Shown: piece after piece, positions 1 to 64,000 of the stretch | Position numbering within the stretch: position 1 is the stretch's first letter | Layout of the letters: each line of letters starts with the position of its first letter | IMG/VR virus record: IMGVR_UViG_3300042889_002648 | Coordinates: 1 to 64,000 of that record | Length of the DNA: 64,000 nucleotides | Reading direction: 5' to 3' (one strand) | From: a virus | The notes under the pieces: generated by a model | Told to the model about the DNA's origin: nothing | The model's database searches: none | The model's input: the letters and a program-made list of their open reading frames with translations, nothing else | Program-made: the position numbers and the translations under genes

Positions 1-921
1 CGCTTCGGTTACAATAGCAAAGGCATCTGCGGTGCCCGCCTCACTTGTAATATAAGCCGTGCCGCCAACTTCTGTTGTAATACCATGAGTTGGTAAATCA
101 ACGGTACCAGATGCGATTGGTGTAATTGTTAAAGTATCATACTGTATATTACGATCAGCAACAGCAGTCTCGTTATATGTAAGGTTACTTATAAATGACG
201 ATCTCCAATCTGCGCCATCTGGCCATACAGCGTCATTCACACTTTCAATACTATATGCTTCATAAAGATAAACCCAACGATCATTTGTGCCGTTGCGTAC
301 TACGCGTGGTTGAGAAGCTGGTGCAAGACCGTCAAGTGTCCATGCAGTATTTGAGTAGCTCCTAAAGATAAATGTATATGGTGCAACCGTGCCAGGGTGT
401 GGTGGTGCAATTGCTACGTCTGAGGTAATACTTATACGCGATTTATTTGGATTTGTGTTTACCACATTTAATGTAGACAATCTTTCTTCCAAATCAATCC
501 AACTTCCACCTCCACTAGAAAGGTCAAATAGGTAATCTTTTGGATAAAATATATTTACCGCTTCATCAAAAAATATCTTAAAGAATGTATGTATACTATC
601 TTCACTGCCACGAGTGCGATAATATTGCAATATGATTTTGTATAGCGATACTTTATCTAGGACGCGTGAATTTGGAATGTTACGCGCAATAAGACCTTGT
701 ATTTCCGATAGGTATTTGTCCGATACAAGGTCAATATCCTTTTCACGTGTAATGTTTGCTATTTCATATGAAGGCAGACCAACACTGTTAATATGATCAT
801 AATAAACCTGAATAAAATCCATGAGAGTCTTTGCGCTCTCTTCGATTGCAGATGGAAATAGCGAGGGTGCACGTACACTCTCAAGGTTATGCGGTCGTGA
901 ATCTACAATACTTAGTGCCAT
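1..921 (-). CDS. Baseplate-proximal structural protein, C-terminus beyond window
   Basis: The frame is open for 307 codons from the ATG at 921 to the window edge, so the end of the protein is not seen. Residues about 60-135 look helical and contain ILQYYRTRGSEDSIHTFF. After about residue 140 the sequence becomes beta-rich and Gly/Thr-rich, like a fibre or decoration domain. It lies 2 bp downstream of gp6 on the same strand, so it belongs to the baseplate operon. A gp7/gp8-like wedge or fibre-attachment role is inference from position only. No catalytic motif is visible. Confidence 0.6.
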   Translation of the reverse strand, partial: MALSIVDSRPHNLESVRAPSLFPSAIEESAKTLMDFIQVYYDHINSVGLPSYEIANITREKDIDLVSDKYLSEIQGLIARNIPNSRVLDKVSLYKIILQYYRTRGSEDSIHTFFKIFFDEAVNIFYPKDYLFDLSSGGGSWIDLEERLSTLNVVNTNPNKSRISITSDVAIAPPHPGTVAPYTFIFRSYSNTAWTLDGLAPASQPRVVRNGTNDRWVYLYEAYSIESVNDAVWPDGADWRSSFISNLTYNETAVADRNIQYDTLTITPIASGTVDLPTHGITTEVGGTAYITSEAGTADAFAIVTEA

Positions 922-923
922 AT

Positions 924-2825
924 TTAACGGTCTCTATTAAATGTGTTATAGTCAATCGCTCGGTTTGATCCGCCTGTTGCAATTGTATCAGCTTCTCCAT
1001 ATACATTCAAACGAGATGTACCGATGCGTATAACTTGATTACGCTTGGGTGCAATATCGTTTGAACGTGGTATAAGGTCAATTGTAACTGTCGTATCAGC
1101 GTCAACCGTCAAAGGTTTAACCGTTAGCACTCCATCACTTAATGATAGTGTACCAATATCAGCGTCTCCTAATCTTTGAATGTTATTGCTGTCAAAGGTG
1201 TAACTATAAAGGATTCTTAAATTTGAGTCTGTTGGGTGCGCACGGTCGCCCATATAGTATGTTACACCGCCAGCCACCCAACTCGTAGAATTTACTATAC
1301 TAAAGCCATCATCAATTGTAAGAGCTGTACCATAACGCACAATAATTGATTGCGGCTGTGGTATAAGTGTTTGTGTTGCGCTTAATGCGAATGATTTAGA
1401 GACATATACGCGTATAAGCGAATTTAATATTGCAGGGCTAATACCATCAACAGCGCGTGTCAATTGTGAATGCCTAAAGACACCATCAAATGATTCCAAT
1501 TCAGTATCACTAAAAGTTATAATGCCATTTGTAACAATGCCTTCCAATTGTGTCTTGGTTAATGTGGTAAGATTTGGATTATATTTAAATAAGACATCCA
1601 GCACCAGCTCAATATATTCAGGATTGACAAGTTCAGGCATAATAGCAAGTACTTTTTTACCACTTAAATATTGCAATACTTCTGCGCGCTCAAGTGCGGA
1701 TAAATCACTATCATCATCTGCAGCGCTTTTCTTAACAGATACAAACACTTTACCATATTGCGGAGGATCGTTTTCTTCGCCGCCCCATACGCTAACAGCT
1801 CTAAAGCCAAATGCGCTACGCAATAGTGTCTTATAGTCATCTGCAGTTACTGCTCGATTTTGTGCAACATATTGTAATGGCGCATTATACTTTATGCTGC
1901 TTAATGATTCACTGCTTGTGCCACCAACAGCGGCCGACACTGTTTGTAATGTAATTGCGGAAATTGAGTTATTAGAGTTTACGCCGCTATATTTAAATAT
2001 GTTTGCACCGTTTGCGGCCTCACCATCGCTTATAAGATATTGCAATTCCAAGATGTTTAGATTATCTGGCTTCTTGCCAAATACACCATTACCAAATGTT
2101 ATTACATAATTGCCATTAAAGTTTTCATAAAGGAAATAGATTGGAGTAAGACCGTTAATATCATTGATATCGGAAAAAATAGTATAAACTTCAGAAATAT
2201 CAGTGCGCCCAGCTTGCTGCTCATTTACCTTTAGCGTGCTCGTATCAATATTCTTGTCTGCAATAATATATTCATTATTGCTAAGATTAGAATTAATTTG
2301 CGAGCGTCGTGTTTGTATTGATCCCTGATATAATTCAACATTTTTTGCTTCAAGCAATCCAGTCGTATTATTGCGGCGACAAATTATGTCAGTTAGATTT
2401 ACAAATGTATAATTTTGTGCTTGACGTGGTATTGCAAAGTTACTGCTAAATGCAGTATTTGCAGGTATTACATATTCATTAAGACCATTGTCGCTTGATG
2501 TTATTAAAATATTAACAACTGCCTTAGGCGCGCTTGTGCTGTGCGGAGTATAGCCAATAAGCTTTGCAGCAGATACTACATTTTGTCGCAATTGAGCGCT
2601 ATCAATAAAACTTTCGTTTACTGCCATATGCGCAATCACTGCATTATAGTGTGTGTTATGCGCTAAGACATCCATGAGAATATTCAAGCCAGAGCCTGTA
2701 TAGTCCCAATCTTTAAACACGCCATCATTAGCTTTAAAGTAGCTAATCAAACTATCCTTGATGTCAGCAAAGTCAAGGTTTGTAACATTTACGGATTGTG
2801 CAGGAAGTATGTTATTATTAGCCAT
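924..2825 (-). CDS. 6: Baseplate wedge protein gp6 (Baseplate_J-like)
   Basis: This 633-residue protein has the length and layout of T4 gp6 (660 aa). The N-terminus carries NVTNLDFADIKDSLISYF and DWDYTGSGLNILMDVLAH, typical of marine gp6 proteins. The middle (about 300-480) is the baseplate J core, including YVAQNRAVTADDYKTLL and VWGGEENDPPQYGKVFVS. gp6 forms the inner iris of the baseplate that opens on tail contraction. Its ATG shares one base with the stop of gp25 (TAATG), so translation is probably coupled. Confidence 0.93.
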   Translation of the reverse strand: MANNNILPAQSVNVTNLDFADIKDSLISYFKANDGVFKDWDYTGSGLNILMDVLAHNTHYNAVIAHMAVNESFIDSAQLRQNVVSAAKLIGYTPHSTSAPKAVVNILITSSDNGLNEYVIPANTAFSSNFAIPRQAQNYTFVNLTDIICRRNNTTGLLEAKNVELYQGSIQTRRSQINSNLSNNEYIIADKNIDTSTLKVNEQQAGRTDISEVYTIFSDINDINGLTPIYFLYENFNGNYVITFGNGVFGKKPDNLNILELQYLISDGEAANGANIFKYSGVNSNNSISAITLQTVSAAVGGTSSESLSSIKYNAPLQYVAQNRAVTADDYKTLLRSAFGFRAVSVWGGEENDPPQYGKVFVSVKKSAADDDSDLSALERAEVLQYLSGKKVLAIMPELVNPEYIELVLDVLFKYNPNLTTLTKTQLEGIVTNGIITFSDTELESFDGVFRHSQLTRAVDGISPAILNSLIRVYVSKSFALSATQTLIPQPQSIIVRYGTALTIDDGFSIVNSTSWVAGGVTYYMGDRAHPTDSNLRILYSYTFDSNNIQRLGDADIGTLSLSDGVLTVKPLTVDADTTVTIDLIPRSNDIAPKRNQVIRIGTSRLNVYGEADTIATGGSNRAIDYNTFNRDR

Positions 2826-3262
2826 TATCTTATGCGTGTTAAGTAGATTACGATTTCTGTTGTTTGATTATATGATACCTCAAATGATACACTTATACGA
2901 TATGCATTATTGTCAGAGTCATCGGTTACGCTAACTGTAAAGTCTTTAAGCCTAGGCTCATAAGATTTAATCGTGTCCTCAATCTTTCTTTGCAGCTCAT
3001 ATTGTGTAAGAACATTTGCGTTTTCAAATAGTAATTCGCGTATGCCAGAACTAAGTTCTGGTTGAAAGGGGCGGTCGTATGTTTCGGTTAATAGCAAATT
3101 TTTAATGCTTTGACGTACTGCATCAAGGTCACTGATTGGACGTATGTCATTATAGATTGGGTGTACTGTAAAGGCGTTATCAATGTCAGCATAAACTCCA
3201 GTGCGCGCCACATTTGTTGACTGCGTCTGATTATAGTCTGACAGTGAGAAAGAGGATGCCAT
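2825..3262 (-). CDS. 25: Baseplate wedge protein gp25 (gpW/gp25 family)
   Basis: At 145 aa it is close to T4 gp25 (132 aa). It shows the family core: PIYNDIRPISDLDAVRQSI, then LLLTETYDRPFQPELSSGIRELLFE, then a C-terminal beta region with VSFEVSYNQTTEIVIYL. gp25 joins the wedge to the tube-sheath initiation complex. It is the first gene of the gp25-gp6 pair. A late box (TATAAATA, 3270-3277) ends 7 nt before its ATG. Confidence 0.93.
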   Translation of the reverse strand: MASSFSLSDYNQTQSTNVARTGVYADIDNAFTVHPIYNDIRPISDLDAVRQSIKNLLLTETYDRPFQPELSSGIRELLFENANVLTQYELQRKIEDTIKSYEPRLKDFTVSVTDDSDNNAYRISVSFEVSYNQTTEIVIYLTRIR

Positions 3263-3269
3263 ATGTTAC

Positions 3270-3277
3270 TATTTATA
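3270..3277 (-). promoter_or_regulatory. T4-type late promoter box, gp25
   Basis: TATAAATA followed by G on the minus strand, 7 nt before the gp25 ATG. The spacing leaves almost no 5' leader. Confidence 0.7.
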
Positions 3278-3285
3278 AAATAATT

Positions 3286-5280
3286 TTAAGAACGCGCAAA
3301 TGCTGGATTGGAACGTATTGCTTGTGTGCCAGATTTAAGTTCATTCCTAATACTGTTTGTCCTATCAGTAAATTCTTTTATTGTTTCAGGTCTCCAATAT
3401 GGATGGTTCTCCAGTGTTGCTTTTACACTATAATCATACTTACTGCTAAATGCGAGTAACGCTTCTTTCACATTTCCAGTTAGAGCAGCACTTGCAATGT
3501 TTACGCCGCGATCAAATCCTGAAAGGACTGCATTTGTTACAGTTCCTGCAGTGGATGTTGTTGTTGACTGAAGAACATCGCCACTTGGTGCTCCATAAAT
3601 ACCTTGTAAGATACCGTTTACATTATTGATGTTATTATACGTTTCGTCCAATGATGTTGCTGCGGAGCTGCTTAGTAATCCGACAGGAGCTGCGGTTGAT
3701 GCAATATCATCATGATAGTTGTATGCAAGTTCATGCACTGCACCCAACATAGTTATATAGTCACGCAAACCAGCTTCATCTCCAGCTGCCTTTAAAGATT
3801 GTATCTTTTCATTGTCCTTAAATAATGGCTCACTTAAACGAAACAACATATAATCATACTCTGTCTTTTGTACCGTAGGCTGACGATAGACTGGTGGATT
3901 AAACCCAGGTATAAGTTCTGGTGCGAGCCGTGTATCTGCTTTAATAAGACGTGCTACAGGTCCGCTGTTTGTATCAACTAAGTTACATACATTTACTACT
4001 CCAGCTGCAACATCTTTTATTGTTTGACCGATATTATTTGCTTCAGGAAATGCCGCTTGCAACTTTTCAAGTTGATCTCCAACAAACGCTCCAGTCTTTG
4101 CATAAGCACCTGAAGACTCTAGGACTGCATTTGCAAATGCCCATGGATTATCTTTAACAAATTGTATAAGTTCCATGAGCTTTTGTACTTGTGCAATTCT
4201 TGATTGCACCTCGGTTAACATATTAACAATACCAAGCCCAGGCACATAACTTGCAGCCAATTGCACAAGCTTTGCGGCAGCTATGATTGCAAGTTTTTGT
4301 GGGAGGTTACGCGCGCAATCTGCAATAGTTGCTGCTTGTTGATATAACCCATTATCAAGATTTAAGATTTCACTATTTGCATTATCTACTACTGACAATA
4401 TACCGTTTTGTATAAAGTCTCGTTTAGCATTATCATCAGAAAAACCAGTTTCATCAATCCAAATACGAGTCTTACTTGGCAATGCTTGCAGATTACTATT
4501 ATAGAGTTGCTCATCTGCAATGCCATCAGCAACGGTGCGAGGCGTTATGACGTATTGCGCATTTGCGCTTCCGACATAATTAAAATCTGTTAGTGTAACA
4601 GTTACAGCGTATGTCCCAGCATTCTTAGGAGCAGCAAGTGGAGAGTCTTGACCTGAATATGTTACACGTGCAGGTATATCAGATCCAAAATTTGGTGCTG
4701 CTGTATCTAGTATTTTTATAGAGGTACTATACGCGCATGCTTGCGGTTTTTTGTTGTCTTTTGTTTCAAGACTTGGAAATGTTATGGCCACAGATAGTGG
4801 TGCAACGGTCAAATACTTTATTGTATCAACTAGTGTTTCAAAAACTGCATCTGGTGAACGTATTGGAAATACTCCTGGGTGTTGTGTTCTTATATCAGTT
4901 ATGAATACATTGTTTTTTACAATGTCATCGTATGCAGGCACTCCAGCAGGAGGTGTACTGCCATATACAGTTGAAAAATAACCACGATATGTAGCATCGC
5001 TCTTTAATGTAATGTTTATTGTATAGTCATAGCGCCCTACATTTTTTGGCGCGCCTGTTAATGTGTCTAAGGTGCTGCCATATGTTACACTTATGTTAAC
5101 GTCAGCCTGCGGCACTTCAGTCACCTGCCATGGAGTTGATGATACACGCTCTTGTGTAATGCGATAGATCTTTAAAAGACTCTCTATATTTCGCGCTGCT
5201 CCGTTATATGTCAATGGTACTCCAAAGGCATCACCGTTGGAATCTGCTAGTGTAATGTATAAAAATTTTGATAGTGGCAT
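3286..5280 (-). CDS. Virion protein with Ig-like (MBG-type) repeats
   Basis: 664 aa from the ATG at 5280. This start sits 2 bp after the stop of the spike gene and gives MPLSKFLYITL; an upstream in-frame Met would overlap that gene. Residues about 50-240 contain two beta repeats resembling MBG/Ig-like modules: VSVTYGST-type strands with GAPKNVGRYDYTINITL and the matching APKNAGTYAVTVTLTDFNYVGS. The rest is helical. I do not recognise a T4 homologue. The position inside the baseplate operon suggests a baseplate or host-contact component. Confidence 0.75.
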   Translation of the reverse strand: MPLSKFLYITLADSNGDAFGVPLTYNGAARNIESLLKIYRITQERVSSTPWQVTEVPQADVNISVTYGSTLDTLTGAPKNVGRYDYTINITLKSDATYRGYFSTVYGSTPPAGVPAYDDIVKNNVFITDIRTQHPGVFPIRSPDAVFETLVDTIKYLTVAPLSVAITFPSLETKDNKKPQACAYSTSIKILDTAAPNFGSDIPARVTYSGQDSPLAAPKNAGTYAVTVTLTDFNYVGSANAQYVITPRTVADGIADEQLYNSNLQALPSKTRIWIDETGFSDDNAKRDFIQNGILSVVDNANSEILNLDNGLYQQAATIADCARNLPQKLAIIAAAKLVQLAASYVPGLGIVNMLTEVQSRIAQVQKLMELIQFVKDNPWAFANAVLESSGAYAKTGAFVGDQLEKLQAAFPEANNIGQTIKDVAAGVVNVCNLVDTNSGPVARLIKADTRLAPELIPGFNPPVYRQPTVQKTEYDYMLFRLSEPLFKDNEKIQSLKAAGDEAGLRDYITMLGAVHELAYNYHDDIASTAAPVGLLSSSAATSLDETYNNINNVNGILQGIYGAPSGDVLQSTTTSTAGTVTNAVLSGFDRGVNIASAALTGNVKEALLAFSSKYDYSVKATLENHPYWRPETIKEFTDRTNSIRNELKSGTQAIRSNPAFARS

Positions 5281-5281
5281 A

Positions 5282-6121
5282 TTATGGGATTGGTGGACTT
5301 GTTGCCGCAGGAGTACCGCCAGCACCATCTCCTAAGTGTTTATGGGTAGCGAGTGTAAACATTCCGCCTAATGCTCCAACATCACCTGTGGCAACAAGTG
5401 CTCCGCCAATTACGTTTACGCGTGATGTTGTTATGTTTGTAATCGAAGAAGTCATGTTTGTTGTTGACGTCGAAGTTAATGATAATATACTTGCGCTGTC
5501 AACCCCAACTGATAATCCACCAATTATTGCTGCACCGCCAGGCGCATGAGCGCTAAATCCTGTTGAGCCAGCGAACGATATTGACCCTGTACAAACTGCA
5601 GTTCGCTCGCCTATATTTGTTTCATTAATTGGTCCAATAACCATCGTGTTTATTCCGCCAGCACGCACCGTATTATTTATGCCGTTACCTACAATCACAT
5701 CCTGTTTACCAATAATGTTTATCGCGCTGTCAGCACCAACTTCAGTCTTATGTGCGGCACCAACTTTAAGACGATATTCACCTTTTACTGTTTGGCTCAT
5801 ACTGCCGTTAACTTCAAGATTATAGTCTCCATTCACTGACATATTAACATTGCCATTAACATATACATTTGCATTTCCGTTGATACTAACATAATCATCG
5901 CCAATCACCACATGATGATTATCGGATACAACAATAACGCGACGTGTACCGTCTGCAAGTATTGTGCGTTCAGTGCCGCTTTTATGGCGCTCATGGATAC
6001 GCTCTTCGCCAAGAGTATCATCAACTTCAAAAACGTGCCCGCTGCGAGTTTGCCGCACATGATTAAACGGATATACTCCCTGATCTGATGTGGACGGCGC
6101 GCTAAAAGAATTGTTATTCAT
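5282..6121 (-). CDS. 5C: Central spike protein, gp5 C-terminal beta-helix with HxH tip
   Basis: 279 aa. Residues about 60-190 are short beta repeats (DDYVSINGNANVYVNGNVNM, YNLEVNGSMSQTVKGEY) like the triple beta-helix of T4 gp5 and VgrG. The C-terminal THKHLGD contains the HxH motif that binds an iron ion at the tip of P2-type spikes. It is probably a trimeric membrane-piercing needle. The OB-fold and enzyme domain fused to it in T4 are encoded separately just upstream (6138-7085). Confidence 0.85.
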   Translation of the reverse strand: MNNNSFSAPSTSDQGVYPFNHVRQTRSGHVFEVDDTLGEERIHERHKSGTERTILADGTRRVIVVSDNHHVVIGDDYVSINGNANVYVNGNVNMSVNGDYNLEVNGSMSQTVKGEYRLKVGAAHKTEVGADSAINIIGKQDVIVGNGINNTVRAGGINTMVIGPINETNIGERTAVCTGSISFAGSTGFSAHAPGGAAIIGGLSVGVDSASILSLTSTSTTNMTSSITNITTSRVNVIGGALVATGDVGALGGMFTLATHKHLGDGAGGTPAATSPPIP

Positions 6122-6134
6122 AATGTATTTGAAA

Positions 6135-6142
6135 TATTTATA
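6135..6142 (-). promoter_or_regulatory. T4-type late promoter box, spike gene
   Basis: TATAAATA on the minus strand, 13 nt before the spike ATG at 6121. It could start transcription inside the baseplate operon. Confidence 0.6.
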
Positions 6143-7085
6143 TGTTAAATATGGAAGGCGACAATATTTGAGTTATTGCGCTTTGTGATGTTTCAGAATC
6201 TTTCCAACGCAATACATATTTCCACTGTGCGAGAGTTGATCTCTCCAAGACGCGTCTTGGCCGTTGACTTCCAGTATTGCCTTCAATGGTAGTATGACGT
6301 TCACGCCTACGATCATTGCATCCAACTGTAACAATTCCAATATGTCCACCTTCTGCTCTGTGTCGTACTACAATATCGCCTGCTCTCAATGTGTTATCGT
6401 CTACAAGATGTACATACTTTCTACCAGTAGGAGTGTTTGCCCAATCCCGCCACGCTAGAGCGCTATTTGGATTTTTAGGTAAATCTGAATCTGGTATTAA
6501 GCCTGTTTGCTTGATAGACCATGTAACAAATCCTGCGCACCATAATGTAGGAGGCGCACCATATTTTGCGCCATTTGTGTTATTAATTTCTTTTCGAGCC
6601 GCAGCAATCATGCCGCGCACAACTGCACTATTGGTAGCAGGGTCAACCTGTGGCGCCGTATCTCCAAATGATGATGTGGCTGCAGGACTACTTATTGGAG
6701 CACCTGTAGAATATCCTGAAGTGTTGTATGTAGATGCTGCACTGATACCGCGTGAATAACTAGTTGCATCTCTAGGTATAACAAACCTGTCTGCTGCTCC
6801 GTTTACACCTGGGATTACTCCAATGATGACAGGATCTTGCGCATCAGGATCACGAAAGAATCCAAAAACCCAAGAGTCTACAGCCAGTCCCGTTGGACTA
6901 GATCCGACGCCGTTTGCATTTGCGCTTGTCACTGGCATTAATACCGTTGCCCATGGTAAATCCACATCACGAAGATGGATGTCATCAAAATCATGATAGC
7001 CAAAGACACGCACTTGTACACGTCCACTATTTAATGGATCTATAATATTTGTTACAGTTGCGTTAAACCAATTTTCGATTTTCAT
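6138..7085 (-). CDS. 5N: gp5-type OB-fold hub protein with CHAP-like peptidoglycan hydrolase
   Basis: 315 aa. Residues 1-100 are the gp5 OB fold (WFNATVTNIIDPLNSGRVQV, then FGYHDFDD and DSWVFGFFRDPDAQDPVIIG). Residues about 155-300 look like a CHAP/NlpC-type amidase-peptidase: candidate Cys in LWCAGFVTW, His in GGHIGIV, followed by IEGNTGSQ. T4 gp5 has a lysozyme at this point, so the cell-wall enzyme seems replaced by a cysteine peptidase. It precedes the spike and follows gp27, as in a gp5-gp27 hub. Confidence 0.87.
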   Translation of the reverse strand: MKIENWFNATVTNIIDPLNSGRVQVRVFGYHDFDDIHLRDVDLPWATVLMPVTSANANGVGSSPTGLAVDSWVFGFFRDPDAQDPVIIGVIPGVNGAADRFVIPRDATSYSRGISAASTYNTSGYSTGAPISSPAATSSFGDTAPQVDPATNSAVVRGMIAAARKEINNTNGAKYGAPPTLWCAGFVTWSIKQTGLIPDSDLPKNPNSALAWRDWANTPTGRKYVHLVDDNTLRAGDIVVRHRAEGGHIGIVTVGCNDRRRERHTTIEGNTGSQRPRRVLERSTLAQWKYVLRWKDSETSQSAITQILSPSIFNI

Positions 7086-7106
7086 TAAATTATATTTGTG
7101 TTAACT

Positions 7107-8681
7107 TTATGCAGGTGGCAATGGCAAAACACCAGGACTGCCATCAGCAGTGGTCCCGTCGCCAGTTGATTCAGCGTCAGGAAAAATAGCTTCGCTCGGG
7201 TCCGGTAATGGCGTAGCATTTAGCGGAACATCGCTGTTTATATCTACTGCTGGTGTTGTTGTATCTGCTGGTGGAGTTTCTCCTTCAGCTGGTATAGCTA
7301 AAATTGGTTCGTGATTTGGCACTGGTTCGCTTGTCTTTATAATTGGCAAGTCATTAACACCAAATAGTTTCAAGCGGCATGTATAGACACCATCCGTAAA
7401 TATATGAGCTGCAACCGTGATTAAATAATTGCCCGATACGACTGGATCAATTTCACCACTTGTCGCCTTACGCTCTCTCAATGTTTTTGGAACTTTAAGA
7501 TTTATTACTGTTCCAGGGTTTAGGCCTGGGTTACCATATACAACAATCTCATGATCAAATTCATTTACGCGTGCCGCGAAAGATTTGGCAGTTTGTATAT
7601 TTGGTAGTAATGATTCTGTAACTGAATTTTTAGGATAATCAAAACTAGAACCACCTGCGTTATTGATTTGTATGTTGCTTATGTTTGCATGAGATATGTC
7701 ATGCATCTTTTGTGGCGTATTTCCATTTGGCCCAAGGCCAACACGGTATTCACGTGAAGTCCATTTGTTTGCCGACTCTGTTGTTGTAAGATTTAAGGTG
7801 TAATAGCTTTTTGATGCAATGTCGGTTACGTTAATACGATTTGCATATCCGCCTTCAGCCGCAGTTGCAAGACGATCCATTTTTAAATTGGAGCGCATAG
7901 AGAGTATACGCTTAACATCTTTTTCATATTTCTCTTTATTTGGTTTGCTATCATCTAATGATTGGCCATACTCATACTTGTATCGTTCGCCTACACTTTT
8001 ACTCGCAAGTGAATTAAATGACCCAAAATATACAACATTTCGCGATGTTGATGAAACTTTATTATATAAGAAGAAAGGAGAGCGTACACTATCAAAAGAA
8101 CGTGAACGCAACCATTCAGCTGCGGATAATGGAGTTTGTATATTAATAATGCCAGTGAAATTGCTCACTGGCGGTTCTGTATCAATTATTAAATCTGCCA
8201 ATTCAAGATCTGTTACAAATATTTCGCGCAATGCCGCTTCAATGTTTGATACTGAGCGACATATTGTTTTTAATTTACTCGTATATGCAAAGTCTGATAT
8301 TGCAATCAAGTTAAATATTTGTGTGTTTGGGTAATCAAGTGTCTTGGTATAGTTACTATATTCCTTGACAGAAAATGTATGTTCAATAACATTTTCTTTA
8401 TCATAATCACCAATAATCTTTAACTTAATAATTTCCTGTCCTGTTAGTTTACCAATAACTCCGCTGCCAAAGATATCATCATTATCACGTATGGTTGCAC
8501 TGAGAGTTAAGACAGGCGAAAATATTTCTGCGGTAATATTAAATGATGTTACATATTGCACAATAGACATTTCAGCGCCATCGGCATTGGTCATAATCAT
8601 GCTCTCAACACGAAAATTACCAGAGATAAGTTCGCTATCTCGTGTTGCTGTCTTTGCAGCATTTATATGCGTAGTGCTCAT
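7107..8681 (-). CDS. 27: Baseplate hub protein gp27-like
   Basis: 524 aa. Family-type stretches include GAEMSIVQYVTSFNITAEIF, IRDNDDIFGSGVIGKLTGQE and WLRSRSFDSVRSPFFLYNK. The C-terminal 70 residues are Pro/Asp-rich and probably disordered. gp27 forms the trimeric cup holding the gp5 spike. The neighbours (gp5 parts downstream, gp53 upstream) fit that role. T4 gp27 is shorter (391 aa), so the tail is an addition. Confidence 0.85.
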   Translation of the reverse strand: MSTTHINAAKTATRDSELISGNFRVESMIMTNADGAEMSIVQYVTSFNITAEIFSPVLTLSATIRDNDDIFGSGVIGKLTGQEIIKLKIIGDYDKENVIEHTFSVKEYSNYTKTLDYPNTQIFNLIAISDFAYTSKLKTICRSVSNIEAALREIFVTDLELADLIIDTEPPVSNFTGIINIQTPLSAAEWLRSRSFDSVRSPFFLYNKVSSTSRNVVYFGSFNSLASKSVGERYKYEYGQSLDDSKPNKEKYEKDVKRILSMRSNLKMDRLATAAEGGYANRINVTDIASKSYYTLNLTTTESANKWTSREYRVGLGPNGNTPQKMHDISHANISNIQINNAGGSSFDYPKNSVTESLLPNIQTAKSFAARVNEFDHEIVVYGNPGLNPGTVINLKVPKTLRERKATSGEIDPVVSGNYLITVAAHIFTDGVYTCRLKLFGVNDLPIIKTSEPVPNHEPILAIPAEGETPPADTTTPAVDINSDVPLNATPLPDPSEAIFPDAESTGDGTTADGSPGVLPLPPA

Positions 8682-8682
8682 A

Positions 8683-9672
8683 TTATGCTAAGAGTGTATC
8701 GTAATACTGTTCTGAAAATTGGCGTATATAGTCTGGACGTATGACACGCAATTGTCTTTTTGATTCGTTAATCTCTTCTTCGTATTGGAGATATGACTTA
8801 TAGGTTGGAGTTGTTATTGTTGTTGATGTTAACACATCATATGCGGTAAGCACTCCGCCATTTAGGTCTAAGTATTGGTATGGTGCGTTCTGATAATAGT
8901 CCCAACGATATGTCTTGTTATTTAAACCGTTTGTCTTTGTGTTAAACTTTACATTTTTACCCAAGATATATGAATCAACTGTAGTGTTATATCTATTCTT
9001 TTCAGATAACCCAATTGCATCATAAATCTTAATGTTTTCAAATATTGTATTTAACCATTCATTCTTAAGTGCCAACAGTGCAGGCGTTTGCGTTTCGTTC
9101 ACCCACTGTATCTTAAACAAGTCAGAACCGTTTATAAAAGAGTTGCGACTAATTTCAATTCGTGTAGTGCCTATCATGCGATGTATATCATCAATGATAA
9201 GAGTATGTCGCTCAGTGTCATATCTTACAATATTTGCAACTCCAAAGGCTGCATCTGTTAATTTTAAGTATGGCAGGTATTTAGAGTCAAACGGTATACA
9301 TGAAAAGTCAATAAGGTTAGTGCCATTTAAATCATTTGGATATAATATCTCTGGTGTCATAGCAGAATAACGCGAGTATTCTTTTTCCATCAGTCGCTCA
9401 AACTGATGAGACGATAGTTGCCATGCGTTATAACCATCATGCAAGAAATCATTTATGATAAAAAACGTCCAATAATATTGAGTATCGTTATATAACTTAT
9501 ATGATACGATATCTGGACGTTCTGCATTATCAAGGCTATACAGAGTATATAATAATGCATCATCTGGCAGGCTGTTTTTTGATAATGCCACAGCACGAGT
9601 AATATCCGTAAGCTCAAGAGATGAGCCGTCGGAATACAAGTCATAGTTTACTTTTGGGTAAGGTTTAAACAT
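8683..9672 (-). CDS. 53: Baseplate wedge protein gp53
   Basis: 329 aa. The N-terminus has the conserved gp53 block: LLYTLYSLDNAERPDIVSYK, then YNDTQYYWTFFIINDFL and WQLSSHQFERLMEKEYSRY. gp53 is a wedge component that binds the hub. It ends 1 bp before gp27 begins. T4 gp53 is 196 aa; the extra length lies in the middle and C-terminus. Confidence 0.88.
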   Translation of the reverse strand: MFKPYPKVNYDLYSDGSSLELTDITRAVALSKNSLPDDALLYTLYSLDNAERPDIVSYKLYNDTQYYWTFFIINDFLHDGYNAWQLSSHQFERLMEKEYSRYSAMTPEILYPNDLNGTNLIDFSCIPFDSKYLPYLKLTDAAFGVANIVRYDTERHTLIIDDIHRMIGTTRIEISRNSFINGSDLFKIQWVNETQTPALLALKNEWLNTIFENIKIYDAIGLSEKNRYNTTVDSYILGKNVKFNTKTNGLNNKTYRWDYYQNAPYQYLDLNGGVLTAYDVLTSTTITTPTYKSYLQYEEEINESKRQLRVIRPDYIRQFSEQYYDTLLA

Positions 9673-9675
9673 ATA

Positions 9676-10428
9676 TTATTTTGGAAGTGAATCTAGTGTA
9701 TGCGCTTGTGTCTCCATGAATGTAACTGTTACAGTGGTTTCAAGTGGAGAACCGTCGGTATGCCACATATTGCTTGTACTGTTATATGCAGTTTGTACAC
9801 CTGTTAAGAAGCAAGACCCAATCTTTGGAATATCCTCAATCTCAGGCGCTGAAACACCATCTGACTTACGAAAACTTATCTTCCATTTTGGAGGATATCG
9901 CAATTGAAAGAAGTCACCTTCAGGATATAAGCCAAGACGAAATTCATTTACAATACTTTTAATTGTATTTCTTTCCTTAGAGTTACGTGCAATAAGCTGA
10001 AATGCAAAACTAAATGTGCGAGTATTTGTTGATGTAAATTCGGTTTGAATATTCTTATTGAGTGTTGTACCTGTACCAATACTAACTGCACTCTGCAATC
10101 CTTCACTTGCACCAGATAGTGCAGTTATACCTTGAATGATTGATCCTATACGTGCATTGCCTTCTGCCTTTGATACTGCAGCAGCTGCTTGCCCCATGAC
10201 ACCGGATAATCCTGCACCTTCAGCAATTCGACCAGATAGTGAACTTATTGCACCACCGATAATACCAAGTTCCGTATTATTATAAGTAGACTCGTCACCA
10301 AATGTCAATGAGCTTGGAATAGGCAAAGCAATAAGCTTGCTCGTTGCACGTGATTGACTGCCTTCACATTCAAACACTACAAACGGTCGCACTGTTAAAT
10401 TTGCAACATCGGACGGAAAAGTTAACAT
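9676..10428 (-). CDS. 48: Baseplate-tail tube junction protein (gp48/gp54-like)
   Basis: 250 aa from the ATG at 10428 (MLTFPSDVANLTVRPFVVFE); a longer frame from 10485 would run across the divergent promoter. Residues 150-240 (TRTFSFAFQLIARNSKERNT, FRLGLYPEGDFFQLRYPPKW) have the tube-like fold shared by gp48, gp54 and gp19. A Gly/Ala-rich segment lies at about 60-120. It probably caps the baseplate and starts tube polymerisation. Which of gp48 or gp54 it matches is unsettled. Confidence 0.75.
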   Translation of the reverse strand: MLTFPSDVANLTVRPFVVFECEGSQSRATSKLIALPIPSSLTFGDESTYNNTELGIIGGAISSLSGRIAEGAGLSGVMGQAAAAVSKAEGNARIGSIIQGITALSGASEGLQSAVSIGTGTTLNKNIQTEFTSTNTRTFSFAFQLIARNSKERNTIKSIVNEFRLGLYPEGDFFQLRYPPKWKISFRKSDGVSAPEIEDIPKIGSCFLTGVQTAYNSTSNMWHTDGSPLETTVTVTFMETQAHTLDSLPK

Positions 10429-10433
10429 ATAAT

Positions 10434-10441
10434 TATTTATA
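10434..10441 (-). promoter_or_regulatory. Late promoter box between divergent gp48 and gp4
   Basis: TATAAATA on the minus strand, 5 nt before the gp48-like ATG. On the plus strand TATAAT (10428-10433) lies 7 nt before the gp4 ATG at 10441. The two divergent genes thus share a roughly 12-bp promoter-start region. Confidence 0.65.
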
Positions 10442-10896
10442 TGAAGAAGGGTCAATATTATAAAGGTAAATACAGAGTTGTGCACAAGAACAAATATGAA
10501 GGCGACTATAATGCAGTTTCATACCGCAGCCTGTGGGAGCGTCAGGTTTTTAGATGGTGTGATGATACCGCCGATGTGGTACGCTGGAGCAGTGAAGAGA
10601 CAGTGATCGCATACCGCTGCAAAACTGATGGTAAACTTCATCGCTACTTTGTTGACCTTAAGATACAATTTAAAAATGGAGATACATATCTTATTGAGAT
10701 TAAACCAAAAAAACAGACACAAGAACCTAAGCCGCGTCTTATAAAGTCACGCTCATACATTACAGAGGTAATGACATATGCGAAAAACATATCAAAATGG
10801 GAGGCAGCAACTGAATTTTGTACAGATCGTGGATGGCGCTTTCAAATATGGACGGAAGATATTATTAAAGGACTGGGTATTAAACTACTAACGTGA
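10441..10896 (+). CDS. 4: Head completion protein gp4
   Basis: 151 aa, same size as T4 gp4 (150 aa). It carries the family pattern YRSLWERQVFRWCDDTADVV, YFVDLKIQF, YLIEIKPKKQT and GWRFQIWTEDII. The Glu, Asp and EIKPK residues are the nuclease-like core shared with TnsA-type endonucleases. gp4 is needed to finish the DNA-filled head before tail joining. It is the first plus-strand gene, divergent from the baseplate block. Confidence 0.92.
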   Translation: MKKGQYYKGKYRVVHKNKYEGDYNAVSYRSLWERQVFRWCDDTADVVRWSSEETVIAYRCKTDGKLHRYFVDLKIQFKNGDTYLIEIKPKKQTQEPKPRLIKSRSYITEVMTYAKNISKWEAATEFCTDRGWRFQIWTEDIIKGLGIKLLT

Positions 10897-10901
10897 CGCA
10901 A

Positions 10902-10909
10902 TATAAATA
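10902..10909 (+). promoter_or_regulatory. T4-type late promoter box, plus strand
   Basis: TATAAATA followed by G, 6 nt before the ATG at 10916. It lies just after the gp4 stop and predicts a leaderless late transcript of the tail genes. Confidence 0.7.
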
Positions 10910-10915
10910 GTTTGT

Positions 10916-11500
10916 ATGGCATCTCTTTTTTCTAAAATACACGCACAAGCAGAACGTGCAGGAATAAAGTTACGCACTGTAGAGTCACGTAATTGGTTTT
11001 TACGCAAGATACAATCAATGACAACCGTGACACCACGACGTGTATTGACGGATACTGCCCTTGAGACACGTAAGCGCCCGCTCATAGGGCGAATGTTTAT
11101 GTTCTTGTACGATCCTAAAGGTAAAGATACGCTTCCGCATTATGATCGCTTTCCTCTTATACTTATGGTTGGTCCAGCAAAGAAGGGTTTTTATGGACTT
11201 AACCTTCATTACCTTCCTCCGCGTCAGCGTGCGATATTCTTTGACCGTCTGATGGATTATACAAACAATAAAAAGTATAATGAAACAACACGGTTTAGAC
11301 TAACATATGATATGCTTAACGGCATATCAAACCTACGCGCCTTTGCACCATGTTTTAAACACTACTTGTTTGAGCATGTTACATCAAAGACTGTGGAAGT
11401 TGCACCTAGCGAATGGGAGATTGCATTATTCTTGCCAACTGATAGTTTTGTTAAAGAATCAAATACATCCATCTGGAAGACAACACGTAAATTAGTATAA
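10916..11500 (+). CDS. 2: gp2-like DNA end protector family protein (tentative)
   Basis: 194 aa. The pattern ESRNWFLRKIQ, then RPLIGRMFMFLYDPKGKDTL, YDRFPLILMVGPAKKGFYGL and NLHYLPPRQR is widespread in marine T4-like phages, where I recall it annotated as the gp2 DNA end protector. In T4, gp2 and gp4 act together at head completion, and here the gene follows gp4. It lacks the length of T4 gp2 (274 aa), so the assignment is moderate. Confidence 0.55.
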   Translation: MASLFSKIHAQAERAGIKLRTVESRNWFLRKIQSMTTVTPRRVLTDTALETRKRPLIGRMFMFLYDPKGKDTLPHYDRFPLILMVGPAKKGFYGLNLHYLPPRQRAIFFDRLMDYTNNKKYNETTRFRLTYDMLNGISNLRAFAPCFKHYLFEHVTSKTVEVAPSEWEIALFLPTDSFVKESNTSIWKTTRKLV

Positions 11501-11503
11501 CAT

Positions 11504-12085
11504 ATGTCATCAATAAACGACTTTAAAAACGCAATTGCAATAAACGGTGGGTTTGCGCGCCCAAATCGTTTTGAGGTTTCAATTACTGACATCCCAGGTT
11601 TTAATGAAAATATTGAATCTTTACGTGACCTATCATTTATGTGTGATAGTGTAACAATCCCAGGTAAGCAAATCACTACTCTTGATTACGAAATATCAAC
11701 ACGTCGTGCACTAAAGATACCAACTGGATTTGTCGACGATGACGTTACTCTAACATTTAACCTGACAAATAATTACATTGCAAAGCGAGCGTTTGACGCA
11801 TGGACAAATTATATTATAGGAGTAAATAGTTACCTAACACGTTATCATGATGAATACACACGCAATATAGTTATTAAACAGCTCGATGACCAGGACAGAG
11901 AAACATATAGTGTCTTACTGCAACGTGCATACCCATATCAAATACAGAGTGTGGAATTAAGTCATGAAAATGAATCAAGCATTCAAAAAGTGAGTGTGAC
12001 TCTAACATGTGATCGCGTGATACCACGCTTTAAAGATAATATTCCAGATGGTATTGTAATTGTTGGACCTCTTACATCAATCTAA
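11504..12085 (+). CDS. 19: Tail tube protein gp19-like
   Basis: 193 aa. It shows the gp19 family pattern: GGFARPNRFEVSITDIPG, CDSVTIPGKQITTLDYEI, FVDDDVTLTFNLTNNY and AYPYQIQSVELSHENES. The tube protein stacks in hexameric rings forming the DNA channel. It lies next to gp26 and the tape-measure gene rather than next to a sheath gene, so gp54 (tube initiator, same fold) is an alternative. Confidence 0.8.
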   Translation: MSSINDFKNAIAINGGFARPNRFEVSITDIPGFNENIESLRDLSFMCDSVTIPGKQITTLDYEISTRRALKIPTGFVDDDVTLTFNLTNNYIAKRAFDAWTNYIIGVNSYLTRYHDEYTRNIVIKQLDDQDRETYSVLLQRAYPYQIQSVELSHENESSIQKVSVTLTCDRVIPRFKDNIPDGIVIVGPLTSI

Positions 12086-12088
12086 TGG

Positions 12089-12096
12089 GATAAATA
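12089..12096 (+). promoter_or_regulatory. Late-type promoter box variant before gp26
   Basis: GATAAATA, one change from TATAAATA, 25 nt before the gp26 ATG at 12122. It overlaps the end region of the tube gene. Confidence 0.4.
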
Positions 12097-12121
12097 ACTA
12101 AAACTATATTATACTAACATT

Positions 12122-12832
12122 ATGGCATTACCAGTACTAACAGCACCAAAATACACGTTGACCGTTCCGTCAACTCAGCAGACAATTGAATATCGTCCAT
12201 TCCTTGTCAAGGAAGAAAAGATTCTTTTGCTTGCACAAGAGTCAAACGACCAAAAGGAAATTATGAGCGCAATACGTGATGTTGTTGAGACGTGTACATA
12301 CGGAACAGTTAAAGCAAACCTTTTAACATCATTTGACCTTGAATATATTTTCTTAAAGCTGCGCGCAAAGAGCGTAGGTGAAATTGTAAATATTAAATGT
12401 AAATGCGCATCATGTGAAACATATAATCCAGTAGAAGTTAACCTAGACACGGTTGAAGTCACATGGCCGAGCACAAAGGTGGATAACAAGATTATGTTAA
12501 CCGATAAGGTTGGAATTGTCCTACGCCATATATCAGTTGATGACCTAAATAAAATTGGCTTGGGCGAAAACGTACATGTTGAAACAGTTACCAACATGAT
12601 TATTGCATCTATTGAATCAATCTTTGATGATAGCGCTGTATATCCTGCAGCTCAAAGTTCACAAGCTGAATTAAAAGAATTTGTAAATTCACTGAGTCGC
12701 TCTCAAGTATCTAAGATTGAGGCATATATCGAAAACGCTCCAAAGTTGCAACATGAAATACGCTTTGTATGTGCGCAATGCAAAACAGATAACTCTCAGG
12801 TCTTAACTGGAACACAATCTTTTTTCGCCTAG
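12122..12832 (+). CDS. 26: Baseplate hub assembly protein gp26-like, 0-frame product
   Basis: 236 aa. It carries the T4 baseplate gp26 pattern: EYRPFLVKEEKILLLAQE, EIMSAIRDVVETCTYG and FDLEYIFLKLRAKSVGEIV. Two Cys pairs, CKCASC (about 94-99) and CAQC near the C-terminus, suggest a zinc site. The frame ends at TAG (12830-12832), six bases after a T TTT TTC slippery heptamer (12820-12826). The -1 frame continues into a gp51-like tail, so this is probably the short form of a frameshift pair acting as tail assembly chaperone. Confidence 0.87.
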   Translation: MALPVLTAPKYTLTVPSTQQTIEYRPFLVKEEKILLLAQESNDQKEIMSAIRDVVETCTYGTVKANLLTSFDLEYIFLKLRAKSVGEIVNIKCKCASCETYNPVEVNLDTVEVTWPSTKVDNKIMLTDKVGIVLRHISVDDLNKIGLGENVHVETVTNMIIASIESIFDDSAVYPAAQSSQAELKEFVNSLSRSQVSKIEAYIENAPKLQHEIRFVCAQCKTDNSQVLTGTQSFFA

Positions 12833-12940
12833 CCCTCTCGCATGATTCTCTGACAAACTATTATCAAACAAACTTTTCACTAATGCAACATCACAAGTAT
12901 AGTTTGTCAGAGCTAGAAACCATGTTACCGTGGGAGAGGG
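12820..12940 (+). promoter_or_regulatory. Programmed -1 frameshift signal: slippery site plus two-part stem
   Basis: Slippery heptamer T TTT TTC at 12820-12826, in frame with gp26. After a 6-nt spacer an outer stem pairs CCCTCTC (12833-12839) with GAGAGGG (12934-12940). Inside it an exact 13-bp stem pairs 12848-12860 with 12900-12912. Heptamer, spacer and stem are the three parts of a canonical -1 frameshift element. The 0-frame stop lies in the spacer. Confidence 0.82.
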
Positions 12941-13002
12941 AAATTTATATATCGATGTTATTAAATTACATTAAAGAAGAAGAACAACGCAATAAGAAAT
13001 GA
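12826..13002 (+). CDS. 51: gp51-like frameshift extension (-1 frame of gp26)
   Basis: 58 codons read after slippage, starting RLALSHDSLTNYYQTNF and ending at TGA 13000-13002, which overlaps the tape-measure ATG. The segment YSLSELETMLPWEREIY followed by a helix and KEEEQRNKK resembles the second half of tail assembly chaperones just upstream of tape measures. The only internal ATG (12883) has no Shine-Dalgarno, so independent translation is less likely. The predicted fusion is 293 aa (235 + 58), analogous to lambda gpGT. Confidence 0.75.
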   Translation, partial: RLALSHDSLTNYYQTNFSLMQHHKYSLSELETMLPWEREIYISMLLNYIKEEEQRNKK

Positions 13003-14681
13003 ACAACGGATCACTTGAAACTGTCATAGAAGAATTACGCACCGCAAACACTTCAGCTGATTTGATGCTGGATAATGTTGATACGCTTAACAATCTACGG
13101 CTATTGACGATTGATATGATTGGGCGGTTTGACATGCTTATAGAGTCAAATGTTAATCTTGGAGAAATCCTACAAGGGAATCGGCTGCAAGAACGAGAAG
13201 ATCGTGCCGAATTACTTGCTGCATTACGCGGACGAGGCGGTGGCGAAGAACGAACAGTTCCAGCATCAAGCCCACGAAGTGGCGGTGGTAACCTTGGAAT
13301 ATTTGGCACCATAGCAGCAATTGGTGCTGGTATGGTTGGATTTGTAGCTGGCTTCCTAAAAGAATTTAAAGGTATATTAACCAAACCACTAAAACTACTG
13401 CGTGAGTCAAAGACTGGCCAAGCTGTCAAAAATTTATTTACACGCATTGGAAGTTTCTTTGATGATATAATAACACGCTTTAAGAATAACAGTATAGTGC
13501 GAAAAATTACAGGAGTCTTCGATGCAATTGGCGATCTTGTAACAAAATTTAAAGGCAGTAGTTTATTTAAAGGCTTATCTACATTCCTAGGTAAGATCAA
13601 ATCTTTCTTTAACATATTTTCAAATTCTCCAATTGTTAAAGTTGTAGGCGGTGTCTTTGATGTTGCCAAAAAATTATTTGGTGTATTTGGAAATGTATTT
13701 AATGGTATCAAGTCTGGCTTTAGCACTGGTGCAAAATTAGGAGGTACACTTGGAAAGTTACTTAAAGGAGTTGGTCGATTACTTGTAGGACTAGGTAAAA
13801 TATTTGGGTTACCGCTTACAATTATTTTAGGTATCTATGGAGCAATCACTGGATTTATAAGTGGCTTTAAAGAAGGCGGTATCATTGGTGGTATTAAAGG
13901 AGCACTGGTTGGGGTGTTTGATTCAATCATTGGCGGTCTTCTCGATTTAATAAAGGACGGCATATCATGGGTTGCTGGCGCACTTGGTTTTGAAAATGTT
14001 GAAAAGGCGCTTGATAGTTTTTCGTTCACTGGCTTATTTAAACAATTTTTAGATTTTACCTTTGGCATTGCTGAAACTATTGGTGAATTTATTGGATCAG
14101 TATTTAGTAACATTATAGATTTCTTTTCAACGCTACCACTTAAAATTGGACAATTTTTTATTGACGCAATGGATGGCGCAATTGAATTGTTTAGCAGCGT
14201 GGGTGATACTATATCTGAGTTTCATAAGAAAATATTACGCGCTATACTACCAGATCCAAATGTTAAGCGTGCGTGGTATGATCCGATTGGTATGATCCAA
14301 GGTGTGATACCAGATGCGGTATACAAATATGCATTTGGCTCAGCACCAGCAGAAATTTCAGTTGATAAAATGGAAACTGCTAAGGCCTCAGGCGATTTTT
14401 CAGCTTTAAGCAATGATGAAAAGGGAAAAGCCGCAGGATACAATTCTTTCCAAGAATATAAAGATTCTGGTTACCAATTTAAAGAAAACATGCAGAGCAT
14501 TCCAAGTACAACTGGAGCAGCGCTAAAAGCTGCCGGTGCAAGTGTATCAGGCAATTCTACAGTGGTTGTGAATAATAATAACGGTGGAAATGTTAGTAAC
14601 GTGCGCAGCAGTAATGTAAATAATAATGCGCCTGCAATGAGTCCAATTATGAGCGCGAGTGGTATGGCATTTAGTTACTAA
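12999..14681 (+). CDS. 29: Tail length tape-measure protein (gp29-like)
   Basis: 560 aa, near T4 gp29 (590 aa). A helical N-terminus (1-90) is followed by hydrophobic Gly-rich segments (GIFGTIAAIGAGMVGFVAGF; repeated GVFDAIGDLVTKF-like units) and an Asn-rich end VVVNNNNGG. Such a helical, partly membrane-like rod inside the tube is typical of tape measures. It directly follows the gp26/51 frameshift pair with an ATGA overlap, as in many tailed phages. Its 3' end overlaps the opposite-strand thioredoxin-like gene by 11 bp. Confidence 0.82.
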   Translation: MNNGSLETVIEELRTANTSADLMLDNVDTLNNLRLLTIDMIGRFDMLIESNVNLGEILQGNRLQEREDRAELLAALRGRGGGEERTVPASSPRSGGGNLGIFGTIAAIGAGMVGFVAGFLKEFKGILTKPLKLLRESKTGQAVKNLFTRIGSFFDDIITRFKNNSIVRKITGVFDAIGDLVTKFKGSSLFKGLSTFLGKIKSFFNIFSNSPIVKVVGGVFDVAKKLFGVFGNVFNGIKSGFSTGAKLGGTLGKLLKGVGRLLVGLGKIFGLPLTIILGIYGAITGFISGFKEGGIIGGIKGALVGVFDSIIGGLLDLIKDGISWVAGALGFENVEKALDSFSFTGLFKQFLDFTFGIAETIGEFIGSVFSNIIDFFSTLPLKIGQFFIDAMDGAIELFSSVGDTISEFHKKILRAILPDPNVKRAWYDPIGMIQGVIPDAVYKYAFGSAPAEISVDKMETAKASGDFSALSNDEKGKAAGYNSFQEYKDSGYQFKENMQSIPSTTGAALKAAGASVSGNSTVVVNNNNGGNVSNVRSSNVNNNAPAMSPIMSASGMAFSY

Positions 14682-14946
14682 CTGCACCATAGATTATATC
14701 AGCAAATTGGTCAACGCTCTTTACTCCAAAGAAGCTGTGTAAGATGTTGCCGCGTATGCCATAACAAAGCGTATGTGGTATACCCTCTATCTTATGTTGA
14801 AATGCTAACGGTAAATTCTCTTCACGATCAACGTCAATGACTTCAAGTTGTGCTGGTGTGCGCATACAATACTCTTCTAGTGTATCAAGATGCCGCCTAC
14901 AGTCAATGCAATTTAAATATGTAAATACTCGTATTAAGAATATCAT
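14671..14946 (-). CDS. Thioredoxin/glutaredoxin-like protein
   Basis: 91 aa with a thioredoxin-fold pattern: FTYLNCIDCRRHLDTL (CxxC redox pair near residue 13) and the cis-proline region GIPHTLCYG. T4-like phages carry NrdC-type thioredoxins that reduce ribonucleotide reductase; NrdA and NrdB are in this window at 40.6-43.3 kb, so that role is plausible. The active site CIDC differs from the common CGPC, CPYC or CxYC motifs. Confidence 0.7.
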   Translation of the reverse strand: MIFLIRVFTYLNCIDCRRHLDTLEEYCMRTPAQLEVIDVDREENLPLAFQHKIEGIPHTLCYGIRGNILHSFFGVKSVDQFADIIYGAVSN

Positions 14947-14958
14947 AAAATATATATC

Positions 14959-14991
14959 AAAAAAAGGGAGATGGCATATAAACCATCTCCC
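14959..14991 (-). terminator. Rho-independent terminator after gp32
   Basis: A 9-bp perfect stem GGGAGATGG/CCATCTCCC (14966-14974 with 14983-14991) with an 8-nt loop, followed on the minus strand by seven U. It lies 25 bp past the gp32 stop. Confidence 0.85.
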
Positions 14992-15015
14992 TTGTGCGTT
15001 ATAGTTTTAAGGTGT

Positions 15016-15930
15016 TTAGCCTTGTGCTAGTTTTGCAAAGTAACTCAACGAGTCATCATTGTCATCGTCATCACTGGTGCTTAGAGCCGGAGCGGGCGCT
15101 TCAGTATAAGCGGGTGTTGCTTCAGCGGTCTTACCAACTGATGCTGCACGCTCATTGATGCTGTGTTCCTCAGTAAGCGAACCACCAATTGCATCAGCAC
15201 CAAGTACCTCAACGAGCTTGCGTTTAAGGTCACCATAGCTCTTGTAATTTGCAGGATCAATAAAATCCTTGAGCGAAAACAGTTGATTATATACACGTTC
15301 TAATTTAGCTTCATCTCCGCCAAAGAGTTCAGATGTATTTTCAAATTCGCTCTTATCATAATTACGATATCCTTCAAAGTTGCGAATCTTCAACTTAAAG
15401 TTTGCGCCGCCCCAGAAGTCAAACGGATTCACTGGTGTTTCATCCTGAAATTGTGGCTGCATAATATCCATAATCTTATCAAAGATTTTCTTACCAAATT
15501 TGTATAAGAATACCTTACCTTCATTATCTGGATTTGCAGGATCAGAGACTACAAGAATGTTGCTTACATAGTGCAGGCGACGTTTACGCTCACGCGCAAT
15601 TTCTTTATCCTTTTCATTTCCGCTGTTCCAGAGAATGCTATTAATTTCAGCAACAGGGTCTGGTTGACCGATACTCGTAAGCGAGTTTTCAATATACCAA
15701 CGGCCTGTTGGACCTTTGAAACCGTGGTCCCAAAAGCGAACCCATGGGAGATCCTCGCCTTCTTTAGCAGAAAGGAAACGAATAATTGCGTAACCATTAC
15801 CTGCTTTATCAACAGCGGGTGCCCAAAGGCGATCATCACCATAAGTTTTTGGTGATCCGATTTTTTCTGCAGCTTCAACGAGTTTATTAATTGAGGCTGT
15901 ACGATTTTGTTTTAGTTTATCAAACGACAT
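15016..15930 (-). CDS. 32: Single-stranded DNA-binding protein gp32
   Basis: 304 aa, matching T4 gp32 (301 aa). The N-terminus MSFDKLKQNRTASINKL is the cooperativity domain. The core contains GYAIIRFLSAKEGEDLPWVR and VFLYKFGKKIFDKIMDIM. The C-terminus is acidic (TSDDDDNDDSLSYFAKL), the tail that docks other replication proteins. The T4 zinc-finger Cys/His cluster is not evident, as in marine relatives. It has both an early promoter (15989-16017) and a possible late box upstream, and a strong terminator. Confidence 0.93.
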   Translation of the reverse strand: MSFDKLKQNRTASINKLVEAAEKIGSPKTYGDDRLWAPAVDKAGNGYAIIRFLSAKEGEDLPWVRFWDHGFKGPTGRWYIENSLTSIGQPDPVAEINSILWNSGNEKDKEIARERKRRLHYVSNILVVSDPANPDNEGKVFLYKFGKKIFDKIMDIMQPQFQDETPVNPFDFWGGANFKLKIRNFEGYRNYDKSEFENTSELFGGDEAKLERVYNQLFSLKDFIDPANYKSYGDLKRKLVEVLGADAIGGSLTEEHSINERAASVGKTAEATPAYTEAPAPALSTSDDDDNDDSLSYFAKLAQG

Positions 15931-15988
15931 ATGTTTAGTATTACAGTGTATTGTTTTTGTTTTGCGTTGTATTATATCAACAAGATTT

Positions 15989-16017
15989 ATTATATCATAA
16001 AGAGTATGCTATGTAAA
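15989..16017 (-). promoter_or_regulatory. Sigma70-like early promoter, gp32
   Basis: TTTACA (16012-16017) - 17 nt - TATAAT (15989-15994) on the minus strand. It leaves a leader of about 50 nt, long enough for translational autoregulation as known for T4 gp32; the latter is inference. Confidence 0.8.
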
Positions 16018-16058
16018 TAGTATTCTTTAAAAATTTAATATTAGTTGCTGATAGAAAT

Positions 16059-16066
16059 TATTTATA
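16059..16066 (-). promoter_or_regulatory. Late promoter box upstream of gp32
   Basis: TATAAATA on the minus strand in the gap between gp59 and the gp32 early promoter, 128 nt before the gp32 ATG. Confidence 0.5.
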
Positions 16067-16072
16067 TACTCA

Positions 16073-16678
16073 TTAAGATGTGTATATTTTAATGACAGCG
16101 TCTCGTGCGCTTTGGATGTTTATTTTAGGTGCAACGAAAGGGCGGTATCGTTTTACTTTATGAAGGAATTCACTTAAGATACCCAATGGATCAGAAGATG
16201 TCTTACCTAGACGTGAGCTGTAATCACAGAGCAAGTCTAATATTGTTACGCTCTCAAAGGATAGTGTACCATTGGCATAGCGTGTATATATTTGCGGAAA
16301 CCCGTCGCCGCTCTCAAATAGAGAGTCAAACGGAGTTGTCGCGCAAGCACCCAATTCATTCTTAAAGTTATATTGCAATGCTTGTAGTTTACTCTGCCAT
16401 AGCAAATATACTTCAGGCGACATATCTCCAATCCAACCCTTACCAGCCAATATATTTGCAGTAAAGAAGCCGATGCAATCACCTCGCTTTGAATAATTGC
16501 GTGCAATCTTTTCATAAAAGAAACGATCTTTACGCGCGAGGAATGAAGATTGCTTTAAGCGTGGTCCTTTAAAGTTAAACTTAAAGGCATCATAACTGCC
16601 AGCGGAAAAATGTAGGCGGCATGCTGTACCTATACTCCATGCATCAAATGGTGATACTTTATTGTCTGCGGCAATCAT
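16073..16678 (-). CDS. 59: Replicative helicase loader gp59
   Basis: 201 aa versus 217 in T4. It matches T4 gp59 in order: YDAFKFNFKGPRL (T4 YDVIKYNW), then RKDRFFYEKIARNYSKRGD, FFTANILAGKGWIGDMS and FLHKVKRYRP near the end. gp59 loads gp41 helicase onto gp32-coated forks. Its partners gp32 and gp41 are both in the window. The start overlaps the gp33 stop. Confidence 0.87.
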   Translation of the reverse strand: MIAADNKVSPFDAWSIGTACRLHFSAGSYDAFKFNFKGPRLKQSSFLARKDRFFYEKIARNYSKRGDCIGFFTANILAGKGWIGDMSPEVYLLWQSKLQALQYNFKNELGACATTPFDSLFESGDGFPQIYTRYANGTLSFESVTILDLLCDYSSRLGKTSSDPLGILSEFLHKVKRYRPFVAPKINIQSARDAVIKIYTS

Positions 16679-16917
16679 TAAAATAAGGAAGCTGACGATT
16701 TTGGTAATAGGTTAACGCGTTGTGATTCAGCTTCCAACTTTTCTTTTAGACTTCCAGTTACGAGTTTTGCAACCTCATCAACTTCAATTCCTTTACCGTC
16801 ACAATAGTGTACAATAGCTTCTAGATAACCCATATCATAACGGTTAACACGGCTTTCAACCTCAAGCGCAAATTCTTGTTTGGTGAGGATCTTAATTGGT
16901 ATTTCTTTTTCTGACAT
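16678..16917 (-). CDS. 33: Late transcription coactivator gp33-like
   Basis: 79 aa from the ATG at 16917, which fits the upstream gene end at 16919 better than a Met 18 nt earlier. The pattern YLEAIVHYCDGKGIEVDEVA, KLVTGSLKEKLEAE and a hydrophobic C-terminal LF matches gp33 of marine T4-like phages. gp33 bridges the sliding clamp and RNA polymerase carrying gp55 at TATAAATA promoters, which are abundant here. Sequence similarity is modest; the gp32-gp59-gp33 order supports it. Confidence 0.72.
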   Translation of the reverse strand: MSEKEIPIKILTKQEFALEVESRVNRYDMGYLEAIVHYCDGKGIEVDEVAKLVTGSLKEKLEAESQRVNLLPKSSASLF

Positions 16918-16918
16918 A

Positions 16919-18136
16919 TTAGATTTTTGTTTCAATTACTTTAAGGATGACTGTTTGTTCGTTCACGCGTCCATTAACTTTCTTACGTGTAGATTTGATG
17001 GTCTGCAAGACCTTTTCAATTGCGGCGGTCTTTGCAGTTAATAGTTGTGTAAGCGTCTCTTTTGGTTTACGTAAGGTGCAAGCATAGCTGCGTGTCACGT
17101 CATAATCTTTAAGAGATGTACCTTTAACCTCAAATCCCTTGGTACTGTTGGCAAAGTATACGCCTAAGTTACGTGTCTTTGTATTAAATAATAGGACGCA
17201 TTGTGCAGTTGGAACGCGTGTTGGCGATACACTATCGAGATTCCAATCTGAAGAATTCATCTGATATTTAAGACGCGATACTTGTTTTGTTGCATCCTTA
17301 ACTTTTTTGGTACGCGGCTTGCGGCTTGCATTGCGCATCTTACCATGAGCTGCAATATCAGCTGCCATGACCTCAAGATTCTTTACAATCTTTTTAAGTT
17401 CTGGGCGTGAATAGCATGAATACCCTTGTACCAATTGCGGATCTTCACGATTTAATGCACCTGCAAATTCTGAGTGTTGACGCTCGCACCAATCAAGAAT
17501 AGGTTTACAACCTTGCGCGGGAATCTTGAGATCACGCAGTAGCGATGCCATGTTAATTGTAACTGCTCCTGTCTTGGTATTACCCCAGCTCTCCAAACAC
17601 TCCTCAAGTTGTGGTAAGACTTCTTTTTGTACACGCTCACGAATACGATCCAATGGGCAAATCTTTGCTTTAAGTGGCGTGACTGTTGCAGTTGCTGCTT
17701 CATATTTGCTGTCAGTAATATTTTGTAATGCATTGCGTATCTCTAGATGGACTAGTGTAGCATCATCTTTTGCAACTGGTGGAGTCTCATGAAATGGTAG
17801 TTCATTAAAATAATCTTGTGCGCTTGGATGTAAACTTGGCATGCCACGATCCATGCAACGGATTAACTTGCCTACAGTTGTAGGGAGTGCATGTGGTGGT
17901 GCATCTTTAATTGCAGCCGTTTGGTCTTTTGTATAACCATGACGTTTCATCCAATCCAATACACCTGGGCGCAAGTCGCTTGCATCTAAATAATAATTAT
18001 AGAAATTTAATGCGCGTGAACGCATCTTGAAGAAACGCTCAACGTCCCATGTTTCCCAGCCGTGCCATTCAATTTCTTCGCCTGTCCATTTTGAATCTGG
18101 CGTAATTACTCGCCCTGCTTTAAATACATTGTTCAT
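16919..18136 (-). CDS. Conserved phage protein, function unknown
   Basis: 405 aa. Visible features are WHGWETWDVERFFKMRSRAL near the N-terminus, a basic patch ASRKPRTKKVKDATKQVSRL at about 280-300, and a beta-rich C-terminal part (CVLLFNTKTRNLGVYFA). It is co-oriented with gp33 downstream and a WYL_2-like gene upstream (4-bp overlap). The basic segment suggests nucleic-acid binding. I recall similar genes beside gp33 in marine T4-like phages, without a function. Confidence 0.7.
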   Translation of the reverse strand: MNNVFKAGRVITPDSKWTGEEIEWHGWETWDVERFFKMRSRALNFYNYYLDASDLRPGVLDWMKRHGYTKDQTAAIKDAPPHALPTTVGKLIRCMDRGMPSLHPSAQDYFNELPFHETPPVAKDDATLVHLEIRNALQNITDSKYEAATATVTPLKAKICPLDRIRERVQKEVLPQLEECLESWGNTKTGAVTINMASLLRDLKIPAQGCKPILDWCERQHSEFAGALNREDPQLVQGYSCYSRPELKKIVKNLEVMAADIAAHGKMRNASRKPRTKKVKDATKQVSRLKYQMNSSDWNLDSVSPTRVPTAQCVLLFNTKTRNLGVYFANSTKGFEVKGTSLKDYDVTRSYACTLRKPKETLTQLLTAKTAAIEKVLQTIKSTRKKVNGRVNEQTVILKVIETKI

Positions 18137-18390
18137 ACGCTTAATAATTTGGTTACACTAGATACTTTAAAACTGCGCCAATCTTCATTCACGAGGTCAT
18201 AAGCACGGACAATATCAGGATTTTCAATTCGAGGTTTTATTGCTGCTGTTGCCGAAGGAATATACTCTGGCATAAGTTCCTTATACAGCGTACATTTAAG
18301 TTCACGGCTTTCGCCATTAGTTTTTGTAAACCATACGGTGGCTGCTCCAGCTCTTAAGACCTCGAGTATATTTTCTCTAGTGTGATTCAT
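18133..18390 (-). CDS. Small WYL_2/SH3-like domain protein
   Basis: 85 aa. GAATVWFTKTNGESRELKCT and YDLVNEDWRSFKVSSVTKLL match the small Sm/SH3-fold family (WYL_2, DUF2693) common in phages. Such domains often bind nucleotides or RNA. It is first in an operon with its own early promoter at 18415-18443. Confidence 0.7.
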   Translation of the reverse strand: MNHTRENILEVLRAGAATVWFTKTNGESRELKCTLYKELMPEYIPSATAAIKPRIENPDIVRAYDLVNEDWRSFKVSSVTKLLSV

Positions 18391-18414
18391 AATATATATT
18401 TTCTTTACGTTCTA

Positions 18415-18443
18415 ATTTTATCAGGAAACTCTTACATTGTAAA
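18415..18443 (-). promoter_or_regulatory. Sigma70-like early promoter, WYL_2-gp33-gp59 operon
   Basis: TTTACA (18438-18443) - 17 nt - TAAAAT (18415-18420), 24 nt before the ATG at 18390. Confidence 0.7.
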
Positions 18444-18451
18444 TAATAAAG

Positions 18452-19054
18452 TTACAATTGTGGGATATCAGCTCTTAAGTATTTAAAGAGAGCTAGTGTT
18501 TGCGCAATATCATAACTTGCATCATGCGCACGTGAATCATCCCATCCTAGTTCAGCGCACTTGCATAGCGTCTCTAGTCTAAAGTTAGGCAGCGCACCAC
18601 GTACACGCATTGTCATCCAAGCTGCAGCCTGCATTACGCAAATAGGTGGATTCCAAAACCAACTCCCAAAGAAAGAGTCGCCATTCTTTTTGAAAAACTC
18701 ACGCATAAAGTCTGCATCAAATTTAGCATTATATGCAACAAAATGCAACTTGTCGGCCTTATTATATTTGTCACAATGACGCGATAAGAATCCAACAAAT
18801 TGACGATATGCATCAGGCGCTTTAAGCTGTAGATTATCGAGTGTGTCCGCGGTCATGCCTGTCTTTTGCAATGCTTCGGGCGCAACATGCTCCATCGAGA
18901 GCGGTGTGAACCTCAAGTCAATACGATCAATTTCTTCATATTTCTCATCGGTTACAATTGCACAAATTTGAAAAATGTTATTATTTTCAAAGTCTGTACC
19001 TGTAGTTTCAACGTCTAGGAAGACGCTCTTATAGCCATTATATAGTGTACTCAT
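18452..19054 (-). CDS. DnaQ-like 3'-5' exonuclease (DEDDh)
   Basis: 200 aa. All exonuclease motifs are seen: VFLDVETTG (ExoI, Asp and Glu), YNAKFDADFMREFF (ExoII) and HDASYDIAQT (ExoIII, His and Asp). It resembles RNase T and the epsilon subunit. Substrate is unknown; a stand-alone enzyme could trim RNA or DNA ends. It lies 5 bp after a small lipoprotein gene. Confidence 0.85.
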   Translation of the reverse strand: MSTLYNGYKSVFLDVETTGTDFENNNIFQICAIVTDEKYEEIDRIDLRFTPLSMEHVAPEALQKTGMTADTLDNLQLKAPDAYRQFVGFLSRHCDKYNKADKLHFVAYNAKFDADFMREFFKKNGDSFFGSWFWNPPICVMQAAAWMTMRVRGALPNFRLETLCKCAELGWDDSRAHDASYDIAQTLALFKYLRADIPQL

Positions 19055-19059
19055 AAAAT

Positions 19060-19281
19060 TTAATAATGTAAAATGTAAGGCATACCATCTCCGCCAGTGA
19101 CAAGACGACCATTATACGGAAGTGCAGGACGCGGATCAAATCCATGACCGTATGGTGTCACTTGTGCAGAAGGCATCCGATGTGGATATGTTGCAGCGCT
19201 ATAGCTTTGACGATAGGGAACGGCGGACGGCTCACATGAAGATAGCGCTGCCACAAGTAATATGTATAGGTATCGTTTCAT
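19060..19281 (-). CDS. Small lipoprotein, possible outer spanin
   Basis: 73 aa from MKRYLYILL (19281). A short hydrophobic signal ends in a lipobox, ALSSC, so the mature protein would start at Cys. The remainder is Pro/Tyr/Gly-rich and exported. Phage outer spanins are small Pro-rich lipoproteins, and an amidase lysin is the next gene upstream (19584-20336), so a lysis role is plausible. No inner-spanin partner was found. Confidence 0.65.
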   Translation of the reverse strand: MKRYLYILLVAALSSCEPSAVPYRQSYSAATYPHRMPSAQVTPYGHGFDPRPALPYNGRLVTGGDGMPYILHY

Positions 19282-19367
19282 TCCAATGTCCAATCGTAAT
19301 CGGTTAAATCAAATATCCAATCGTAATCGGTTAAATCAAATATCTCATCTTGTACCTTTTCTTCCAT
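19278..19367 (-). CDS. 29-residue ORF with duplicated acidic nonapeptide
   Basis: MEEKVQDE followed by IFDLTDYDW twice and TLE. The repeat arises from an exact 27-bp tandem duplication (19290-19343) that keeps frame. The stop overlaps the lipoprotein ATG (ATGA), suggesting coupled translation. An early promoter lies 6 nt upstream of its ATG, so the mRNA would be leaderless. Translation is not proven. Confidence 0.45.
   Translation of the reverse strand: MEEKVQDEIFDLTDYDWIFDLTDYDWTLE
19290..19343. repeat. 27-bp perfect tandem duplication
   Basis: Two exact copies of a 27-bp unit beginning CCAATCGTAATC, adjoining at 19316/19317. It lies inside the 29-codon ORF. Confidence 0.95.
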
Positions 19368-19373
19368 AGATTT

Positions 19374-19402
19374 ATTATATCAAAACTATGAATACTTGTA
19401 AA
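19374..19402 (-). promoter_or_regulatory. Sigma70-like early promoter, small ORF-lipoprotein
   Basis: TTTACA (19397-19402) - 17 nt - TATAAT (19374-19379). The -10 box ends 6 nt before the ATG at 19367. Confidence 0.75.
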
Positions 19403-19431
19403 GGATAAAATGATATATATGATAATTTTTT

Positions 19432-19509
19432 CTATCCTTTATCATCCTTGATGACCGGCAAGCCTGCTTTCAGCACATACTTTGATGCCTTCTTGGAATA
19501 GAAGATACC
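19432..19509 (-). pseudogene. Possible remnant of a coding 3' end
   Basis: A 25-codon open stretch without ATG reads GIFYSKKASKYVLKAGLPVI then KDDKG and stop, which looks like real protein sequence. It starts directly after an in-frame stop. It sits in the otherwise empty 19403-19583 gap. It may be the decayed end of a lost gene; chance cannot be excluded. Confidence 0.25.
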
Positions 19510-19583
19510 TTATTGGTTATTCTATAAACTATAGATTTATCTATACAAAAACTCCGTGAAAATTCACAGTGATGTGAAAATAA

Positions 19584-20336
19584 TTAATTTTTTTTCACTA
19601 TATCAGATTGCAGTTCGGCTGCACTTGCGACGGTGGTTGCATTGCTCTTATCATAGCGTGCACTCTCAATCCATACATTTGCAAAGAAGGTCATACCGTT
19701 TTTAACTTTAAGTGCCTTTGCTGCTTCTGCTGCAGTATATCCTTTATGTTGAGTTGCATATTCTACAACAGAGACTTCATCTGTTTGTGGCGGAGTCTGA
19801 GCTTTAGAGTTGCTCGAACCTTGAGCTAATGCGATAAAATGTTCTTTAGTGACCTTGCGCCCAGGGCATGTTTTTGATGTCTTAGGATCATCACGATGAA
19901 ACTTTAGAGTATCTTCATTTAATGGTATATCCAACCATTCAAAAAGAGCTTTAGTTGCCGCTGCAGCAGTGCGTAGTGCGGCTGCGCCACGTCCATTTAG
20001 TGGATCTTCACAATCATAATCGCCAAGGATTTCAATGCCGATTGAAGTGCGGTTAAATGAAACAGCATGTATGCCTGTCATACACAGCGGAGTCATACCA
20101 AAGATTTGATCATCATCAATGAAAAGATGTGGACCTTTACTCCAACCTAGAGATTGGTAAAAACCTTTGATGTTATGAATATGCTGTACTGTAAATCCGT
20201 TTGGACGCTGTGCTAATGACGGCGCTCCAGTGTGATGGATTGTTACACTCTTAGCAAAGGTTGGCTGTTTTAAGCCGCTAAGATATTCCTTAAATGAATC
20301 TACACTCCAAACTTTACCTACATTCTCGTATGACAT
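19584..20336 (-). CDS. N-acetylmuramoyl-L-alanine amidase (PGRP/Amidase_2) endolysin
   Basis: 250 aa. Zinc ligands of the family appear as SVTIHHTGAP (first His) and HRDDPKTSKTCPGRKV (second His and Cys); GPHLFIDDDQIFGMTP and SIGIEILGDYD are also typical of type 2 amidases such as T7 lysozyme. The C-terminal 80 residues contain YATQHKGYTAAEAAKALKV, perhaps a wall-binding or helical domain. No signal peptide is seen, so release would need a holin. A late box lies 19 nt upstream. Confidence 0.9.
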   Translation of the reverse strand: MSYENVGKVWSVDSFKEYLSGLKQPTFAKSVTIHHTGAPSLAQRPNGFTVQHIHNIKGFYQSLGWSKGPHLFIDDDQIFGMTPLCMTGIHAVSFNRTSIGIEILGDYDCEDPLNGRGAAALRTAAAATKALFEWLDIPLNEDTLKFHRDDPKTSKTCPGRKVTKEHFIALAQGSSNSKAQTPPQTDEVSVVEYATQHKGYTAAEAAKALKVKNGMTFFANVWIESARYDKSNATTVASAAELQSDIVKKN

Positions 20337-20355
20337 AACAGTATTTTTCTACTGT

Positions 20356-20363
20356 TATTTATA
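20356..20363 (-). promoter_or_regulatory. T4-type late promoter box, amidase
   Basis: TATAAATA followed by A, 19 nt before the amidase ATG at 20336. Confidence 0.65.
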
Positions 20364-20369
20364 CGAGAA

Positions 20370-20393
20370 ACTCTCTGCGGTTAAGCAGAGAGT
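20370..20393 (-). terminator. Hairpin at the end of the 20381-20581 gene
   Basis: A 9-bp stem ACTCTCTGC/GCAGAGAGT with a 6-nt loop overlaps the stop codon; the U-run after it is short (UUUC). A weak terminator. Confidence 0.45.
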
Positions 20394-20581
20394 GGATTGA
20401 ATGTTGAAGACTTTAGAGCACGCTGATATTCTTCAGCTACTGCATCTTCATATTGATTTTTACTTTCGTCATATTTCGCAGATTCTACGGACTTACAAAG
20501 GCTGCGATCTGCTGCATGACGTTGTGCAAGAGTAATAATAAGGGCTTTACGATCGGCAAGTTGTTTTTCTAATGTGGTCAT
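20381..20581 (-). CDS. Small helical protein, function unknown
   Basis: 66 aa from MTTLEKQLADRKALIITLAQ at 20581; an upstream in-frame Met would lie inside the promoter. It is predicted all-helical and highly charged. An early promoter at 20606-20634 and terminators on both sides make it a single-gene unit, as for small host-takeover proteins. Confidence 0.6.
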   Translation of the reverse strand: MTTLEKQLADRKALIITLAQRHAADRSLCKSVESAKYDESKNQYEDAVAEEYQRALKSSTFNPLSA

Positions 20582-20605
20582 ATATTTTGTTTTGGTTACA
20601 AGATT

Positions 20606-20634
20606 ATTATACACTATTTGTAGCCAAATGTAAA
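20606..20634 (-). promoter_or_regulatory. Sigma70-like early promoter
   Basis: TTTACA (20629-20634) - 17 nt - TATAAT (20606-20611), 24 nt before the ATG at 20581. The extended form TAGTGTATAATAATC recurs at 25.5 and 36.7 kb. Confidence 0.82.
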
Positions 20635-20654
20635 TAAAAAAATGATGAAACTGT

Positions 20655-20691
20655 GAAAAAAATGAAAAACCTATAGATACGTATAGGTTTT
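20655..20691 (-). terminator. Terminator after the UV endonuclease gene
   Basis: A 10-bp stem AAAACCTATA/TATAGGTTTT (20666-20675 with 20682-20691) with a 6-nt loop, followed on the minus strand by a U-rich run. Confidence 0.75.
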
Positions 20692-20731
20692 ATTTTTCTC
20701 CAAAAATCATATTTTTTACGAAAAACCGCAT

Positions 20732-21652
20732 TTATGAGCGGAAAAATGACTCTAGGATATGAGCAATAGCGTCATCTTTGGCTTTGAGTTCCACTTCCCA
20801 AGTAACATCGGAGTGCTGCGCGACCACATGTGGCAGATGAGTTGCATAGTCTGCATGACTACGAGTACTGCCAATACCTTCACTCCAATGGAAGACGGGT
20901 GTATGTCCACGCCATGTCTTTCTAAAGCGTGCAGCATTTTCCACAGGATCGGATGATGAATTACAAACATCATGCAGGTTATCATATACGAGTGGTATCT
21001 TATCTCCAAAGTTTTCGTATAGTGCATCACAATTCCAATATGCCTTATCCTCGTTTTCTAGGACCAGCCGATTGCGTACACCTTCGTTGCATTGACCTAG
21101 GTTGGCGCAAAAGCGCGAGACATATTCATCTAGCGTTTCGCGACGTTCTTCAGGAGTCTTGTTTAAATGCAAACACATTGGAGAACTGTAGTCGTGTGCA
21201 GCACCCATCATGTCGAGTACTGCGCTCTGATGATTTAGTTCTAGTATGGTACGGCGTACAACATCAGGATTATAGCTTACAAGTACATTAAATTGGTCAG
21301 GATGAGAACTTAAGGTAATATCATTCGCACGTGCATAGTCGCCGGCGGCACTTAGGTTTGCGGAGATAGTGTCAAAGTTATGCAGGTCCGTGTATGATAA
21401 TTCCAGTGTAGAGTCAGTGACCAACGGGAATAGAGAACTGCTAACACGATAGTGCCGTGCTCCTGCCGCATGTGCTGCACGCAATGTTTGTAGGACATGC
21501 CGTGAATTGTGTAGGATGCGCTCCGATAGTACTTCAATACTCTTTTCTCTAGAGTTGCTTAAAAAGCTTTTGCGAGTCATTGTTTTGGCAGCAACTTTTT
21601 GTTTTGCCAACCGTGCGCTAATACAAACCAATCCTAGTCGAGGTATCTTCAT
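20732..21652 (-). CDS. uvsE: UV damage endonuclease (UvdE/UvsE family)
   Basis: 306 aa. TIM-barrel family signatures include GLVCISARL, YRVSSSLFPLVTD, LSSHPDQFNVL, LHLNKTPEERRETL, VLENEDKAYWN, PLVYDNLHDVCN and FHWSEGIGS. His, Glu and Asp residues in these motifs bind the metals. The enzyme nicks 5' to pyrimidine dimers. It takes the place of T4 DenV here. It has its own early promoter 5 nt before the ATG, which predicts a leaderless mRNA, and its own terminator. Confidence 0.92.
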   Translation of the reverse strand: MKIPRLGLVCISARLAKQKVAAKTMTRKSFLSNSREKSIEVLSERILHNSRHVLQTLRAAHAAGARHYRVSSSLFPLVTDSTLELSYTDLHNFDTISANLSAAGDYARANDITLSSHPDQFNVLVSYNPDVVRRTILELNHQSAVLDMMGAAHDYSSPMCLHLNKTPEERRETLDEYVSRFCANLGQCNEGVRNRLVLENEDKAYWNCDALYENFGDKIPLVYDNLHDVCNSSSDPVENAARFRKTWRGHTPVFHWSEGIGSTRSHADYATHLPHVVAQHSDVTWEVELKAKDDAIAHILESFFRS

Positions 21653-21657
21653 AATTA

Positions 21658-21686
21658 ATTATATACTATAAATGTCACTTTGTAAA
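21658..21686 (-). promoter_or_regulatory. Sigma70-like early promoter, UV endonuclease
   Basis: TTTACA (21681-21686) - 17 nt - TATAAT (21658-21663). The -10 box ends 5 nt before the ATG at 21652. Confidence 0.8.
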
Positions 21687-21720
21687 TAAAAAAAGCCAGA
21701 GAAAAACTCCTCTGGCTTTT
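21684..21720 (-). terminator. Terminator after the 21742-21960 gene
   Basis: An 11-bp stem AAAAGCCAGAG/CTCTGGCTTTT (21691-21701 with 21710-21720) and a U-run on the minus strand. It abuts the UV endonuclease promoter. Confidence 0.85.
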
Positions 21721-21741
21721 GAGCTGTTTTAGTCCCGATCT

Positions 21742-21960
21742 TTATCGACCTTCAATAAATGCATAGAGCGCATTTGCTCTAACAATAATTTCTTGCGGAT
21801 CTGGCAATGTAAGATCAATTTTTGAAATATCTCGATTGCCGTTTTCGTCACATGGAATTGACTCTCGGTGTGATTGCAGTGACTCATGATAGCGAGTCAT
21901 AATATCACCGTGTGCGAGTCCTAGTAATTCCAGTCGTATTTCGTATGCGTTTTTGTTCAT
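21742..21960 (-). CDS. Small conserved phage protein, function unknown
   Basis: 72 aa from MNKNAYEIRLELLGLAHGDI (21960); a longer frame to 22029 would run into the upstream terminator. The pattern MNKNAYEIRLE...YHESL is familiar from marine T4-like phages, without a function. Terminators on both sides isolate it. Confidence 0.65.
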   Translation of the reverse strand: MNKNAYEIRLELLGLAHGDIMTRYHESLQSHRESIPCDENGNRDISKIDLTLPDPQEIIVRANALYAFIEGR

Positions 21961-22028
21961 GTTTTTTCTGTGTCTGTGTTGTTTTTGTTCCGATGGACAA
22001 CTGCGTCCATCAAATTTATATATACACA

Positions 22029-22063
22029 AAAAGTCTGCAAAGTATAAACATCTGCAGACTTTT
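22029..22063 (-). terminator. Terminator after the 22085-22507 gene
   Basis: An 11-bp stem AAAAGTCTGCA/TGCAGACTTTT (22029-22039 with 22053-22063) with a 13-nt loop; the stem ends in U. Confidence 0.7.
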
Positions 22064-22084
22064 GCATTTTATAGAATGTAATAT

Positions 22085-22507
22085 TTACTTTTGTGCGCCG
22101 TACCATGCGCCCAATGCCATGCGGATGCGTTCTTTTTTGCTCTTGCCGTCAAACATTGGATTTTTGCTGTCAATGAAGTCTCTGATCCAAACTCCAGCAT
22201 CGTCTGATGGGTCCAGTGCTTCTGTTACACTGCCACCGCCGTCTTCTTTAGAGTCATGTGAGCTCATGAATTGTGCAACGTCAACAAGCATGTCTGCCGC
22301 AACAGCTACTTCCGATTGCGCCCATTCAGGAAACTCTTTTCCACTTTGACTAAGCTCAAGACAAGCTTGTGCATTGCGTACTATAGTCTTAAGCTGATTT
22401 TCAATCATCTTGGAGTCATAATAGTTTTCTTCTTGTAGTGACCCGTTTAGGATTGCAGTCGCAGCGCTTAGCAATCCGTCATTTAAGTTTTGTCCAAATG
22501 ATTTCAT
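22085..22507 (-). CDS. Predicted internal/prohead-associated protein
   Basis: 140 aa from MKSFGQNLNDGLLSAATAIL (22507); a longer frame would overlap the upstream gene. SLQE-E near residue 28 fits the (L/I)xE site of T4 prohead protease gp21. The C-terminus NPMFDGKSKKERIRMALGAW is a motif seen in several marine phage proteins. The N-terminus resembles that of the proteins at 30773 and 31345. Capsid location is inference. Confidence 0.6.
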   Translation of the reverse strand: MKSFGQNLNDGLLSAATAILNGSLQEENYYDSKMIENQLKTIVRNAQACLELSQSGKEFPEWAQSEVAVAADMLVDVAQFMSSHDSKEDGGGSVTEALDPSDDAGVWIRDFIDSKNPMFDGKSKKERIRMALGAWYGAQK

Positions 22508-22514
22508 ATTTTTA

Positions 22515-23783
22515 TTATTCTTCGATTGCGATTTCCATTTCAATGCCTTCCCAAAGGCTAATAACTTTACCAAGATATTTTTCCATCTCTGCAAAATCTT
22601 TTTTATAGCCTTCACCAAATTCTGCAATAATGGATTTTGCAAGATTTGAATTTGGAGAGAAATAACGCTCGCATTTCATTAAAGAAGCAACTGCTTCTTT
22701 ATATCCTGCGCTAATTGCATACTTTTCTTTTATTTCATGTCCAGGACAGAAGCTTTCTTTATATTCCAAGTAATGATCAAAGCTCGTCGGAGTATACTTT
22801 ACTCCTACCCCAGCCAGCCTTCCTTTTAGTGAACTTAAATCAAATTTTCTTTTTCCGAGTACATCAAGAACTGCTTTAAAGTATTTCTTATATCCATTTC
22901 CCACGGTTCTATATGAATTTTTCCCGTGGTAATTATTAACAACGTATGTTGCTAATGATTGTGTTGTTTTTTTATTGATAGCGGCAATTTCGTCTTCCAA
23001 TGATTTTTCTTCAAGAGTCTCTTCAGATGTTGACTCTAACTTTTCTTTGATTGGTGCCATTCTTTGATACTTGTCAGTATTTGGATATTTGCTACGAACA
23101 ATTTCAATTGCTTTTTGCGCAATCATTTTTGTTTCTTTAGCACCATTTGGCTTCATGACTGCATCATACATTTTTTCCAGCAGTTTATAAATTTCTGGAT
23201 AACGCTTATGGATTTCCTCGCGAGACACACGGAAGGATATGTTTGTAACATCAGTAAGTTTATTATCGGGGAGGTCAATAATGCTTTGTAATTCGTCAAT
23301 AAGTACAGCTGGTGTTAATGACTTATAACCACGAGCTTCATTTAATTTAGTGAGCGCGCTCAACACAAAATCGGAACTGCCAATCTTTCGTTGATTAAAT
23401 GTGATCTTTGTCTTTGGCAAGTCTTTTGCTTTGAATGTAATACTGTTTACGCCAATTTCAAGTACTCTTCCAAAGTTGGTATCATCACCAATGTTGAGAG
23501 TTGCTACTTTCTTTACAATGTCAATTGTATTTTCATTTAGCGGTGCGCCAAGAGCTTTACGTGCTGCTTCTAAAATAGATTCTGTGTTTTCCATATTTGT
23601 ATTTGATTCTTTAAATAGGTCAAGACGAAGAGATGTTAGTGGAATAAGACTAGATCCAATACCACGAACGGCAAGACGTCCATCTTTCATCTTAACAACT
23701 TTTTCTTTAAAGGTAAGAGGACCGTTATACCATACAACGATATCGCCAACCGTAAGAGTATTTATATCCTTTACCGCTGTCAT
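22515..23783 (-). CDS. Hypothetical protein, possibly virion-internal
   Basis: 422 aa. The N-terminus INTLTVGDIVVWYNGPLTFK looks like a small beta barrel, repeated in KKVATLNIGDDTNFGRVLEI. Residues about 60-95 contain ILEAARKALGAPLNE-N, with an LxE site. The rest is helical and charged. It is followed by the 22085 gene with a 7-bp gap and preceded by a late box 5 nt from its ATG, so it is a late gene. No family is recognised. Confidence 0.6.
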   Translation of the reverse strand: MTAVKDINTLTVGDIVVWYNGPLTFKEKVVKMKDGRLAVRGIGSSLIPLTSLRLDLFKESNTNMENTESILEAARKALGAPLNENTIDIVKKVATLNIGDDTNFGRVLEIGVNSITFKAKDLPKTKITFNQRKIGSSDFVLSALTKLNEARGYKSLTPAVLIDELQSIIDLPDNKLTDVTNISFRVSREEIHKRYPEIYKLLEKMYDAVMKPNGAKETKMIAQKAIEIVRSKYPNTDKYQRMAPIKEKLESTSEETLEEKSLEDEIAAINKKTTQSLATYVVNNYHGKNSYRTVGNGYKKYFKAVLDVLGKRKFDLSSLKGRLAGVGVKYTPTSFDHYLEYKESFCPGHEIKEKYAISAGYKEAVASLMKCERYFSPNSNLAKSIIAEFGEGYKKDFAEMEKYLGKVISLWEGIEMEIAIEE

Positions 23784-23788
23784 AAATC

Positions 23789-23796
23789 TATTTATA
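23789..23796 (-). promoter_or_regulatory. T4-type late promoter box
   Basis: TATAAATA followed by G, 5 nt before the ATG at 23783; predicts a leaderless late mRNA. Confidence 0.7.
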
Positions 23797-24487
23797 CTTT
23801 CTCATATTCAAAGAGTTCTGAAATATCAAGTATGCGACTAATCACGCCATTTCGCGGCATGCTTGCACGACAATGAAAGTGTCCACAGTAGTGTCGCTTA
23901 GCACCACACTTCAATAGTAACTCGTCCACCTGCTTGCGCTCAACTTTTAACTCGTCCCATAGTGTAGGATCACGGTCAATAACCCATTGTATGCCATTCT
24001 TGTCTTGTGGACCAACCCAAGTTGGAGCGGTATGCGTGATAAGTACATCACACTCTGTTACTAGGTCTTCATCATAAGTCAATCTTTCACCGCTCCACCA
24101 ACTACGACCTGGGACTCGTTGCACGCGATCAATGCTAACCGCGCCACCTACAAACAAGAAGCATTCATCATTAATATTTAGCGTGCTATAGTCAGGCAAT
24201 AACTTTAAGTTGTCATAAAGATGATCGCCGTTAAAATAACTAGGATCATCATGGTTGCCGCGTATAGCATACATCACAATGCCACGATTACTTAGCTCAG
24301 AGTCAATCACACTCAACGATTTGCATTCGACTTTAGGATCCTCTCTAAAGCCAACACCAACATCTCCAACGTGTAATATAACAGCATCACGCAAACTTAT
24401 GCGATCAAACAAATGAAAGAGGCTACTCCACTCACCATGAGTGTCGCCAAGTAATAATAATCGGTCTGTCTTTATATTCGTATTCAT
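23792..24487 (-). CDS. Metallophosphoesterase
   Basis: 231 aa with the full calcineurin-like motif set: LLGDTHGE (motif I), VGDVGVG (II), IRGNHDD (III), LITHTAP (IV) and CGHFH (V). It could hydrolyse phosphomonoesters, cyclic nucleotides or RNA 2',3'-ends; T4-like phages also have a Pnkp-type end-healing enzyme with a different fold. No neighbour fixes the substrate. Confidence 0.85.
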   Translation of the reverse strand: MNTNIKTDRLLLLGDTHGEWSSLFHLFDRISLRDAVILHVGDVGVGFREDPKVECKSLSVIDSELSNRGIVMYAIRGNHDDPSYFNGDHLYDNLKLLPDYSTLNINDECFLFVGGAVSIDRVQRVPGRSWWSGERLTYDEDLVTECDVLITHTAPTWVGPQDKNGIQWVIDRDPTLWDELKVERKQVDELLLKCGAKRHYCGHFHCRASMPRNGVISRILDISELFEYEKV

Positions 24488-24510
24488 AATCTTGTAGTTC
24501 TACATTTTCT

Positions 24511-24651
24511 TCAATAGTCATAAGCATATTCTAACACCTGCGCACGAACAGGGTTCCCAACAGAGTCCTCAACAGAGTCCTCAACAGAGTCCCCAACAGA
24601 GTTCCAAACAGAGTTCCTAACAGAGTTCAATATTTTTTCTTCGGTAATCAT
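24511..24651 (-). CDS. 46-residue repeat ORF (N/D-S-V-x tetrapeptides)
   Basis: Starts MITEEKIL, then seven tetrapeptide units NSVR, NSVW, NSVG, DSVE, DSVE, DSVG, NPVR, and ends AQVLEYAYDY. The DNA is seven copies of a 12-bp repeat, so copy number can change without a frameshift. It lies between tRNA-Arg and the phosphoesterase. Nothing of known function matches; a rapidly varying small protein or a chance ORF over a minisatellite are both possible. Confidence 0.45.
   Translation of the reverse strand: MITEEKILNSVRNSVWNSVGDSVEDSVEDSVGNPVRAQVLEYAYDY
24547..24630. repeat. 12-bp minisatellite, seven imperfect copies
   Basis: Unit AACAGAGTtCC(t) on the plus strand, seven contiguous copies, 84 bp. 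Most changes are in the last four bases. It keeps the reading frame of the 46-codon ORF. Confidence 0.95.
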
Positions 24652-24661
24652 AATAAAAAAT

Positions 24662-24741
24662 TGGCGCCCTGAAGAGGACTCGAACCTCCATTGACTCCGA
24701 TTACGGTACTACTGCTTAGAAGGCAGTTCCGGTATCAGGGC
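24662..24741 (-). tRNA. tRNA-Arg(UCU), aberrant D region
   Basis: Acceptor GCCCTGA/TCAGGGC, discriminator G, encoded CCA. Anticodon arm ACTGC-CTTCTAA-GCAGT gives UCU. T arm GGAGG-TTCGAGT-CCTCT is normal. Only 7 nt lie between acceptor and anticodon arm, so a D arm is missing, while the variable region is enlarged (21 nt). Confidence 0.7.
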
Positions 24742-24746
24742 AAAAT

Positions 24747-24833
24747 TGGTACCAATGGTGGGACTCGAACCCACACGCCCATAAGGACAACGGATTTTAA
24801 ATCCGCGACGTCTACCAATTCCGCCACATTGGC
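24747..24833 (-). tRNA. tRNA-Leu(UAA)
   Basis: Acceptor GCCAATG/CATTGGT with encoded CCA, Leu-type D arm (GGCGGAATTGGTAGACG), anticodon arm CGGAT-TTAAAAT-CCG region giving UAA, and a long variable arm. Regular class II tRNA. Confidence 0.93.
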
Positions 24834-24841
24834 ATGTGTTT

Positions 24842-24849
24842 TATTTATA
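24842..24849 (-). promoter_or_regulatory. Late promoter box before tRNA-Leu(UAA)
   Basis: TATAAATA followed by A on the minus strand, 8 nt before the tRNA 5' end. Confidence 0.5.
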
Positions 24850-25090
24850 GCGACTTTAGCAACTCTACAATGAAAAGATCCGTTTCTGTTGCATCACGTT
24901 TAAGTTCATCGGTTGACCATGTATGAGAACTAGTATATGTCTGTGTAACATATACTTTGTCATCACTAATAAAGTGTGAACAACTCCAATCATAACCACA
25001 TTTTTTAAGTGCAGTATAAAATGATTCACGAGCAATTCGCATTCGTTCAGACTCTCCAATTTCAACAATTATTTCTCCTTTAATTTTCAT
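24845..25090 (-). CDS. Small hypothetical protein
   Basis: 81 aa: EIIVEIGESERMRIARESFY, then GYDWSCSHFISDDKVYVTQT and a helical end TETDLFIVELLKSL. An alpha-beta mix with no recognised family. It ends 6 bp after a basic repeat protein gene and before the two tRNAs. Confidence 0.55.
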   Translation of the reverse strand: MKIKGEIIVEIGESERMRIARESFYTALKKCGYDWSCSHFISDDKVYVTQTYTSSHTWSTDELKRDATETDLFIVELLKSL

Positions 25091-25096
25091 AATCTT

Positions 25097-25489
25097 TTAT
25101 TCACATTTACGTCCAACATAATCGCCTACAAATGTAGGAGAATCGCCATCATCAAATTCCAATATACGCTCACCAGCGTTTAGCTGTAATGGCAGTGCAG
25201 CCGCATCTTTCAGCGACATTTTCTTTGCACGCTTAGCGGCACGAGGCGCTTTTTTAGCAGCTCTTTCATTTCGCTTAGCTACCGCTGCTTTGAGTCGTTC
25301 AAGGTGTGCTGCTTTCTTAAGCTTAACTCCTTTGACCTTTGCTGCTTTTTTAGCAGCTCTTTCATTTCGCTTGGTTACAGCTGCTTTAAGGCGTTCACGA
25401 CGTGCTGCTTTTTTAATTGCAATTGCCTTCTTTTTTTCGAGCTGTTCTGCCTTACGAGCAGCAGCTGTTTTTGATTTGATTTCCTTCAT
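25097..25489 (-). CDS. Lys/Arg/Ala-rich repeat protein, histone-like
   Basis: 130 aa from MKEIKSKTAAARKAEQLEKK (25489); the upstream in-frame Met falls just after the promoter. Two copies of ERLKAAV(T/A)KRNERAAKKA (about 28-45 and 60-77) form a strongly basic, helical body like histone H1-type tails. The last 35 residues are acidic/neutral (ILEFDDGDSPTFVGDY). It probably binds DNA or RNA. An early promoter at 25508-25536 drives it. Confidence 0.65.
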   Translation of the reverse strand: MKEIKSKTAAARKAEQLEKKKAIAIKKAARRERLKAAVTKRNERAAKKAAKVKGVKLKKAAHLERLKAAVAKRNERAAKKAPRAAKRAKKMSLKDAAALPLQLNAGERILEFDDGDSPTFVGDYVGRKCE

Positions 25490-25507
25490 AGTATTGGTTA
25501 CGTGATT

Positions 25508-25536
25508 ATTATACACTAAAAAAGCACACTTGTAAA
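25508..25536 (-). promoter_or_regulatory. Sigma70-like early promoter, basic protein
   Basis: TTTACA (25531-25536) - 17 nt - TATAAT (25508-25513) in the extended TAGTGTATAATAATC form, 18 nt before the ATG at 25489. Confidence 0.82.
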
Positions 25537-25562
25537 ACTAAAAATGAAGAAAAATGCATTTT

Positions 25563-27302
25563 TTATGATTTTTTTACGATTCGATCCATAAATGATGGTG
25601 AAAATAAGGTCTTATTGCTGCTGATAAACCCTTCGGCACGGCTGTCAAGAATGTATGTTATGCTCCAATCATCAGCGGAACGTGTTGTTCGTCCGCATGC
25701 TTGCTCGAGTGTTGATGCAGCTTCTCCTACATAAACATGATATGCAGTTTCATACCGCTTAGCGTTTAATGCACTACCCATGCTAGGATACGATATTTTC
25801 ACGATGATGTTAAAGCGCGCAGCATCACCTGATAGGTCAATTCCTGTTGTCAAGCTAGGTCCAATAAGAACCGCATCAGGCGCGCTATTATCCCAATCAC
25901 TAAGTATGCTCATCTTTTCAACGGTGCCACGATATGGTACAAGCCTAAAGTAATGTCGTGATTCACGTGCGATCCTATCCATAATAACATTACTTGTGGT
26001 GTGTATACAACCGCGTACACCTTTGTGTTCATCAAGTATACGATCAATCTCAGCAATGCATGCAGCCAATCCTTCATCCTGATTCTTATATGTTAGGTTA
26101 GCAACATCAAGACATACAATTGGACTGCGGCGACGATCCCAAGCGCTAGGTAAATTAAACACAACACTCTTTTCCTGTTCGCAGCCAAACCGCTGTATAA
26201 GCAGATGAGGTTGTAAGGTAGCGGACATATAGATTCTTACCTTGGAAAATTTCTTAAAGTGTCGCTGAAATAAGTGCGCATCATTAAGGTTATGATAACG
26301 CATTGCACCATCTTGCGAACCGTCAACCACCATGCAATCATCGCCTGCTTCACTTATGATAGCTATATAATCTTCTACTTTACAATGGCGATCTTTAACG
26401 CCATCGCCCAATCGGAATAGCATTTTCACTTCACGCGGCAGCTTGTTCATTTGTTTTTTAAGCTTAGCAACATCTGCTTCATCAGCATCAAATAGTCGTG
26501 ATATTGTACCACCAATAAGTGTCGTTATTTGTTTCTTTAGCTCGCGTAATGAGCCTTCATATTCTGTTAATGCTTTTAAGTGAGCCTGTTTATCTTGACT
26601 GTTAGAGAGTCTAAATACCTTTCGTATTGCAGCTTCAACATCACGATATTGTATTTCTTCATAGTGAGCTGCAGACAGCATCATGTTTGTATTGCGCAGC
26701 CGCTCGATATAATCTAGCTCGACAGTGCATGCAAAATGATCTTCAATAATGTCAGGCAGCTTATGCGCTTCATCGCATATTACAAGATCACGTGGATGAA
26801 ATGGTGGATTAGCTCCAGATTCGCTCATCTTCTCGTAAACATAATTCATTTGCAGCAAGTAATAGCTGTAGTTAAAGATTGCGCGTGGACTCGCTTGTGC
26901 CGCAAGCCAACGCTGTAGGTATTCACAATTCTTTGCACACGGCATGCTTAGCGCCTCGCTGTTTGTCTTGCGCATAATCTTACACAATCCTAATGAGAAC
27001 TTTTCGCCATTCACGTGGCACTTATATGTATCAACGCCACAAACACTGGCAGCATCTCCATGAACATCACTATACTTTATGGTGTCTTCTTCATATTGTG
27101 CTTGCAGTGATTTTTCACTTGTCAATAAGTATGACAGCATGTTATGTTCTTGTGCTGCTCTCTTTGCGGTTTCTAGTGCAAGCAATCCTTTGCCACTACC
27201 TGTAGGTGCGCAAATAAAAATGTCGGTCTTGCCTTTGGCTATTGCGTCAAAGATTGCCTCAACTGTTGCAAGCTGCAACGGGCGGTATTCGAGTTTATGC
27301 AT
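25563..27302 (-). CDS. XPD/DinG-like superfamily 2 helicase with Fe-S cysteines
   Basis: 579 aa. Walker A APTGSGKGLLALETAKRA (about 30-47), DEAH box ICDEAHKLPD, and a C-terminal helicase motif CGRTTRSADDWSITYI. Four cysteines between motifs Ia and II (YKCHVNG, LGLCKIM, MPCAKNCEYLQ) are placed like the 4Fe-4S cluster of XPD and DinG. It probably unwinds DNA forks or R-loops during repair or replication. The early promoter lies 6 nt from the ATG, predicting a leaderless mRNA. Confidence 0.85.
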   Translation of the reverse strand: MHKLEYRPLQLATVEAIFDAIAKGKTDIFICAPTGSGKGLLALETAKRAAQEHNMLSYLLTSEKSLQAQYEEDTIKYSDVHGDAASVCGVDTYKCHVNGEKFSLGLCKIMRKTNSEALSMPCAKNCEYLQRWLAAQASPRAIFNYSYYLLQMNYVYEKMSESGANPPFHPRDLVICDEAHKLPDIIEDHFACTVELDYIERLRNTNMMLSAAHYEEIQYRDVEAAIRKVFRLSNSQDKQAHLKALTEYEGSLRELKKQITTLIGGTISRLFDADEADVAKLKKQMNKLPREVKMLFRLGDGVKDRHCKVEDYIAIISEAGDDCMVVDGSQDGAMRYHNLNDAHLFQRHFKKFSKVRIYMSATLQPHLLIQRFGCEQEKSVVFNLPSAWDRRRSPIVCLDVANLTYKNQDEGLAACIAEIDRILDEHKGVRGCIHTTSNVIMDRIARESRHYFRLVPYRGTVEKMSILSDWDNSAPDAVLIGPSLTTGIDLSGDAARFNIIVKISYPSMGSALNAKRYETAYHVYVGEAASTLEQACGRTTRSADDWSITYILDSRAEGFISSNKTLFSPSFMDRIVKKS

Positions 27303-27308
27303 AAAATT

Positions 27309-27336
27309 ATTATAACATAAACTAGAAGAATGTAAA
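27309..27336 (-). promoter_or_regulatory. Sigma70-like early promoter, Fe-S helicase
   Basis: TTTACA (27331-27336) - 16 nt - TATAAT (27309-27314). The -10 box ends 6 nt before the helicase ATG. Confidence 0.75.
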
Positions 27337-27344
27337 TAAAAAAG

Positions 27345-27626
27345 TTACTTTTCGTGCAAGATATCAATAATACGCTTTTCTTCAGCCTTTAATGTTTCAT
27401 ATTCAACTCCTAGTTTTTTAGAGTCGGTATTAACTTTAAAAATACCATTGCTTGTCTCAAAGCCACCGCGATCTTCAATTTGAGATACGAGTTCTTTAAG
27501 ACGTAGTTTAATCTTAACCAATCGTGAACCATATTCGCGCTTATCGGCGCTGTCTAGCGATTCGTTAATCATAGTGATTTCTTCAGGCGTAAAATAACTC
27601 CAAGATTTAGTAGATGACTCGCTCAT
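27345..27626 (-). CDS. Small helical protein, function unknown
   Basis: 93 aa, helical and charged: SWSYFTPEEITMINESLDSA and KIKLRLKELVSQIEDRGG, ending EEKRIIDILHEK. A coiled-coil is likely. It follows the ligase-NMNAT gene by 10 bp and is probably co-transcribed with it. Confidence 0.55.
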   Translation of the reverse strand: MSESSTKSWSYFTPEEITMINESLDSADKREYGSRLVKIKLRLKELVSQIEDRGGFETSNGIFKVNTDSKKLGVEYETLKAEEKRIIDILHEK

Positions 27627-27636
27627 ACCATATTAT

Positions 27637-29106
27637 TTATTTTATTTTCATGCCAACTCGCACTGCATCAAACAGCGCAGTTGTATCTTTAAAGCTGCTT
27701 GGCACACCTTTTTTAAATGTTGCCATATCATTTGCTTTTGCAGCATCTCGCAATTTTGTTGAACTCATACCTGTTGCATCATCAGAGTCAGGATCGCGTT
27801 CAGTGTTACTTACAACAGTAATACCGTCAACAAAATGATACTTATTGCTGCCGTTATAACGATTTAGGAGTTCTGTAAATCCTTCAACACGGTCACTGCC
27901 ACATACAAGTGTTAATGCAGTATAACCTTTCTTATGTAGGTATACCACAGCATTAAGAACTGTTTTGATGTTAGGATCCTCTACAATATTCTTTGCATAC
28001 TTTGGAAAAATCTTACGTAAAAAATCCATCTTAACTTCATAAGGCAACGGATTCTTTTTGGGATCTTGTGTTTGTGAAGAAAAGATTAGAAACTTTCGTC
28101 CAGCAGCAACCTGCTCTAGTTTCTTAAAGAGGCTTTCGTGTCCAGTATTTGGTGGCTGAAAACGTCCAAACACCATTACTATTTCTTTCTTTTGTGCTTC
28201 AGCCAAACGATCTTTAACCTTACTTGCTTTGAATGCTGGAGTAGTTACTTTAATATCTCTCCCGTTTATGGTAAGTACCAATCCTTCAATTTCAGGACCT
28301 AGCTTAAACTTATCAAGGATTGACTCGTGATCCAATATGTATTCTGCAACTTCATCTTTAACACTCTGTATAATTGCACGTAGGTTTGCCTTAGCTTCAC
28401 GATCATCTCGCTTAAGCGATTTTAGAGTCTCTTTAGCTTCTTTGCCCAAGCTAAGAATAGGATCAATCATGCCAGAGATATCAATGTCGCCTTTCATTGA
28501 AAGCGAAGGACTCATGACGCGTATGCGTTCATTTGAAGTGGCTATAATATCAGAAAGTATTCTCTCTTCATCTGGATGCGGAGCACCGTTGGAAGAATAT
28601 ACAACAGCATGCGGAAATAGTGTTAGGTGCGAGCCCAACTTATTCTTATCATACTTTACAGTTACAAATGTAATACCATCATCATCCAATGCTGCCATCG
28701 GATTATAGAAAATTTCTGTAATAACTTTAACATCATTTGGTACAGCCTTCATTGCAGCCGAACTCATGATGTCATCAAACAAGTTATCATATTGCTGTGC
28801 TCTTAGGAGTGTCTCACCAGATGAGCCGCGTCCTTGTGCATATGTTGAGAATGCGCCACGATCAAAGACTGGTCCGCTGCGTGAACTCTCAAAAAACGGT
28901 TTGCCGTTTGCGTCGCGTCCAAAGCGTGCACCCAATCCATCAATCTTTAATGCAACCTTTAGGTTCTTTAGCTTGCCCCGCATTGCACCTGATATGCTGC
29001 GTACAAATTCAATAAATTCAAGGTCGTTCATCTTTTGCAGATGCAACATATTTTGACGCGTTGTAGCGACAACCTCTTCAGTTAAGTATCTTTTAAATGA
29101 TAACAT
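27637..29106 (-). CDS. Ligase-like adenylyltransferase fused to NMN adenylyltransferase, with capsid-targeting N-terminus
   Basis: 489 aa from MLSFKRYLTEE (29106), which directly follows the upstream stop at 29108. Residues 1-10 match the T4 internal-protein targeting signal with an LTE cleavage site. Residues about 35-285 resemble a DNA/RNA ligase nucleotidyltransferase domain: KIDG (motif I lysine), EIEGLVLTI (motif IV) and a late Lys in AFKASK (motif V). Residues 300-489 are an NMNAT-type domain: MVFGRFQPPNTGHESLF (HxGH-like), LVCGSDRVEG and MSSTKLRDAA. It could join or cap RNA ends and make NAD. Packaging is inference. Confidence 0.75.
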   Translation of the reverse strand: MLSFKRYLTEEVVATTRQNMLHLQKMNDLEFIEFVRSISGAMRGKLKNLKVALKIDGLGARFGRDANGKPFFESSRSGPVFDRGAFSTYAQGRGSSGETLLRAQQYDNLFDDIMSSAAMKAVPNDVKVITEIFYNPMAALDDDGITFVTVKYDKNKLGSHLTLFPHAVVYSSNGAPHPDEERILSDIIATSNERIRVMSPSLSMKGDIDISGMIDPILSLGKEAKETLKSLKRDDREAKANLRAIIQSVKDEVAEYILDHESILDKFKLGPEIEGLVLTINGRDIKVTTPAFKASKVKDRLAEAQKKEIVMVFGRFQPPNTGHESLFKKLEQVAAGRKFLIFSSQTQDPKKNPLPYEVKMDFLRKIFPKYAKNIVEDPNIKTVLNAVVYLHKKGYTALTLVCGSDRVEGFTELLNRYNGSNKYHFVDGITVVSNTERDPDSDDATGMSSTKLRDAAKANDMATFKKGVPSSFKDTTALFDAVRVGMKIK

Positions 29107-29107
29107 T

Positions 29108-30208
29108 TTATTTGTATCCTTTGTAATATTCTGCACGCATATCATCAATAGCAGCACGGTCATATTGTGCTCCAATGATTTCGGTAAGTTTTAAGAATGC
29201 TGCCATCTTTTCGGCATTATCTCGTTCAGCATCACCACGATATAATCCTTGTGCGCCTTTTTCAAATAATATATTTGCAAATGCATTGATTAATCGTGTT
29301 TGTTCTGCTGGTGCAATATATTTCTTAATGAGTTCCGCTGCGCCAATAAACGAATCCATCATCTTCATATCCGCATCTGATGGCGTACGCTCAAAGAGTA
29401 CTTTAAAGATAACTTTAAGATCCGTAATATATGTTGATTCACTTGTTGGTATTTCACGATAGACATATAATCCATCCTGCATCATGTGTTTACCTACGCC
29501 ATCTAGGACTGGTGCTATTTTGGTGCGCAATCCATGCTGTACACTAAATGCAAGATCAGATGCTTTAATTTTCGTAGGTGTTTCTTTCTTACCTTTAAGA
29601 ATGATAATATCACGCAGTGTTTTTGCAGATGCTGCTCTCATAATGTATTTATGAAACACACCTTTAATACCTGCTGTAATATCATTCCATGCAGATGAAT
29701 GCGAGAACATGCTCCATGCTGTTGGTTTGCCATAAGCAAAGTCAACAAGTTCCATATCTACTTGAATGTTAATGCCAAACTCTGGGAAAGCCCAAAGCGT
29801 AATATATTGCCCCGCGCTTTTCTTAAATCCAATGAGTGAAGCATCACCAAAAGTTTTACCAGTTATGGCTTTAAGAAACTCGCCAAGGTTTTCATCTTGT
29901 ATCTTATCAACCTGAGTATCTACATCGCCTACTGTATTCTTATACTTAGTAAATTCGGCTGTAGGAATTGCGCGGTTAAAAAAGTGGAATGCGCTGCCGC
30001 TAAGAAACTCCTTGCTCTTAAAGAGTTCGCCACTCCATAATGGTAGTCCATACTTTTTCTTGTATGCTTTGTTAACTGCATCTAGTGTGCGGTCAATTTG
30101 CACCGTTACACTATCACGGTTAATCTTTGTTAGGTCAATGCGATCTGCACCTTGGTCGCCCAACATTAAATTTCCGCCTTCAAGAATATATTGTTTAAAT
30201 GATTTCAT
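29108..30208 (-). CDS. Pol-beta-type nucleotidyltransferase, predicted capsid-targeted
   Basis: 366 aa. N-terminus MKSFKQYILE-G fits the T4 internal-protein signal (cleavage after ILE). FLSGSAFHFFN followed by NTVGDVDTQVDK gives the hG[GS]...DxD signature of the Pol-beta superfamily; a third carboxylate is in NIQVDMELVDF. This superfamily includes CCA-adding enzymes, kanamycin nucleotidyltransferases and toxins. It is the upstream partner of the ligase-NMNAT gene (1-bp gap), and a tRNA array lies beside it. Confidence 0.68.
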   Translation of the reverse strand: MKSFKQYILEGGNLMLGDQGADRIDLTKINRDSVTVQIDRTLDAVNKAYKKKYGLPLWSGELFKSKEFLSGSAFHFFNRAIPTAEFTKYKNTVGDVDTQVDKIQDENLGEFLKAITGKTFGDASLIGFKKSAGQYITLWAFPEFGINIQVDMELVDFAYGKPTAWSMFSHSSAWNDITAGIKGVFHKYIMRAASAKTLRDIIILKGKKETPTKIKASDLAFSVQHGLRTKIAPVLDGVGKHMMQDGLYVYREIPTSESTYITDLKVIFKVLFERTPSDADMKMMDSFIGAAELIKKYIAPAEQTRLINAFANILFEKGAQGLYRGDAERDNAEKMAAFLKLTEIIGAQYDRAAIDDMRAEYYKGYK

Positions 30209-30244
30209 GTGATTTTGTAGCCAATAACTTTACTCGTAATAATC

Positions 30245-30252
30245 TATTTATA
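30245..30252 (-). promoter_or_regulatory. Late promoter box, nucleotidyltransferase/ligase pair
   Basis: TATAAATA followed by G, 36 nt before the ATG at 30208; it separates the pair from the tRNA array. Confidence 0.6.
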
Positions 30253-30268
30253 ATAGATGCAACTTAAA

Positions 30269-30357
30269 TGGCGGAAGCAGAGGGACTCGAACCCCCGAGG
30301 GCTTTATAGGCCCCAGCTGTTTTCAAGACAGTGTCCTCGACCAGCCGGACTACTTCC
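30269..30357 (-). tRNA. tRNA-Ser(UGA)
   Basis: Acceptor GGAAGTA/TGCTTCC region, anticodon arm CTGTC-TTGAAAA-CAG giving UGA, long variable arm and encoded CCA. Class II. Confidence 0.93.
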
Positions 30358-30366
30358 ATAAAATTT

Positions 30367-30443
30367 TGGTACACAGGGTGGGACTCGAACCCACAAAACC
30401 TTGCTTCTAAGGCAAGTACGTAAACCAATTCCGTCACCTGTGC
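30367..30443 (-). tRNA. tRNA-Leu(UAG), short variable loop
   Basis: Acceptor GCACAGG/CCTGTGT, anticodon arm CTTGC-CTTAGAA-GCAAG (UAG), encoded CCA. The D arm is Leu-like, but the variable region is only GTTTT instead of the long arm usual for tRNA-Leu. Confidence 0.85.
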
Positions 30444-30445
30444 AT

Positions 30446-30765
30446 TGGTGGAGACGACGGGAGTTGAACCCGTGTCCATGACGTGTGCGATTATACAATC
30501 TACAACTTATTCTCATTTATTCAGACGAGACTCTTAGACACTTATCGTTGTGTCACGACAGCGTTATTCACAATGCTGTACAAATAGATACCGTTCGTGG
30601 TATCAACTATCCTATGCCGTGCGAATGACAATATAGGAGTCATGTCATTCGACTCACTTAAGCAGCGAGAGCAAGTGTATTTTTGCCGTTTAGTTTTTTG
30701 ACGAAGGGAGTCACCCGTGTGTTGCAATATAATCTCTCATGTCATGTCGAAACCATGACATCCCC
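30446..30765 (-). ncRNA. ssrA: Transfer-messenger RNA (tmRNA)
   Basis: 320 nt. The 5' end GGGGATGTCATGGTTTCGAC and 3' end GGGTTCAACTCCCGTCGTCT then CCACCA are the tmRNA tRNA-like domain; acceptor GGGGATG pairs with CGTCTCC. The tag frame reads GGC at 30685-30687 to TAA at 30658-30660: GKNTLALAA, ending like bacterial degradation tags (-LAA). Between them lie stems consistent with pseudoknots. Phage tmRNAs could free stalled ribosomes or retarget host proteolysis. It sits inside the tRNA array. Confidence 0.93.
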
Positions 30766-30772
30766 ATTAAAA

Positions 30773-31336
30773 TTAATTATTTCGATTTTTCCAAACTTTT
30801 GCCGCGCGGAAAAGATGTGCTCCAACTTCATCATGCAGACGATCATCAAATCCCATTCCACCAAACCCGCCATAAATCATATAGTTTGATAGTGTGAAAA
30901 ACAATTCTTCCAATTCATCTTCATCTATATCTTCTGCAGCTGCCATTATTTTACGAACAAGTGGATATGTTGGAGTTTTAAGAGCTTCATCAATTGTTTC
31001 TTCAACAAGATCTACTTTCTGATTTTTTTCAAAAGGAACTACGGTTGTATAGTTTCCAGCTTTTACACGTATGTTTACCAGTTTCCCAGGATGAGTTTTT
31101 GAATCCATTGCGTCATCTGTCGCAATAACAGTATATGCTTTTGAGATGTCTACACCTTTTCCTGGGATTTTTAGATTTGCTTTAAAAGAGTCGCCCTTCT
31201 TAATGTCTTTTGCAATTTTAGTGTTGGACATTTCTTGGAGCTCAACTGTTTCATCTAATTGAGTGCATCCTGTTAAGATCTTTGTGGCCGCAGCTATAAG
31301 CGGATCGTTTTTAATGTTTGTGAAGTTTTCTTTCAT
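30773..31336 (-). CDS. Hypothetical protein, paralogue N-terminus of the next gene
   Basis: 187 aa. N-terminus KENFTNIKNDPLIAAATKIL closely matches that of 31345-31635, then TQLDE-T gives an LxE site near residue 29. The middle (about 40-110) is a beta domain (GDSFKANLKIPGKGVDISKA). The C-terminus is helical with FTLSNYMIYGGFGGMGF. The shared leader may direct both proteins to the prohead. Function unknown. Confidence 0.6.
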   Translation of the reverse strand: MKENFTNIKNDPLIAAATKILTGCTQLDETVELQEMSNTKIAKDIKKGDSFKANLKIPGKGVDISKAYTVIATDDAMDSKTHPGKLVNIRVKAGNYTTVVPFEKNQKVDLVEETIDEALKTPTYPLVRKIMAAAEDIDEDELEELFFTLSNYMIYGGFGGMGFDDRLHDEVGAHLFRAAKVWKNRNN

Positions 31337-31344
31337 ATCTGTAT

Positions 31345-31635
31345 TTATTTATTTGGTCTTTTAGAAAAACGTTCTGCTGCTTTTTTAAGAAATAGCGCAG
31401 TTTCAATATAATCATCATCTCCGTCGCGTTGGCCATTCCATTGAGTCATATATTCAAGACCATATAACAAATCTTCAAATTCCTTGGCGTCAAGCTTTGT
31501 AATTCCAGATAGTAATTTAACTGCAGCTGGTGTTTTTGCTATACGTGAATCAGCTTCATGCAATTGACTGCCTATGATTTTTGCGGCGGCGGCTACAAGC
31601 GGATCGTTTTTAATGTTTGTAAAGTTTTCAGTCAT
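31345..31635 (-). CDS. Hypothetical protein, predicted prohead-associated
   Basis: 96 aa. N-terminus TENFTNIKNDPLVAAAAKII is shared with the 187-aa neighbour and followed by SQLHE-A (LxE site). The helical C-terminal part ends FLKKAAERFSKRPNK, like the end of its neighbour. A late box lies 13 nt upstream. Probably a duplicated pair. Confidence 0.6.
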   Translation of the reverse strand: MTENFTNIKNDPLVAAAAKIIGSQLHEADSRIAKTPAAVKLLSGITKLDAKEFEDLLYGLEYMTQWNGQRDGDDDYIETALFLKKAAERFSKRPNK

Positions 31636-31648
31636 ATTGTTATTTATC

Positions 31649-31656
31649 TATTTATA
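31649..31656 (-). promoter_or_regulatory. T4-type late promoter box
   Basis: TATAAATA followed by G, 13 nt before the ATG at 31635, between this gene and tRNA-Gln. Confidence 0.65.
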
Positions 31657-31661
31657 AAAAT

Positions 31662-31734
31662 TGGTAGCCCATGCTGGTATCGAACCAACTTCTCACGGGT
31701 CAAAGCCGTGTGCATTACCTTTATGCTAATGGGC
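31662..31734 (-). tRNA. tRNA-Gln(UUG)
   Basis: Acceptor GCCCATT/CATGGGC region, anticodon arm CACGG-CTTTGAC-CCGTG (UUG), T loop TTCGATA, encoded CCA. Confidence 0.92.
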
Positions 31735-31737
31735 AAT

Positions 31738-31812
31738 TGGAGTTGCGTGTGTGAATCGAACACACCAAGACGAGATTTGCAATCTCGCGCCTAACCATTT
31801 GGCTTACGCAAC
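31738..31812 (-). tRNA. tRNA-Cys(GCA)
   Basis: Acceptor GTTGCGT/ACGCAAC, anticodon arm CGAGA-TTGCAAA-TCTCG (GCA), encoded CCA. Confidence 0.93.
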
Positions 31813-31817
31813 AAAAA

Positions 31818-31907
31818 TGGCGGAGACAGCAGGATTTGAACCTGCGCAACCGATCAAGGTTGACTACTGTTTAGCAAACAGCTACATTACCACTCTGTCA
31901 TATCTCC
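31818..31907 (-). tRNA. tRNA-Ser(GCU)
   Basis: Acceptor GGAGATA/TGTCTCC, anticodon arm GCTGT-TTGCTAA-ACAGT (GCU), long variable arm, encoded CCA. Confidence 0.93.
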
Positions 31908-31910
31908 GTA

Positions 31911-31984
31911 TGGTAAGGGATGAAGGTAACGCTCCCTCGTATATTGCGTGTAAAGCAATCGTTCTACTTTTGAACTAATCCCCC
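31911..31984 (-). tRNA. tRNA-Val(UAC), unusual T loop
   Basis: Acceptor GGGGGAT/ATCCCTT, D stem GTTC/GAAC, anticodon arm ATTGC-TTTACAC-GCAAT (UAC), encoded CCA. The T arm GAGGG/CCTTC carries loop AGCGTTA instead of TTCRANY. Confidence 0.85.
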
Positions 31985-32000
31985 ATTATAAAAATTTGAA

Positions 32001-32056
32001 GGCCCGTTAACATCAACACTTTGGAGATATTGACATGCGAGTTCAACCGACGGGCC
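32001..32056 (-). ncRNA. tRNA-like stem element, unassigned
   Basis: A perfect 7-bp terminal stem GGCCCGT/ACGGGCC closes 42 nt. An inner pairing CATGTCAA with TTGATG is possible. It is too short for a tRNA and no CCA follows. The rest of 31985-32152 shows nothing else recognisable. Confidence 0.35.
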
Positions 32057-32152
32057 AAGCGGTTTAGACACCCTCTCGCAAAAATGGTGCACTCTCAATT
32101 CATCAGTTTATTATATATTATGTACATTTATTTTAAATTATATAATACAAAA

Positions 32153-32227
32153 TGGTGGCCTGTTGAGGAATCGAACCTCAATTTGGAGTTTCGTAAACTC
32201 TCGTCTTATCCATTGGACCAACAGGCC
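32153..32227 (-). tRNA. tRNA-Arg(ACG)
   Basis: Acceptor GGCCTGT/ACAGGCC, anticodon loop TTACGAA (ACG), T arm TGAGG-TTCGATT-CCTCA, encoded CCA. It lies 5 bp after the end of the HNH gene. Confidence 0.9.
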
Positions 32228-32232
32228 TTTTT

Positions 32233-33006
32233 TTATTTATGTCTTCCAAATTTCCATCCATCAGGAGGTAATTCATTTTTTTCAATACGTGCAGATTTTG
32301 TTCCATTGTTAATCCAAACAGTATCAACACTTGAAAATTTCATATTACCAGAATCAATTTGTTTACGCATTCGAATTTTAGCCGAATCAGAAAGTTTTTT
32401 TCTAGTTTTTTTATCTAGTGTTTTACCTTTTCTATTTTTTATTTTTAATAAATGAAGACATTCAGATGAGCACGTTTTATATGTCTTAGAACATTTAAGC
32501 TTTAAAAAAGTACAATTACATATAACACATGTAAAAATTATTTCTATATTTTTCCACTTATTTCTTCCTAAAATCCATCCTTCTGGTATTTTGTCTTCTT
32601 TTAATATTTTTTTATTTTCTTGTAATTCAATATTGCACATCCAACGAGTTCCATATTGTGAATTGCACTCACCACTTTGAGAAATTTTCATACGTTTTGA
32701 TGCCAATTTAGAGTGATGTTTTCGAATTTCTTCATACAGACGAGAATTCTTAATATAGGATATACTGCGCTCTTCACATCGCATCGCCATCATATGGCAT
32801 GCATGAATTGTTTGACTATTCTTATGAATCTTATAAAGAAGGATGTGGGCGATCCAATGTTCTCTTCCAGTTAAAACTACTAGATTAGAAGTATCATCAG
32901 ATCCGCCCATTGATTTCATCAAGATATGGTGCTTTTCAGTATATCCAGTTGCCGGATTATTTTGTCGATATGAAATTAGATTATCGTAAATACGTTGGTA
33001 GTTCAT
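32233..33006 (-). CDS. HNH homing endonuclease inserted in a tRNA gene
   Basis: 257 aa from MNYQRIYDNL (33006). HNH core: TEKHHILMKSMGGSDDTSNL then VVLTGREHWIAHILL. Four Cys (CVICNC, CSSEC) suggest a zinc site at about 185-215. Two W-x-x-GR repeats (GWILGRNKW, GWKFGRHK) look like small DNA-binding modules. Its AT-richness and 5' junction inside a tRNA-Arg(ACG) mark it as a mobile insertion. The late box lies 5 nt before the ATG. Confidence 0.85.
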   Translation of the reverse strand: MNYQRIYDNLISYRQNNPATGYTEKHHILMKSMGGSDDTSNLVVLTGREHWIAHILLYKIHKNSQTIHACHMMAMRCEERSISYIKNSRLYEEIRKHHSKLASKRMKISQSGECNSQYGTRWMCNIELQENKKILKEDKIPEGWILGRNKWKNIEIIFTCVICNCTFLKLKCSKTYKTCSSECLHLLKIKNRKGKTLDKKTRKKLSDSAKIRMRKQIDSGNMKFSSVDTVWINNGTKSARIEKNELPPDGWKFGRHK

Positions 33007-33011
33007 AAATG

Positions 33012-33019
33012 TATTTATA
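33012..33019 (-). promoter_or_regulatory. T4-type late promoter box, HNH gene
   Basis: TATAAATA, 5 nt before the ATG at 33006 and 16 nt after the broken tRNA. Confidence 0.65.
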
Positions 33020-33034
33020 CAAATGTGAACTTTA

Positions 33035-33093
33035 CGAACCCCGGACCTCACGGTTCGTAGCCGTGTGCTCTGATCCAGCTGAGCTAAGAGTGC
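33035..33093 (-). pseudogene. Truncated tRNA-Arg(ACG)
   Basis: Acceptor 5' strand GCACTCT, normal D arm, anticodon arm CACGG-CTACGAA-CCGTG (ACG) and the start of the T arm up to GGTTCG. The 3' part, including the acceptor partner AGAGTGC, is missing and replaced by the HNH promoter region. Confidence 0.88.
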
Positions 33094-33095
33094 AT

Positions 33096-33120
33096 AAAAA
33101 AAAGACTGCAAGATGCAGCC
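33096..33120 (-). terminator. Terminator after the 33151-33843 gene
   Basis: A 7-bp stem GGCTGCA/TGCAGTC with a 3-nt loop followed by eight U on the minus strand. It lies between the protein gene and the truncated tRNA. Confidence 0.8.
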
Positions 33121-33150
33121 TCTTTCCGTTAAAGTTATTCTTGTTAAGAT

Positions 33151-33843
33151 TTAAAATTTTGCGGCAACTTGTACTGCTTTAGCAATATCTTTGAATTTAT
33201 TGTTATCATCTGCTTTAATTAGCACACCTTCAGAACTAAATGAAGAATATTTTGACCAAGGCGTACTGCCATCACCTGTGTTTATGAGACCAGATGGTAA
33301 CTTGACAAATCTCTTTGCACCATCTTTATAAACTACGCAACCAGAACCACAATAGATCATGTCATTAACTGGCTGACCGTTTACTGCTTCAGCATCTTTA
33401 TTATTTGCTTTAAGACCGCCGTCAATCATTGGCTCGCCAATACGATCTTCATTTGCAGCTAAAAAGCTATCATAATTGTGTGGTCCCTTTTTAGTCCAAA
33501 CTGTAATATTTGGATCAGATTGGCCACTTGCTTCGTGTAGCCCAGGCATTGCCAAAATAGCTTTCTTAAGATCACCAAGTTTAACCTTAGCACTAAAACC
33601 ATCTTTATCAATTAATCCACCCTTTACAGTCTTGTCTTTATATACAAGTTCGGAACCGTCAAAGTAAAGATTTTTTGAACCGCCAGTAGCAGCTTTAATC
33701 TTTGGATCCTTCACAAGATGCGTAATGATTTCAGTTTCACTCTCAAAGTCAGAGAGTGTTGAAGCGTCATTGAGTGTATATTCTTTCACTGCTGCTTCAG
33801 ATAGCAAGAAATTCTTTGCGATGTTAATTAGACCGTCTTTCAT
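33151..33843 (-). CDS. Hypothetical protein with possible prohead-protease site
   Basis: 230 aa from MKDGLINIAKNFLLSE-A (33843); LSE at residue 14-16 fits (L/I)xE. The body is beta/loop-rich with Gly (GGLKANNKDAEAVNGQPV, YCGSGCVVYKDGAKRF) and ends in a helix. It is a late gene (TATAAATA at 33858-33865) inserted between tRNA blocks. No family is recognised. Confidence 0.6.
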   Translation of the reverse strand: MKDGLINIAKNFLLSEAAVKEYTLNDASTLSDFESETEIITHLVKDPKIKAATGGSKNLYFDGSELVYKDKTVKGGLIDKDGFSAKVKLGDLKKAILAMPGLHEASGQSDPNITVWTKKGPHNYDSFLAANEDRIGEPMIDGGLKANNKDAEAVNGQPVNDMIYCGSGCVVYKDGAKRFVKLPSGLINTGDGSTPWSKYSSFSSEGVLIKADDNNKFKDIAKAVQVAAKF

Positions 33844-33857
33844 AATAGTTATATGTT

Positions 33858-33865
33858 TATTTATA
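33858..33865 (-). promoter_or_regulatory. T4-type late promoter box
   Basis: TATAAATA followed by A, 14 nt before the ATG at 33843. Confidence 0.65.
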
Positions 33866-33877
33866 ATAATTGATTTT

Positions 33878-33953
33878 TGGCACGGAGAGTGAGAATCGAA
33901 CTCACCCAACAAGATTTGGAGTCTCGTTCGCCAGCCTTGGGACATGCCTCCGC
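33878..33953 (-). tRNA. tRNA-Trp(CCA)
   Basis: Acceptor GCGGAGG/TCTCCGT, anticodon arm CGAGA-CTCCAAA-TCTTG (CCA), T loop TTCGATT, encoded CCA end. Confidence 0.9.
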
Positions 33954-33974
33954 ATAATCATATTTATAATAAAA

Positions 33975-34051
33975 TGGTACGCCCACTCGGATTCTAACCG
34001 AGGATCTATCCATTATGAGTGGATTGCTTTGGAACGCTAAGCTATAGGCGT
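33975..34051 (-). tRNA. tRNA-Met-type (CAU), first copy
   Basis: Acceptor ACGCCTA/TGGGCGT, anticodon arm ATCCA-CTCATAA-TGGAT (CAU), T loop TTAGAAT, encoded CCA. It could be elongator Met or Ile-2 (lysidine). Confidence 0.85.
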
Positions 34052-34061
34052 ATTTGAAAAT

Positions 34062-34141
34062 TGGTACTCCTGATGGGGGATTGAACCCATGACCTCCCAC
34101 TTATAAGGCGGGTGCTCTGACCACGACTGAGCTACAGGAGC
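34062..34141 (-). tRNA. tRNA-Ile(UAU)
   Basis: Acceptor GCTCCTG/CAGGAGT, anticodon arm CCCGC-CTTATAA-GTGGG (UAU), encoded CCA. Confidence 0.9.
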
Positions 34142-34145
34142 ATTA

Positions 34146-34220
34146 TGGTCCACACTGACCGTAACGATCGGTCCTCTCAAGATTTTCAGTCTTGTGCTAA
34201 TCCATCTCAGCTAAGTGTGG
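34146..34220 (-). tRNA. tRNA-Phe(GAA), unusual T loop
   Basis: Acceptor CCACACT/AGTGTGG, anticodon arm CAAGA-CTGAAAA-TCTTG (GAA), T arm GACCG-ATCGTTA-CGGTC, encoded CCA. Confidence 0.87.
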
Positions 34221-34227
34221 AGAAAGT

Positions 34228-34302
34228 TGGTAGACGTTCTGGGTAATGCTCCCAGTTCTCATGGTTAAAAGCCATGTGCTTCACTATTAAAGCTTAACGT
34301 CC
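34228..34302 (-). tRNA. tRNA-Lys(UUU), unusual T loop
   Basis: Acceptor GGACGTT/AACGTCT, anticodon arm CATGG-CTTTTAA-CCATG (UUU), T arm CTGGG-AGCATTA-CCCAG, encoded CCA. Confidence 0.87.
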
Positions 34303-34306
34303 GTTA

Positions 34307-34383
34307 TGGTACGACTAGAAGGATTTGAACCTTCGACCCCAGCTTTATCAAAGCTGTGCTCTGACCATCTGAGCTATAGTCGT
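34307..34383 (-). tRNA. tRNA-Ile(GAU)
   Basis: Acceptor ACGACTA/TAGTCGT, anticodon arm CAGCT-TTGATAA-AGCTG (GAU), T loop TTCAAAT, encoded CCA. Confidence 0.92.
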
Positions 34384-34393
34384 ATTAAAAAAG

Positions 34394-34466
34394 TGGAGAT
34401 GACAGAACTCGAATCTGCAACATCCTGCGTGCAAGGCAAGCGCTCTACCAATTGAGCTACATCCCC
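34394..34466 (-). tRNA. tRNA-Ala(UGC), CCA not encoded
   Basis: Acceptor GGGGATG/CATCTCC, anticodon arm CTTGC-CTTGCAC-GCAGG (UGC), discriminator A followed by CTT, so the CCA end must be added. Confidence 0.9.
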
Positions 34467-34475
34467 TTTGAAGTT

Positions 34476-34554
34476 TGGTGGTTGTGATAGGATTTGAACC
34501 TATATACTTAGACTTATGAAATCTACTTCTTACCAAGTCGAAATTCACACAACC
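34476..34554 (-). tRNA. tRNA-Met-type (CAU), second copy
   Basis: Acceptor GGTTGTG/CACAACC, anticodon arm TAGAT-TTCATAA-GTCTA (CAU), T loop TTCAAAT, encoded CCA. Confidence 0.87.
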
Positions 34555-34562
34555 ATTGAAAA

Positions 34563-34640
34563 TGGTCAGAGAGGCAGGATTTGAACCTGCGTTGTTCCTA
34601 GTTCCAAACTAGGTGTGTTAGACCGCTCCACCACCCTCTG
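34563..34640 (-). tRNA. tRNA-Pro(UGG)
   Basis: Acceptor CAGAGGG/CTCTCTG, anticodon arm CCTAG-TTTGGAA-CTAGG (UGG), T loop TTCAAAT, encoded CCA. Confidence 0.92.
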
Positions 34641-34653
34641 ATAAAAATTAAGT

Positions 34654-34737
34654 TGAAACACTTCTGCAAGATATACATACTCTTCGTCCGAAGACTTCAG
34701 CCATCACGCTGGTGGAAGAGCCCGTCCCTATGTTTCA
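34654..34737 (-). ncRNA. Structured RNA with acceptor-like stem, not a normal tRNA
   Basis: A 7-bp terminal stem TGAAACA/TGTTTCA encloses a strong hairpin TCTTC-GGAC-GAAGA. No T arm or usable anticodon arm precedes the 3' strand, and no CCA is encoded. Confidence 0.5.
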
Positions 34738-34760
34738 TGAGCCCGTTTAGGTAAATTAGA

Positions 34761-34833
34761 ACTAGACTGTAGATTGAAGCCTACACTTCTCACGTACTGT
34801 CGTGAGGTCCTTAACGCTTAGACGAAGTCTAGT
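34761..34833 (-). ncRNA. tRNA-like cloverleaf with 8-nt loops, unassigned
   Basis: 73 nt. Acceptor ACTAGAC/GTCTAGT is perfect. The arm in anticodon position is CTCAC-GACAGTAC-GTGAG and lacks U33. The T-position arm is TGTAG-GCTTCAAT-CTACA. Both loops have 8 nt. No CCA is encoded. Confidence 0.5.
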
Positions 34834-34837
34834 AAAT

Positions 34838-35000
34838 TGGATGACACACGCTGAAGTTTGAGAGGCAGAAATTTGTTCAAGTATCCGGTCTTGTCGAGAT
34901 ATTGTTTTGTTTCGGTCTAAAAGACTTACTCCGTAAATCCGCACTCGCAGTCACCCTCTCTTATGGTCTCGTAAATTACATCAGCTAGACCGTCTGTGTC
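34838..35000 (-). ncRNA. Multi-stem structured RNA ending in CCA
   Basis: A terminal stem GACACA/TGTGTC closes about 150 nt and is followed by ATCCA. Inside are GGTCT/AGACC and GAGAGG/CCTCTC stems. Its size is twice a tRNA. No known RNA family is recognised. Confidence 0.45.
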
Positions 35001-35005
35001 AAAAT

Positions 35006-35079
35006 TGGTACGCCATGTGGGAGTCGAACCCACGCCTCGAACTTGGAAGGATCACGTGCTACCGTAACACTTATAGCGC
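35006..35079 (-). tRNA. tRNA-Gly(UCC)
   Basis: Acceptor GCGCTAT/ATGGCGT, anticodon loop CTTCCAA (UCC) on a stem with one mismatch, T loop TTCGACT, encoded CCA. Confidence 0.87.
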
Positions 35080-35088
35080 TTTTGAAAA

Positions 35089-35164
35089 TGGCTCCCGAGG
35101 CACGACTCGAACGTGCAACATCTGAGTTAACAGCTCAGCGCATCTACCATTGAGCTACTCGGGA
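35089..35164 (-). tRNA. tRNA-Asn(GUU)
   Basis: Acceptor TCCCGAG/CTCGGGA, anticodon arm CTGAG-CTGTTAA-CTCAG (GUU), T loop TTCGAGT, encoded CCA. Confidence 0.93.
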
Positions 35165-35173
35165 GTTGAAAAT

Positions 35174-35338
35174 TGGTATGTCCATAGCATTGCGGCCTAC
35201 GACTCACTTAGGACTGAAGCTAGCTACTGAAGATCGTAGCGATCTTTAATTATGATACACTGACATTATCTTCAGCACGGAATTTCAAGCCTGTATGCAT
35301 ACACATATGCACCTAACTCACCGAATAGTATCATAATT
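35174..35338 (-). ncRNA. Structured RNA with 11-bp inverted repeat, unassigned
   Basis: Occupies one unit of the array between two spacers and ends GGACATACCA. An 11-bp inverted repeat pairs 35248-35258 with 35328-35338. A second hairpin pairs AAGATCG with CGATCTT around 35230-35246. No standard T or anticodon arm is in place. It may be two RNAs. Confidence 0.45.
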
Positions 35339-35343
35339 GAAAT

Positions 35344-35420
35344 TGGAGCCTCCTATCCGACTTGAACGGATAACCTGCTCATTACAAATGAGCTGCTACT
35401 GCCAATTGAGCTAAGGAGGC
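35344..35420 (-). tRNA. tRNA-Thr(UGU)
   Basis: Acceptor GCCTCCT/AGGAGGC, anticodon arm GCTCA-TTTGTAA-TGAGC (UGU), T loop TTCAAGT, encoded CCA. Confidence 0.93.
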
Positions 35421-35436
35421 ATTAAAGAAAGTGGAT

Positions 35437-35526
35437 TTGAGCAGTCAGGTTGTCATCCTGATAGTGACTAGCCAGAGAATGGAGGAGTTGAACCTCCTTT
35501 TACTTAGTCCGAGTTCTCGCTGCTCA
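35437..35526 (-). ncRNA. tRNA-like RNA: class II tRNA-Leu(CAA) or permuted tRNA
   Basis: Terminal stem TGAGCAG/CTGCTCA. A canonical T-arm sequence, GGAGG-TTCAACT-CCTCC, lies in the middle. An anticodon-like hairpin TCAGG-ATGACAA-CCTGA lies just before the 3' strand. Read in order, the middle arm would be an anticodon arm with CAA (Leu); read by motif, the arms are permuted. CCA is not encoded. Confidence 0.45.
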
Positions 35527-35530
35527 AAAA

Positions 35531-35605
35531 TGGTCCGCGGTCATGGACTTGCACCATATTCGCTGCCGTCACAAGGCAGGACATTACTACATATGCTAAC
35601 CTCGG
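35531..35605 (-). tRNA. tRNA-His(GUG)
   Basis: Anticodon arm CTGCC-TTGTGAC-GGCAG (GUG). Acceptor CCGAGGT/ACCGCGG has one A-G mismatch. T loop TGCAAGT deviates by one base. CCA is encoded. Confidence 0.85.
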
Positions 35606-35612
35606 AATAAAA

Positions 35613-35701
35613 TGGTGTACGCGGTTGGAATCGAACCAACGATGTTTCTGATGAGCAGGGTTACAGTCTGCCGCCACACAACCAACAGTAGCCTCACGTA
35701 C
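35613..35701 (-). tRNA. tRNA-Tyr(GUA)
   Basis: Acceptor GTACGTG/CGCGTAC, anticodon loop CTGTAAC (GUA), long variable arm, T loop TTCGATT, encoded CCA. Confidence 0.9.
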
Positions 35702-35711
35702 TTTTGAAAAT

Positions 35712-35786
35712 TGGTACTGCCACGGGGAGTTGAACCCCGCTCTAATGGTTGAAAACCATTTGTCCTAACCGATAGACGATGGCAGC
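35712..35786 (-). tRNA. tRNA-Glu(UUC)
   Basis: Acceptor GCTGCCA/TGGCAGT, anticodon arm AATGG-TTTTCAA-CCATT (UUC), T arm CGGGG-TTCAACT-CCCCG, encoded CCA. Confidence 0.92.
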
Positions 35787-35800
35787 GTTGGAAAATTAGA

Positions 35801-35935
35801 TGAACATCAAGCGAAGCAAAATACGGAATCGAACCGTCCCTCCCGTTTTCACGACGGGCGCGCAAGCCATTACACAATAATTGCCATCTTTGACTCAAGG
35901 CCTGCAAGCCTCTCTTCTCAGAGTCTCGATGTTCA
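35801..35935 (-). ncRNA. Structured RNA containing a tRNA-like core
   Basis: An 8-bp outer stem TGAACATC/GATGTTCA encloses 119 nt. Within it are an arm CCCGT-CGTGAAA-ACGGG (no U33) and a T-arm-like ACGG-TTCGATT-CCGT, but the acceptor halves next to them do not pair well. No CCA follows. Confidence 0.45.
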
Positions 35936-35962
35936 CTTAACGAGAGTTGCAGCTCTCAAAAT

Positions 35963-36041
35963 TGGTCTCCTAGGTGAGAGTCGAACTCACAATATCACCG
36001 CCCCTTGAAGGCAGTCGCTTTGCCAGTTTGCGTACACGGAG
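35963..36041 (-). tRNA. tRNA-Leu(CAA)-like, mismatched acceptor
   Basis: Anticodon arm CTGCC-TTCAAGG-GGCGG (CAA), T arm GTGAG-TTCGACT-CTCAC, discriminator A and CCA. Acceptor CTCCGTG/CTAGGAG has two mismatches and the variable region is short, so function is uncertain. Confidence 0.6.
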
Positions 36042-36045
36042 GATT

Positions 36046-36176
36046 GAAAAATTGTACGGTGTTTTCTTTGGATTCAGATCACCGAAATTCTGAATAATCA
36101 TTGCATTCGTAATAGCTGCAGCGTTAACCACAGTTACAATAGTAACGAAATTAGTACTGCCACGGGGGAGTTGAAA
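36046..36176 (-). ncRNA. Structured segment with a tRNA-Glu-like 3' fragment
   Basis: TTTCAACTCCCCCGTGGCAG then TACTA resembles the 3' end of the tRNA-Glu at 35712 with changes, so it may be a decayed copy. The remainder has hairpins GTTAC-TATT-GTAAC and ATTCAGA/TCTGAAT. No complete tRNA is visible. Confidence 0.35.
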
Positions 36177-36243
36177 TGGGAGTGTACGCAGAACCTTCTA
36201 CTGCAACATGGGTTTGTAAGCCACTATCAACGCACGATACACT
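36177..36243 (-). ncRNA. Short tRNA-like RNA (67 nt) with encoded CCA
   Basis: Acceptor AGTGTAT/GTACACT is perfect, discriminator C, CCA encoded. The loop CTTACAAAC on a GTGG/CCAT stem would give UAC (Val). There is no recognisable D arm, and the T-position arm has loop AGAAGGT. Confidence 0.45.
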
Positions 36244-36287
36244 GGCATGCTGTTGGTATTCTCTCAATATGAATATTGAGATTAAAT

Positions 36288-36362
36288 TGGTTGCGGCGGG
36301 TGGGATTCGAACCCACGTGCACGGCTTATGAGACCGTTGAGTTACCTCTACTCTACCCCGCG
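36288..36362 (-). tRNA. Initiator tRNA-fMet(CAU)
   Basis: CGCGGGG at the 5' end with 3' CGCAACCA gives the C1-A72 mismatch that marks bacterial initiator tRNA. Anticodon arm ACGGT-CTCATAA-GCCGT (CAU), T loop TTCGAAT, encoded CCA. Confidence 0.85.
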
Positions 36363-36363
36363 A

Positions 36364-36600
36364 TTGAAAATCTTAACTGTAACGGTATCACAGTCATGCT
36401 CCGATGGGACTACCCATACTGTTGAAAATGTTCGGTCTTTTCTTTTACATCAGGCGACCGACACCCTGATGGCGTGCATATTATACGATATATGCAAACG
36501 AGTAAAATTATTGACTACTCATAAAAACCTCGTTTATGATGACACCTATTTGTGCTCGCTTGGGCGTTTCAGGTACTCCCTCGTCATGAACCTTGAATTA
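36364..36600 (-). ncRNA. Highly structured leader of the tRNA array, no gene
   Basis: Consecutive perfect hairpins: AAACGAG/CTCGTTT (36496-36535), GCATAT/ATATGC (36476-36495), CATCAGG/CCTGATG (36448-36471), then ATGGG-TAGT-CCCAT and ACTGT/ACAGT near 36370-36420. No open frame of note. It may be a processed leader or a separate noncoding RNA. Confidence 0.5.
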
Positions 36601-36601
36601 C

Positions 36602-36609
36602 TATTTATA
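36602..36609 (-). promoter_or_regulatory. Late promoter box before the tRNA array
   Basis: TATAAATA followed by G on the minus strand; would keep the array expressed late. Confidence 0.6.
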
Positions 36610-36721
36610 TATTGTTGAGATATTATATATACTTTTTTATGAAAGTAAATAACTTTTTTTCAACTTTTTTCTTGATCGGAACAGCTTCGATTTATTTACC
36701 GTTGCCGTTCGTTACGAGATT

Positions 36722-36750
36722 ATTATACACTATTTTTTGCGCAATGTAAA
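36722..36750 (-). promoter_or_regulatory. Sigma70-like early promoter of the tRNA array
   Basis: TTTACA (36745-36750) - 17 nt - TATAAT (36722-36727), extended TAGTGTATAATAATC form as at 20.6 and 25.5 kb. Confidence 0.82.
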
Positions 36751-36803
36751 TAACTTTATGCAAAAAAATGCATATTCCTATATTGTATATGGTGTAAAAG
36801 ACG

Positions 36804-36843
36804 CAAAAAACCGCATCTAAGCACGCGGCCAGATGCGGTTTTT
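36804..36843 (-). terminator. Terminator after the ClpP-like gene
   Basis: A 13-bp stem AAAAACCGCATCT/AGATGCGGTTTTT with a 12-nt loop and a U-run on the minus strand. Confidence 0.87.
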
Positions 36844-36861
36844 ATGAAATATGAGATGACC

Positions 36862-37515
36862 TTATGAGTCTTTCTTAGATTTTTTGGCAGTCTTAGGAGT
36901 AGGCTGTGGTGCCGCTGAGGCAGCTTCTGCAGCCTCACGTGCTGCAGTGCGTGCCTCAAGACGTGTCATTACTTCGGCTGCAGTCATCCAAATGTCACGG
37001 TCTTCAATCATATCTTTAATTTCAGCTTCACTCAAGAAGTCCGTATACATATCCTTAAAGAGACGTTCACTCCATCCACGCTCGTGAATTAAGCAGCTAT
37101 ACATCTCGCCACCTTTGCCCATTGTTTGTGAGCTATAGTTGTGAAACAAGAATACACTATGATCAGTAATCATATATTCATCTGCCATAAGGAAGATAAG
37201 AGTTGCTGCGCTCATGCATGCTCCTTCAACACTTGCAATGATATGCGCTTCCGTTTCAGATAGTGCTTGTAAGAATTGAATGGTTGTAAAGATGTTACCG
37301 CCTGGGCAATTAATGTGAAGTTTAATTACATCAGTTGGGCGGCTATTACGTATATCATGAAACCAATCAACATATTCTGATGGGTCACCAATAGTATCAC
37401 TAAGGTAATATTCCTTTACTGCTCCATAGTCATTTGCATATGAATGCGTATTGTCAGGTTTGAATAGTTTGCCGAATAGTTCGGCGTTATTTTTATTTTT
37501 ATTATTTTTATGCAT
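36862..37515 (-). CDS. ClpP-like serine protease
   Basis: 217 aa from the Met at 37515 (8-bp overlap with the upstream gene; a Met at 37545 would overlap by 38 bp). Motifs: INCPGGNIFTTIQFLQAL, catalytic Ser in VEGACMSAATLIFLMAD, and catalytic His in VFLFHNYSS. The C-terminal 40 residues are Ala/Lys-rich (EAAEAASAAPQPTPKTAKK), unlike cellular ClpP. Phage ClpP-like enzymes process head proteins or act with host Clp ATPases; which applies here is open. Confidence 0.87.
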   Translation of the reverse strand: MHKNNKNKNNAELFGKLFKPDNTHSYANDYGAVKEYYLSDTIGDPSEYVDWFHDIRNSRPTDVIKLHINCPGGNIFTTIQFLQALSETEAHIIASVEGACMSAATLIFLMADEYMITDHSVFLFHNYSSQTMGKGGEMYSCLIHERGWSERLFKDMYTDFLSEAEIKDMIEDRDIWMTAAEVMTRLEARTAAREAAEAASAAPQPTPKTAKKSKKDS

Positions 37516-38209
37516 GTCCGAATAGTTTACTTTTATTGTATTCATTTATTGTATCTATCAACCCAGGAACCCAGGTGTCTCTCTTCTCAACAAAAACGAG
37601 AGGCTCTGTTGAATTTTCAACGGCCATAAGTATTACTAGTTGTGGCACAGGTATACCAGTGCGTTCTTCAAACATGATTGCATATGCTGCAGCCTGCATG
37701 AAATAGCTCTGTATATGATCACGTGTCTTTACACGAGAGCTTGTCTTAAAGTCAACAATACTATGTTTACCATTAAATTTTGCAACAAGATCCACACGAC
37801 CTGCAACGCCAAGATGATTGCTATAAAGAGGACATTCTTGTAGCACAACTTCATCAATGTTTGCGTCAATGATAGTTTGTATTGCGCCAAACATACCCTT
37901 CACGTGAGGCATTTCTTGAGGATCAAAATAGTGCTCTTCATTATTAAGATAACGCTCTGCAATGGTATGCATTGCAGTACCACGTGTTGCAGCATGCCGC
38001 ATAACACGATTTGCTTCTTCTTCGCCTACACGTGCGCGCCATTCACGTATACCATCCTTGCTAAGTACACTTAATACTGTTGTAATGCTAGGATAACGAC
38101 GTCCGTCTGGTGTAACATATTGGCGTCCAGTTTTTCCAGTGACTGCATCAAGATCGTCATAATCTAGCTTAACAGGAGTGTGCTTGAAACATTTGCGAGC
38201 TATCTTCAT
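37508..38209 (-). CDS. PD-(D/E)XK exonuclease (RecB/Cas4-like)
   Basis: 233 aa from MKIARKCFKH (38209), whose ATG overlaps the stop of the 50-residue gene. Nuclease motifs: RGTAMHTIAERYL (His), GVAGRVDLVAKF (Asp), HSIVDFKTSSRVK (D-x-K), IQSYFMQAAAYA (Gln-Tyr motif). It probably degrades or processes DNA ends during recombination; T4 gp46/47 were not found in this window. Confidence 0.87.
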   Translation of the reverse strand: MKIARKCFKHTPVKLDYDDLDAVTGKTGRQYVTPDGRRYPSITTVLSVLSKDGIREWRARVGEEEANRVMRHAATRGTAMHTIAERYLNNEEHYFDPQEMPHVKGMFGAIQTIIDANIDEVVLQECPLYSNHLGVAGRVDLVAKFNGKHSIVDFKTSSRVKTRDHIQSYFMQAAAYAIMFEERTGIPVPQLVILMAVENSTEPLVFVEKRDTWVPGLIDTINEYNKSKLFGHA

Positions 38210-38358
38210 TTTAAATAGTCCCATTCAGTAAAGATATTACGGTGTGTTTCTTTGTTTTTGCGTGCATCTTCAAAGCGGCTATTCTTTTGCTTATATTTAC
38301 GCGCACCTTCATCTACATTACGTTTATTACGATCTCGATTTTTTTTACCTTTTTTCAT
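38206..38358 (-). CDS. 50-residue basic protein
   Basis: MKKGKKNRDRNKRN at the start and TEWDYLK at the end, very Lys/Arg/Asn-rich. Its TGA overlaps the exonuclease ATG (ATGA). Small basic proteins of this type precede exonuclease genes in related phages as far as I recall. RNA or DNA binding is likely from charge alone. Confidence 0.6.
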   Translation of the reverse strand: MKKGKKNRDRNKRNVDEGARKYKQKNSRFEDARKNKETHRNIFTEWDYLK

Positions 38359-38366
38359 AAGTACTT

Positions 38367-38624
38367 TTATCGTGTTTCAATTTTACTTTGTCTTCCGCTA
38401 CTCTTCTTAACCTTATTTAATACATCATTCCATCCGCTCCCTGCGCGTTGCAATACAGTCAACCCACCAGCATATGAAAGCGCCGGTGCGGCTATAGTTC
38501 GCATTACACAATCGACGCATTTGCAATGTGGACAAGAATCTGCGCACGGCGCGTCACGAGAATCCAAAGGTAGCCTTAGATCCCATACGGCGGCACAACT
38601 CTTGCAGTTATATGAATATGTCAT
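38367..38624 (-). CDS. FmdB-like zinc ribbon protein
   Basis: 85 aa. YNCKSCAAVWD at residues 5-15 and CPHCKCVDC at about 32-40 form a zinc ribbon like FmdB-type regulators. The C-terminus (WNDVLNKVKKSSGRQSKIE) is basic. Role unknown; it sits between replication-type genes. Confidence 0.7.
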   Translation of the reverse strand: MTYSYNCKSCAAVWDLRLPLDSRDAPCADSCPHCKCVDCVMRTIAAPALSYAGGLTVLQRAGSGWNDVLNKVKKSSGRQSKIETR

Positions 38625-38627
38625 ATT

Positions 38628-39071
38628 TTAAATTCCTAGGTCCGTGAATGCCTTTTTAACCAATGAAGGCGTAAGCGTCGAATATTTTTTAGTCAACGCT
38701 TTATCTTTCATAGCAATAAAAATCTCAGCATCCTTTTCACATACCTCTTCAAGCAGACGAATAAAGGACATCTCCTTTTTCATTTTAGGCCAACGTGGAT
38801 TTCCTACAAGTAGTAATGGCAGCATATTAACATGTTTTTTCATTGACATGTGCATCATACCAGCTGGCGATGGATTAACCGTATATGGAGGAGCGCCTGC
38901 CGGCAAGTCAAAAACAATATCAGCTCTAAAGGCTGCTTGTAAGATTGTTTTTAATTCATAACTCTCATTCTCTTGTAGCAGCGCAATTCTATCTGCCTGT
39001 TTATCAGCAGTCTGCACGGCTTCAAATACCTCAAACGGTAATTTATTTACATTATTTTTTGCTGTTTTCAT
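38628..39071 (-). CDS. Conserved phage protein (DUF6433-like)
   Basis: 147 aa. The pattern VNPSPAGMMHMSMKKHVNML, EMSFIRLLEEVCEKDAEIFI and KDKALTKKYSTLTPSLVKKA matches a conserved family in T4-like phages that I recall as DUF6433. Function unknown. It lies just downstream of RNase H, with a late box 12 nt before the ATG. Confidence 0.65.
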   Translation of the reverse strand: MKTAKNNVNKLPFEVFEAVQTADKQADRIALLQENESYELKTILQAAFRADIVFDLPAGAPPYTVNPSPAGMMHMSMKKHVNMLPLLLVGNPRWPKMKKEMSFIRLLEEVCEKDAEIFIAMKDKALTKKYSTLTPSLVKKAFTDLGI

Positions 39072-39082
39072 AATCTACATTC

Positions 39083-39952
39083 TTATTTATATGTGAAAAA
39101 TTCTTCGGCACAATCTACCAACATATTACATCTTTTGGAGATAAGATAATTTAATACCTTACTGTTGGATTTTGCTGGTGCCGCGGCATAAGCTTCATTG
39201 ATTTTTTGTACCACTTCATCAGGTATACACGATAAGTCAATGACACGTGAATTGCGAGAATAGTTACGATAGACGTCATCTGGCATAACGTCCCTAAGGT
39301 TGCCTTTTTTCAGTGCAGCATACCATTCATCAATCTTCTTAGCGCTTAATGGTTTTTGACGTCCACCGTCAACAAACACGCGATCTTCAGAGAGTACATT
39401 TGGTACACCATCTCCGCTGTCCCCACGGAAGATATGTTCACATAGGTAACGATGTGGATTTGAGTCTGTAATTAGTTTTTTAGTCATTGGACTAAATTGA
39501 GTTACATTATCATACTTTTGCAGCTGGATAAAATCTTTATCAGCGCTAATGATCATGACTGGTTCATAAGAACCAAACTCTTGTGTATTTTCAACAAGTG
39601 TTGCAATAACATCATCGGCTTCTGCGTGTGGTGCACCAACAACACTATATGGCATATGCTCTATAATCTCATCACGTACTGTATTAATAATGCCAAAGAT
39701 CATATCCCAATCTAATGGAGATGAGTCTCTATTCTTTTTGCGTGATGCCTTATATTCAGGATAATATTTTTTGCGCCAACTTCCACTGTCAACAGCGAGA
39801 ATCATGCGTCCATACTTATCACGGTATTTGACATTATACATTCTCAAGCTATTGAGAATAATATGACGCATAAAATCTTCAGTAATATTTCCCCGCGCTG
39901 ATTGAGAGAAGATTCCCGCAATAGCAATTCCGCTATAGTCTACAATTTGCAT
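39083..39952 (-). CDS. rnh: RNase H / 5'-3' exonuclease (FEN1 family)
   Basis: 289 aa, like T4 RNase H (305 aa). Metal-binding motifs: VDYSGIAIAG, ILAVDSGSWRKKYYPEYKAS, GAPHAEADDVIATL, MIISADKDFIQL and FRGDSGDGVPNVL. It removes RNA primers and flaps from lagging-strand fragments. Its partner gp32 is in the window. The early promoter -10 box lies 7 nt before the ATG. Confidence 0.92.
   Translation of the reverse strand: MQIVDYSGIAIAGIFSQSARGNITEDFMRHIILNSLRMYNVKYRDKYGRMILAVDSGSWRKKYYPEYKASRKKNRDSSPLDWDMIFGIINTVRDEIIEHMPYSVVGAPHAEADDVIATLVENTQEFGSYEPVMIISADKDFIQLQKYDNVTQFSPMTKKLITDSNPHRYLCEHIFRGDSGDGVPNVLSEDRVFVDGGRQKPLSAKKIDEWYAALKKGNLRDVMPDDVYRNYSRNSRVIDLSCIPDEVVQKINEAYAAAPAKSNSKVLNYLISKRCNMLVDCAEEFFTYK
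39084..39091 (-). promoter_or_regulatory. T4-type late promoter box inside the rnh 3' end
   Basis: TATAAATA followed by A, 12 nt before the ATG at 39071. Confidence 0.55.
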
Positions 39953-39959
39953 ACGGTTT

Positions 39960-39988
39960 ATTATATACTAATTTGCCTAGTTTGTAAA
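39960..39988 (-). promoter_or_regulatory. Sigma70-like early promoter, RNase H
   Basis: TTTACA (39983-39988) - 17 nt - TATAAT (39960-39965); the -10 box ends 7 nt before the ATG. Confidence 0.78.
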
Positions 39989-40423
39989 TCATTTTTTCCA
40001 TAAATTTTTCACATGAGCGCTGTGTATTTTCACACCGATAAACTCATTGTAATAATCATCTGTCAATAGCACTTCTTTAGTGAATTGCCACTTTGCTTCA
40101 ATATAAGATAGTTCACCTTTTGCTTTACAAAACTCAAGTATTTCACGCCGAAAATCAGCTGGACGTTCATCAACCAAAAGCTTAACTTTTTCACTGCTGC
40201 CATAGTACTTTGCCCAATCACTTTGAATAATGTCAATACGCTTTCGTTTTTGGCCTTTCAGCGGTGGACGTTTTCTTTTTGTAATTAACAGCTTTTTGCC
40301 GATATACTTTTTGCCGTTTAATACATCTGTAATTTCATAGATGAATCCAATGCAGCCTTCTGCAATTTTTAGTTCGGCATCTTCTTTAGTAAAAGTGTTA
40401 TTTTGATACGTCCATGGACTCAT
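39989..40423 (-). CDS. GIY-YIG-like endonuclease family protein
   Basis: 144 aa. GFIYEITDVLNGKKYIGKKL matches a divergent GIY-YIG core; DWAKYYGSSEKVK, FRREILEFCKAKGELSYIEA and YYNEFIGVKIHS complete the pattern of a family common in marine T4-like phages. It is not clearly a mobile homing enzyme; a resident nuclease is more likely. Confidence 0.72.
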   Translation of the reverse strand: MSPWTYQNNTFTKEDAELKIAEGCIGFIYEITDVLNGKKYIGKKLLITKRKRPPLKGQKRKRIDIIQSDWAKYYGSSEKVKLLVDERPADFRREILEFCKAKGELSYIEAKWQFTKEVLLTDDYYNEFIGVKIHSAHVKNLWKK

Positions 40424-40432
40424 ACGATTTAT

Positions 40433-40630
40433 TTATTCATCGTCTTCTGAGTCGCCTTCGGTGCCATACAAATGGTGTGTACCACAAAACGGGCAAAACT
40501 CTGGATATAATTCATCGCGTTCTAGGTCGCCAAAATCGTCTTCATCGTCACAATAGTATTTGTCGTCATCATCGTCCCAAATAACTTCATATACATACTT
40601 GCATTTTGGGCATCTATTATTTTCGTTCAT
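40433..40630 (-). CDS. Small acidic zinc-ribbon protein
   Basis: 65 aa with CPKCKYVYEV at residues 8-17 and CPFCGTHH at about 46-53, a rubredoxin-like zinc knuckle pair. Between them is a very acidic stretch (WDDDDDKYYCDDEDDFGD). It follows nrdA by 5 bp. Function unknown; a DNA mimic is conceivable. Confidence 0.6.
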   Translation of the reverse strand: MNENNRCPKCKYVYEVIWDDDDDKYYCDDEDDFGDLERDELYPEFCPFCGTHHLYGTEGDSEDDE

Positions 40631-40635
40631 TGTCT

Positions 40636-42288
40636 TTATGCTTCACATGTAGTGCAGGTTGTAATTGAACGTGCAAGTTCTTGTGAAGGATTTGTACCAC
40701 GTTGATAATACAAGCTCTTAATGCCGTTCTCCCAGGCAAAGATCATAAGTTCATTTACAAGCTTTGGCTTTGCATCAGATGAAATCATGATGTTTAAACT
40801 CTGCCCTTGGTCAATGTATGGTTGGCGTTGTGCAGCTTGAATAATAATATCCTTCTGAGAAATTTCGCCAAACGTTTTAAATACAGCGCGCTCTTCAGGA
40901 GTTAGTGTTGTTAAGTGTTGCACGCTGCCACCATGAACAAGTATATCTTTCCAAACATCAGATTTATCCAATCCTTTGCGCTGCAGCAATGTTTTAAGAT
41001 AAGGATTCTTAAATGTGAATTTACCTTTGGCAAGATCCTTAACAAAGTAATTACTATTAAGCGGCTCAATACTTGGACTTACTTGTCCTAAGATAAAGCT
41101 GCTGCTTGTTGTAGGTGCAACCGCCAGTGTTGTTGTATTACGGCGCCCATAACCAACAAGCAACTCAGGCTCTCCATATAGTGTGGCAAGTTCCGTTGTT
41201 GCTGCATCGGCGTCTTCACGTATCTTACTCCAAATTTGAATGTTACGTGCTTGTGCTTCAATACTCTCAAATGCAACATCATTCTTTTGTAGGTAATTAT
41301 GCCAACCTAGTACTCCTACGCCCAATGCACGTTGGCGTATTGCAAAATTACGTGGCGCGCTCATGTGAGCCATACCTTCGGTCTTGTCTATAAATTCCGT
41401 CATAACGGCATCCAAGAAATATACGAGTGTTTGTATGGCATCTGTCTGCGCAAGTTCGTCCCACAGCTCAAGGTTGAGGCTGCTAAGATTGCATACAAAA
41501 CTTTCGTCGGCCGTTGTGCTTAGGAAAATTTCACTGCATAAGTTACTGGCATGAATAGTTTTACCTTTATCCTTATAAACCTGCGGTGCAGCATTGTTTG
41601 CGTTATCACTAAAGAAAATGTATGGATATCCACTCTCAAATCGTTTCTTGATAACCTTGCCCCATACCGAACGTTTTTCTTTATCGCCCGCCTTCATTAA
41701 ATTCATCCATTCATCACTAACAGTAACGCCAATACTCATATTTTGTATCTTATGGCCTTCACCTCGAATTTTTAAAAATTCTTCAATATCTGGATGATCA
41801 ATTGGTAGGTATGCCGCAAAGGAGCCACGTCGTACATTGCCTTGCGAGACAACATCCATAAGTCCTTCATACAGCTCCATAAAATGGACTGCACCAGTAC
41901 TTGTTCCTCCGCTGTTAATAGGTGCGCCGCGTCCACGTACATCACCAAAGTATGCGCTTGTTCCTCCGCCATGCTTTGTCATCATTGCAATCTCAGCATA
42001 TTTACTGCCAGCAATTTCTTCAAGCGAATCGCTAATATAACTGCCAAAGCAACTAATAGGTAACCCGCGCTTACGTCCAAAGTTGCTCCAGATTGGGCTG
42101 CTTAAAGAATAATAACCAGCATGTAAGTAACCTAAAAATTTTGAGCCAAAGCCTTTAAGATTTAATAATTTCTCTGCATGCGCCGCAATATCAGCCATGC
42201 GCGCCTCAGGCGTTTCGCCTTCTACCAAATAGCCACGTTCAAGGAATTTTCTTGAATCGGCATTCAACCAATGTATTTGTTCATTCAT
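40636..42288 (-). CDS. nrdA: Ribonucleotide reductase class Ia, large subunit
   Basis: 550 aa. Catalytic residues are visible: LPISCFGSY (first redox Cys), ASNLCSEIF (thiyl Cys with N and E), SFVCNLSSLNLE (second redox Cys) and the C-terminal pair CTTCEA. TTTLAVAPTTSSSFILGQ is the substrate loop. Cellular and T4 NrdA are about 750 aa; here the N-terminal ATP cone is absent, so dATP feedback at that site should be lacking. It makes dNTPs from host ribonucleotides, with NrdB. Confidence 0.93.
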   Translation of the reverse strand: MNEQIHWLNADSRKFLERGYLVEGETPEARMADIAAHAEKLLNLKGFGSKFLGYLHAGYYSLSSPIWSNFGRKRGLPISCFGSYISDSLEEIAGSKYAEIAMMTKHGGGTSAYFGDVRGRGAPINSGGTSTGAVHFMELYEGLMDVVSQGNVRRGSFAAYLPIDHPDIEEFLKIRGEGHKIQNMSIGVTVSDEWMNLMKAGDKEKRSVWGKVIKKRFESGYPYIFFSDNANNAAPQVYKDKGKTIHASNLCSEIFLSTTADESFVCNLSSLNLELWDELAQTDAIQTLVYFLDAVMTEFIDKTEGMAHMSAPRNFAIRQRALGVGVLGWHNYLQKNDVAFESIEAQARNIQIWSKIREDADAATTELATLYGEPELLVGYGRRNTTTLAVAPTTSSSFILGQVSPSIEPLNSNYFVKDLAKGKFTFKNPYLKTLLQRKGLDKSDVWKDILVHGGSVQHLTTLTPEERAVFKTFGEISQKDIIIQAAQRQPYIDQGQSLNIMISSDAKPKLVNELMIFAWENGIKSLYYQRGTNPSQELARSITTCTTCEA

Positions 42289-42308
42289 AATCTAAATTTA
42301 TATATCGC

Positions 42309-43313
42309 TTAAAACAAATCAAACAAATCGTCTTCGCTAAAGCTTTGGCCTTTTTTGCTATATTCCGTTGGGCGGCTATGGAAAAAGTCGGTCATGTTAT
42401 TACCATGCAACTGCTCGTCAAACCAAAGAGTATCTTTTAGCAGTGTCTCATCGCATGTGAAAGGTTGTGCAAATCCAATTGCAACCATGCTTTCATTTAT
42501 ACGACTCTTGATAAACTCTTTAAGAATTGGTGCACTTAGTCCGTGTTCGTTTACGCCGTTAACCATCCAATCAACAATCTTGCTCTCAGCTTTAAATGCC
42601 TCGATTGCTTCACTTGCAATGCGCTCTTCAAGTTCAGCGTCAAAGAGTTCAGGATGCTCTTCACGTATGGTATTAATAATCTTAATACCAACAAGTGCAT
42701 GAATATTTTCTTCATTGCGAGTATACTTAACTTGTTGGTCAGTATCTTTAAGCACATTCTTAAATGTAGCAAACCAATTAATTACATAAAATTGGCTAAA
42801 GAGACTTACGTTTTCAACAAATAGAGTAAACAAGATAAGAGCATATAGGTATTGCTTTTTGCTATCCTTATAAAAACGGTGTGTATATTTCTTAAGATAC
42901 TTAACTCGTCCTTGAATCCATTCCAGCTTGAGGTTCTCTTCAAAGATATCTTCAAGTTCAAGAACAGATAGCAACCGCTCATATGCGCTGTTATGAATAA
43001 CTTCAATGTTGGCCATTACATAACCCAAGTCTTGTAGTGCAGGATGCGGCAAGTTTTCTCCAAGTTTTGCCCAGAATGTTTTTACCGCAACTTCAATTTG
43101 ACCAACAGCACTCAATGTGCGTACAATAATCTCACGATATTGATCTGTTAATACGGTCTTGAATTGATGAACATCTGCACTAAAGTTAAATTCTTTATCT
43201 GTCCAAAAACCATTATGCATGGCCTCAATGAATTGTTCAGTCCATGGATAATGGTTTGGTTTTCGTGAAATTTGTTCTTCAAAAATGCTGTGTTGTTTTG
43301 TCTCGTTATTCAT
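42309..43313 (-). CDS. nrdB: Ribonucleotide reductase class Ia, small subunit
   Basis: 334 aa. Iron ligands and radical region: VMANIEVIHNSAYERLL, KYTRNEENIHALVGIKI and LFTLFVENVSLFSQFYV. The C-terminal FSEDDLFDLF is the acidic/aromatic tail that docks NrdA. It lies 20 bp upstream of nrdA and has an early promoter. A thioredoxin-like gene at 14.7 kb may supply electrons. Confidence 0.93.
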   Translation of the reverse strand: MNNETKQHSIFEEQISRKPNHYPWTEQFIEAMHNGFWTDKEFNFSADVHQFKTVLTDQYREIIVRTLSAVGQIEVAVKTFWAKLGENLPHPALQDLGYVMANIEVIHNSAYERLLSVLELEDIFEENLKLEWIQGRVKYLKKYTHRFYKDSKKQYLYALILFTLFVENVSLFSQFYVINWFATFKNVLKDTDQQVKYTRNEENIHALVGIKIINTIREEHPELFDAELEERIASEAIEAFKAESKIVDWMVNGVNEHGLSAPILKEFIKSRINESMVAIGFAQPFTCDETLLKDTLWFDEQLHGNNMTDFFHSRPTEYSKKGQSFSEDDLFDLF

Positions 43314-43337
43314 AAATCGTAAAGCGTGTATACTATT

Positions 43338-43365
43338 ATTATATACTAATAAAGTAAAATGTAAA
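43338..43365 (-). promoter_or_regulatory. Sigma70-like early promoter, nrdB-nrdA
   Basis: TTTACA (43360-43365) - 16 nt - TATAAT (43338-43343), 24 nt before the nrdB ATG. Confidence 0.78.
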
Positions 43366-43370
43366 CAAGA

Positions 43371-43664
43371 TTATTTACGATTTTCATTCATAGCCCGACG
43401 GCGTATGCTACGCAATGCGCCATTATTTGAATCTCTCAAAATGACGGTATGTTTTGGATTTTTCTTTGCGTAATTATACAAGCTCTGTTGCTCGTCATCA
43501 GCCAAGTCTAGGTATTTACCCCAGCGCTCAAACTTATTACGACCTGTTTCGAAGCGTCGGAATATTTCAGATGGTACATTAAACAAGCGCCATGTAGCGC
43601 CTGTCTTTGGGTAATCTGATGGTGGCATCGCTACCGATGCGGTTGTCGTGTCTTCAGTTTTCAT
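43371..43664 (-). CDS. Small basic hypothetical protein
   Basis: 97 aa: ATWRLFNVPSEIFRRFETGR, then FERWGKYLDLADDEQQSLYN and a basic end SIRRRAMNENRK. Its start overlaps the upstream stop (4 bp). No family is recognised. Confidence 0.55.
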   Translation of the reverse strand: MKTEDTTTASVAMPPSDYPKTGATWRLFNVPSEIFRRFETGRNKFERWGKYLDLADDEQQSLYNYAKKNPKHTVILRDSNNGALRSIRRRAMNENRK

Positions 43665-44245
43665 TGAACAATATCATGTTGAGTAATTAGGATCCGTTGA
43701 TGTGTTTTATTGTGTGTTGCTGTATATACAGGTACGCCAAAAATAGTTCCGCATGGTGCAACATTTTCACTTATTGTTACCAGTGACTTTTTAAGAGCTA
43801 GGACTTCGCCTGTAAGTGGCAGCGCAACGTCATGACGTAATGTATAGCGCCCTGCACGTAAATGTTGATCTTCTGTCAGGTACCAACGTGATTCATTTAA
43901 CGGCGCAGTATTGATATCAAATCCAGTAACTTCTAAAAGCGCCTTTGATAGCGCTTCATCCGATAATCCTGTCTTTTCTTTAATAAGATATAATGCAGCT
44001 AGGTATGATGCAATTGTTGTTTTGCCAAAAGGTAGCTTATTTAGTAAGCGCTTAACATTAAATACAAGCTTATGAAATACATTATATTTACTGCGCTCTT
44101 CACTCGTTTCAGCCTTGCGTAATATATTACCTTGTGCATCTATCAATCCCAACTTATATGCACCCATTTTTTGCCATGGTGTAGTAAGCAAACGAAGAAA
44201 TCGAAATGCATAAAATGTATCGGCGGCGCGTGTGAATAGTCCCAT
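43661..44245 (-). CDS. Conserved marine-phage protein, function unknown
   Basis: 194 aa. MGLFTRAADTFYAFRFLRLL, TPWQKMGAYKLGLIDAQGNI and YNVFHKLVFNVKRLLNKLP are highly conserved phrases in marine T4-like phages. TAPLNE-S contains an LxE site. The C-terminus has beta strands (CGTIFGVPVYTATHNKTHQR). It is possibly a head-related protein by company. Confidence 0.62.
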   Translation of the reverse strand: MGLFTRAADTFYAFRFLRLLTTPWQKMGAYKLGLIDAQGNILRKAETSEERSKYNVFHKLVFNVKRLLNKLPFGKTTIASYLAALYLIKEKTGLSDEALSKALLEVTGFDINTAPLNESRWYLTEDQHLRAGRYTLRHDVALPLTGEVLALKKSLVTISENVAPCGTIFGVPVYTATHNKTHQRILITQHDIVQ

Positions 44246-44249
44246 AAGT

Positions 44250-44618
44250 TTAGAGTGTTTGTAATTTCTTTACGATCAATAGATCAATAGGTATATTTAT
44301 ATATTCTCCTTTTGGAATGTAATTTAGGTAGAGTAGGAATGTTTTTAGTGCAGGCCAACATTCTTCATCAATACGATAAAAGCACATGCGTGTTGCAGCT
44401 TCAGGATAAAACATATTATAAAATATGATAAGGTGATTAAGTATGAGCCGCTCTTGTAGTATGTCTTTTTCAGTATATCGCCTTAGTAACTTACGTGCAT
44501 ACTTTAAATGTGCGAGGTCAGCACTAAATTCGTCAAAGTCCAAACACTTTGGATTATTATAATGCTTAGCTGCATAAAGCATAAAGTTCTTATCATTCAA
44601 ATCCGTCAATAGATTCAT
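44250..44618 (-). CDS. Conserved phage protein, function unknown
   Basis: 122 aa, helical: NDKNFMLYAAKHYNNPKCLD, FSADLAHLKYARKLLRRY and ERLILNHLIIFYNMFYPEAA. It is conserved in marine T4-like phages next to the 43661 family. The pattern has no catalytic signature. Confidence 0.62.
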   Translation of the reverse strand: MNLLTDLNDKNFMLYAAKHYNNPKCLDFDEFSADLAHLKYARKLLRRYTEKDILQERLILNHLIIFYNMFYPEAATRMCFYRIDEECWPALKTFLLYLNYIPKGEYINIPIDLLIVKKLQTL

Positions 44619-44637
44619 ATTATAATTTATATGAATC

Positions 44638-44949
44638 TTATTGTGCCAGTAGGTCTGTCACCGATTTGCCTTTTTCCCAGAACTTGCAGCTCCAATAGCG
44701 TGCTTTCCATTTTGGTCCTGGGGCATCATCGCAGCTATGACGTGCGCGGAAGTTTTTAAGACGTGCAGGATCATCACGTTTAATTTCCATATTAGGATCA
44801 CCAAATCCAAGCTTGATTACATTGCCTTTATCATTGCGAACATATACATAAAATTTATGCTTATTGTCGTCGCTACGAAACGGCGCATTAAGTGTTACCT
44901 TACGCCCATCGTATTCAGCCTCTTCGGAGATATATTCTTTAAAGCGCAT
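44638..44949 (-). CDS. Conserved small protein with capsid-targeting-like N-terminus
   Basis: 103 aa from MRFKEYISE-E (44949; a Met one codon earlier is possible). The ISE site fits prohead protease cleavage. The body VIKLGFGDPNMEIKRDDPAR and RHSCDDAPGPKWKARYWSCK is a very conserved family in marine phages and resembles small virion or DNA-packaging associated proteins. Function unknown. Confidence 0.68.
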   Translation of the reverse strand: MRFKEYISEEAEYDGRKVTLNAPFRSDDNKHKFYVYVRNDKGNVIKLGFGDPNMEIKRDDPARLKNFRARHSCDDAPGPKWKARYWSCKFWEKGKSVTDLLAQ

Positions 44950-46220
44950 CATATAATTTGATACCAGTTTAGCAGTGCATTAAATGTAGAATTGGTTGCA
45001 TCCGCAGCTATTGCTAATGTGTATACATCAGAAACACCTGCTTGAGTTCGACCTAATTGTAAAAATAAACTTCCCAAATTATCCAATTCTACTGATTCGC
45101 TGGCATTTGTAAGGAATCCGGATTTTACTATGGTTCCACCAGTCATAATTGAATCACTTATTGCAAATTCGGTAGTGACGCAATCTGGGTGAACAGTCCA
45201 TGTAGGAGATGTTGTAAAGGTTGCATTTTTTATTAGAGCCCATTGATATTTTTTATTTTGTTCAATAACAATAGAAACACCAGTAGGAATAATTATACCA
45301 TCTAACTTAGACGATGATAAGCGAATTGATACAGCATTAAAGAATTTTCCTCGATCAGCAGTTGTCGCATTGGTTTGCCGTGTGACAAATACTGATGCCG
45401 ACGATGCCTGACAATATGTAATTGATTCTGGGTTATAGCCACCCTCTGAAATAGCAGTGCTGCATATTTGTTTAAGTGTTCCACTAGCAGATCCTAAATT
45501 TTCAATTTCATATCGTATTGGCAGACATGCAGTTGTCATGTATGTCGTGGTGCGAACATTATCATTATGAAATACATGAGCGACAACAGGTTTACCGTGT
45601 ACAATAAATCCACAACGAACGTCGCCTACACCAAGCCATTCAATGTCAATCCAAAAAATATTAGACTTTGTAACGTCGAGTGTCACGTCTGAATAACCAG
45701 ATCCATTAAATTTATCGCCGATCCATTCGCTTTGAGGTACACGAATTGTTGTACCTAAGCTTTGACTGCGAAGCACAAGGAAGTTTCCAGTGCCATCATT
45801 TTCTAAATATATTCCATTGTCATTACCAAAATAACCAACTCTTTGGCGTAGCCCAGTGACTGGAGTTGCCATAACAAAGGTTGACATAATGAGCAAACTT
45901 TTCCCAGGTTGATATGGCATTACCCGCTTTGACTCGCGAATGACCTTGCTGCCAGTTGTTGTTGTAACTGACATATTGATTGCACTCTCCGCAGAGACAT
46001 GAGTGGTGCTTCCGCCAGACGCAGTTACAGTACTCCATTTATCATTTTCGGTATAACGATGTTGGCTTTCAAATAGCGTGAATGGTTCAGACACACGTAA
46101 ACGTCCAAATGCATCTACAAGAGCGCCACCTGGTGTAATTTGGTCTGATAGCATATTTACCTCGTAACGTGCACCTTGCCGCGTTAGAGTGTTAGTACTT
46201 GATATGTATTGTGTAGGCAT
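44949..46220 (-). CDS. Virion structural protein (head/tail fibre or decoration type)
   Basis: 423 aa. GGALVDAFGRLRVSEPFTLF, ESQHRYTENDKWSTVT, KRVMPYQPGKSLLIMSTFVM, LRQRVGYFGNDNGIYLE and EWLGVGDVRCGFIVHGKP form a conserved beta-rich pattern of marine phage surface proteins. Residues about 100-250 look like a lectin or jelly-roll domain. It probably decorates the head or fibre. Host contact is inference. Confidence 0.72.
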   Translation of the reverse strand: MPTQYISSTNTLTRQGARYEVNMLSDQITPGGALVDAFGRLRVSEPFTLFESQHRYTENDKWSTVTASGGSTTHVSAESAINMSVTTTTGSKVIRESKRVMPYQPGKSLLIMSTFVMATPVTGLRQRVGYFGNDNGIYLENDGTGNFLVLRSQSLGTTIRVPQSEWIGDKFNGSGYSDVTLDVTKSNIFWIDIEWLGVGDVRCGFIVHGKPVVAHVFHNDNVRTTTYMTTACLPIRYEIENLGSASGTLKQICSTAISEGGYNPESITYCQASSASVFVTRQTNATTADRGKFFNAVSIRLSSSKLDGIIIPTGVSIVIEQNKKYQWALIKNATFTTSPTWTVHPDCVTTEFAISDSIMTGGTIVKSGFLTNASESVELDNLGSLFLQLGRTQAGVSDVYTLAIAADATNSTFNALLNWYQII

Positions 46221-46227
46221 TTTTTTA

Positions 46228-46255
46228 TTTACATTTTAAAATTATGTGGTATAAT
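46228..46255 (+). promoter_or_regulatory. Sigma70-like promoter pointing against the flanking genes
   Basis: TTTACA (46228-46233) - 16 nt - TATAAT (46250-46255) on the plus strand, in a 78-bp gap between two minus-strand genes. It would make an RNA antisense to 46299-47069. Confidence 0.5.
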
Positions 46256-46298
46256 AATATAGATTCAATATAATACAACAACGTAATTTAAATACGCC

Positions 46299-47069
46299 TT
46301 AAGATTTGATATTACGTTTTAAAGTATTAATCAATGATGAATCACCTGTAATTATTCCAACAAGTGACAGGAATGTATTCATGATTAGATCCTTTTGAGA
46401 TGGTGTTAAAGTTTTGCCATCTTCAAGATTCTTAACAGCAAGAACCAAAGGTTGAATGTTTGTTTCATCTACCAGACCAACAGCTGCAAGCTGTTTAAAC
46501 TTGGTATAGTCAACACTTTCATTGGTCATCTTGACATCGCCATATTCATATTCGCCATCATCAATATTAATATCGTATTTCTCGTCAACAGCAGTATATA
46601 ATTCGTCAACCGTTGCATAGATGTTTGAGATAGCCTTTACAATATCGTCATCAATATTTTCTTGATCTGAAATGCAATCATAAATCTCTTCAGTCATTTC
46701 TGTAATTTCATCAAGTAAAGCCAATGCTTCACCTACAGGATCGGTTTCCTCTGCGCCCTCTTTAATGCTGTTGCTGCGCTTTTGTAACTCCTTTACAATA
46801 TCGTTAACTTTTGCATATTTTAATGTACCTTCAATGTCAACCAATGAATATGGTTTGGACGCATTATCGGTAACTGCAACAAAGATGTCAGCATACTTGC
46901 CTGCTCTCATTGGAAGACCATACAATTCGATAATGTTATCGACATTTGTATAGTAGGTGTTATTCCCAGGTTTAGCTGCTTTAAATCCAAGAGTCTTTAA
47001 TACGCTCTTAAGTAATTTAATTTCGACTTCAGATGCCGATTCGTTTAGGATATCATTTAGTTTCTTCAT
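46299..47069 (-). CDS. Hypothetical protein, predicted capsid-targeted
   Basis: 256 aa. N-terminus MKKLNDILNE-S has an LNE site. Residues 15-100 are alpha/beta (LGFKAAKPGNNTYYTNVDNI). Residues 105-185 are very acidic and helical (SDQENIDDDIVKAISNIYAT). TNE-S follows a linker near 190. It overlaps the next upstream gene by 4 bp. No family is recognised. Confidence 0.58.
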   Translation of the reverse strand: MKKLNDILNESASEVEIKLLKSVLKTLGFKAAKPGNNTYYTNVDNIIELYGLPMRAGKYADIFVAVTDNASKPYSLVDIEGTLKYAKVNDIVKELQKRSNSIKEGAEETDPVGEALALLDEITEMTEEIYDCISDQENIDDDIVKAISNIYATVDELYTAVDEKYDINIDDGEYEYGDVKMTNESVDYTKFKQLAAVGLVDETNIQPLVLAVKNLEDGKTLTPSQKDLIMNTFLSLVGIITGDSSLINTLKRNIKS

Positions 47070-48076
47070 AGTGATTGAATATATTTATTATAAGTTTCTT
47101 TAAGTGTTACGATTGACTCCATGTTTGGATTGAGCGATACAAATTCATGAATATGTTCTAGGTCGCAAGAACCTGTTGCAAGTGCAACAATTTTAATCTT
47201 ACGTGCAGTCTCTAAGTCAACGGCTTCATCTAACTTATATTCTCCTTTTTTGAGTGTAAGATTAATAACATCGCCTTTTTTGTCGCTCTTTCTATGCTGA
47301 ACATTAATGCGCCCATCAGGAAACTTGTGAAAGATATTAGCTGTTTTTCCATGCAATATATTTCCCGGTGCTGTGATGGTTACAGTACCCATAGAATGAG
47401 TACCAGTAGCTTCATCGAGATTTGCGGATTCAGCATAATATTTTGGATCCAAGAAGTTGATCAAATCTGGGATTTTTGCGTCAACCGTAAATGCATCTGC
47501 TTTGTCCACTGCCATTGAATATAGTTTTGGATTCATATTATATAAGGTAATCATTATAGATTGTCCTTTACGCAATGCCGGCATTTCCTTTCGCATTTTA
47601 GCAGCTGCATCAAGCAGTTCTTCAACATCAATTTTTGGAACAGCTTCTTGTAAAGATTCTTCTTTTACAAGTTTACCGGAATTAATGTCATCTTGGTGAT
47701 CATGGTAATATTCACCACTGTATACAACTCCTCCATTTTTTGCAGCATATTCATACGCACCTTTTCTTGTTTTGAAAGGTTTGATTTTTGCTTTGGCGTC
47801 CTTATTGTAAACAACCCATGATTCACCATAAGCTTCTTCCATTTCAAAATATTCGCTGTATTTTTTGTATGCAGCTTTTATTTGATCCGTCGTATGTGAA
47901 GGATACATCTTTTTGTGTTGAGCTTCAAACTCTTGATATGTTTTTTGTTTCATCTCGGTGTTAAATTGTTGTATGCGTTGCCCTGGGGTGTCCTTTATGT
48001 ATTTATATAATAGGCTAGGTGTACCTTCAAAGCCTGCGCCATATTCTTCATCAAGCTCCAAATTCATGTCCTGCAA
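47066..48076 (-). CDS. Polyprotein-like protein with several prohead-protease-type sites
   Basis: 336 aa; a start at 48067 is equally possible. LELDE near the N-terminus, ESLQE-A, SANLDE-A and YKLDE-A divide it into segments of about 60-130 aa. One segment holds KAKIKPFKTRKGAYEYAAKN, another the KOW/SH3-like MGTVTITAPGNILHGKTANI and KGDVINLTLKKGEYKL. It may be cleaved into internal peptides during head maturation. Cleavage is inference. Confidence 0.55.
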   Translation of the reverse strand: MQDMNLELDEEYGAGFEGTPSLLYKYIKDTPGQRIQQFNTEMKQKTYQEFEAQHKKMYPSHTTDQIKAAYKKYSEYFEMEEAYGESWVVYNKDAKAKIKPFKTRKGAYEYAAKNGGVVYSGEYYHDHQDDINSGKLVKEESLQEAVPKIDVEELLDAAAKMRKEMPALRKGQSIMITLYNMNPKLYSMAVDKADAFTVDAKIPDLINFLDPKYYAESANLDEATGTHSMGTVTITAPGNILHGKTANIFHKFPDGRINVQHRKSDKKGDVINLTLKKGEYKLDEAVDLETARKIKIVALATGSCDLEHIHEFVSLNPNMESIVTLKETYNKYIQSL

Positions 48077-49034
48077 CTCTTTTCATTTGACGAGTAAATT
48101 CATCAAAGTCTGGTTTCTTTTTATAATATTTAATTGTTCGTGCATCGTCATCTTTACCTTTGATGCGCCAATCATAACCTGCACTTAAACGCTCAGGATC
48201 GGTTGTGCGCACTACACGGCGCTCATAACCATCTTCCCAGCTTTCTTCATAAATAACATCCTGTATAAAAAATTTAGTATGACCTCCAGTTTCAGAAATG
48301 CATGTTATATAGTTAGGCCCACGCTCTTTAATTGTATACGATAGCCCATCTTTTTTAGAAATGATTCTTTCGCCAATATTGTATATCTCGCCAGAGATAT
48401 AACGTTCACGTGTTTCACCTAAAGATTGGAATTGTATATGCTTGCGAAAACTATGGCTTTCCTTAAGGCCCATCCCAGTGCGCACTGCATTAAATAACTC
48501 TTTAACTTCCCCAAATGTTTTAGGGCATCCTTCAGCAAATGTCTTTAGGTCATTATTAGCAGCCGCATTACGTTGTACACTTTCATGTAGCGCTGATGGT
48601 GCTGGCACTATTCGTATACCATCAGAAAATTTATAATAACCATGCACACCGCGTATACCATTATATGCATGCAGCTGTTGTTTAAATTCAACTATATGTT
48701 CAGTCCGTACTAACATTGTTAGCTTTGTGTAACCCTCATTATAAGCTGATACCGCAACATCTACGGCATCTTTAATATTACAATCACGTATAATATTACG
48801 GCCATATTGTGGAAACATCTTGCGCATATACCGTATTTTATCATCATAGTTTAACGGGTGTTCTTCATACCCTTCAGTTTGAAATGAATATACACGAAGC
48901 GTTGCGCTCTTTTTAGAGTGTACACTTGCAGCATTAAGTAGTGCTTCATCGTGTATTGTTGGTGGATTAAACGAATCATATATCGCAACAAGTTCACGCG
49001 TCTTTTCAGTAATGTATCCTTTAAAGCTCTTCAT
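48051..49034 (-). CDS. Degenerate NMNAT-like paralogue, predicted capsid-targeted
   Basis: 327 aa. N-terminus MKSFKGYITE-K matches the targeting signal. Residues 15-185 parallel the C-terminal domain of the 27637 protein: AIYDSFNPPTIHDEALLNAA replaces FGRFQPPNTGHESL, so the HxGH motif is lost, while TFGEVKELFNAVRTGMGLKE matches TTALFDAVRVGMKIK. Residues 200-327 form a separate beta domain (YNIGERIISKKDGLSYTIKE). It is probably catalytically dead in the usual sense. Confidence 0.68.
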   Translation of the reverse strand: MKSFKGYITEKTRELVAIYDSFNPPTIHDEALLNAASVHSKKSATLRVYSFQTEGYEEHPLNYDDKIRYMRKMFPQYGRNIIRDCNIKDAVDVAVSAYNEGYTKLTMLVRTEHIVEFKQQLHAYNGIRGVHGYYKFSDGIRIVPAPSALHESVQRNAAANNDLKTFAEGCPKTFGEVKELFNAVRTGMGLKESHSFRKHIQFQSLGETRERYISGEIYNIGERIISKKDGLSYTIKERGPNYITCISETGGHTKFFIQDVIYEESWEDGYERRVVRTTDPERLSAGYDWRIKGKDDDARTIKYYKKKPDFDEFTRQMKRVAGHEFGA

Positions 49035-49039
49035 TATAA

Positions 49040-49528
49040 TTATTTTTTACGCTGAAAGCGAGCTGCATCTTTTGCGCGAACTTGCGGCAATAGGCGAGCT
49101 GCCAAACTCTTAATGATGGTCTTTTTACGTGCAAGTTGTTTTTCAACACCAGCACGTGCGCCAAAGGAAAGATCTCCTTTATTTTTTCCACCAGTTAGAC
49201 GCTTTGTAATTTCGGCGCGAGCTGCACGCAATGCACGTGCTTTTAATACTACGTTACTTGCACGGCGACGCAACGAGCGCGCACGGCCAATCCTAAGTGC
49301 AGACTTGTTGCGACGAAACGATGCGCGTCTAGCCATACGCTGTGCAGCTGTAAGTACTTCTTTAAGTTCAGGTGTGCTTTCATCAGTTTCAGCACCTTCA
49401 TCAGCCATGAACGGACCTTTCTTACGTTTGCGATATGCATTAATCATTAGGTCTAGCGGATCATAATCGTATGAACCGTCTGTTGGATCAACAGTCATTA
49501 GGTCTCGTAATCTTAGTGGTGTTTTCAT
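49040..49528 (-). CDS. Basic Arg/Lys/Ala-rich conserved protein
   Basis: 162 aa. An acidic middle (ADEGAETDESTPELKE) precedes a basic helical half: TAAQRMARRASFRRNKSAL, RARSLRRRASNVVLKAR, ending LLPQVRAKDAARFQRKK. The pattern is widespread in marine T4-like phages, usually beside the DUF5824-like gene, as here. DNA condensation or packaging is plausible from charge. A late box is 9 nt upstream. Confidence 0.62.
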   Translation of the reverse strand: MKTPLRLRDLMTVDPTDGSYDYDPLDLMINAYRKRKKGPFMADEGAETDESTPELKEVLTAAQRMARRASFRRNKSALRIGRARSLRRRASNVVLKARALRAARAEITKRLTGGKNKGDLSFGARAGVEKQLARKKTIIKSLAARLLPQVRAKDAARFQRKK

Positions 49529-49537
49529 CGTATAGTA

Positions 49538-49545
49538 TATTTATA
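49538..49545 (-). promoter_or_regulatory. T4-type late promoter box
   Basis: TATAAATA, 9 nt before the ATG at 49528. Confidence 0.6.
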
Positions 49546-49550
49546 TATAC

Positions 49551-50018
49551 TTAACCTTTCTTATGGTTTGCCCATAAGTCAGCATCACCAGTTGTTCGTG
49601 TTTTACCACCAACTATAAAACTATTAACGCGTGCATACGCCCATTGAAATTGTCCTGCTCCCGGGCGATGCCCTGTTTTCCAAGCAGCCATTCCTCGATC
49701 AAATACTTGTTTAAGTATCCCATATGCAATTCCACTTTTTTCAGATTTAGTCTTTAGTCCAGCAAGTTGCGCTTCTTCATCGAGCGTTTGGTATTGATCA
49801 AAATCTACAGATTCTTTACCATATTTTGCAGCATACGCTTTGGTATATTTGGAAGGAACTGTTTCAGCTGAGGCGTCACCGGGTGCAGGCTTGTATGCCG
49901 AAGGATCGTCATCGTCCTTTGATGCTTGACGATTAAATTGTGCAGCCCGACGTGCGCGTGTGCTCTTTGCAAGACCAGTATAATAGTCTTCATCTAAATA
50001 TCTTTTAAAGCTTTTCAT
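49551..50018 (-). CDS. DUF5824-like protein, predicted capsid-targeted
   Basis: 155 aa. N-terminus MKSFKRYLDE-D is a textbook match to the T4 internal-protein signal. Then STRARRAAQFNRQASKDDDD, PSAYKPAPGDASAETVPSKY, GIAYGILKQVFDRGMAAWKT and GHRPGAGQFQWAYARVNSF match DUF5824. A second site, QTLDE-E, lies near residue 80. Function unknown. Confidence 0.7.
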   Translation of the reverse strand: MKSFKRYLDEDYYTGLAKSTRARRAAQFNRQASKDDDDPSAYKPAPGDASAETVPSKYTKAYAAKYGKESVDFDQYQTLDEEAQLAGLKTKSEKSGIAYGILKQVFDRGMAAWKTGHRPGAGQFQWAYARVNSFIVGGKTRTTGDADLWANHKKG

Positions 50019-50043
50019 ATGTATTGTTTAAATCCTATCATAT

Positions 50044-51096
50044 TTATTTTGCGTATATTCCAGAACCAACCTCTAGATAAAATTTAGCTTCATTTGCTTC
50101 TTCACGCAATTTTGTTCTTATTTGAAAAATTGCTGCTTTTGTGTTCTTGTCGAGAAAAATCAAATTTGATCCTTTTACTTGTGCTATTAGTTTAACCGAT
50201 TTTTTGAGTTTGTTAAAATAGTCTTGCGTGATTTCTTTTACAGCACCGCGTTGTATATCAATTACATCTGCCAAATCATCACCAAATATATTTTTGCCTA
50301 AAAAGTTTAATGCATTGAGCGTAAAACTTGGGCTATTACTATTAAGAAGTATTTTGTCTTTCAAGTCTTCATACATACTTCTAATAAGTGCAAATTTAGC
50401 TTTTTGCTCAACAGGACCAACAAACGACTTTGCGAGTCTAACATATTTTTCTTTTGCATCCCATTTTATATTAAGAGCTTCGGCAATGCCCAACATACCA
50501 AAGTATGGTGAAAGACTTGATACGGTAACCGATTCTGACTTCAACGAAAACGGAATATCACCAGATGTTATCTTTTTATTTCCGTTACGTGTTTGTGCAT
50601 ATATTGTTAATGTGACATCTCCTTTGATTTTTCCGCCTGAGGATTCTCCAGCAATACCATCAGCAATAACAATAATGTTTATGATATCTGCAGTTTTATT
50701 TTTTAAGAATGTATTTATGGCAGCATCGGCACGACGGACAAATGCAGAATTTTGAACTGCCTTTATGAGCTGATCTATCTTCCTATCAATGTTTCCAATA
50801 TCTTTTGATGACCTATACAAGACATCATAATCTTTACCAAAAGCACCTTGTATAGATTTTGGTTTTAGTCTCATTTCAAATGAAACGTTAATAAAGTCAG
50901 GCATATTTTTTCCAACCTGACGTTTATTATTGGTCACTACATCATACTTAAATCTTCCTTTTGCAAAAACAGAGGTATCAATCTTAGTGCGAATTTGATT
51001 GAGTTTTTGTTTATCGACTTTTCCATATGCCAAGTACAAACTTAGAGCAATTGTAAAAATGCCTTCAATAACATCGCCTTCATTCAATTTGCCCAT
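50044..51096 (-). CDS. Hypothetical late protein
   Basis: 350 aa. VIEGIFTIALSLYLAYGKVD near the N-terminus and a mixed alpha/beta body (DIINIIVIADGIAGESSGGK, TLTIYAQTRNGNKKITSGDI); the C-terminus contains FQIRTKLREEANEAKFYLEV. The pattern vaguely recalls nuclease-like proteins with a C-terminal Lys/Glu pair, but I cannot support that. It has a late box 9 nt upstream. Confidence 0.55.
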   Translation of the reverse strand: MGKLNEGDVIEGIFTIALSLYLAYGKVDKQKLNQIRTKIDTSVFAKGRFKYDVVTNNKRQVGKNMPDFINVSFEMRLKPKSIQGAFGKDYDVLYRSSKDIGNIDRKIDQLIKAVQNSAFVRRADAAINTFLKNKTADIINIIVIADGIAGESSGGKIKGDVTLTIYAQTRNGNKKITSGDIPFSLKSESVTVSSLSPYFGMLGIAEALNIKWDAKEKYVRLAKSFVGPVEQKAKFALIRSMYEDLKDKILLNSNSPSFTLNALNFLGKNIFGDDLADVIDIQRGAVKEITQDYFNKLKKSVKLIAQVKGSNLIFLDKNTKAAIFQIRTKLREEANEAKFYLEVGSGIYAK

Positions 51097-51105
51097 TGTA
51101 ATATA

Positions 51106-51113
51106 TATTTATA
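51106..51113 (-). promoter_or_regulatory. T4-type late promoter box
   Basis: TATAAATA, 9 nt before the ATG at 51096; overlaps the end of the upstream metallopeptidase gene. Confidence 0.6.
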
Positions 51114-51534
51114 ATTTCATAAACATCTTATATAGCAAGGCTTCCATACGCCGCGCTTCTTTTTCCCACGGGCGTGAATATTCGCATTCTTTACTCTTAT
51201 AACGTACGCCATGCCATAGTTCATAATCTCCATGATAGACGAGTTCTTTAAGAGTAAATTGTTTTACGTGTACCAACTCATGAAAGAGCGTAAGTAAGAA
51301 CTCTTTTGCGCATTGCACAAGATGTAAGTCAATATAATATGTATGTATATCAGTAGTACTATAGCATAATCCATAAGCGCCTTCCTTCTCTAACAGGTTG
51401 TTTGCGCACTTAACGGTAAGGTATAGACATCTCTTGCGTGGTAACAATTCTTGTAGAGCAAATGTTATTGCTTTCTTTACTGTCGTTCGCAATTCAGGAT
51501 CGTGTTTTAATCCATAGACACGTACTCTTATCAT
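51109..51534 (-). CDS. SprT-like zinc metallopeptidase
   Basis: 141 aa. The zinc motif HELVHVKQF (HExxH) lies at about residue 90 in LLTLFHELVHVKQFTLKELV; a further Glu/His in the C-terminal half (YELWHGVRY, PWEKEARRMEALLYKMF) may be the third ligand. SprT-like proteases cleave DNA-protein crosslinks in cells; the phage substrate is unknown. Confidence 0.78.
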   Translation of the reverse strand: MIRVRVYGLKHDPELRTTVKKAITFALQELLPRKRCLYLTVKCANNLLEKEGAYGLCYSTTDIHTYYIDLHLVQCAKEFLLTLFHELVHVKQFTLKELVYHGDYELWHGVRYKSKECEYSRPWEKEARRMEALLYKMFMKL

Positions 51535-51554
51535 ACAATATTAATTATAAACAA

Positions 51555-51586
51555 TTTTGGCGCTACCATTTCTGATAGCGCCAAAA
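51555..51586. other. Perfect 11-bp hairpin between genes
   Basis: TTTTGGCGCTA/TAGCGCCAAAA with a 10-nt loop. The U side is at the 5' arm and no good U-run follows on the minus strand, so it is a poor intrinsic terminator. It may protect mRNA ends. Confidence 0.6.
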
Positions 51587-51608
51587 TGAGTTGGGTTTTT
51601 AAAATCTC

Positions 51609-53138
51609 TTATGCGTAATCTTCAATCATACGCGCAAGTTCGCTATCTGGAATTTCAATACCAGCTGCAAGCGCGCCTGCTGACATATTCAATCCACGTG
51701 ATAACTTACGAAGGTTTGCGCTTTGCTTGCTCTTACCTTTGCGAAGTAATTCAACAACATGTAATCTTGATTTTTGGTCCAGTTTCATGCCGTCAGCCAA
51801 TTCAATGGTGCCAACAATCTTCTCCATGAAATCATAAATTTCCATTTCGGTTGGATCGATGTTAATAATAAGTGCGCGTGTACGCAGCGCACCATCTGGA
51901 TCCAATTTATCCAAGCTCAAGTTGGAGATAAAGATAATCTTACCAGTAAATTCAAAGTAACGTGGGATTTGACCGTTATCGAGAATTTCTTCGTCTGTAA
52001 GATCTCCTTCAGGATCAACTACGTTTTTGCCCATCTTGTTCCATACGAGCTTACGTACCTTCTTAGTATCGGTTGCCGCTTTAAGAAGGTTACGTGCTTC
52101 TTGGTCGCCCAATGCATCGTCACTATCATCGAAGAATACAACTTCATTCTTATAACGGAACAACAAGCTATATAGTCCAGCAGCACTTGCGCTACCTGTA
52201 TTCTTGAAGTAACCGTTACCATCTCTCAATCCAAGGTCGGCAAGAATCTTTTCTGTGGTGTGTGTTTTACCTACGCCGCCTTTACCAGATACAAACAGTG
52301 CATTGGATGCGCCGTTTACTGTAAATTTAACAAGGCGCTCAAGATCTTGCAATTGCGCTTCAAAGGATAGGCGTGTACGTTGATTTTCAAGCTCGTCAAT
52401 TTGAGCATCTCCTTTATAGCGCTCTATTGAACTACCTTTGGTAATCTTACCTGTTACAATACCAACCTTTTGCAAGATTTCTTCTTTGCCGCTCTTAAGT
52501 GCTTTAAGATCTTTATTAGAGCCAGCCCAGACATACTTGGTGCCTTGCTTGGTAATAAGATCTGGGTATTTCATTTCAAGCGCATCAAAAATCTTTACGC
52601 CTGAACTTTTAAATGCATTCCAAACTTTACCTTTGCTAAAAGAAGGGTCAACAATCATATCGACAATTTCGTCAAAGATTGTATCAAAGTCGTATTCAGC
52701 TGCCTCATGCAATACGTTTTCATATAGCGGTACACCATCAGCAATAGTGCTAATAGATCCTAGTGATGGTGTGCCACTGCTAATAATGTCAGCAATCACT
52801 GGAAGTGTTTTTACAAGAGATACAGTTTGATCAAATTCAATGTGAAATGGCGCAGATGAGATACCATCCCAATAGTCAATACTCTCAAGGTTATTTAATC
52901 CTGCAGCTCCACTTTGTTTCCAGTTAAAACGTACGCTAAGTCCTTTACGCACTGCATAGAAACGTAATCCAAAACCAACACCGTTGGAATTTTGATATTG
53001 CTCTAGGCCTGGGTAGCGGAAGAAAACTTTACCAGTCTTCTTTTTAAGATAACGTGAAATAATGAATGCAGCTTTATTAACACCAGAGGTGGATAGCGCT
53101 TCGGATAGGTATTCTTTATAATGATTTAGGCTTGACAT
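51609..53138 (-). CDS. P-loop ATPase, predicted capsid-targeted
   Basis: 509 aa. N-terminus SSLNHYKEYLSE-A fits the targeting/cleavage pattern; further sites (LHE-A) occur near 145. Walker A is FVSGKGGVGKTHTTEKIL at about 285; Walker B is VVFFDDSDDALG, followed by the sensor-like GKIIFISNLSLD and the arginine-rich GALRTRALIINI. This is an AAA+-type order. N-terminal 130 residues form a separate domain (FRYPGLEQYQNSNGVGFGLR). A motor that enters with the genome is speculative but testable. Confidence 0.7.
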   Translation of the reverse strand: MSSLNHYKEYLSEALSTSGVNKAAFIISRYLKKKTGKVFFRYPGLEQYQNSNGVGFGLRFYAVRKGLSVRFNWKQSGAAGLNNLESIDYWDGISSAPFHIEFDQTVSLVKTLPVIADIISSGTPSLGSISTIADGVPLYENVLHEAAEYDFDTIFDEIVDMIVDPSFSKGKVWNAFKSSGVKIFDALEMKYPDLITKQGTKYVWAGSNKDLKALKSGKEEILQKVGIVTGKITKGSSIERYKGDAQIDELENQRTRLSFEAQLQDLERLVKFTVNGASNALFVSGKGGVGKTHTTEKILADLGLRDGNGYFKNTGSASAAGLYSLLFRYKNEVVFFDDSDDALGDQEARNLLKAATDTKKVRKLVWNKMGKNVVDPEGDLTDEEILDNGQIPRYFEFTGKIIFISNLSLDKLDPDGALRTRALIINIDPTEMEIYDFMEKIVGTIELADGMKLDQKSRLHVVELLRKGKSKQSANLRKLSRGLNMSAGALAAGIEIPDSELARMIEDYA

Positions 53139-53143
53139 AAAAC

Positions 53144-53151
53144 TATTTATA
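53144..53151 (-). promoter_or_regulatory. T4-type late promoter box, ATPase
   Basis: TATAAATA followed by G, 5 nt before the ATG at 53138. A second box (53158-53165) lies just upstream. Confidence 0.7.
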
Positions 53152-53168
53152 TAGCATTATTTATAAAA

Positions 53169-53717
53169 TTACACATTTAAGCCACTCACTGCACGAGACT
53201 TTCGTCCAGAACTAAACGGCGTATTGGCCACAGGCGTGTTATCAGGCTCTGTTGAGATGTTTGCCATAGGATCACTAATATCATACAGTCTCATCTTTGG
53301 TAAATCAATTCCAATAGTAAATCGCTTGTTGGTTGTTGGATCATTGTACCGATTCTTAAGTTGCTTAACCATAATTTGATTCATCTTGTCAAGTTGTTCG
53401 GTGCGAATAAATGCAAGCATCAAATCGGCTGTTGCAGGTAGTCCAAAACTGTTTTTTGTTAAAATGCCGTTGCAGTAAAATAGGTTATCGCCTGAGGTTG
53501 AAATGTCTGTAGTTTCAACCTCACCAACATCCTCAATAGAAACAATAGGATCATTATAATTTAGGTTAAGATCACTTTTTGTATTCTTATCAATTTTTTC
53601 AGTTTCAAGCGCAATTAACATATCAGTTAATTCAAAAACATCGGTATGTTCGGACACCATACCCTTTGTGATAAGCTCATTTGCTTTAATTAGACAATAT
53701 TCTTCAAGCGGTTGCAT
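53169..53717 (-). CDS. 41C: gp41 helicase C-terminal piece behind a C-intein
   Basis: 182 aa. Residues about 55-89 (DPIVSIEDVGEVETTDISTS, then GDNLFYCNGILTKN) are the C-terminal half of a split intein, ending in Asn89 followed by Ser90. Residues 90-182 start SFGLPATADLMLAFIRTEQL and continue KQLKNRYNDPTTNKRF, matching the T4 gp41 end (ESAGLPATADFML). The usual penultimate His is Lys (TKN). The first 54 residues (LEEYCLIKANELITKGMVSE) are not intein-like; they may be a fused small protein. It overlaps the endonuclease gene by 14 bp. Confidence 0.85.
   Translation of the reverse strand: MQPLEEYCLIKANELITKGMVSEHTDVFELTDMLIALETEKIDKNTKSDLNLNYNDPIVSIEDVGEVETTDISTSGDNLFYCNGILTKNSFGLPATADLMLAFIRTEQLDKMNQIMVKQLKNRYNDPTTNKRFTIGIDLPKMRLYDISDPMANISTEPDNTPVANTPFSSGRKSRAVSGLNV
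53451..53555 (-). other. C-intein of split intein 2
   Basis: Residues 55-89 of the C-terminal helicase piece; block F-like NLFYCNGIL and block G-like LTKN|S. Partner N-intein is at 54800-55087. Confidence 0.8.
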
Positions 53718-54765
53718 AGTATTTTTCTTTAATATTTTGTGTTATAGTATTTCTTTTTAATTCAAGATCTTCGTCCGACCATACAATGTATAAATCATGG
53801 CCGTACTGTTTAATAGTATTTTCTTTAATATGGTTATAAGCAAGGTTTTCTTCTTTAGATCCAAAGCCTTTCCACTCAGTTTCAGGACGCGCGTGCCAAA
53901 ATGCACCATTATATTCAATTGTTATTTTTAATGATTGAATCGTAAAATCATAAAAGAAGTTCATGCCATTATAATGATGCGCAAATTCTTTACTTCCGCG
54001 AATGCCCCAAAAGATATCATTTTTATTAACACCTAGTTTTCTAATACTTTTATAAAGCGGGATGAAAAATTTAAGTGATTCCTTTGAGCATTTGCCATTC
54101 ACTGCAGTTGTGCCAAACCGTTCAATCAATGTAGCCTTTCGTTTTTCGTGCTGTGCTTTTAATTTAGTCGTACCTATATCAAACCCATATTTTTCAATAT
54201 AATTTGCATATGATAACTCAGATTTTATAGAAATTTGTTTTCTGAGAATTTCCGACTCGTTTAAATCATAGCCTCTAGCAATCCAATATTCAATACAATT
54301 GGGTAAATATTCTTTATAACTTAAGCTGTTCAATTTAAATTTATGATGCTTCTTCTTTGAGTTTTTACTTTGCAATTCAGAAACCTGCTTTTTGGCTTCT
54401 TCGGCAGATAAGCCTTTAGCAATCCAATAAGTAATCGTAAAGCATGAATTAATATTTACCGCTTTGGGCCGCGCCGCGTATGTGGTTTTTAACTTTTTAC
54501 CTGAGCCTAAGCCATGTCTAATATCCGCTTTACGATATTGATTATTAGATGAATTGTATTCTGTGAATAATGAAATATATGAATTTTCATTATTCATAAG
54601 TATGTCTTTAAACAATTCATATTTGCGCTTAAGGGACGATGATAGTTTTTTATGACCAATATATTCAGCTATAAATTGAATAAAATATTGTTTTTTATCA
54701 TCAGGCAATTTATTAATTATGTCACGTATGGGTTTTCTCTCTAATGGATCAGTAATAGCTATCAT
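53704..54765 (-). CDS. Homing endonuclease of the Vsr-like, fractured-gene type
   Basis: 353 aa. The C-terminal 110 residues have a Vsr/restriction-like fold pattern: NDIFWGIRGSKEFAHHYNGM, FFYDFTIQSLKITIEYNGAF then WHARPETEW, and KQYGHDLYIVWSDEDLE. Upstream are repeated small DNA-binding motifs (IEYWIARGYDLNE, ITYWIAKGLSAEEAKK). Such enzymes were described at broken split-intein loci in metagenomes (fractured genes). It separates two helicase pieces at exactly such a break and has its own late box. Confidence 0.85.
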   Translation of the reverse strand: MIAITDPLERKPIRDIINKLPDDKKQYFIQFIAEYIGHKKLSSSLKRKYELFKDILMNNENSYISLFTEYNSSNNQYRKADIRHGLGSGKKLKTTYAARPKAVNINSCFTITYWIAKGLSAEEAKKQVSELQSKNSKKKHHKFKLNSLSYKEYLPNCIEYWIARGYDLNESEILRKQISIKSELSYANYIEKYGFDIGTTKLKAQHEKRKATLIERFGTTAVNGKCSKESLKFFIPLYKSIRKLGVNKNDIFWGIRGSKEFAHHYNGMNFFYDFTIQSLKITIEYNGAFWHARPETEWKGFGSKEENLAYNHIKENTIKQYGHDLYIVWSDEDLELKRNTITQNIKEKYYATA

Positions 54766-54784
54766 AAAATCTGTAGTATGATAT

Positions 54785-54792
54785 TATTTATA
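54785..54792 (-). promoter_or_regulatory. T4-type late promoter box, Vsr-like endonuclease
   Basis: TATAAATA followed by A, 19 nt before the ATG at 54765; may also feed the C-terminal helicase piece. Confidence 0.65.
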
Positions 54793-54796
54793 ATAA

Positions 54797-55975
54797 TTAC
54801 ATTTTGCCGAGTACAACAGATAGAATGTCTGAAACATTTAATCCGGTATTAACACTAATACGTTTAACATTCCCATTGTTTTTACATGGAAATACATGAT
54901 CCTTCGAAACAATTATTGATTTACCGCTTTCGGTTGTAATCTTTACACAATCTTTCATCTTATTATGATGCTTAAACATTACTGTTTTATATTCATCATT
55001 TGCAGTAATTTGGTCACCTAGTTTAACTTCATCGAGTGTTTTAACTTGTCCATCACGCATAGTAACGGATTCAGTAATAGCAATACATTCACTTGTATCC
55101 GTAATTTCGATATCACTGCTGGAATATCCCGCTCTTGTAACTTGAGTTGCGCTCCAGATAGGAACATTAAATTCAACAGCCAATCCACGAATTTCTTCAG
55201 CAATACTTTTGATAAGACTATAAGTATTGACACTACCGCTCAATCCTTTCATGCGACTACTCGCGCAAATGTTTAGATAATCAATATAAATGATGTCTGG
55301 CTCAAACTTCTTTTTCAATTTGAGTTCAAGTAACAATGCGCGAAAGTGACCAACGTGTGCGCTCGCGGTTGGATATTCTTTGACAACAAGTTTACCTTTG
55401 GTTTTATCGCTAATACCTTTAACCTTTGTGTTGAATGATGCTTTAGTCAAGTCTTTTAATTGGTCAATACGAACATCAAAAAGATTGGCATCAATACGTT
55501 CTGCAATCTTTTCTTCAGCCATTTCCATTGTAATGTATAGTACATTACGACCTTGTGCCAATGCAGCGCTTGCCATGTGACACATACCTAAGCTCTTTCC
55601 GCAACCCGTATTATGTGAAGAAACACCATCAGTATAGTATCGGTGATTTTCATGCTCAACTTGAATATCAACGATTGGAATTTGCTTTCCTGTTTTTGTA
55701 ACAATACCAATTTGGTATCCGTCTTCAGTCAGATATTGCTGTTTTTTAAGAACTAGATCTTTTGCATATTGCCAACCATCAATAGTTTCAAACAAGTGAT
55801 TTTCATTGACTCGAATAACTTTTCCGCTATTAAGCAATAAAACGTATTCTTCCCACATTCCTTTATCAACAAATGCTGATACGGGAACAAAACCATCGGG
55901 TGAATCTACTTCTATTGTGTATCCTGCATTCAGGAGCTCTTCAATTTCTTTAATTTTAATAATTTTTTCGGTCAT
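54797..55975 (-). CDS. 41M: gp41 helicase middle piece flanked by two half-inteins
   Basis: 392 aa in three parts. Residues 1-122 are the C-intein of split intein 1, with VDSPDGFVPV, the block B-like VNENHLFET and block G VSSHN|T. Residues 123-296 are helicase: TGCGKSLGMC (Walker A end), NVLYITMEMAEEKIAERIDA, IIYIDYLNICAS (Walker B) and PIWSATQVTRAGYSSSD, as in T4 gp41. Residues 297-392 are an N-intein starting CIAITESVTM with VSKDHVFP (block B). It needs splicing at both ends. A sigma70-like promoter for it lies inside the opposite-strand HNH gene. Confidence 0.92.
   Translation of the reverse strand: MTEKIIKIKEIEELLNAGYTIEVDSPDGFVPVSAFVDKGMWEEYVLLLNSGKVIRVNENHLFETIDGWQYAKDLVLKKQQYLTEDGYQIGIVTKTGKQIPIVDIQVEHENHRYYTDGVSSHNTGCGKSLGMCHMASAALAQGRNVLYITMEMAEEKIAERIDANLFDVRIDQLKDLTKASFNTKVKGISDKTKGKLVVKEYPTASAHVGHFRALLLELKLKKKFEPDIIYIDYLNICASSRMKGLSGSVNTYSLIKSIAEEIRGLAVEFNVPIWSATQVTRAGYSSSDIEITDTSECIAITESVTMRDGQVKTLDEVKLGDQITANDEYKTVMFKHHNKMKDCVKITTESGKSIIVSKDHVFPCKNNGNVKRISVNTGLNVSDILSVVLGKM
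54800..55087 (-). other. N-intein of split intein 2 (96 residues)
   Basis: Begins with Cys after extein TDTSE. Blocks A (CIAITESVTM) and B (IIVSKDHVFP) are present; its length is like that of the known gp41-1 N-intein. Confidence 0.87.
55610..55975 (-). other. C-intein of split intein 1 (122 residues)
   Basis: Starts MTEKIIKIKEIEELLNAG, contains most intein blocks including block B, and ends SHN before Thr. It is unusually long because the break lies near the N-terminus of the intein. Confidence 0.87.
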
Positions 55976-55991
55976 ATAAAGGTGTGATTTG

Positions 55992-55999
55992 TATAAATA
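55992..55999 (+). promoter_or_regulatory. T4-type late promoter box, HNH gene (plus strand)
   Basis: TATAAATA on the plus strand, 29 nt before the chosen HNH start at 56029. Confidence 0.6.
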
Positions 56000-56028
56000 T
56001 AATGTTAGCTGGAACAGGAATCAATCTT

Positions 56029-56844
56029 ATGAAATTTTACGCTCGAATCTATTATAACATATGTAATGAAAATGTAAATAACAAAATTCATTATTGTAAA
56101 GGATCAAACATACATAAACATCATATCATTCCACGACATGCGGGCGGCGGAGAAGATGAAAGTAATTTTACTTACCTTAGTATTAGACAGCATATAGCAG
56201 CACATTTCTTATTGTGGAAAATTCATGGTATGGTTAATGACCTACGATCAATGCATATGCTAGGAGCAAATTTAACATATGAACAAAGACGTATTGTTGG
56301 CAAATGGTGTTATGAGAATAAGATAGGAATGTTTTCAATTGGTAAGGAAGATCGAGCTGAAATTTCACGTAAAGGAATTAAGACACAAATTAAAAATAAA
56401 TTAGGCATTCACAATCCAGAAAACTTTTCAAAATTTGCATCACTTGGTGGAAAAGCTTCAATAATTTCGCCCAATAACCCATGGGCGTATTGGGCCTCAA
56501 AGGAAGGCCGCTCGAAGCGTGGACATATGGGAGGAAAATCACATATTGGTAAATTATGGATTCATAAAAACGATGTTATAACACGATGTCTTTATAATGA
56601 AATTCAACAAAAAATTGATGAAGGATGGCAATACGGTATGAAAGATGGTGGAAAAGAATATGTGAATAACGGAGAAAAAACATTTCGTATTGAAACCAAT
56701 AAGATATTTGAATTGCTTTTGCGTGGTTGGCAATTAGGAAAAGCACGCAATTACCAACCAGATCGCAAGCGGTCTAAGAAAGAATTTTCTTATGAATCCT
56801 TACTCGAATTGGAGTCTCAGGGTGAACACAGCCGGCAAGAATAA
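56029..56844 (+). CDS. HNH homing endonuclease at the split-intein 1 break
   Basis: 271 aa from MKFYARIYYN (56029), preceded by AGGA; an earlier Met (56002) would lie too close to the late promoter. HNH core: HKHHIIPRHAGGGEDESNFT then LSIRQHIAAHFLLWKIHG. W-x-x-G repeats (GWQYGMKDGG, GWQLGKARN) follow. It is on the strand opposite to all neighbours. Its last 24 codons are antisense to the N-intein 1 region. It resembles the HNH at 32233-33006. Confidence 0.85.
   Translation: MKFYARIYYNICNENVNNKIHYCKGSNIHKHHIIPRHAGGGEDESNFTYLSIRQHIAAHFLLWKIHGMVNDLRSMHMLGANLTYEQRRIVGKWCYENKIGMFSIGKEDRAEISRKGIKTQIKNKLGIHNPENFSKFASLGGKASIISPNNPWAYWASKEGRSKRGHMGGKSHIGKLWIHKNDVITRCLYNEIQQKIDEGWQYGMKDGGKEYVNNGEKTFRIETNKIFELLLRGWQLGKARNYQPDRKRSKKEFSYESLLELESQGEHSRQE
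56051..56078 (-). promoter_or_regulatory. Sigma70-like promoter inside the HNH gene, for the helicase middle piece
   Basis: TTTACA (56073-56078) - 16 nt - TATAAT (56051-56056) on the minus strand, 75 nt before the ATG at 55975. Confidence 0.72.
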
Positions 56845-57424
56845 TATTAAGCGTCTTGCGTGGTATACCTCCGCCTGTAATAACATTAAACATATCAAGA
56901 TCAAATGGTATCTTATCTTCGGTCTTATGATAAAATTCATAACGGCTTTCAGCATTCTCAAGGTAATCGTGTCCTACATTTGTATCAAAAGTGACGCTTA
57001 ATGCTTTACTTAATATAGTAGGAATTGAGCCTTCACTCTTTTCAAGATCTTTACCATCAATGATAGAGATTGACTCCATGATGGCAAGATATACTGCACG
57101 GTCCTTACACCATTTTTCGGTACTATCAATAATCCATTGCTCGTCAACCGTTAGGTGTTCTGATAATGCATTGATGTAATAGTTAACCTCGGCTGCATTG
57201 GCATTACGACTAGCGTCAGACGCCTTATATTCAATACTTAATGCTGTACTGTTTGGCAGCTTATTATACTTGGTAATAAACTTTAAGATAGCCTCATATA
57301 TAGTGCGATGAATACCATCAAAATATTCAGGCTTTATGTGTGGCAGCGCTTTGCGACAAAATACTTCATTGTGTATAAGATTGTTAATGATTGTTGTTTC
57401 AAGATTTGTCTCCATGTTTTCCAA
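56774..57424 (-). CDS. 41N: gp41 helicase N-terminal piece ending in a very short N-intein
   Basis: 216 aa. Residues 1-198 are the DnaB-like N-domain and linker: NLIHNEVFCRKALPHIKPEY, PFDLDMFNVITGGGIPRKTL and NIILAG, which stops in the Walker A loop. Residues 199-216, CVHPETPIRVRIHKKILS, look like intein block A and then a stop. Joined to the middle piece at Thr123 this restores LAG-TGCGKS. It overlaps the upstream gene by 26 bp and the HNH gene (antisense) by 71 bp. Confidence 0.9.
   Translation of the reverse strand: MENMETNLETTIINNLIHNEVFCRKALPHIKPEYFDGIHRTIYEAILKFITKYNKLPNSTALSIEYKASDASRNANAAEVNYYINALSEHLTVDEQWIIDSTEKWCKDRAVYLAIMESISIIDGKDLEKSEGSIPTILSKALSVTFDTNVGHDYLENAESRYEFYHKTEDKIPFDLDMFNVITGGGIPRKTLNIILAGCVHPETPIRVRIHKKILS
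56777..56830 (-). other. N-intein of split intein 1 (18 residues)
   Basis: Cys199 to Ser216 of the N-terminal helicase piece. Only block A is present; block B is in the C-intein. This is the atypical split position. Confidence 0.8.
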
Positions 57425-57707
57425 TTTTGTATTCCTGATTTGTTAAGATATCGCACAAGACATCACCAGCAAAGTTTTTAAAGTCGGTGTCTGCGTTTAA
57501 GTCAATTATATCAAAACACGCTGGTTTGTAAATAATTTTATAGTCAAAATTTAATTGACACTTATCATGTTTCACATCTTCATCTACGCTTATGGTACCA
57601 TACTTATATCGTATTCCATAGTACTTTGCGTTTGTGCATTGGATCCCACAAACATTTTGGTTTGCGGGATCGTCAATGAAAATATAGTCGCTTATTTCAC
57701 TGGGCAT
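57399..57707 (-). CDS. Conserved small protein between uvsX and gp41
   Basis: 102 aa: EISDYIFIDDPANQNVCGIQ, then YYGIRYKYGTISVDEDVKHD, DYKIIYKPACFD and a helical end FAGDVLCDILTNQEYKIGKH. Beta-rich. Genes of this type occur between uvsX and gene 41 in marine T4-like phages. It starts 5 bp after the uvsX stop and overlaps the helicase start. Function unknown. Confidence 0.62.
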   Translation of the reverse strand: MPSEISDYIFIDDPANQNVCGIQCTNAKYYGIRYKYGTISVDEDVKHDKCQLNFDYKIIYKPACFDIIDLNADTDFKNFAGDVLCDILTNQEYKIGKHGDKS

Positions 57708-57712
57708 ATCCT

Positions 57713-58783
57713 TTATGCTTCGTCTTCGTGTAAGTCAACCATCGCGTCTTCGCTATCCGTAATCATGTCGCGTAAGCCAATGGTATACTTGTTCTTAATG
57801 TAATCTGCAAAATCAGTATTCTTAAATACGTTTTCCCAGAACTCTTTGGTCATGGTTGCAGCTTCACGCAATGAACCGCTAAGATCGGTTTTGGTTGCAG
57901 GGTTATGCGCAACATACCATCCGTTCTTTGGCTTCACTACATATCCAGCATCAACCGCAACAGCAAGTAATCCACTCCATTTTTCAATACCGCCTTTCCA
58001 ACTTACACTAATTGGAATCTTGCTCTTTTCTTTAACAAAGCGGCTCTTCTCTACATTGATTACAAAGTGATAGCCTTGAATTTCGGTACCATCTTTATCT
58101 TGTTGGCGACCAATAATCCAAACATTGTCCGCACTATACATGATGCCAGTTCCACCGCTAACAATAGCTTTTGGGAACAAGCCAATTTCTTGATAGGTAT
58201 GGTTGATTGCAAGCAAGCAAATGTTTTTCATTGTAAGGTATGGCGTAACCATACGGAACAATCCTTTAAGCGCTTTAGCACGTGTCATATCGGCCACGCT
58301 CTTTTCATTCATTGCATCTTCAAGTTCTTTCTTACTTGCAAGGTTACCAACACTATCAATAACAATAATTACCTTATCTTTGCGCTCCATCTGCTCAAGC
58401 TGATTCACAATATCAAACTTAAGTTCTTCAATGTTTTTAATAGGAATATGCAAGACACGCTTTGTGTCAATACCAAAGCTCTCAAAGTAACTCTGAGGAC
58501 TGCCAAATTCACTATCATAAAACATAAGACATGCATCGCTATGTTTCTTAAGATATGCACTTGCCATAAGTAGTGCAAAGCTGGTCTTAAAGTGTTTACT
58601 TGGACCTGCAAGTACTGTTAGTCCACTTGTTAATCCAGCATCAATGCTACCTCCAAGTGCAACATTAATCATTGGTACGCTTGTTGTAGTAATATCTTTC
58701 TCAGCATAAAATTCACTATCTGATAGGACATCCGCTTCTTTAATGCGGCAATTCTTTTTTAGTTTCTCTAGTATATTTGACAT
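57713..58783 (-). CDS. uvsX: UvsX RecA-like recombinase
   Basis: 356 aa versus 391 in T4. Walker A VLAGPSKHFKTSFALL, then ACLMFYDSEFGSPQSYFESF, Walker B VIIVIDSVGNLASKKE and the loop MTRAKALKGLFRMVTPYL. C-terminal WIIGRQQDKDGTEIQGYHFV and acidic end SEDAMVDLHEDEA. It catalyses strand exchange and starts recombination-dependent replication with gp32, gp41 and gp59. An early promoter is 23 nt upstream. Confidence 0.94.
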   Translation of the reverse strand: MSNILEKLKKNCRIKEADVLSDSEFYAEKDITTTSVPMINVALGGSIDAGLTSGLTVLAGPSKHFKTSFALLMASAYLKKHSDACLMFYDSEFGSPQSYFESFGIDTKRVLHIPIKNIEELKFDIVNQLEQMERKDKVIIVIDSVGNLASKKELEDAMNEKSVADMTRAKALKGLFRMVTPYLTMKNICLLAINHTYQEIGLFPKAIVSGGTGIMYSADNVWIIGRQQDKDGTEIQGYHFVINVEKSRFVKEKSKIPISVSWKGGIEKWSGLLAVAVDAGYVVKPKNGWYVAHNPATKTDLSGSLREAATMTKEFWENVFKNTDFADYIKNKYTIGLRDMITDSEDAMVDLHEDEA

Positions 58784-58806
58784 AATTTAATTTATTTTGT
58801 ATAGTT

Positions 58807-58835
58807 ATTATATACGGTTTTTTCTTCAATGTAAA
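58807..58835 (-). promoter_or_regulatory. Sigma70-like early promoter, uvsX-gp41N operon
   Basis: TTTACA (58830-58835) - 17 nt - TATAAT (58807-58812), 23 nt before the uvsX ATG. Confidence 0.8.
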
Positions 58836-60058
58836 TGGAAAAATGCATCGAGTGGCTCAGTATTTGACTCTTCTTTAACGGTTAGAGCGCTGCTGTATAC
58901 CTGTGACTTGTTATTTTGTTTGACATATGAACTTGGTCCAAAGTCAGTTTGACCAGCTAGGTAAGCCATGATCCCACGCATCATATCCGCAGCGGTACTC
59001 ACAGGTACGTTTTGACATATATGATTAATCTTAGAGCGTGGATTATCACCAGCTAGGTTAAAGTCATCAGGCATTTTCATAATGCGCATACATTCACGAA
59101 CGGTAACAAATCGTCCAGTATATGCATTAATCAAATAGTGTGGCTGCGCGCCAATGAGTGAAGGAATTTCACCTTTGCCCATTGTAATACCATGCGCCCA
59201 GTAACCTTTCCCATCTTCAAGTTTCTTTTGCATTGCAACTGCACGGTCAGCAAAACGATCATATCCTTTATTACGCATCCAATCAGCAACATCATATAGT
59301 GTGCCATCAAATCCACGATCAGATTCTACAATACAATTTGTTGACTTATTGATTTTGTTAAAGTAGTCCATGATTGTTTCCGATCCTGTCTTGTGCATGC
59401 AATAGCGGAGCCATGGGTTATCCATCGGATCATCGTTATTTCCGCGTATATTCATTGGATCATTTGGATCAATGGCACGTTCAAAGATACGTTCAACCGG
59501 CTCAAATTCACGACGGTGCCATGGGAATATTGGAGCGCGCTCACTGCGCGTAAAGAAGTAGAATGTACGCGGACGCTTTTGTGCAAGACCATGCAAGCGG
59601 CTTTCTGTATAATACAAGTTAAGACTATAACCATAACGCTGCCCAATTTCATATAGGCGATCCGCTACAGGTGCGCCTGCACTCGTATATAGACGCGGCG
59701 CATTCTCTCCCCAAAATACTTTAGGTCCAATCTCACTCAATACATATTCTGCTGTGGTATATAACCAATCATTCACTGCACTATTTGCGCTGCTGCTTAC
59801 GCTCAAGCTGCTAAGACCTGCGCATGGGCACACACTATTTACAACATCAACAGTTGATGGCTTATATGTTTTATCTTCATCGAGAAATACATAGTCACCA
59901 GTCCATCCACGCTTTTCGCGAATGTATTGTATATAATGACTATCATTATTTTTAAACGGACTATAACTCAAGACATATTCTGGGAGCTGTCCATTTGTCG
60001 CTTCCATGATTCCTAAACTCTCTCCGCCAATAAGCGGGATTATTGATGCATACTTCAT
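58826..60058 (-). CDS. DNA (cytosine-5) methyltransferase
   Basis: 410 aa. C5-methylase motifs in order: IPLIGGESLGIMEAT (motif I region), VVNSVCPCAGLSSLS (motif IV with catalytic Cys), KVFWGENAP (motif VI), QKRPRTFYFF (motif VIII), GRFVTVRECMRIMKMPDDF (motif IX) and CQNVPVSTAADMMRGI (motif X). It may protect phage DNA from restriction. Next to a glycosyltransferase and sugar genes, a further modified cytosine is possible. Confidence 0.88.
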   Translation of the reverse strand: MKYASIIPLIGGESLGIMEATNGQLPEYVLSYSPFKNNDSHYIQYIREKRGWTGDYVFLDEDKTYKPSTVDVVNSVCPCAGLSSLSVSSSANSAVNDWLYTTAEYVLSEIGPKVFWGENAPRLYTSAGAPVADRLYEIGQRYGYSLNLYYTESRLHGLAQKRPRTFYFFTRSERAPIFPWHRREFEPVERIFERAIDPNDPMNIRGNNDDPMDNPWLRYCMHKTGSETIMDYFNKINKSTNCIVESDRGFDGTLYDVADWMRNKGYDRFADRAVAMQKKLEDGKGYWAHGITMGKGEIPSLIGAQPHYLINAYTGRFVTVRECMRIMKMPDDFNLAGDNPRSKINHICQNVPVSTAADMMRGIMAYLAGQTDFGPSSYVKQNNKSQVYSSALTVKEESNTEPLDAFFHLH

Positions 60059-60061
60059 ATA

Positions 60062-61330
60062 TTAATTTATAATTGCTTTAAGGCTATTCATTGTAGTGCG
60101 ATTTAGTAATGTGCCATCGCGATGTTCTGTTGTGATCATATTCTTTAGGTTGGTTAAGAGTGTTTGATATGCGTCAGGGTTTTCTTCAAGAAAACTAATG
60201 CGCTTAAACAACTCCTTACTATCTGGCACTCTCAAAAACTCAGGAGCCTTCAAGTTATTTTGTTCATCATATGTTGGATGTAAGAATGGTATGACGCCAT
60301 GATTTATCAGTTCCCAAAACTTCATTGTAGTCCATCCCTTCTTAATGGGAATACAATATGAATATTTAACACGTGGTAATAGACGTTGTAACTCCTCATA
60401 GGGTAAACTACCTTTAAAGCGAGAGTCATCCCCAATTGTTTCAGGATCCCACTTTCCATAAATCTCAACATCTTGTACACCATCAAGAATACTATTCTTT
60501 AGCATATCATAGCGTGAAGGACGTCCTTCGTTTAATACTACAAGAAATGATACATCCTTTTCAACTGGCGGGGACTCAACTGTAGGCTCGTCATTAAAGA
60601 AACTATCAAGTGTGCACTCATCTGGCGCTGCCGGCGGTGGATCAATCAAATAGATTGTTTCCATTGATGCATACAAACATTCAAGTGGAAAACTATTTAC
60701 CGTGTTATCTTTATATGCAATACGATGCTTGTATTGTATGGTCTCGTTATATTGTGATAGGACTGCACCAGGCGCATGCATAATATCTTTAGCCATAAAT
60801 GGAAAATACCGCGGATCATTTACAATTAAAATGTATGGCACACGATATTCATTTAGGTATGATGCTAGCGGACCAGTGTAACATCCAATCATTTCAATAG
60901 GGGTTGACTCCTGTGTTGGATTTTTCATTTGAGTGCAACGGTATGGAATATTCGTTGTTGCATTTGGTCCTGCAATAATGATTCCACCATCCATCTCTAA
61001 TCCCGCACGTTTTGATTCTGCAGCCCAGTGATCTACGTATGCAACACGACCACCTAGTTTTGTAACAGTGTGGTTCTTCTTAAAGTTTTTCCAACCTTCG
61101 CCCCAGATATCGTGTACATTACCGTGACGATTAATACGATTGCGCTCACGCTCATCCAAACGGCTATAGTCATTACTGCCTAGCAGGTAAAAGTTTACCT
61201 CAGGATTATGATAAAAAAGGTTTTCGTAATATGTAGGAGCTTCATTATCTCCGCCAATAGAGCCCCATGACTTGCGATTAAACAAGATGCTCTTTCCTAA
61301 CTTTCCAACAAATATATTCATATTATCCAA
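60062..61330 (-). CDS. GT-B-like glycosyltransferase
   Basis: 422 aa. The C-terminal half has the GT-B pattern: FLVVLNEGRPSRYDMLKNSI, DVEIYGKWD, KGSLPYEELQRLLPRVKYSY, then GWTTMKFWELINHGVIPFLH. The N-terminal half (YVDHWAAESKRAGLEMDGGI, GCYTGPLASYLNEYRVPYIL) is the acceptor domain. T4 alpha-glucosyltransferase has a related layout. The acceptor could be DNA or a surface glycan. It lies 3 bp before the methylase. Confidence 0.75.
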   Translation of the reverse strand: MDNMNIFVGKLGKSILFNRKSWGSIGGDNEAPTYYENLFYHNPEVNFYLLGSNDYSRLDERERNRINRHGNVHDIWGEGWKNFKKNHTVTKLGGRVAYVDHWAAESKRAGLEMDGGIIIAGPNATTNIPYRCTQMKNPTQESTPIEMIGCYTGPLASYLNEYRVPYILIVNDPRYFPFMAKDIMHAPGAVLSQYNETIQYKHRIAYKDNTVNSFPLECLYASMETIYLIDPPPAAPDECTLDSFFNDEPTVESPPVEKDVSFLVVLNEGRPSRYDMLKNSILDGVQDVEIYGKWDPETIGDDSRFKGSLPYEELQRLLPRVKYSYCIPIKKGWTTMKFWELINHGVIPFLHPTYDEQNNLKAPEFLRVPDSKELFKRISFLEENPDAYQTLLTNLKNMITTEHRDGTLLNRTTMNSLKAIIN

Positions 61331-62342
61331 TCTTTACGTTTTCAATGTTTATGTTGCTCATATATGTAGACGGCACAATTGCGCCGCGCGCTATTTCAGC
61401 TTCAAGGTAACATACGGTATCATCCAGTGCAACAGCAATGCTGTGTGTTGGCTCCCAGCCCAACCCCTTCGCTTTAGTGATATCAGCATAAATATCAAAT
61501 GCTTCTCCGTTAATCTCTGGCATATATGTATAGGTGATTTCTTGTGGTATATCATAACCACGCTTGCGCAATACATCGCCTACAATAGAACCAATTTCAA
61601 GTAGGCTATAACTTTCGCCACGCCCAAGATTATATGTTTCTCCAATGGTACGAGAGTCTTTCATTGCAAGTAAATGGAAACTATTAATATCATTCACGTG
61701 AATAAAGTCACGACGACGTGCGCCATCTCCAAATATGATTGGGTGATTGCCTGCCATAAGTCGTATTGCAAATCCTGCAAAGAGTGGCGGCACTGTGCGA
61801 CGATAGTCTTGAATAGGACCTGCTACATTAAAGTAACGCAATGCTGTATATTCTAATCCTTTGGTGCGCGCATAACTCTCTGCCATAAGAGCAACACATG
61901 ATTTGGATGTACTATAGAATGTTGTGGGATCGCTTTGATCTTCACAAAATCCGTGCTGTGGTAATGCACAATTTTCATATACTGCACTTGTTTCTGAAAA
62001 GATAATTCTTGGGCAGCCATGCTCTAGGAGTGCATCAAATACATTCAATGAACCATAGACATTATTTAACAGCGCGCTTGCGGAGTCACGATGACAGTCA
62101 TAAATGCTAACAAGTCCTGCAAAGTGGAATGTAACAGCTGGCTTGACGCGGCCCACATAGTCAAAAAGTGTTTCACGTGATGTGATATCTCCTTTGCAAA
62201 AATTCACACGATCATGAACGGCTGGAATGTATGATCCTTGTGCAAGGTTATCATAAACATATACATCATGCCCTTCATCCAATAAGCTTGGGATTAAATT
62301 TGTACCGACAAAACCGGCACCTCCTGTAATTAGTACTTTCAT
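61323..62342 (-). CDS. NAD-dependent nucleotide-sugar epimerase/dehydratase
   Basis: 339 aa. Extended SDR: LITGGAGFVGTNLIPSLLDE (NAD-binding GxxGxxG), YDNLAQGS, FHFAGLVSIYDC and the catalytic Tyr-Lys in TTFYSTSKS; ALRYFNVAGP and RDFIHVNDI are typical of GalE-like enzymes. It supplies a modified NDP-sugar, most simply to the adjacent glycosyltransferase, with which it overlaps by 8 bp. Confidence 0.9.
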   Translation of the reverse strand: MKVLITGGAGFVGTNLIPSLLDEGHDVYVYDNLAQGSYIPAVHDRVNFCKGDITSRETLFDYVGRVKPAVTFHFAGLVSIYDCHRDSASALLNNVYGSLNVFDALLEHGCPRIIFSETSAVYENCALPQHGFCEDQSDPTTFYSTSKSCVALMAESYARTKGLEYTALRYFNVAGPIQDYRRTVPPLFAGFAIRLMAGNHPIIFGDGARRRDFIHVNDINSFHLLAMKDSRTIGETYNLGRGESYSLLEIGSIVGDVLRKRGYDIPQEITYTYMPEINGEAFDIYADITKAKGLGWEPTHSIAVALDDTVCYLEAEIARGAIVPSTYMSNINIENVKIG

Positions 62343-62348
62343 ATTGAG

Positions 62349-62807
62349 TTATATATTGCTTGTGTTGCTTACACGTGTTCTTAGTTCTGTTGTGCTAAAT
62401 GAATGGCGTCGTTTGTTATAATGTATTGGACACAGCCCAACGCCAGTATGATCCGTGCCTTTATATTCTTCACCAACAATACGTATGTCAGGATTGATTG
62501 TCATAATCATATCCACAAGATCTTTTTCAGTTTCAAATGGAATGATTTCGTCAACATACTTACAGCTAGCAAGCTGTGTGTATCGCTCAAAGGCGCTTTG
62601 TATTGGTTTATTTTTTGTATCTGGACGATCACTCGTTGGATCAACTAGTAATCCAACAATAAGATAGTCGCATAACTGTTTTGACTCCATAAGCATAACA
62701 TTATGACCTGCATGAAACAAGTCAAATGTTGAGCAAGTGAATCCAATCTTTACTTCATGTGGCTCCTTGCCAATACGTTCGGCAACTGATTTTCTATCAA
62801 AGAACAT
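62349..62807 (-). CDS. Cytidylyltransferase (TagD/RfaE-like)
   Basis: 152 aa. GFTCSTFDLFHAGHNVMLME holds the HxGH motif, and HSFSTTELRTRV the ISTTxxR-type motif, of glycerol-3-phosphate or heptose cytidylyltransferases. It would form a CDP- or NDP-linked polyol or sugar from a phosphate made by the upstream kinase/phosphatase. Overlaps that gene by 11 bp. Confidence 0.87.
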   Translation of the reverse strand: MFFDRKSVAERIGKEPHEVKIGFTCSTFDLFHAGHNVMLMESKQLCDYLIVGLLVDPTSDRPDTKNKPIQSAFERYTQLASCKYVDEIIPFETEKDLVDMIMTINPDIRIVGEEYKGTDHTGVGLCPIHYNKRRHSFSTTELRTRVSNTSNI

Positions 62808-63840
62808 TTAATTCTGCTGTTATAAGGTTAAGTATATTTGTACGAGAAGATTCAGGCGCATATGGTAATGCACGACAATATTGACCAAGAGCGTGTGCGC
62901 GTATTAGAGCAGCGTCCAATCCCGAATGAGCTACAACTTCAGATGTTGAGACACGCTCATATCCAAACATACCTATGCTTGCATAATATTTAGATATGTC
63001 GAGTACCCAACTGCTGTATAGCGTTGAGTCATTAATAGGATCAATAAATGCAGGAACATCGCTCTCACACGAATTTTTGCCCATGATATTACTGACAGAG
63101 CAATCTCCATGGCCAAATGTGTATGGCGTGCTTTTCATTGCATGCTGCAATATGTTCTTAATCTTTTCAACTTGTAGCGGTTGCAAATATTTCATAGCAC
63201 GTGCAGTGCAACGCTCTACATAACGTGCAGGATCAGAGTCTCCTTGTAGTGCAGGATGGTTAGAAAATGAGCGTATAACATTTACAACACTATAGACACT
63301 TCCATTATATTCTGGCAACATATCCATGCGAATAGTATCACCAATAATGTTGTGAATGTATGGCGTATTATATCCTAAGTCTTTTGCATGTTCATACCAT
63401 CCTATTGCACTATGACTGTTGCCTGCAGTCTTATAGACGCAATCTGTTACACGATCATAATAGACGCTTGCTCCGCTCCAGCCTGCATTCAAGTCAATAC
63501 GATCAAACTTTTCTACAAATTGTTCTGGTGTAATACCCTTATCATCAATGTAATATGCCGCAAGTTTCTTTTGAAACGAAAGCGTATGATAACAAACATC
63601 GTGCGCAACCAACCAACTCTCAATTTGATTCCGATACTTAAGATCGGCTGCATCGCAATCTCCATTGCAAGATAGCTGCCCACGTGCAGTGACAATATGA
63701 ATTGTCCAACCGCAATGATATAATTCATTTAGTTTAGAGATTAATGATGTGTTGGGTTTAGCATGCTCCCAGTCACGATTGAATGTTATTGCAATCGTAT
63801 CATCATAATCCACAACAAGTGTAGTAGTATGCGAACTCAT
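62797..63840 (-). CDS. Bifunctional HAD phosphatase - APH-like kinase
   Basis: 347 aa. Residues 1-115 are a small HAD phosphatase: LVVDYDDTIAITF (DxD), IHIVTARGQ and AAYYIDDKG. Residues 125-347 resemble aminoglycoside/choline kinases: FGHGDCSVSNIM (catalytic Asp and Asn) and VPAFIDPIN (metal Asp). Such fusions occur in capsule and polyol-phosphate pathways. It is the first step of the sugar set in this operon. Confidence 0.8.
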   Translation of the reverse strand: MSSHTTTLVVDYDDTIAITFNRDWEHAKPNTSLISKLNELYHCGWTIHIVTARGQLSCNGDCDAADLKYRNQIESWLVAHDVCYHTLSFQKKLAAYYIDDKGITPEQFVEKFDRIDLNAGWSGASVYYDRVTDCVYKTAGNSHSAIGWYEHAKDLGYNTPYIHNIIGDTIRMDMLPEYNGSVYSVVNVIRSFSNHPALQGDSDPARYVERCTARAMKYLQPLQVEKIKNILQHAMKSTPYTFGHGDCSVSNIMGKNSCESDVPAFIDPINDSTLYSSWVLDISKYYASIGMFGYERVSTSEVVAHSGLDAALIRAHALGQYCRALPYAPESSRTNILNLITAELNVL

Positions 63841-63861
63841 ATGAGTGTATCTATAGCATTA

Positions 63862-64000
63862 TTATTTGCTTCTGTTTAAGAAGTCACGATTAGTGTCTTG
63901 TCCATCAATACCGCCACGGCACCATGCTACGAGAAAGCTTGAATAATTAATCAAGTCTTTACCGCTATCTTCAATGCTCTCAAAGTTGGGTACATAATCA
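63862..64000 (-). CDS. C-terminal end of a gene cut by the window edge
   Basis: The last 45 codons are seen: VPNFESIEDSGKDLINYSSF, then LVAWCRGGIDGQDTNRDFLN and RSK stop. It is upstream of and probably co-transcribed with the sugar operon. I do not recognise the family from this fragment. Confidence 0.6.
   Translation of the reverse strand, partial: DYVPNFESIEDSGKDLINYSSFLVAWCRGGIDGQDTNRDFLNRSK

Follow-up and report, generated by a model that had tools for sequence, protein, structure and literature searches.

The window, a 64,000-base stretch of a 100,774-base IMG/VR virus record (a 100.8-kb fragment), carries a one-piece tmRNA gene (ssrA) of 320 nt with an encoded CCA end on the minus strand at 30446–30765. 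The earlier note had placed a tmRNA with the tag GKNTLALAA here, and its coordinates proved exact. ARAGORN calls the gene with this tag and a coding part at RNA 79–108 (RNA position p corresponds to window position 30766−p), and the covariance-model search that the note had asked for gives a match to Rfam RF00023 on the identical span, at 93.8 bits (gathering score 47 bits; E = 3e-35 in 64 kb) and over the full model (1–374 of 374). The minimum free energy of the RNA is lower than that of all 100 dinucleotide shuffles (z = −2.5). The model of the permuted two-piece tmRNA, RF01849 (alpha_tmRNA), reaches at best 14.9 bits in record G000, below its cut-off of 50. ARAGORN also proposes a 'tmRNA*' at 30173–30538 with the tag GAYKALGGSSPSASAI, which we judged spurious: it spans the 3′ end of the real tmRNA plus two tRNAs and is without Rfam support.

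The tmRNA lies within a minus-strand cluster of more than 25 tRNA genes. A tRNA-Leu(tag) called by ARAGORN in the same cluster (30367–30443, minus strand) begins 2 nt past its 3′ end, and a 187-aa open reading frame with no assigned function (30773–31336, minus strand) ends 7 nt ahead of its 5′ end; this cluster position and the 7-nt and 2-nt spacing suggest that the tmRNA is processed from a transcript common with its neighbours. Across 24665–36361 (minus strand), tRNA genes for 19 of the 20 amino acids are present in the window, Asp not being seen, and the Val(tac), Lys(ttt) and Arg(tct) tRNAs among them are not called by ARAGORN at default settings. A homing endonuclease reading frame (32233–33111) also sits among the tRNA genes.

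The phage carries T4-like genes, including those for baseplate gp6, UvsX, gp41/DnaB and RNR. Judged by its gp6, the closest isolate is Methylophilales phage Melnitz, which is filed under Kyanoviridae and shares 34% identity in this protein. The DnaB/gp41 replicative helicase (53169–55975, minus strand) appears to be split by a split intein, with the helicase and an intein N part at 54797–55975, an HNH-like reading frame at 53704–54765 and a probable intein C part with the helicase end at 53169–53717, resembling the known 'fractured gene' arrangement. A 560-aa reading frame with weak tape-measure similarity (12999–14681, plus strand) runs opposite to nearly all other genes.

RNA structure and tag frame

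All elements of the RNA described here lie on the minus strand. Both ends are complete and joined by an acceptor stem, as the earlier note had read them. The 5′ arm GGGGAUG (30759–30765) forms 7 of 7 pairs with the 3′ arm CGUCUCC (30450–30456), which is followed by ACCA, so that CCA is encoded at 30448–30446. The third pair is a G–U (G3–U70, alanine identity), with G3 in the 5′ arm, and is retained as G–U in L065-type homologues; tmRNAs conserve this pair without exception, and alanyl-tRNA synthetase reads it as an identity signal (PMC3985003). The T arm (ACGGG-UUCAACU-CCCGU, 30457–30473) has 5 of 5 pairs and shows a compensatory change in the L065 group. Helix 2 joins 30721–30746 to 30477–30506 through 20 pairs (6+7+7) and displays a G–C > G–U > A–U series inside the L065 group. 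Helix 5 (30653–30669; RNA 97–113) holds the stop codon of the tag in its loop.

The earlier note had made loss of the pseudoknots a test of its reading. PK2 (30610–30651; RNA 115–156) is kept, with 9 + 6 pairs (CGAAUGACA/UGUCAUUCG and UCCUAU/AUAGGA); it is better than 60 of 60 dinucleotide shuffles in each of eight phage tmRNAs tested, and its arms in homologues have different bases that are still complementary, covarying between lineages. PK1 (30699–30716; RNA 50–67) is weaker. Its stems, GGG/CCC at RNA 50–52/58–60 and UGAC/GUCA at 53–56/64–67, are short and are matched by 5 of 60 dinucleotide shuffles, which is not significant by itself; L065 has the identical topology built from other bases (AGUC/GACU and UGCAC/GUGCA). 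At the PK3 position only a hairpin is seen (GAUACC/GGUAUC, 30587–30604; RNA 162–179), with two adjacent double compensatory changes relative to L241. A probable last pseudoknot (ACAGC/GCUGU and UUGUG/CACAA, 30548–30579; RNA 187–218) has the same first stem in L058–L060 and a second stem that is different but complementary. As 9–10 of 60 shuffles equal PK3/PK4, these are not distinguishable from chance on the window sequence by itself; because shuffles match them and PK1, all are assigned by comparison with homologues only.

The tag frame, GKNTLALAA followed by UAA (30658–30687), is the one called by ARAGORN and brings together a resume codon, a stop and a hydrophobic Ala-Ala end. The resume codon is GGC at 30687–30685 (RNA 79–81), just as had been predicted. 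It is preceded by CUAAAC, a putative resume signal with UA at −5/−4 as in E. coli; the L065 group retains only the A at −4. The string GKNTLALAA had no occurrence in the literature searched.

Conservation among relatives

The same tmRNA is present in three near-identical contigs. We defined the wider clade by relatives of the window's ClpP-like gene (~70% identity), and all clade contigs of at least 43 kb that were searched (G003, G005, G011, G020, G030 and G032) carry a tmRNA above cut-off, as do several shorter ones; G035 (41 kb) stops inside the gene, 32 nt of which are present (L232). The window RNA shares ~61% identity or less with the L065 and L058 groups. The tags of these relatives are GNNTLALAA (L241), EKDTLALAA (L065 group, frame by alignment) and GKNKTVVNSGLALAA, GKNNNVVDSGLALAA and GKNNVVDSGLALAA (L058–L060). 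For L068 and L069, the tags given by ARAGORN (AREKRKRY...) were replaced by the aligned frame EKDTLALAA.

Across the window, L241, the L065 and L058 groups and the unrelated L061/L070, all differences in the five final codons (LALAA) are synonymous. Between the window and L241, all changed bases in the scored stems keep pairing, including three double changes (the T-arm double change depends on gap placement). Bases of the acceptor stem, the T stem, PK1 and the PK2 arms vary between lineages with complementarity kept. The gene is intact, and the covariation of paired bases together with the synonymous-only changes in LALAA is evidence for a tmRNA that is probably working and selected, not a remnant. 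The earlier proposal that the LAA end forms a ClpXP-type degron is likewise well supported, as a prediction, by the RNA structure, by the covariation and by the synonymous-only changes in the last tag codons.

These patterns bear on the possibility that the phage does not use the gene but carries it as a passenger, having picked up a host ssrA at an integration site. Authors have raised this for Melnitz and Panino, ssrA being a common integration site (PMC9004378, PMC11590407). Yet no tyrosine integrase was found in five records (G000, G011, G020, G030 and G074), the gene set is that of a T4-like virulent phage, the tmRNA lies within a large tRNA cluster, and an unused gene sits poorly with stems that change in a compensatory way and a tag end whose codons vary only synonymously from lineage to lineage. 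We consider a passenger very unlikely.

Several other phage tmRNAs came to light. L061, L070 and L071 have a different tmRNA (51–54% identical) with the identical tag GKNTLALAA, and no gp6 homologue is detectable in these contigs. The tmRNAs of L070 and L071 lack an encoded CCA (ending in ACTG) and have a distorted T arm; decay of phage tmRNAs therefore does occur. L241, the close relative of the window tmRNA, has a T stem of apparently 6 bp and was missed by ARAGORN. In L172 (1501–1962), a phage tmRNA has a frame open for ~35 codons (AENNTADILAEAEYIFNNADEVLASYADEELLLAA), of which ARAGORN gives the last 9 residues only. Finally, circularly permuted alpha-type tmRNAs score above cut-off in four records (L202–L205) from T4-like, wider virion-protein relatives, so tmRNA architecture varies among related phages; among these more distant relatives, the function seems to have been kept or regained while the gene differs.

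The ClpP-like gene and proposed function

A gene for a ClpP-like serine protease lies ~6 kb from the tmRNA at 36862–37545 (minus strand). It matches PF00574 at 33.4 bits (cut-off 20.2) and phrog_1827, its best PHROGs match is a phage ATP-dependent protease family, and the predicted Ser112/His135/Asp184 of its product align to the triad of solved ClpPs. Against the housekeeping ClpP models of NCBIfam it scores 20–24 bits, below their cut-offs of 228–347, and its best NCBIfam match, also below cut-off, is to ClpP-related head maturation proteases. Homologues of ClpP are present in 1620 phage records of GenBank.

The earlier note had paired this gene with the tmRNA. The gene itself is real; a functional link is not supported, because none of 14 sampled, diverse ClpP-carrying GenBank phages has a tmRNA over cut-off in a search for the one-piece type. 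Under such a link, the phage tmRNA would tag proteins for a protease containing the phage's ClpP-like subunit, whose predicted catalytic triad fits the idea, as does the occurrence of both genes in the window and throughout one clade of phages. Co-inheritance accounts for that joint presence in one clade, however, and by score the gene is closer to head-maturation relatives than to housekeeping ClpP. Moreover, no Clp ATPase (AAA_2) was detected in four records, the window record included. We therefore regard such a pair as very unlikely, and equally so a tag-and-degrade system of the phage's own that would clear selected host proteins or truncated phage proteins from the infected cell.

Within its tRNA cluster, this T4-like (Kyanoviridae-related) phage very probably has a working ssrA gene. 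From what is known of the family, we infer the following course for its expression, charging, tagging and degradation and for its benefit to the phage. The tmRNA would be transcribed together with the adjoining tRNAs, trimmed at its 5′ end and alanylated by the host synthetase through G3–U70. Host SmpB and EF-Tu would bind it, and it would enter ribosomes stalled on broken mRNAs. Translation would switch to GGC, add A-GKNTLALAA and stop at UAA, freeing the ribosome, and the tagged product would be degraded by host ClpXP/ClpAP via its LAA end. In addition to the missing Clp ATPase and integrase, SmpB was not found in the records tested, so host SmpB, AlaRS, EF-Tu and Clp proteases would be needed. 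The phage tmRNA might supplement or replace that of the host in infection, as the tRNAs of the cluster would host tRNAs. As the earlier note suggested, the gene may exist to free ribosomes that stall when host mRNA decays.

The phage RNA could instead act as a decoy that binds SmpB or ribosomes and inhibits host trans-translation, as proposed for the TLD-only tmRNA of mycobacteriophage DS6A. A molecule consisting of the TLD only inhibits tmRNA, perhaps by titrating SmpB (PMC4131195). The window gene, however, retains its entire mRNA-like part with a putative resume signal, the tag and the stop, and a decoy has no need of the peptide-level conservation seen at the tag end; we consider a decoy very unlikely.

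Comparison with known tmRNAs

Phage tmRNAs are already known, and the window gene is one more example, ordinary in itself. They were counted in 402 of 18,146 phage genomes (~2.3%; PMC9004378) and have been described in mycobacteriophages and phage G (PMC4131195), phage Panino (PMC11590407), Bradyrhizobium phages (PMC12656738) and huge phages, for which SmpB has been reported as well (PMC7162821). What the window adds is a clade of uncultivated T4-like phages in which selection appears to maintain an intact tmRNA whose tag varies at its beginning but not at its degron end. With this clade it becomes possible to test why virulent phages carry ribosome rescue of their own.

Like bacterial one-piece tmRNAs (RF00023), the window RNA has a tRNA-like domain with G3–U70 and CCA, helix 2, a probable PK1, a tag frame, helix 5, PK2 and a tag ending in LAA. 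It differs from them in being shorter, in its weak PK1, PK3 and PK4, in its GGC resume codon, in its place in a phage tRNA cluster and in a tag without the SspB-type AANDENY start. Clostridia tmRNAs with the tags GKNKVALAA (Ruminococcus MAGs) and GKNKTNFALAA (Family XIII MAG) share the GKN...ALAA pattern and the GGC resume codon, whereas the remaining RNA differs. A genome scan for GKN...ALAA tags returned 17 matches. ARAGORN recognises five of them as tmRNAs, four in Clostridia-type MAGs and one in BRH_c32, an unclassified bacterium, and the tag begins with GKN in just three of the five. As a route to the host by tmRNA similarity, these matches gave no host and do not mark the Clostridia concerned as hosts.

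Among phages, ssrA has likewise been reported in the genomes of Bxz1, Cali, Catera, Wildcat, Bacillus phage G, Maribacter phage Panino, Felix O1 and B. elkanii phages, all from families other than that of the window phage, and DNA similarity between the window tmRNA and GenBank phages is limited to ~30 bp in the T arm. Melnitz (PMC9004378) offers a tmRNA in a T4-like phage; its tmRNA is in two pieces, is circularly permuted and stands under a glutamine riboswitch, whereas that of the window is one-piece.

What the first reader, a model, noticed from the sequence alone, without database searches (positions are those of the whole stretch)
55610..56830. Atypically split intein: 18-residue N-intein and 122-residue C-intein
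N-intein 1 is only CVHPETPIRVRIHKKILS, so the break falls just after block A, while block B and all later blocks are in the C-intein. Most natural split inteins break near residue 100. A few atypical ones with N-inteins of about 25 residues are known (AceL-TerL type). An 18-residue one would be at the short extreme.
Basis: partly seen in the sequence, partly recalled or inferred. Interest (0 to 1): 0.85.

Follow-up and report, generated by a model that had tools for sequence, protein, structure and literature searches.

The report
Phage helicase with short-split intein
A virus of bacteria encodes its DNA-unwinding enzyme in separate pieces that a self-cutting protein tag, broken after only 18 residues, should stitch together; such short breaks are already known, but many relatives show how a parasitic gene that jumped into the tag broke it, was later lost, and in one case let it fuse again.

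Summary
On the minus strand, the N-terminal piece of a T4-type gp41 helicase ends LAG|CVHPETPIRVRIHKKILS-stop (N-intein 56777-56830). A separate gene starts with a 122-residue C-intein (55610-55975) and continues |TGCGKS. Splicing would rebuild the Walker A loop. It is not a sequencing error: of 62 distinct related rows with both splice junctions, 47 are split at this loop (N-intein 14-20 residues, mostly 16) and 15 are contiguous.

A contiguous relative, 94% identical over the last 109 residues, models as a Hint fold (pLDDT 96.5). Its best solved match is VidaL, a natural split intein with a 16-residue N-intein. So 18 is not the short extreme: VidaL has 16, PolB16 15, relatives here 14.

The gap holds an HNH homing-endonuclease gene on the opposite strand behind its own T4-type late promoter (35 of 36 such rows). 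Intein plus endonuclease moves as one unit: L060/L063 exteins are 72-79% identical, the element 99-100%. The split persists after endonuclease loss, and L093 is a contiguous intein whose linker still encodes the old promoter and start codon, so it apparently re-fused.

Verdict: new member of a known kind (S1-type split intein in a fractured gene), with an unusually readable evolutionary series. Splicing itself is untested.

The parts
56831..57424 (-). N-extein: N-terminal part of T4-type gp41 (DnaB-like) helicase, ending ...NIILAG
   Evidence: PHROG phrog_19 DnaB-like helicase, E 8.9e-42, residues 1-198; 50-54% identity to cyanophage gp41
56777..56830 (-). N-intein 1, 18 residues CVHPETPIRVRIHKKILS; stop codon 56774-56776
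   Evidence: length and Cys1 conserved in relatives
56029..56844 (+). antisense HNH homing-endonuclease gene (ORF open from GTG 55984; likely start ATG 56029, 271 aa); its 3' end overlaps the whole N-intein and the end of the N-extein
   Evidence: phrog_655 homing endonuclease E 3.8e-16; Pfam HNH E 0.006, below cut-off; the shorter start matches L014-type relatives
55992..55999 (+). T4-type late promoter TATAAATA for the antisense endonuclease gene
   Evidence: 24 sites in window, 7.9 expected; only 2 on the + strand, this being one; found in 39 of 47 split rows
55610..55975 (-). C-intein 1, 122 residues (blocks B, F, G), ending VSSHN
   Evidence: dN/dS 0.08
55025..55609 (-). C-extein 1: middle part of helicase, starting TGCGKS (Walker A)
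   Evidence: Pfam DnaB_C E 3.5e-13; 60-65% identity to cyanophage gp41
54800..55024 (-). N-intein 2, 75 residues (CIAITES...), second conventionally split intein at DTSE|SFGLPATAD
   Evidence: Pfam Hint E 2.3e-6, just below cut-off; site uninterrupted in L030/L094
53704..54765 (-). second homing-endonuclease-like ORF (353 aa) between the halves of intein 2
   Evidence: phrog_22677 and phrog_559 weak matches; late promoter TATAAATA at 54785-54792
53451..53717 (-). C-intein 2 (89 residues), ending GILTKN
   Evidence: sequence; junction set by the downstream helicase match
53169..53450 (-). C-extein 2: C-terminal part of helicase, SFGLPATAD...
   Evidence: phrog_19 E 1.2e-15

Best explanation
A natural class 1 trans-splicing intein, broken at the S1 position, interrupts the Walker A loop of a phage gp41 helicase. 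The two precursor proteins associate, Cys1 and Thr+1 carry out the acyl transfers, Asn122 cyclises, and LAG joins TGCGKS to restore the ATP-binding loop. The break was made by insertion of an HNH homing-endonuclease gene on the opposite strand, read from its own late promoter. N-intein, endonuclease gene and C-intein now move between phages as one homing unit. Shown: anatomy, conservation, fold of a near-identical contiguous relative, co-transfer, promoter-like sequence, endonuclease loss and one apparent re-fusion. Inferred: splicing, that the endonuclease insertion caused the break, the cutting site of the endonuclease, and the timing of expression.
For: Splice motifs and frames. Cys1 in 62/62 and terminal His-Asn in 77/77 distinct rows, +1 Thr or Ser throughout. 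Hint fold at pLDDT 96.5 for contiguous relative L012, with the break in the loop at residues 13-16 between strands 7-12 and 17-21. Best PDB match VidaL, TM 0.86, E 8.9e-12; profile E 8.4e-16. C-intein dN/dS 0.08. Homing unit: L060 vs L063 exteins 72.5/79.4% against N-intein 100%, gap 99.2%, C-intein 99.2%. Antisense HNH-type ORF in 36 of 47 split rows (my tally, three of them outside the script's motif); late promoter in 35 of those 36, and 39 of 47 against 1.4 expected overall. No RNA family in 53600-57000.
Against: No splicing assay. The window's own two halves could not be modelled as a complex; the model is of a contiguous relative (94% identical over the last 109 C-intein residues). In the window's clade no clear ribosome-binding site precedes the C-intein ATG. 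N-intein substitutions in the window's clade are too few to show purifying selection (dN/dS 1.9 on few events), although it is 0.20 in the L070 clade. Block B has Asn in place of the usual Thr (VNENH), a change whose effect is untested.
Confidence: 0.88

Rival explanations
1. The interruption is removed at the RNA level (an intron or a bypass element) so that a contiguous intein is translated and spliced in cis; the 18-residue ORF end is not a real N-intein terminus.
For: The antisense gene in the gap resembles HEG cargo of introns; contiguous alleles exist (L012).
Against: No Rfam match in 53600-57000 even at E<=1. In L027, L036 and L053 only 20-34 nt lie between the N-intein stop and the C-intein ATG, too little for a ribozyme, and the ATG of L053 has its own ribosome-binding site. 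Gap length varies from 20 to about 1,600 nt.
Confidence: 0.04
2. The N-intein is a decayed remnant: endonuclease insertion killed splicing, and the helicase pieces act as separate subunits or the gene is dead.
For: A parasitic gene interrupts the ORF; no direct splicing data.
Against: Catalytic residues kept in every distinct row, C-intein dN/dS 0.08 and C-extein 0.06. Without splicing the Walker A loop is cut between LAG and TGCGKS.
Confidence: 0.05
3. The break is an assembly or sequencing error in a contiguous intein.
For: Close contiguous relatives exist (L012/L013).
Against: 47 distinct split rows from many metagenomes, most with a full-length conserved endonuclease gene in the gap.
Confidence: 0.005

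Closest known systems
VidaL split intein (PDB 6vgv/6vgw; N-intein 16 aa)
   Same: Same S1 break after strand beta 2, similar N-intein length, Cys1, same fold (TM 0.86), best PDB match by sequence and structure
   Different: Only about 29% identical in the structural alignment. VidaL resembles the UvsX P-loop branch (PA5oct, L041) rather than the gp41 branch; its host gene is recalled from memory as UvsX and was not verified here
PA5oct/MIJ3-group UvsX P-loop split intein (L041; unannotated)
   Same: 17-residue N-intein CLPETAKVKIRLSKKQS at GESG|SGKS, a 477-aa ORF in the gap, C-intein 42% identical to the window's
   Different: Host gene UvsX, +1 Ser, intervening ORF in sense orientation with no family match
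PolB16 OarG split intein (N-intein 15 aa)
   Same: S1-type break, very short N-intein (PMC10189870, PMC13014065)
   Different: Cysteine-less, in PolB, other sequence family; block B His dispensable there
AceL-TerL and GOS-TerL
   Same: Atypical split with short N-intein
   Different: S2 break after the first helix, 25 and 37 residues, TerL host gene (PMC11766414, PMC13014065)
Fractured genes (Dassa et al. 2009), including gp41-1 and gp41-8
   Same: Phage genes broken by split inteins with a free-standing endonuclease gene between the halves
   Different: gp41-1/-8 are canonically split; the gp41-1 site TRxGY|SSSDIE (recalled) is empty in the window. The paper is not held, so whether it lists this P-loop site was not checked

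Membership tests
Class 1 intein (Hint) | Cys/Ser1, block B His, block F, terminal HN, +1 Cys/Ser/Thr | tested here: met
   C1, VNENH, IVDIxVxHxNHRYY, SSHN|T invariant or nearly so; block B Thr is Asn
Class 1 intein (Hint) | Hint fold | tested here: met
   Model of contiguous relative L012, pLDDT 96.5; top PDB matches are inteins
Class 1 intein (Hint) | Protein splicing activity | not testable with these tools
   no experiment
Atypical S1-type split intein (VidaL type) | Two separate ORFs, break just after strand beta 2, N-intein of about 15-20 aa | tested here: met
   Break at loop 13-16 of the model; N-inteins 14-20 aa in 47 rows
Atypical S1-type split intein (VidaL type) | Homology to VidaL | tested here: met
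AceL/GOS-TerL (S2) type | Break after the first alpha helix | tested here: not met
   First helix (24-30 of the model) lies wholly in the C-intein
Fractured gene | Free-standing endonuclease gene between split-intein halves of one host gene | tested here: met
   phrog_655 homing endonuclease antisense in the gap
Fractured gene | Endonuclease of the Vsr-like family named by Dassa et al. | tested here: inconclusive
   Gap 1 holds an HNH enzyme instead; the gap 2 ORF has only weak PHROG matches; family definition recalled, not read
Group I/II intron | Catalytic intron RNA in the gap | tested here: not met
   No Rfam match at E<=1; gaps of 20-34 nt in some relatives

The most novel reading that the evidence does not exclude
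In this gp41 intein family the split state is one stage of a reversible cycle: an antisense late-expressed homing endonuclease breaks the intein, moves with it, decays while the intein stays split, and deletion can fuse the halves again (L093, whose linker still encodes the promoter and start codon). Along the way N-inteins as short as 14 residues arise (L030, L102, L110), one residue shorter than the shortest natural one characterised.
Probability: 0.6. Interest if true: 0.7.

Novelty: new member of a known kind. Interest (0 to 1): 0.55.

Why it matters
Split inteins are laboratory tools and an evolutionary puzzle: how does an essential gene come to be broken, and can it go back? This family offers, at one host site, contiguous inteins, split ones with an intact endonuclease gene, split ones with a truncated or missing endonuclease, and at least one apparently re-fused allele, in some cases among near-identical inteins, so the steps can be tested pair by pair. 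It also supplies dozens of untested ultra-short N-inteins (14-20 residues, easily made by peptide synthesis), and a cultured phage relative (PA5oct UvsX) in which native trans-splicing could be looked for directly.

Tried and rejected
Sequencing error or hidden continuation of the N-intein: rejected. Intron: rejected. AceL-type assignment: rejected on break position. Suppressed synonymous change in the window clade's N-intein as a sign of dual coding with the antisense gene: looked for, but all frames give similar values on few events, so no claim. Relatives in bacterial and archaeal genomes: none found. Annotated phages with this intein in gp41: none among the best matches listed; those were UvsX and TerL inteins, and the lower part of that list was not inspected. 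The Dassa 2009 and VidaL papers could not be read. Whether L012 is re-fused or ancestral: tree position favours re-fusion (nested with L004) but its linker carries no relic, so left open.

Full report
1. The observation. The window is bases 1-64000 of a 100,774-base virus record. On the minus strand the first helicase piece (ORF 57424-56774) reads ...GGGIPRKTLNIILAG then CVHPETPIRVRIHKKILS and stops. A separate ORF (55975-54797) opens with a 122-residue C-intein ending VSSHN and runs on as TGCGKSLGMCHMASAA. Joined, LAG+TGCGKS is a Walker A loop, and both flanks match T4-type gp41 of cyanophages at 50-65% identity (PHROG phrog_19).

2. It is not an error. A scan of IMG/VR with the C-intein gave 40 loci, a profile scan kept 80 of 216 and two further scans added more. 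After collapsing identical rows, 47 are split at this place, 15 are contiguous and 15 are undecided (mostly contig ends). Rows are not independent lineages. N-intein lengths: 14 (3 rows), 15 (1), 16 (20), 17 (8), 18 (14), 20 (1). Cys1 is present in 62 of 62 and His-Asn in 77 of 77. None was found in bacterial or archaeal genomes. Among about 50,700 phage records the best C-intein matches were UvsX and TerL inteins, not gp41 (only the top 40 of 299 records were inspected).

3. Fold and break point. The contiguous relative L012 is 94% identical to the window over the last 109 residues. Its predicted structure, with 42 aligned family members, has mean pLDDT 96.5. Strands at 7-12 and 17-21 flank the loop where the split relatives are broken; the first helix, 24-30, is entirely in the C-intein. 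That is the S1 position of VidaL and PolB16, not the S2 position of AceL/GOS-TerL (PMC13014065). The best solved match is VidaL: TM 0.86, E 8.9e-12; profile E 8.4e-16.

4. What fills the break. The gap in the window holds an opposite-strand ORF matching homing endonucleases (phrog_655, E 3.8e-16) with an HNH motif. Its 3' end overlaps the whole N-intein. Of the 47 split rows I count 36 with such an antisense ORF, 3 with a sense ORF (L030, L055, L094) and 8 with none or a truncated one. In 39 of 47 rows the T4 late promoter TATAAATA, pointing along the antisense gene, lies within 110 nt upstream of the C-intein start; 1.4 were expected from shuffling. By my tally from that table it is present in 35 of 36 antisense rows, 0 of 3 sense rows and 4 of 8 rows without an intact gene. 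In the window TATAAATA is enriched (24 against 7.9 expected), and only two copies lie on the plus strand, one of them at 55992, just before this gene. That these are used late promoters is inferred from T4 knowledge.

5. It moves as a unit. L060 and L063 differ by 27.5% and 20.6% in the exteins, but their N-intein, endonuclease region and C-intein are 100%, 99.2% and 99.2% identical, with changes of identity at the splice junctions; L063 has lost about 320 bases of the endonuclease gene. The window against L004 shows the same pattern more weakly (exteins 66-77%, element 84-100%).

6. Loss and re-fusion. L027, L036, L053, L061, L102 and L110 are split with no endonuclease gene; L036, L053 and L110 keep the promoter relic. 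On the C-intein tree the split/contiguous state needs at least 11 changes (short alignment, many weak forks, root not inferred). L093 is contiguous and sister to split L077 (99/98). Its linker DNA, TATTTATATAAAAATATG..., matches the leader of the L077 C-intein through promoter and start codon: score 38 with 0 of 2000 dinucleotide shuffles as high, and a higher score than any other contiguous linker reaches against any split leader. The simplest reading is deletion of the endonuclease gene that joined the halves in frame. It rests on one contig.

7. Mechanism. Most likely: two precursors, association by the short N-intein strand filling the C-intein, class 1 splicing, helicase reconstituted. 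In the window a second, conventionally split intein breaks the same helicase (75-residue N part, 89-residue C part), so three polypeptides would be needed. Splicing and pairing specificity are inferred.

8. Known or new. S1-type split inteins and fractured phage genes are known, so the item itself is a new member of a known kind. The claim of an extreme length fails: 16 (VidaL) and 15 (PolB16) are published, and 14 occurs in relatives here. What appears unreported in the papers I could read is the size of this gp41 P-loop family, its antisense late-promoter endonucleases, and the re-fused relic. The founding fractured-gene paper and the VidaL paper were not available, so prior description of this site cannot be excluded.

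Noticed in passing
53169-55024 (minus): Second split intein in the same helicase with a Vsr-like-looking ORF between its halves and its own late promoter; C-intein ends Lys-Asn instead of His-Asn.
   Followed up: partly
L041 1203-4209 (Pseudomonas phage PA5oct): UvsX is encoded in two pieces around a 477-aa ORF, with a 17-residue N-intein at GESG|SGKS; annotated only as hypothetical protein and UvsX-like recombinase.
   Followed up: partly
L093 4001-4462: Contiguous intein whose linker encodes a relic antisense late promoter and start codon; apparent re-fusion of a split intein.
   Followed up: yes
L030, L094: Sense-oriented HNH genes in the same break whose 3' ends overlap the C-intein start codon; N-inteins of 14 and 15 residues.
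   Followed up: partly
L069, L070, L073-L076, L078, L081: Between N-intein stop and antisense HNH gene lies an extra variable sense ORF of about 100-260 aa (e.g. MNSQEIRALQEAYMEVV) with no convincing family match.
   Followed up: no
30446-30765 (minus): tmRNA gene (tag GKNTLALAA) in a phage window with about 20 tRNA genes.
   Followed up: no
32233-33111 (minus): ORF with an HNH-like EKHHI motif inside the tRNA cluster, probably another free-standing homing endonuclease.
   Followed up: no
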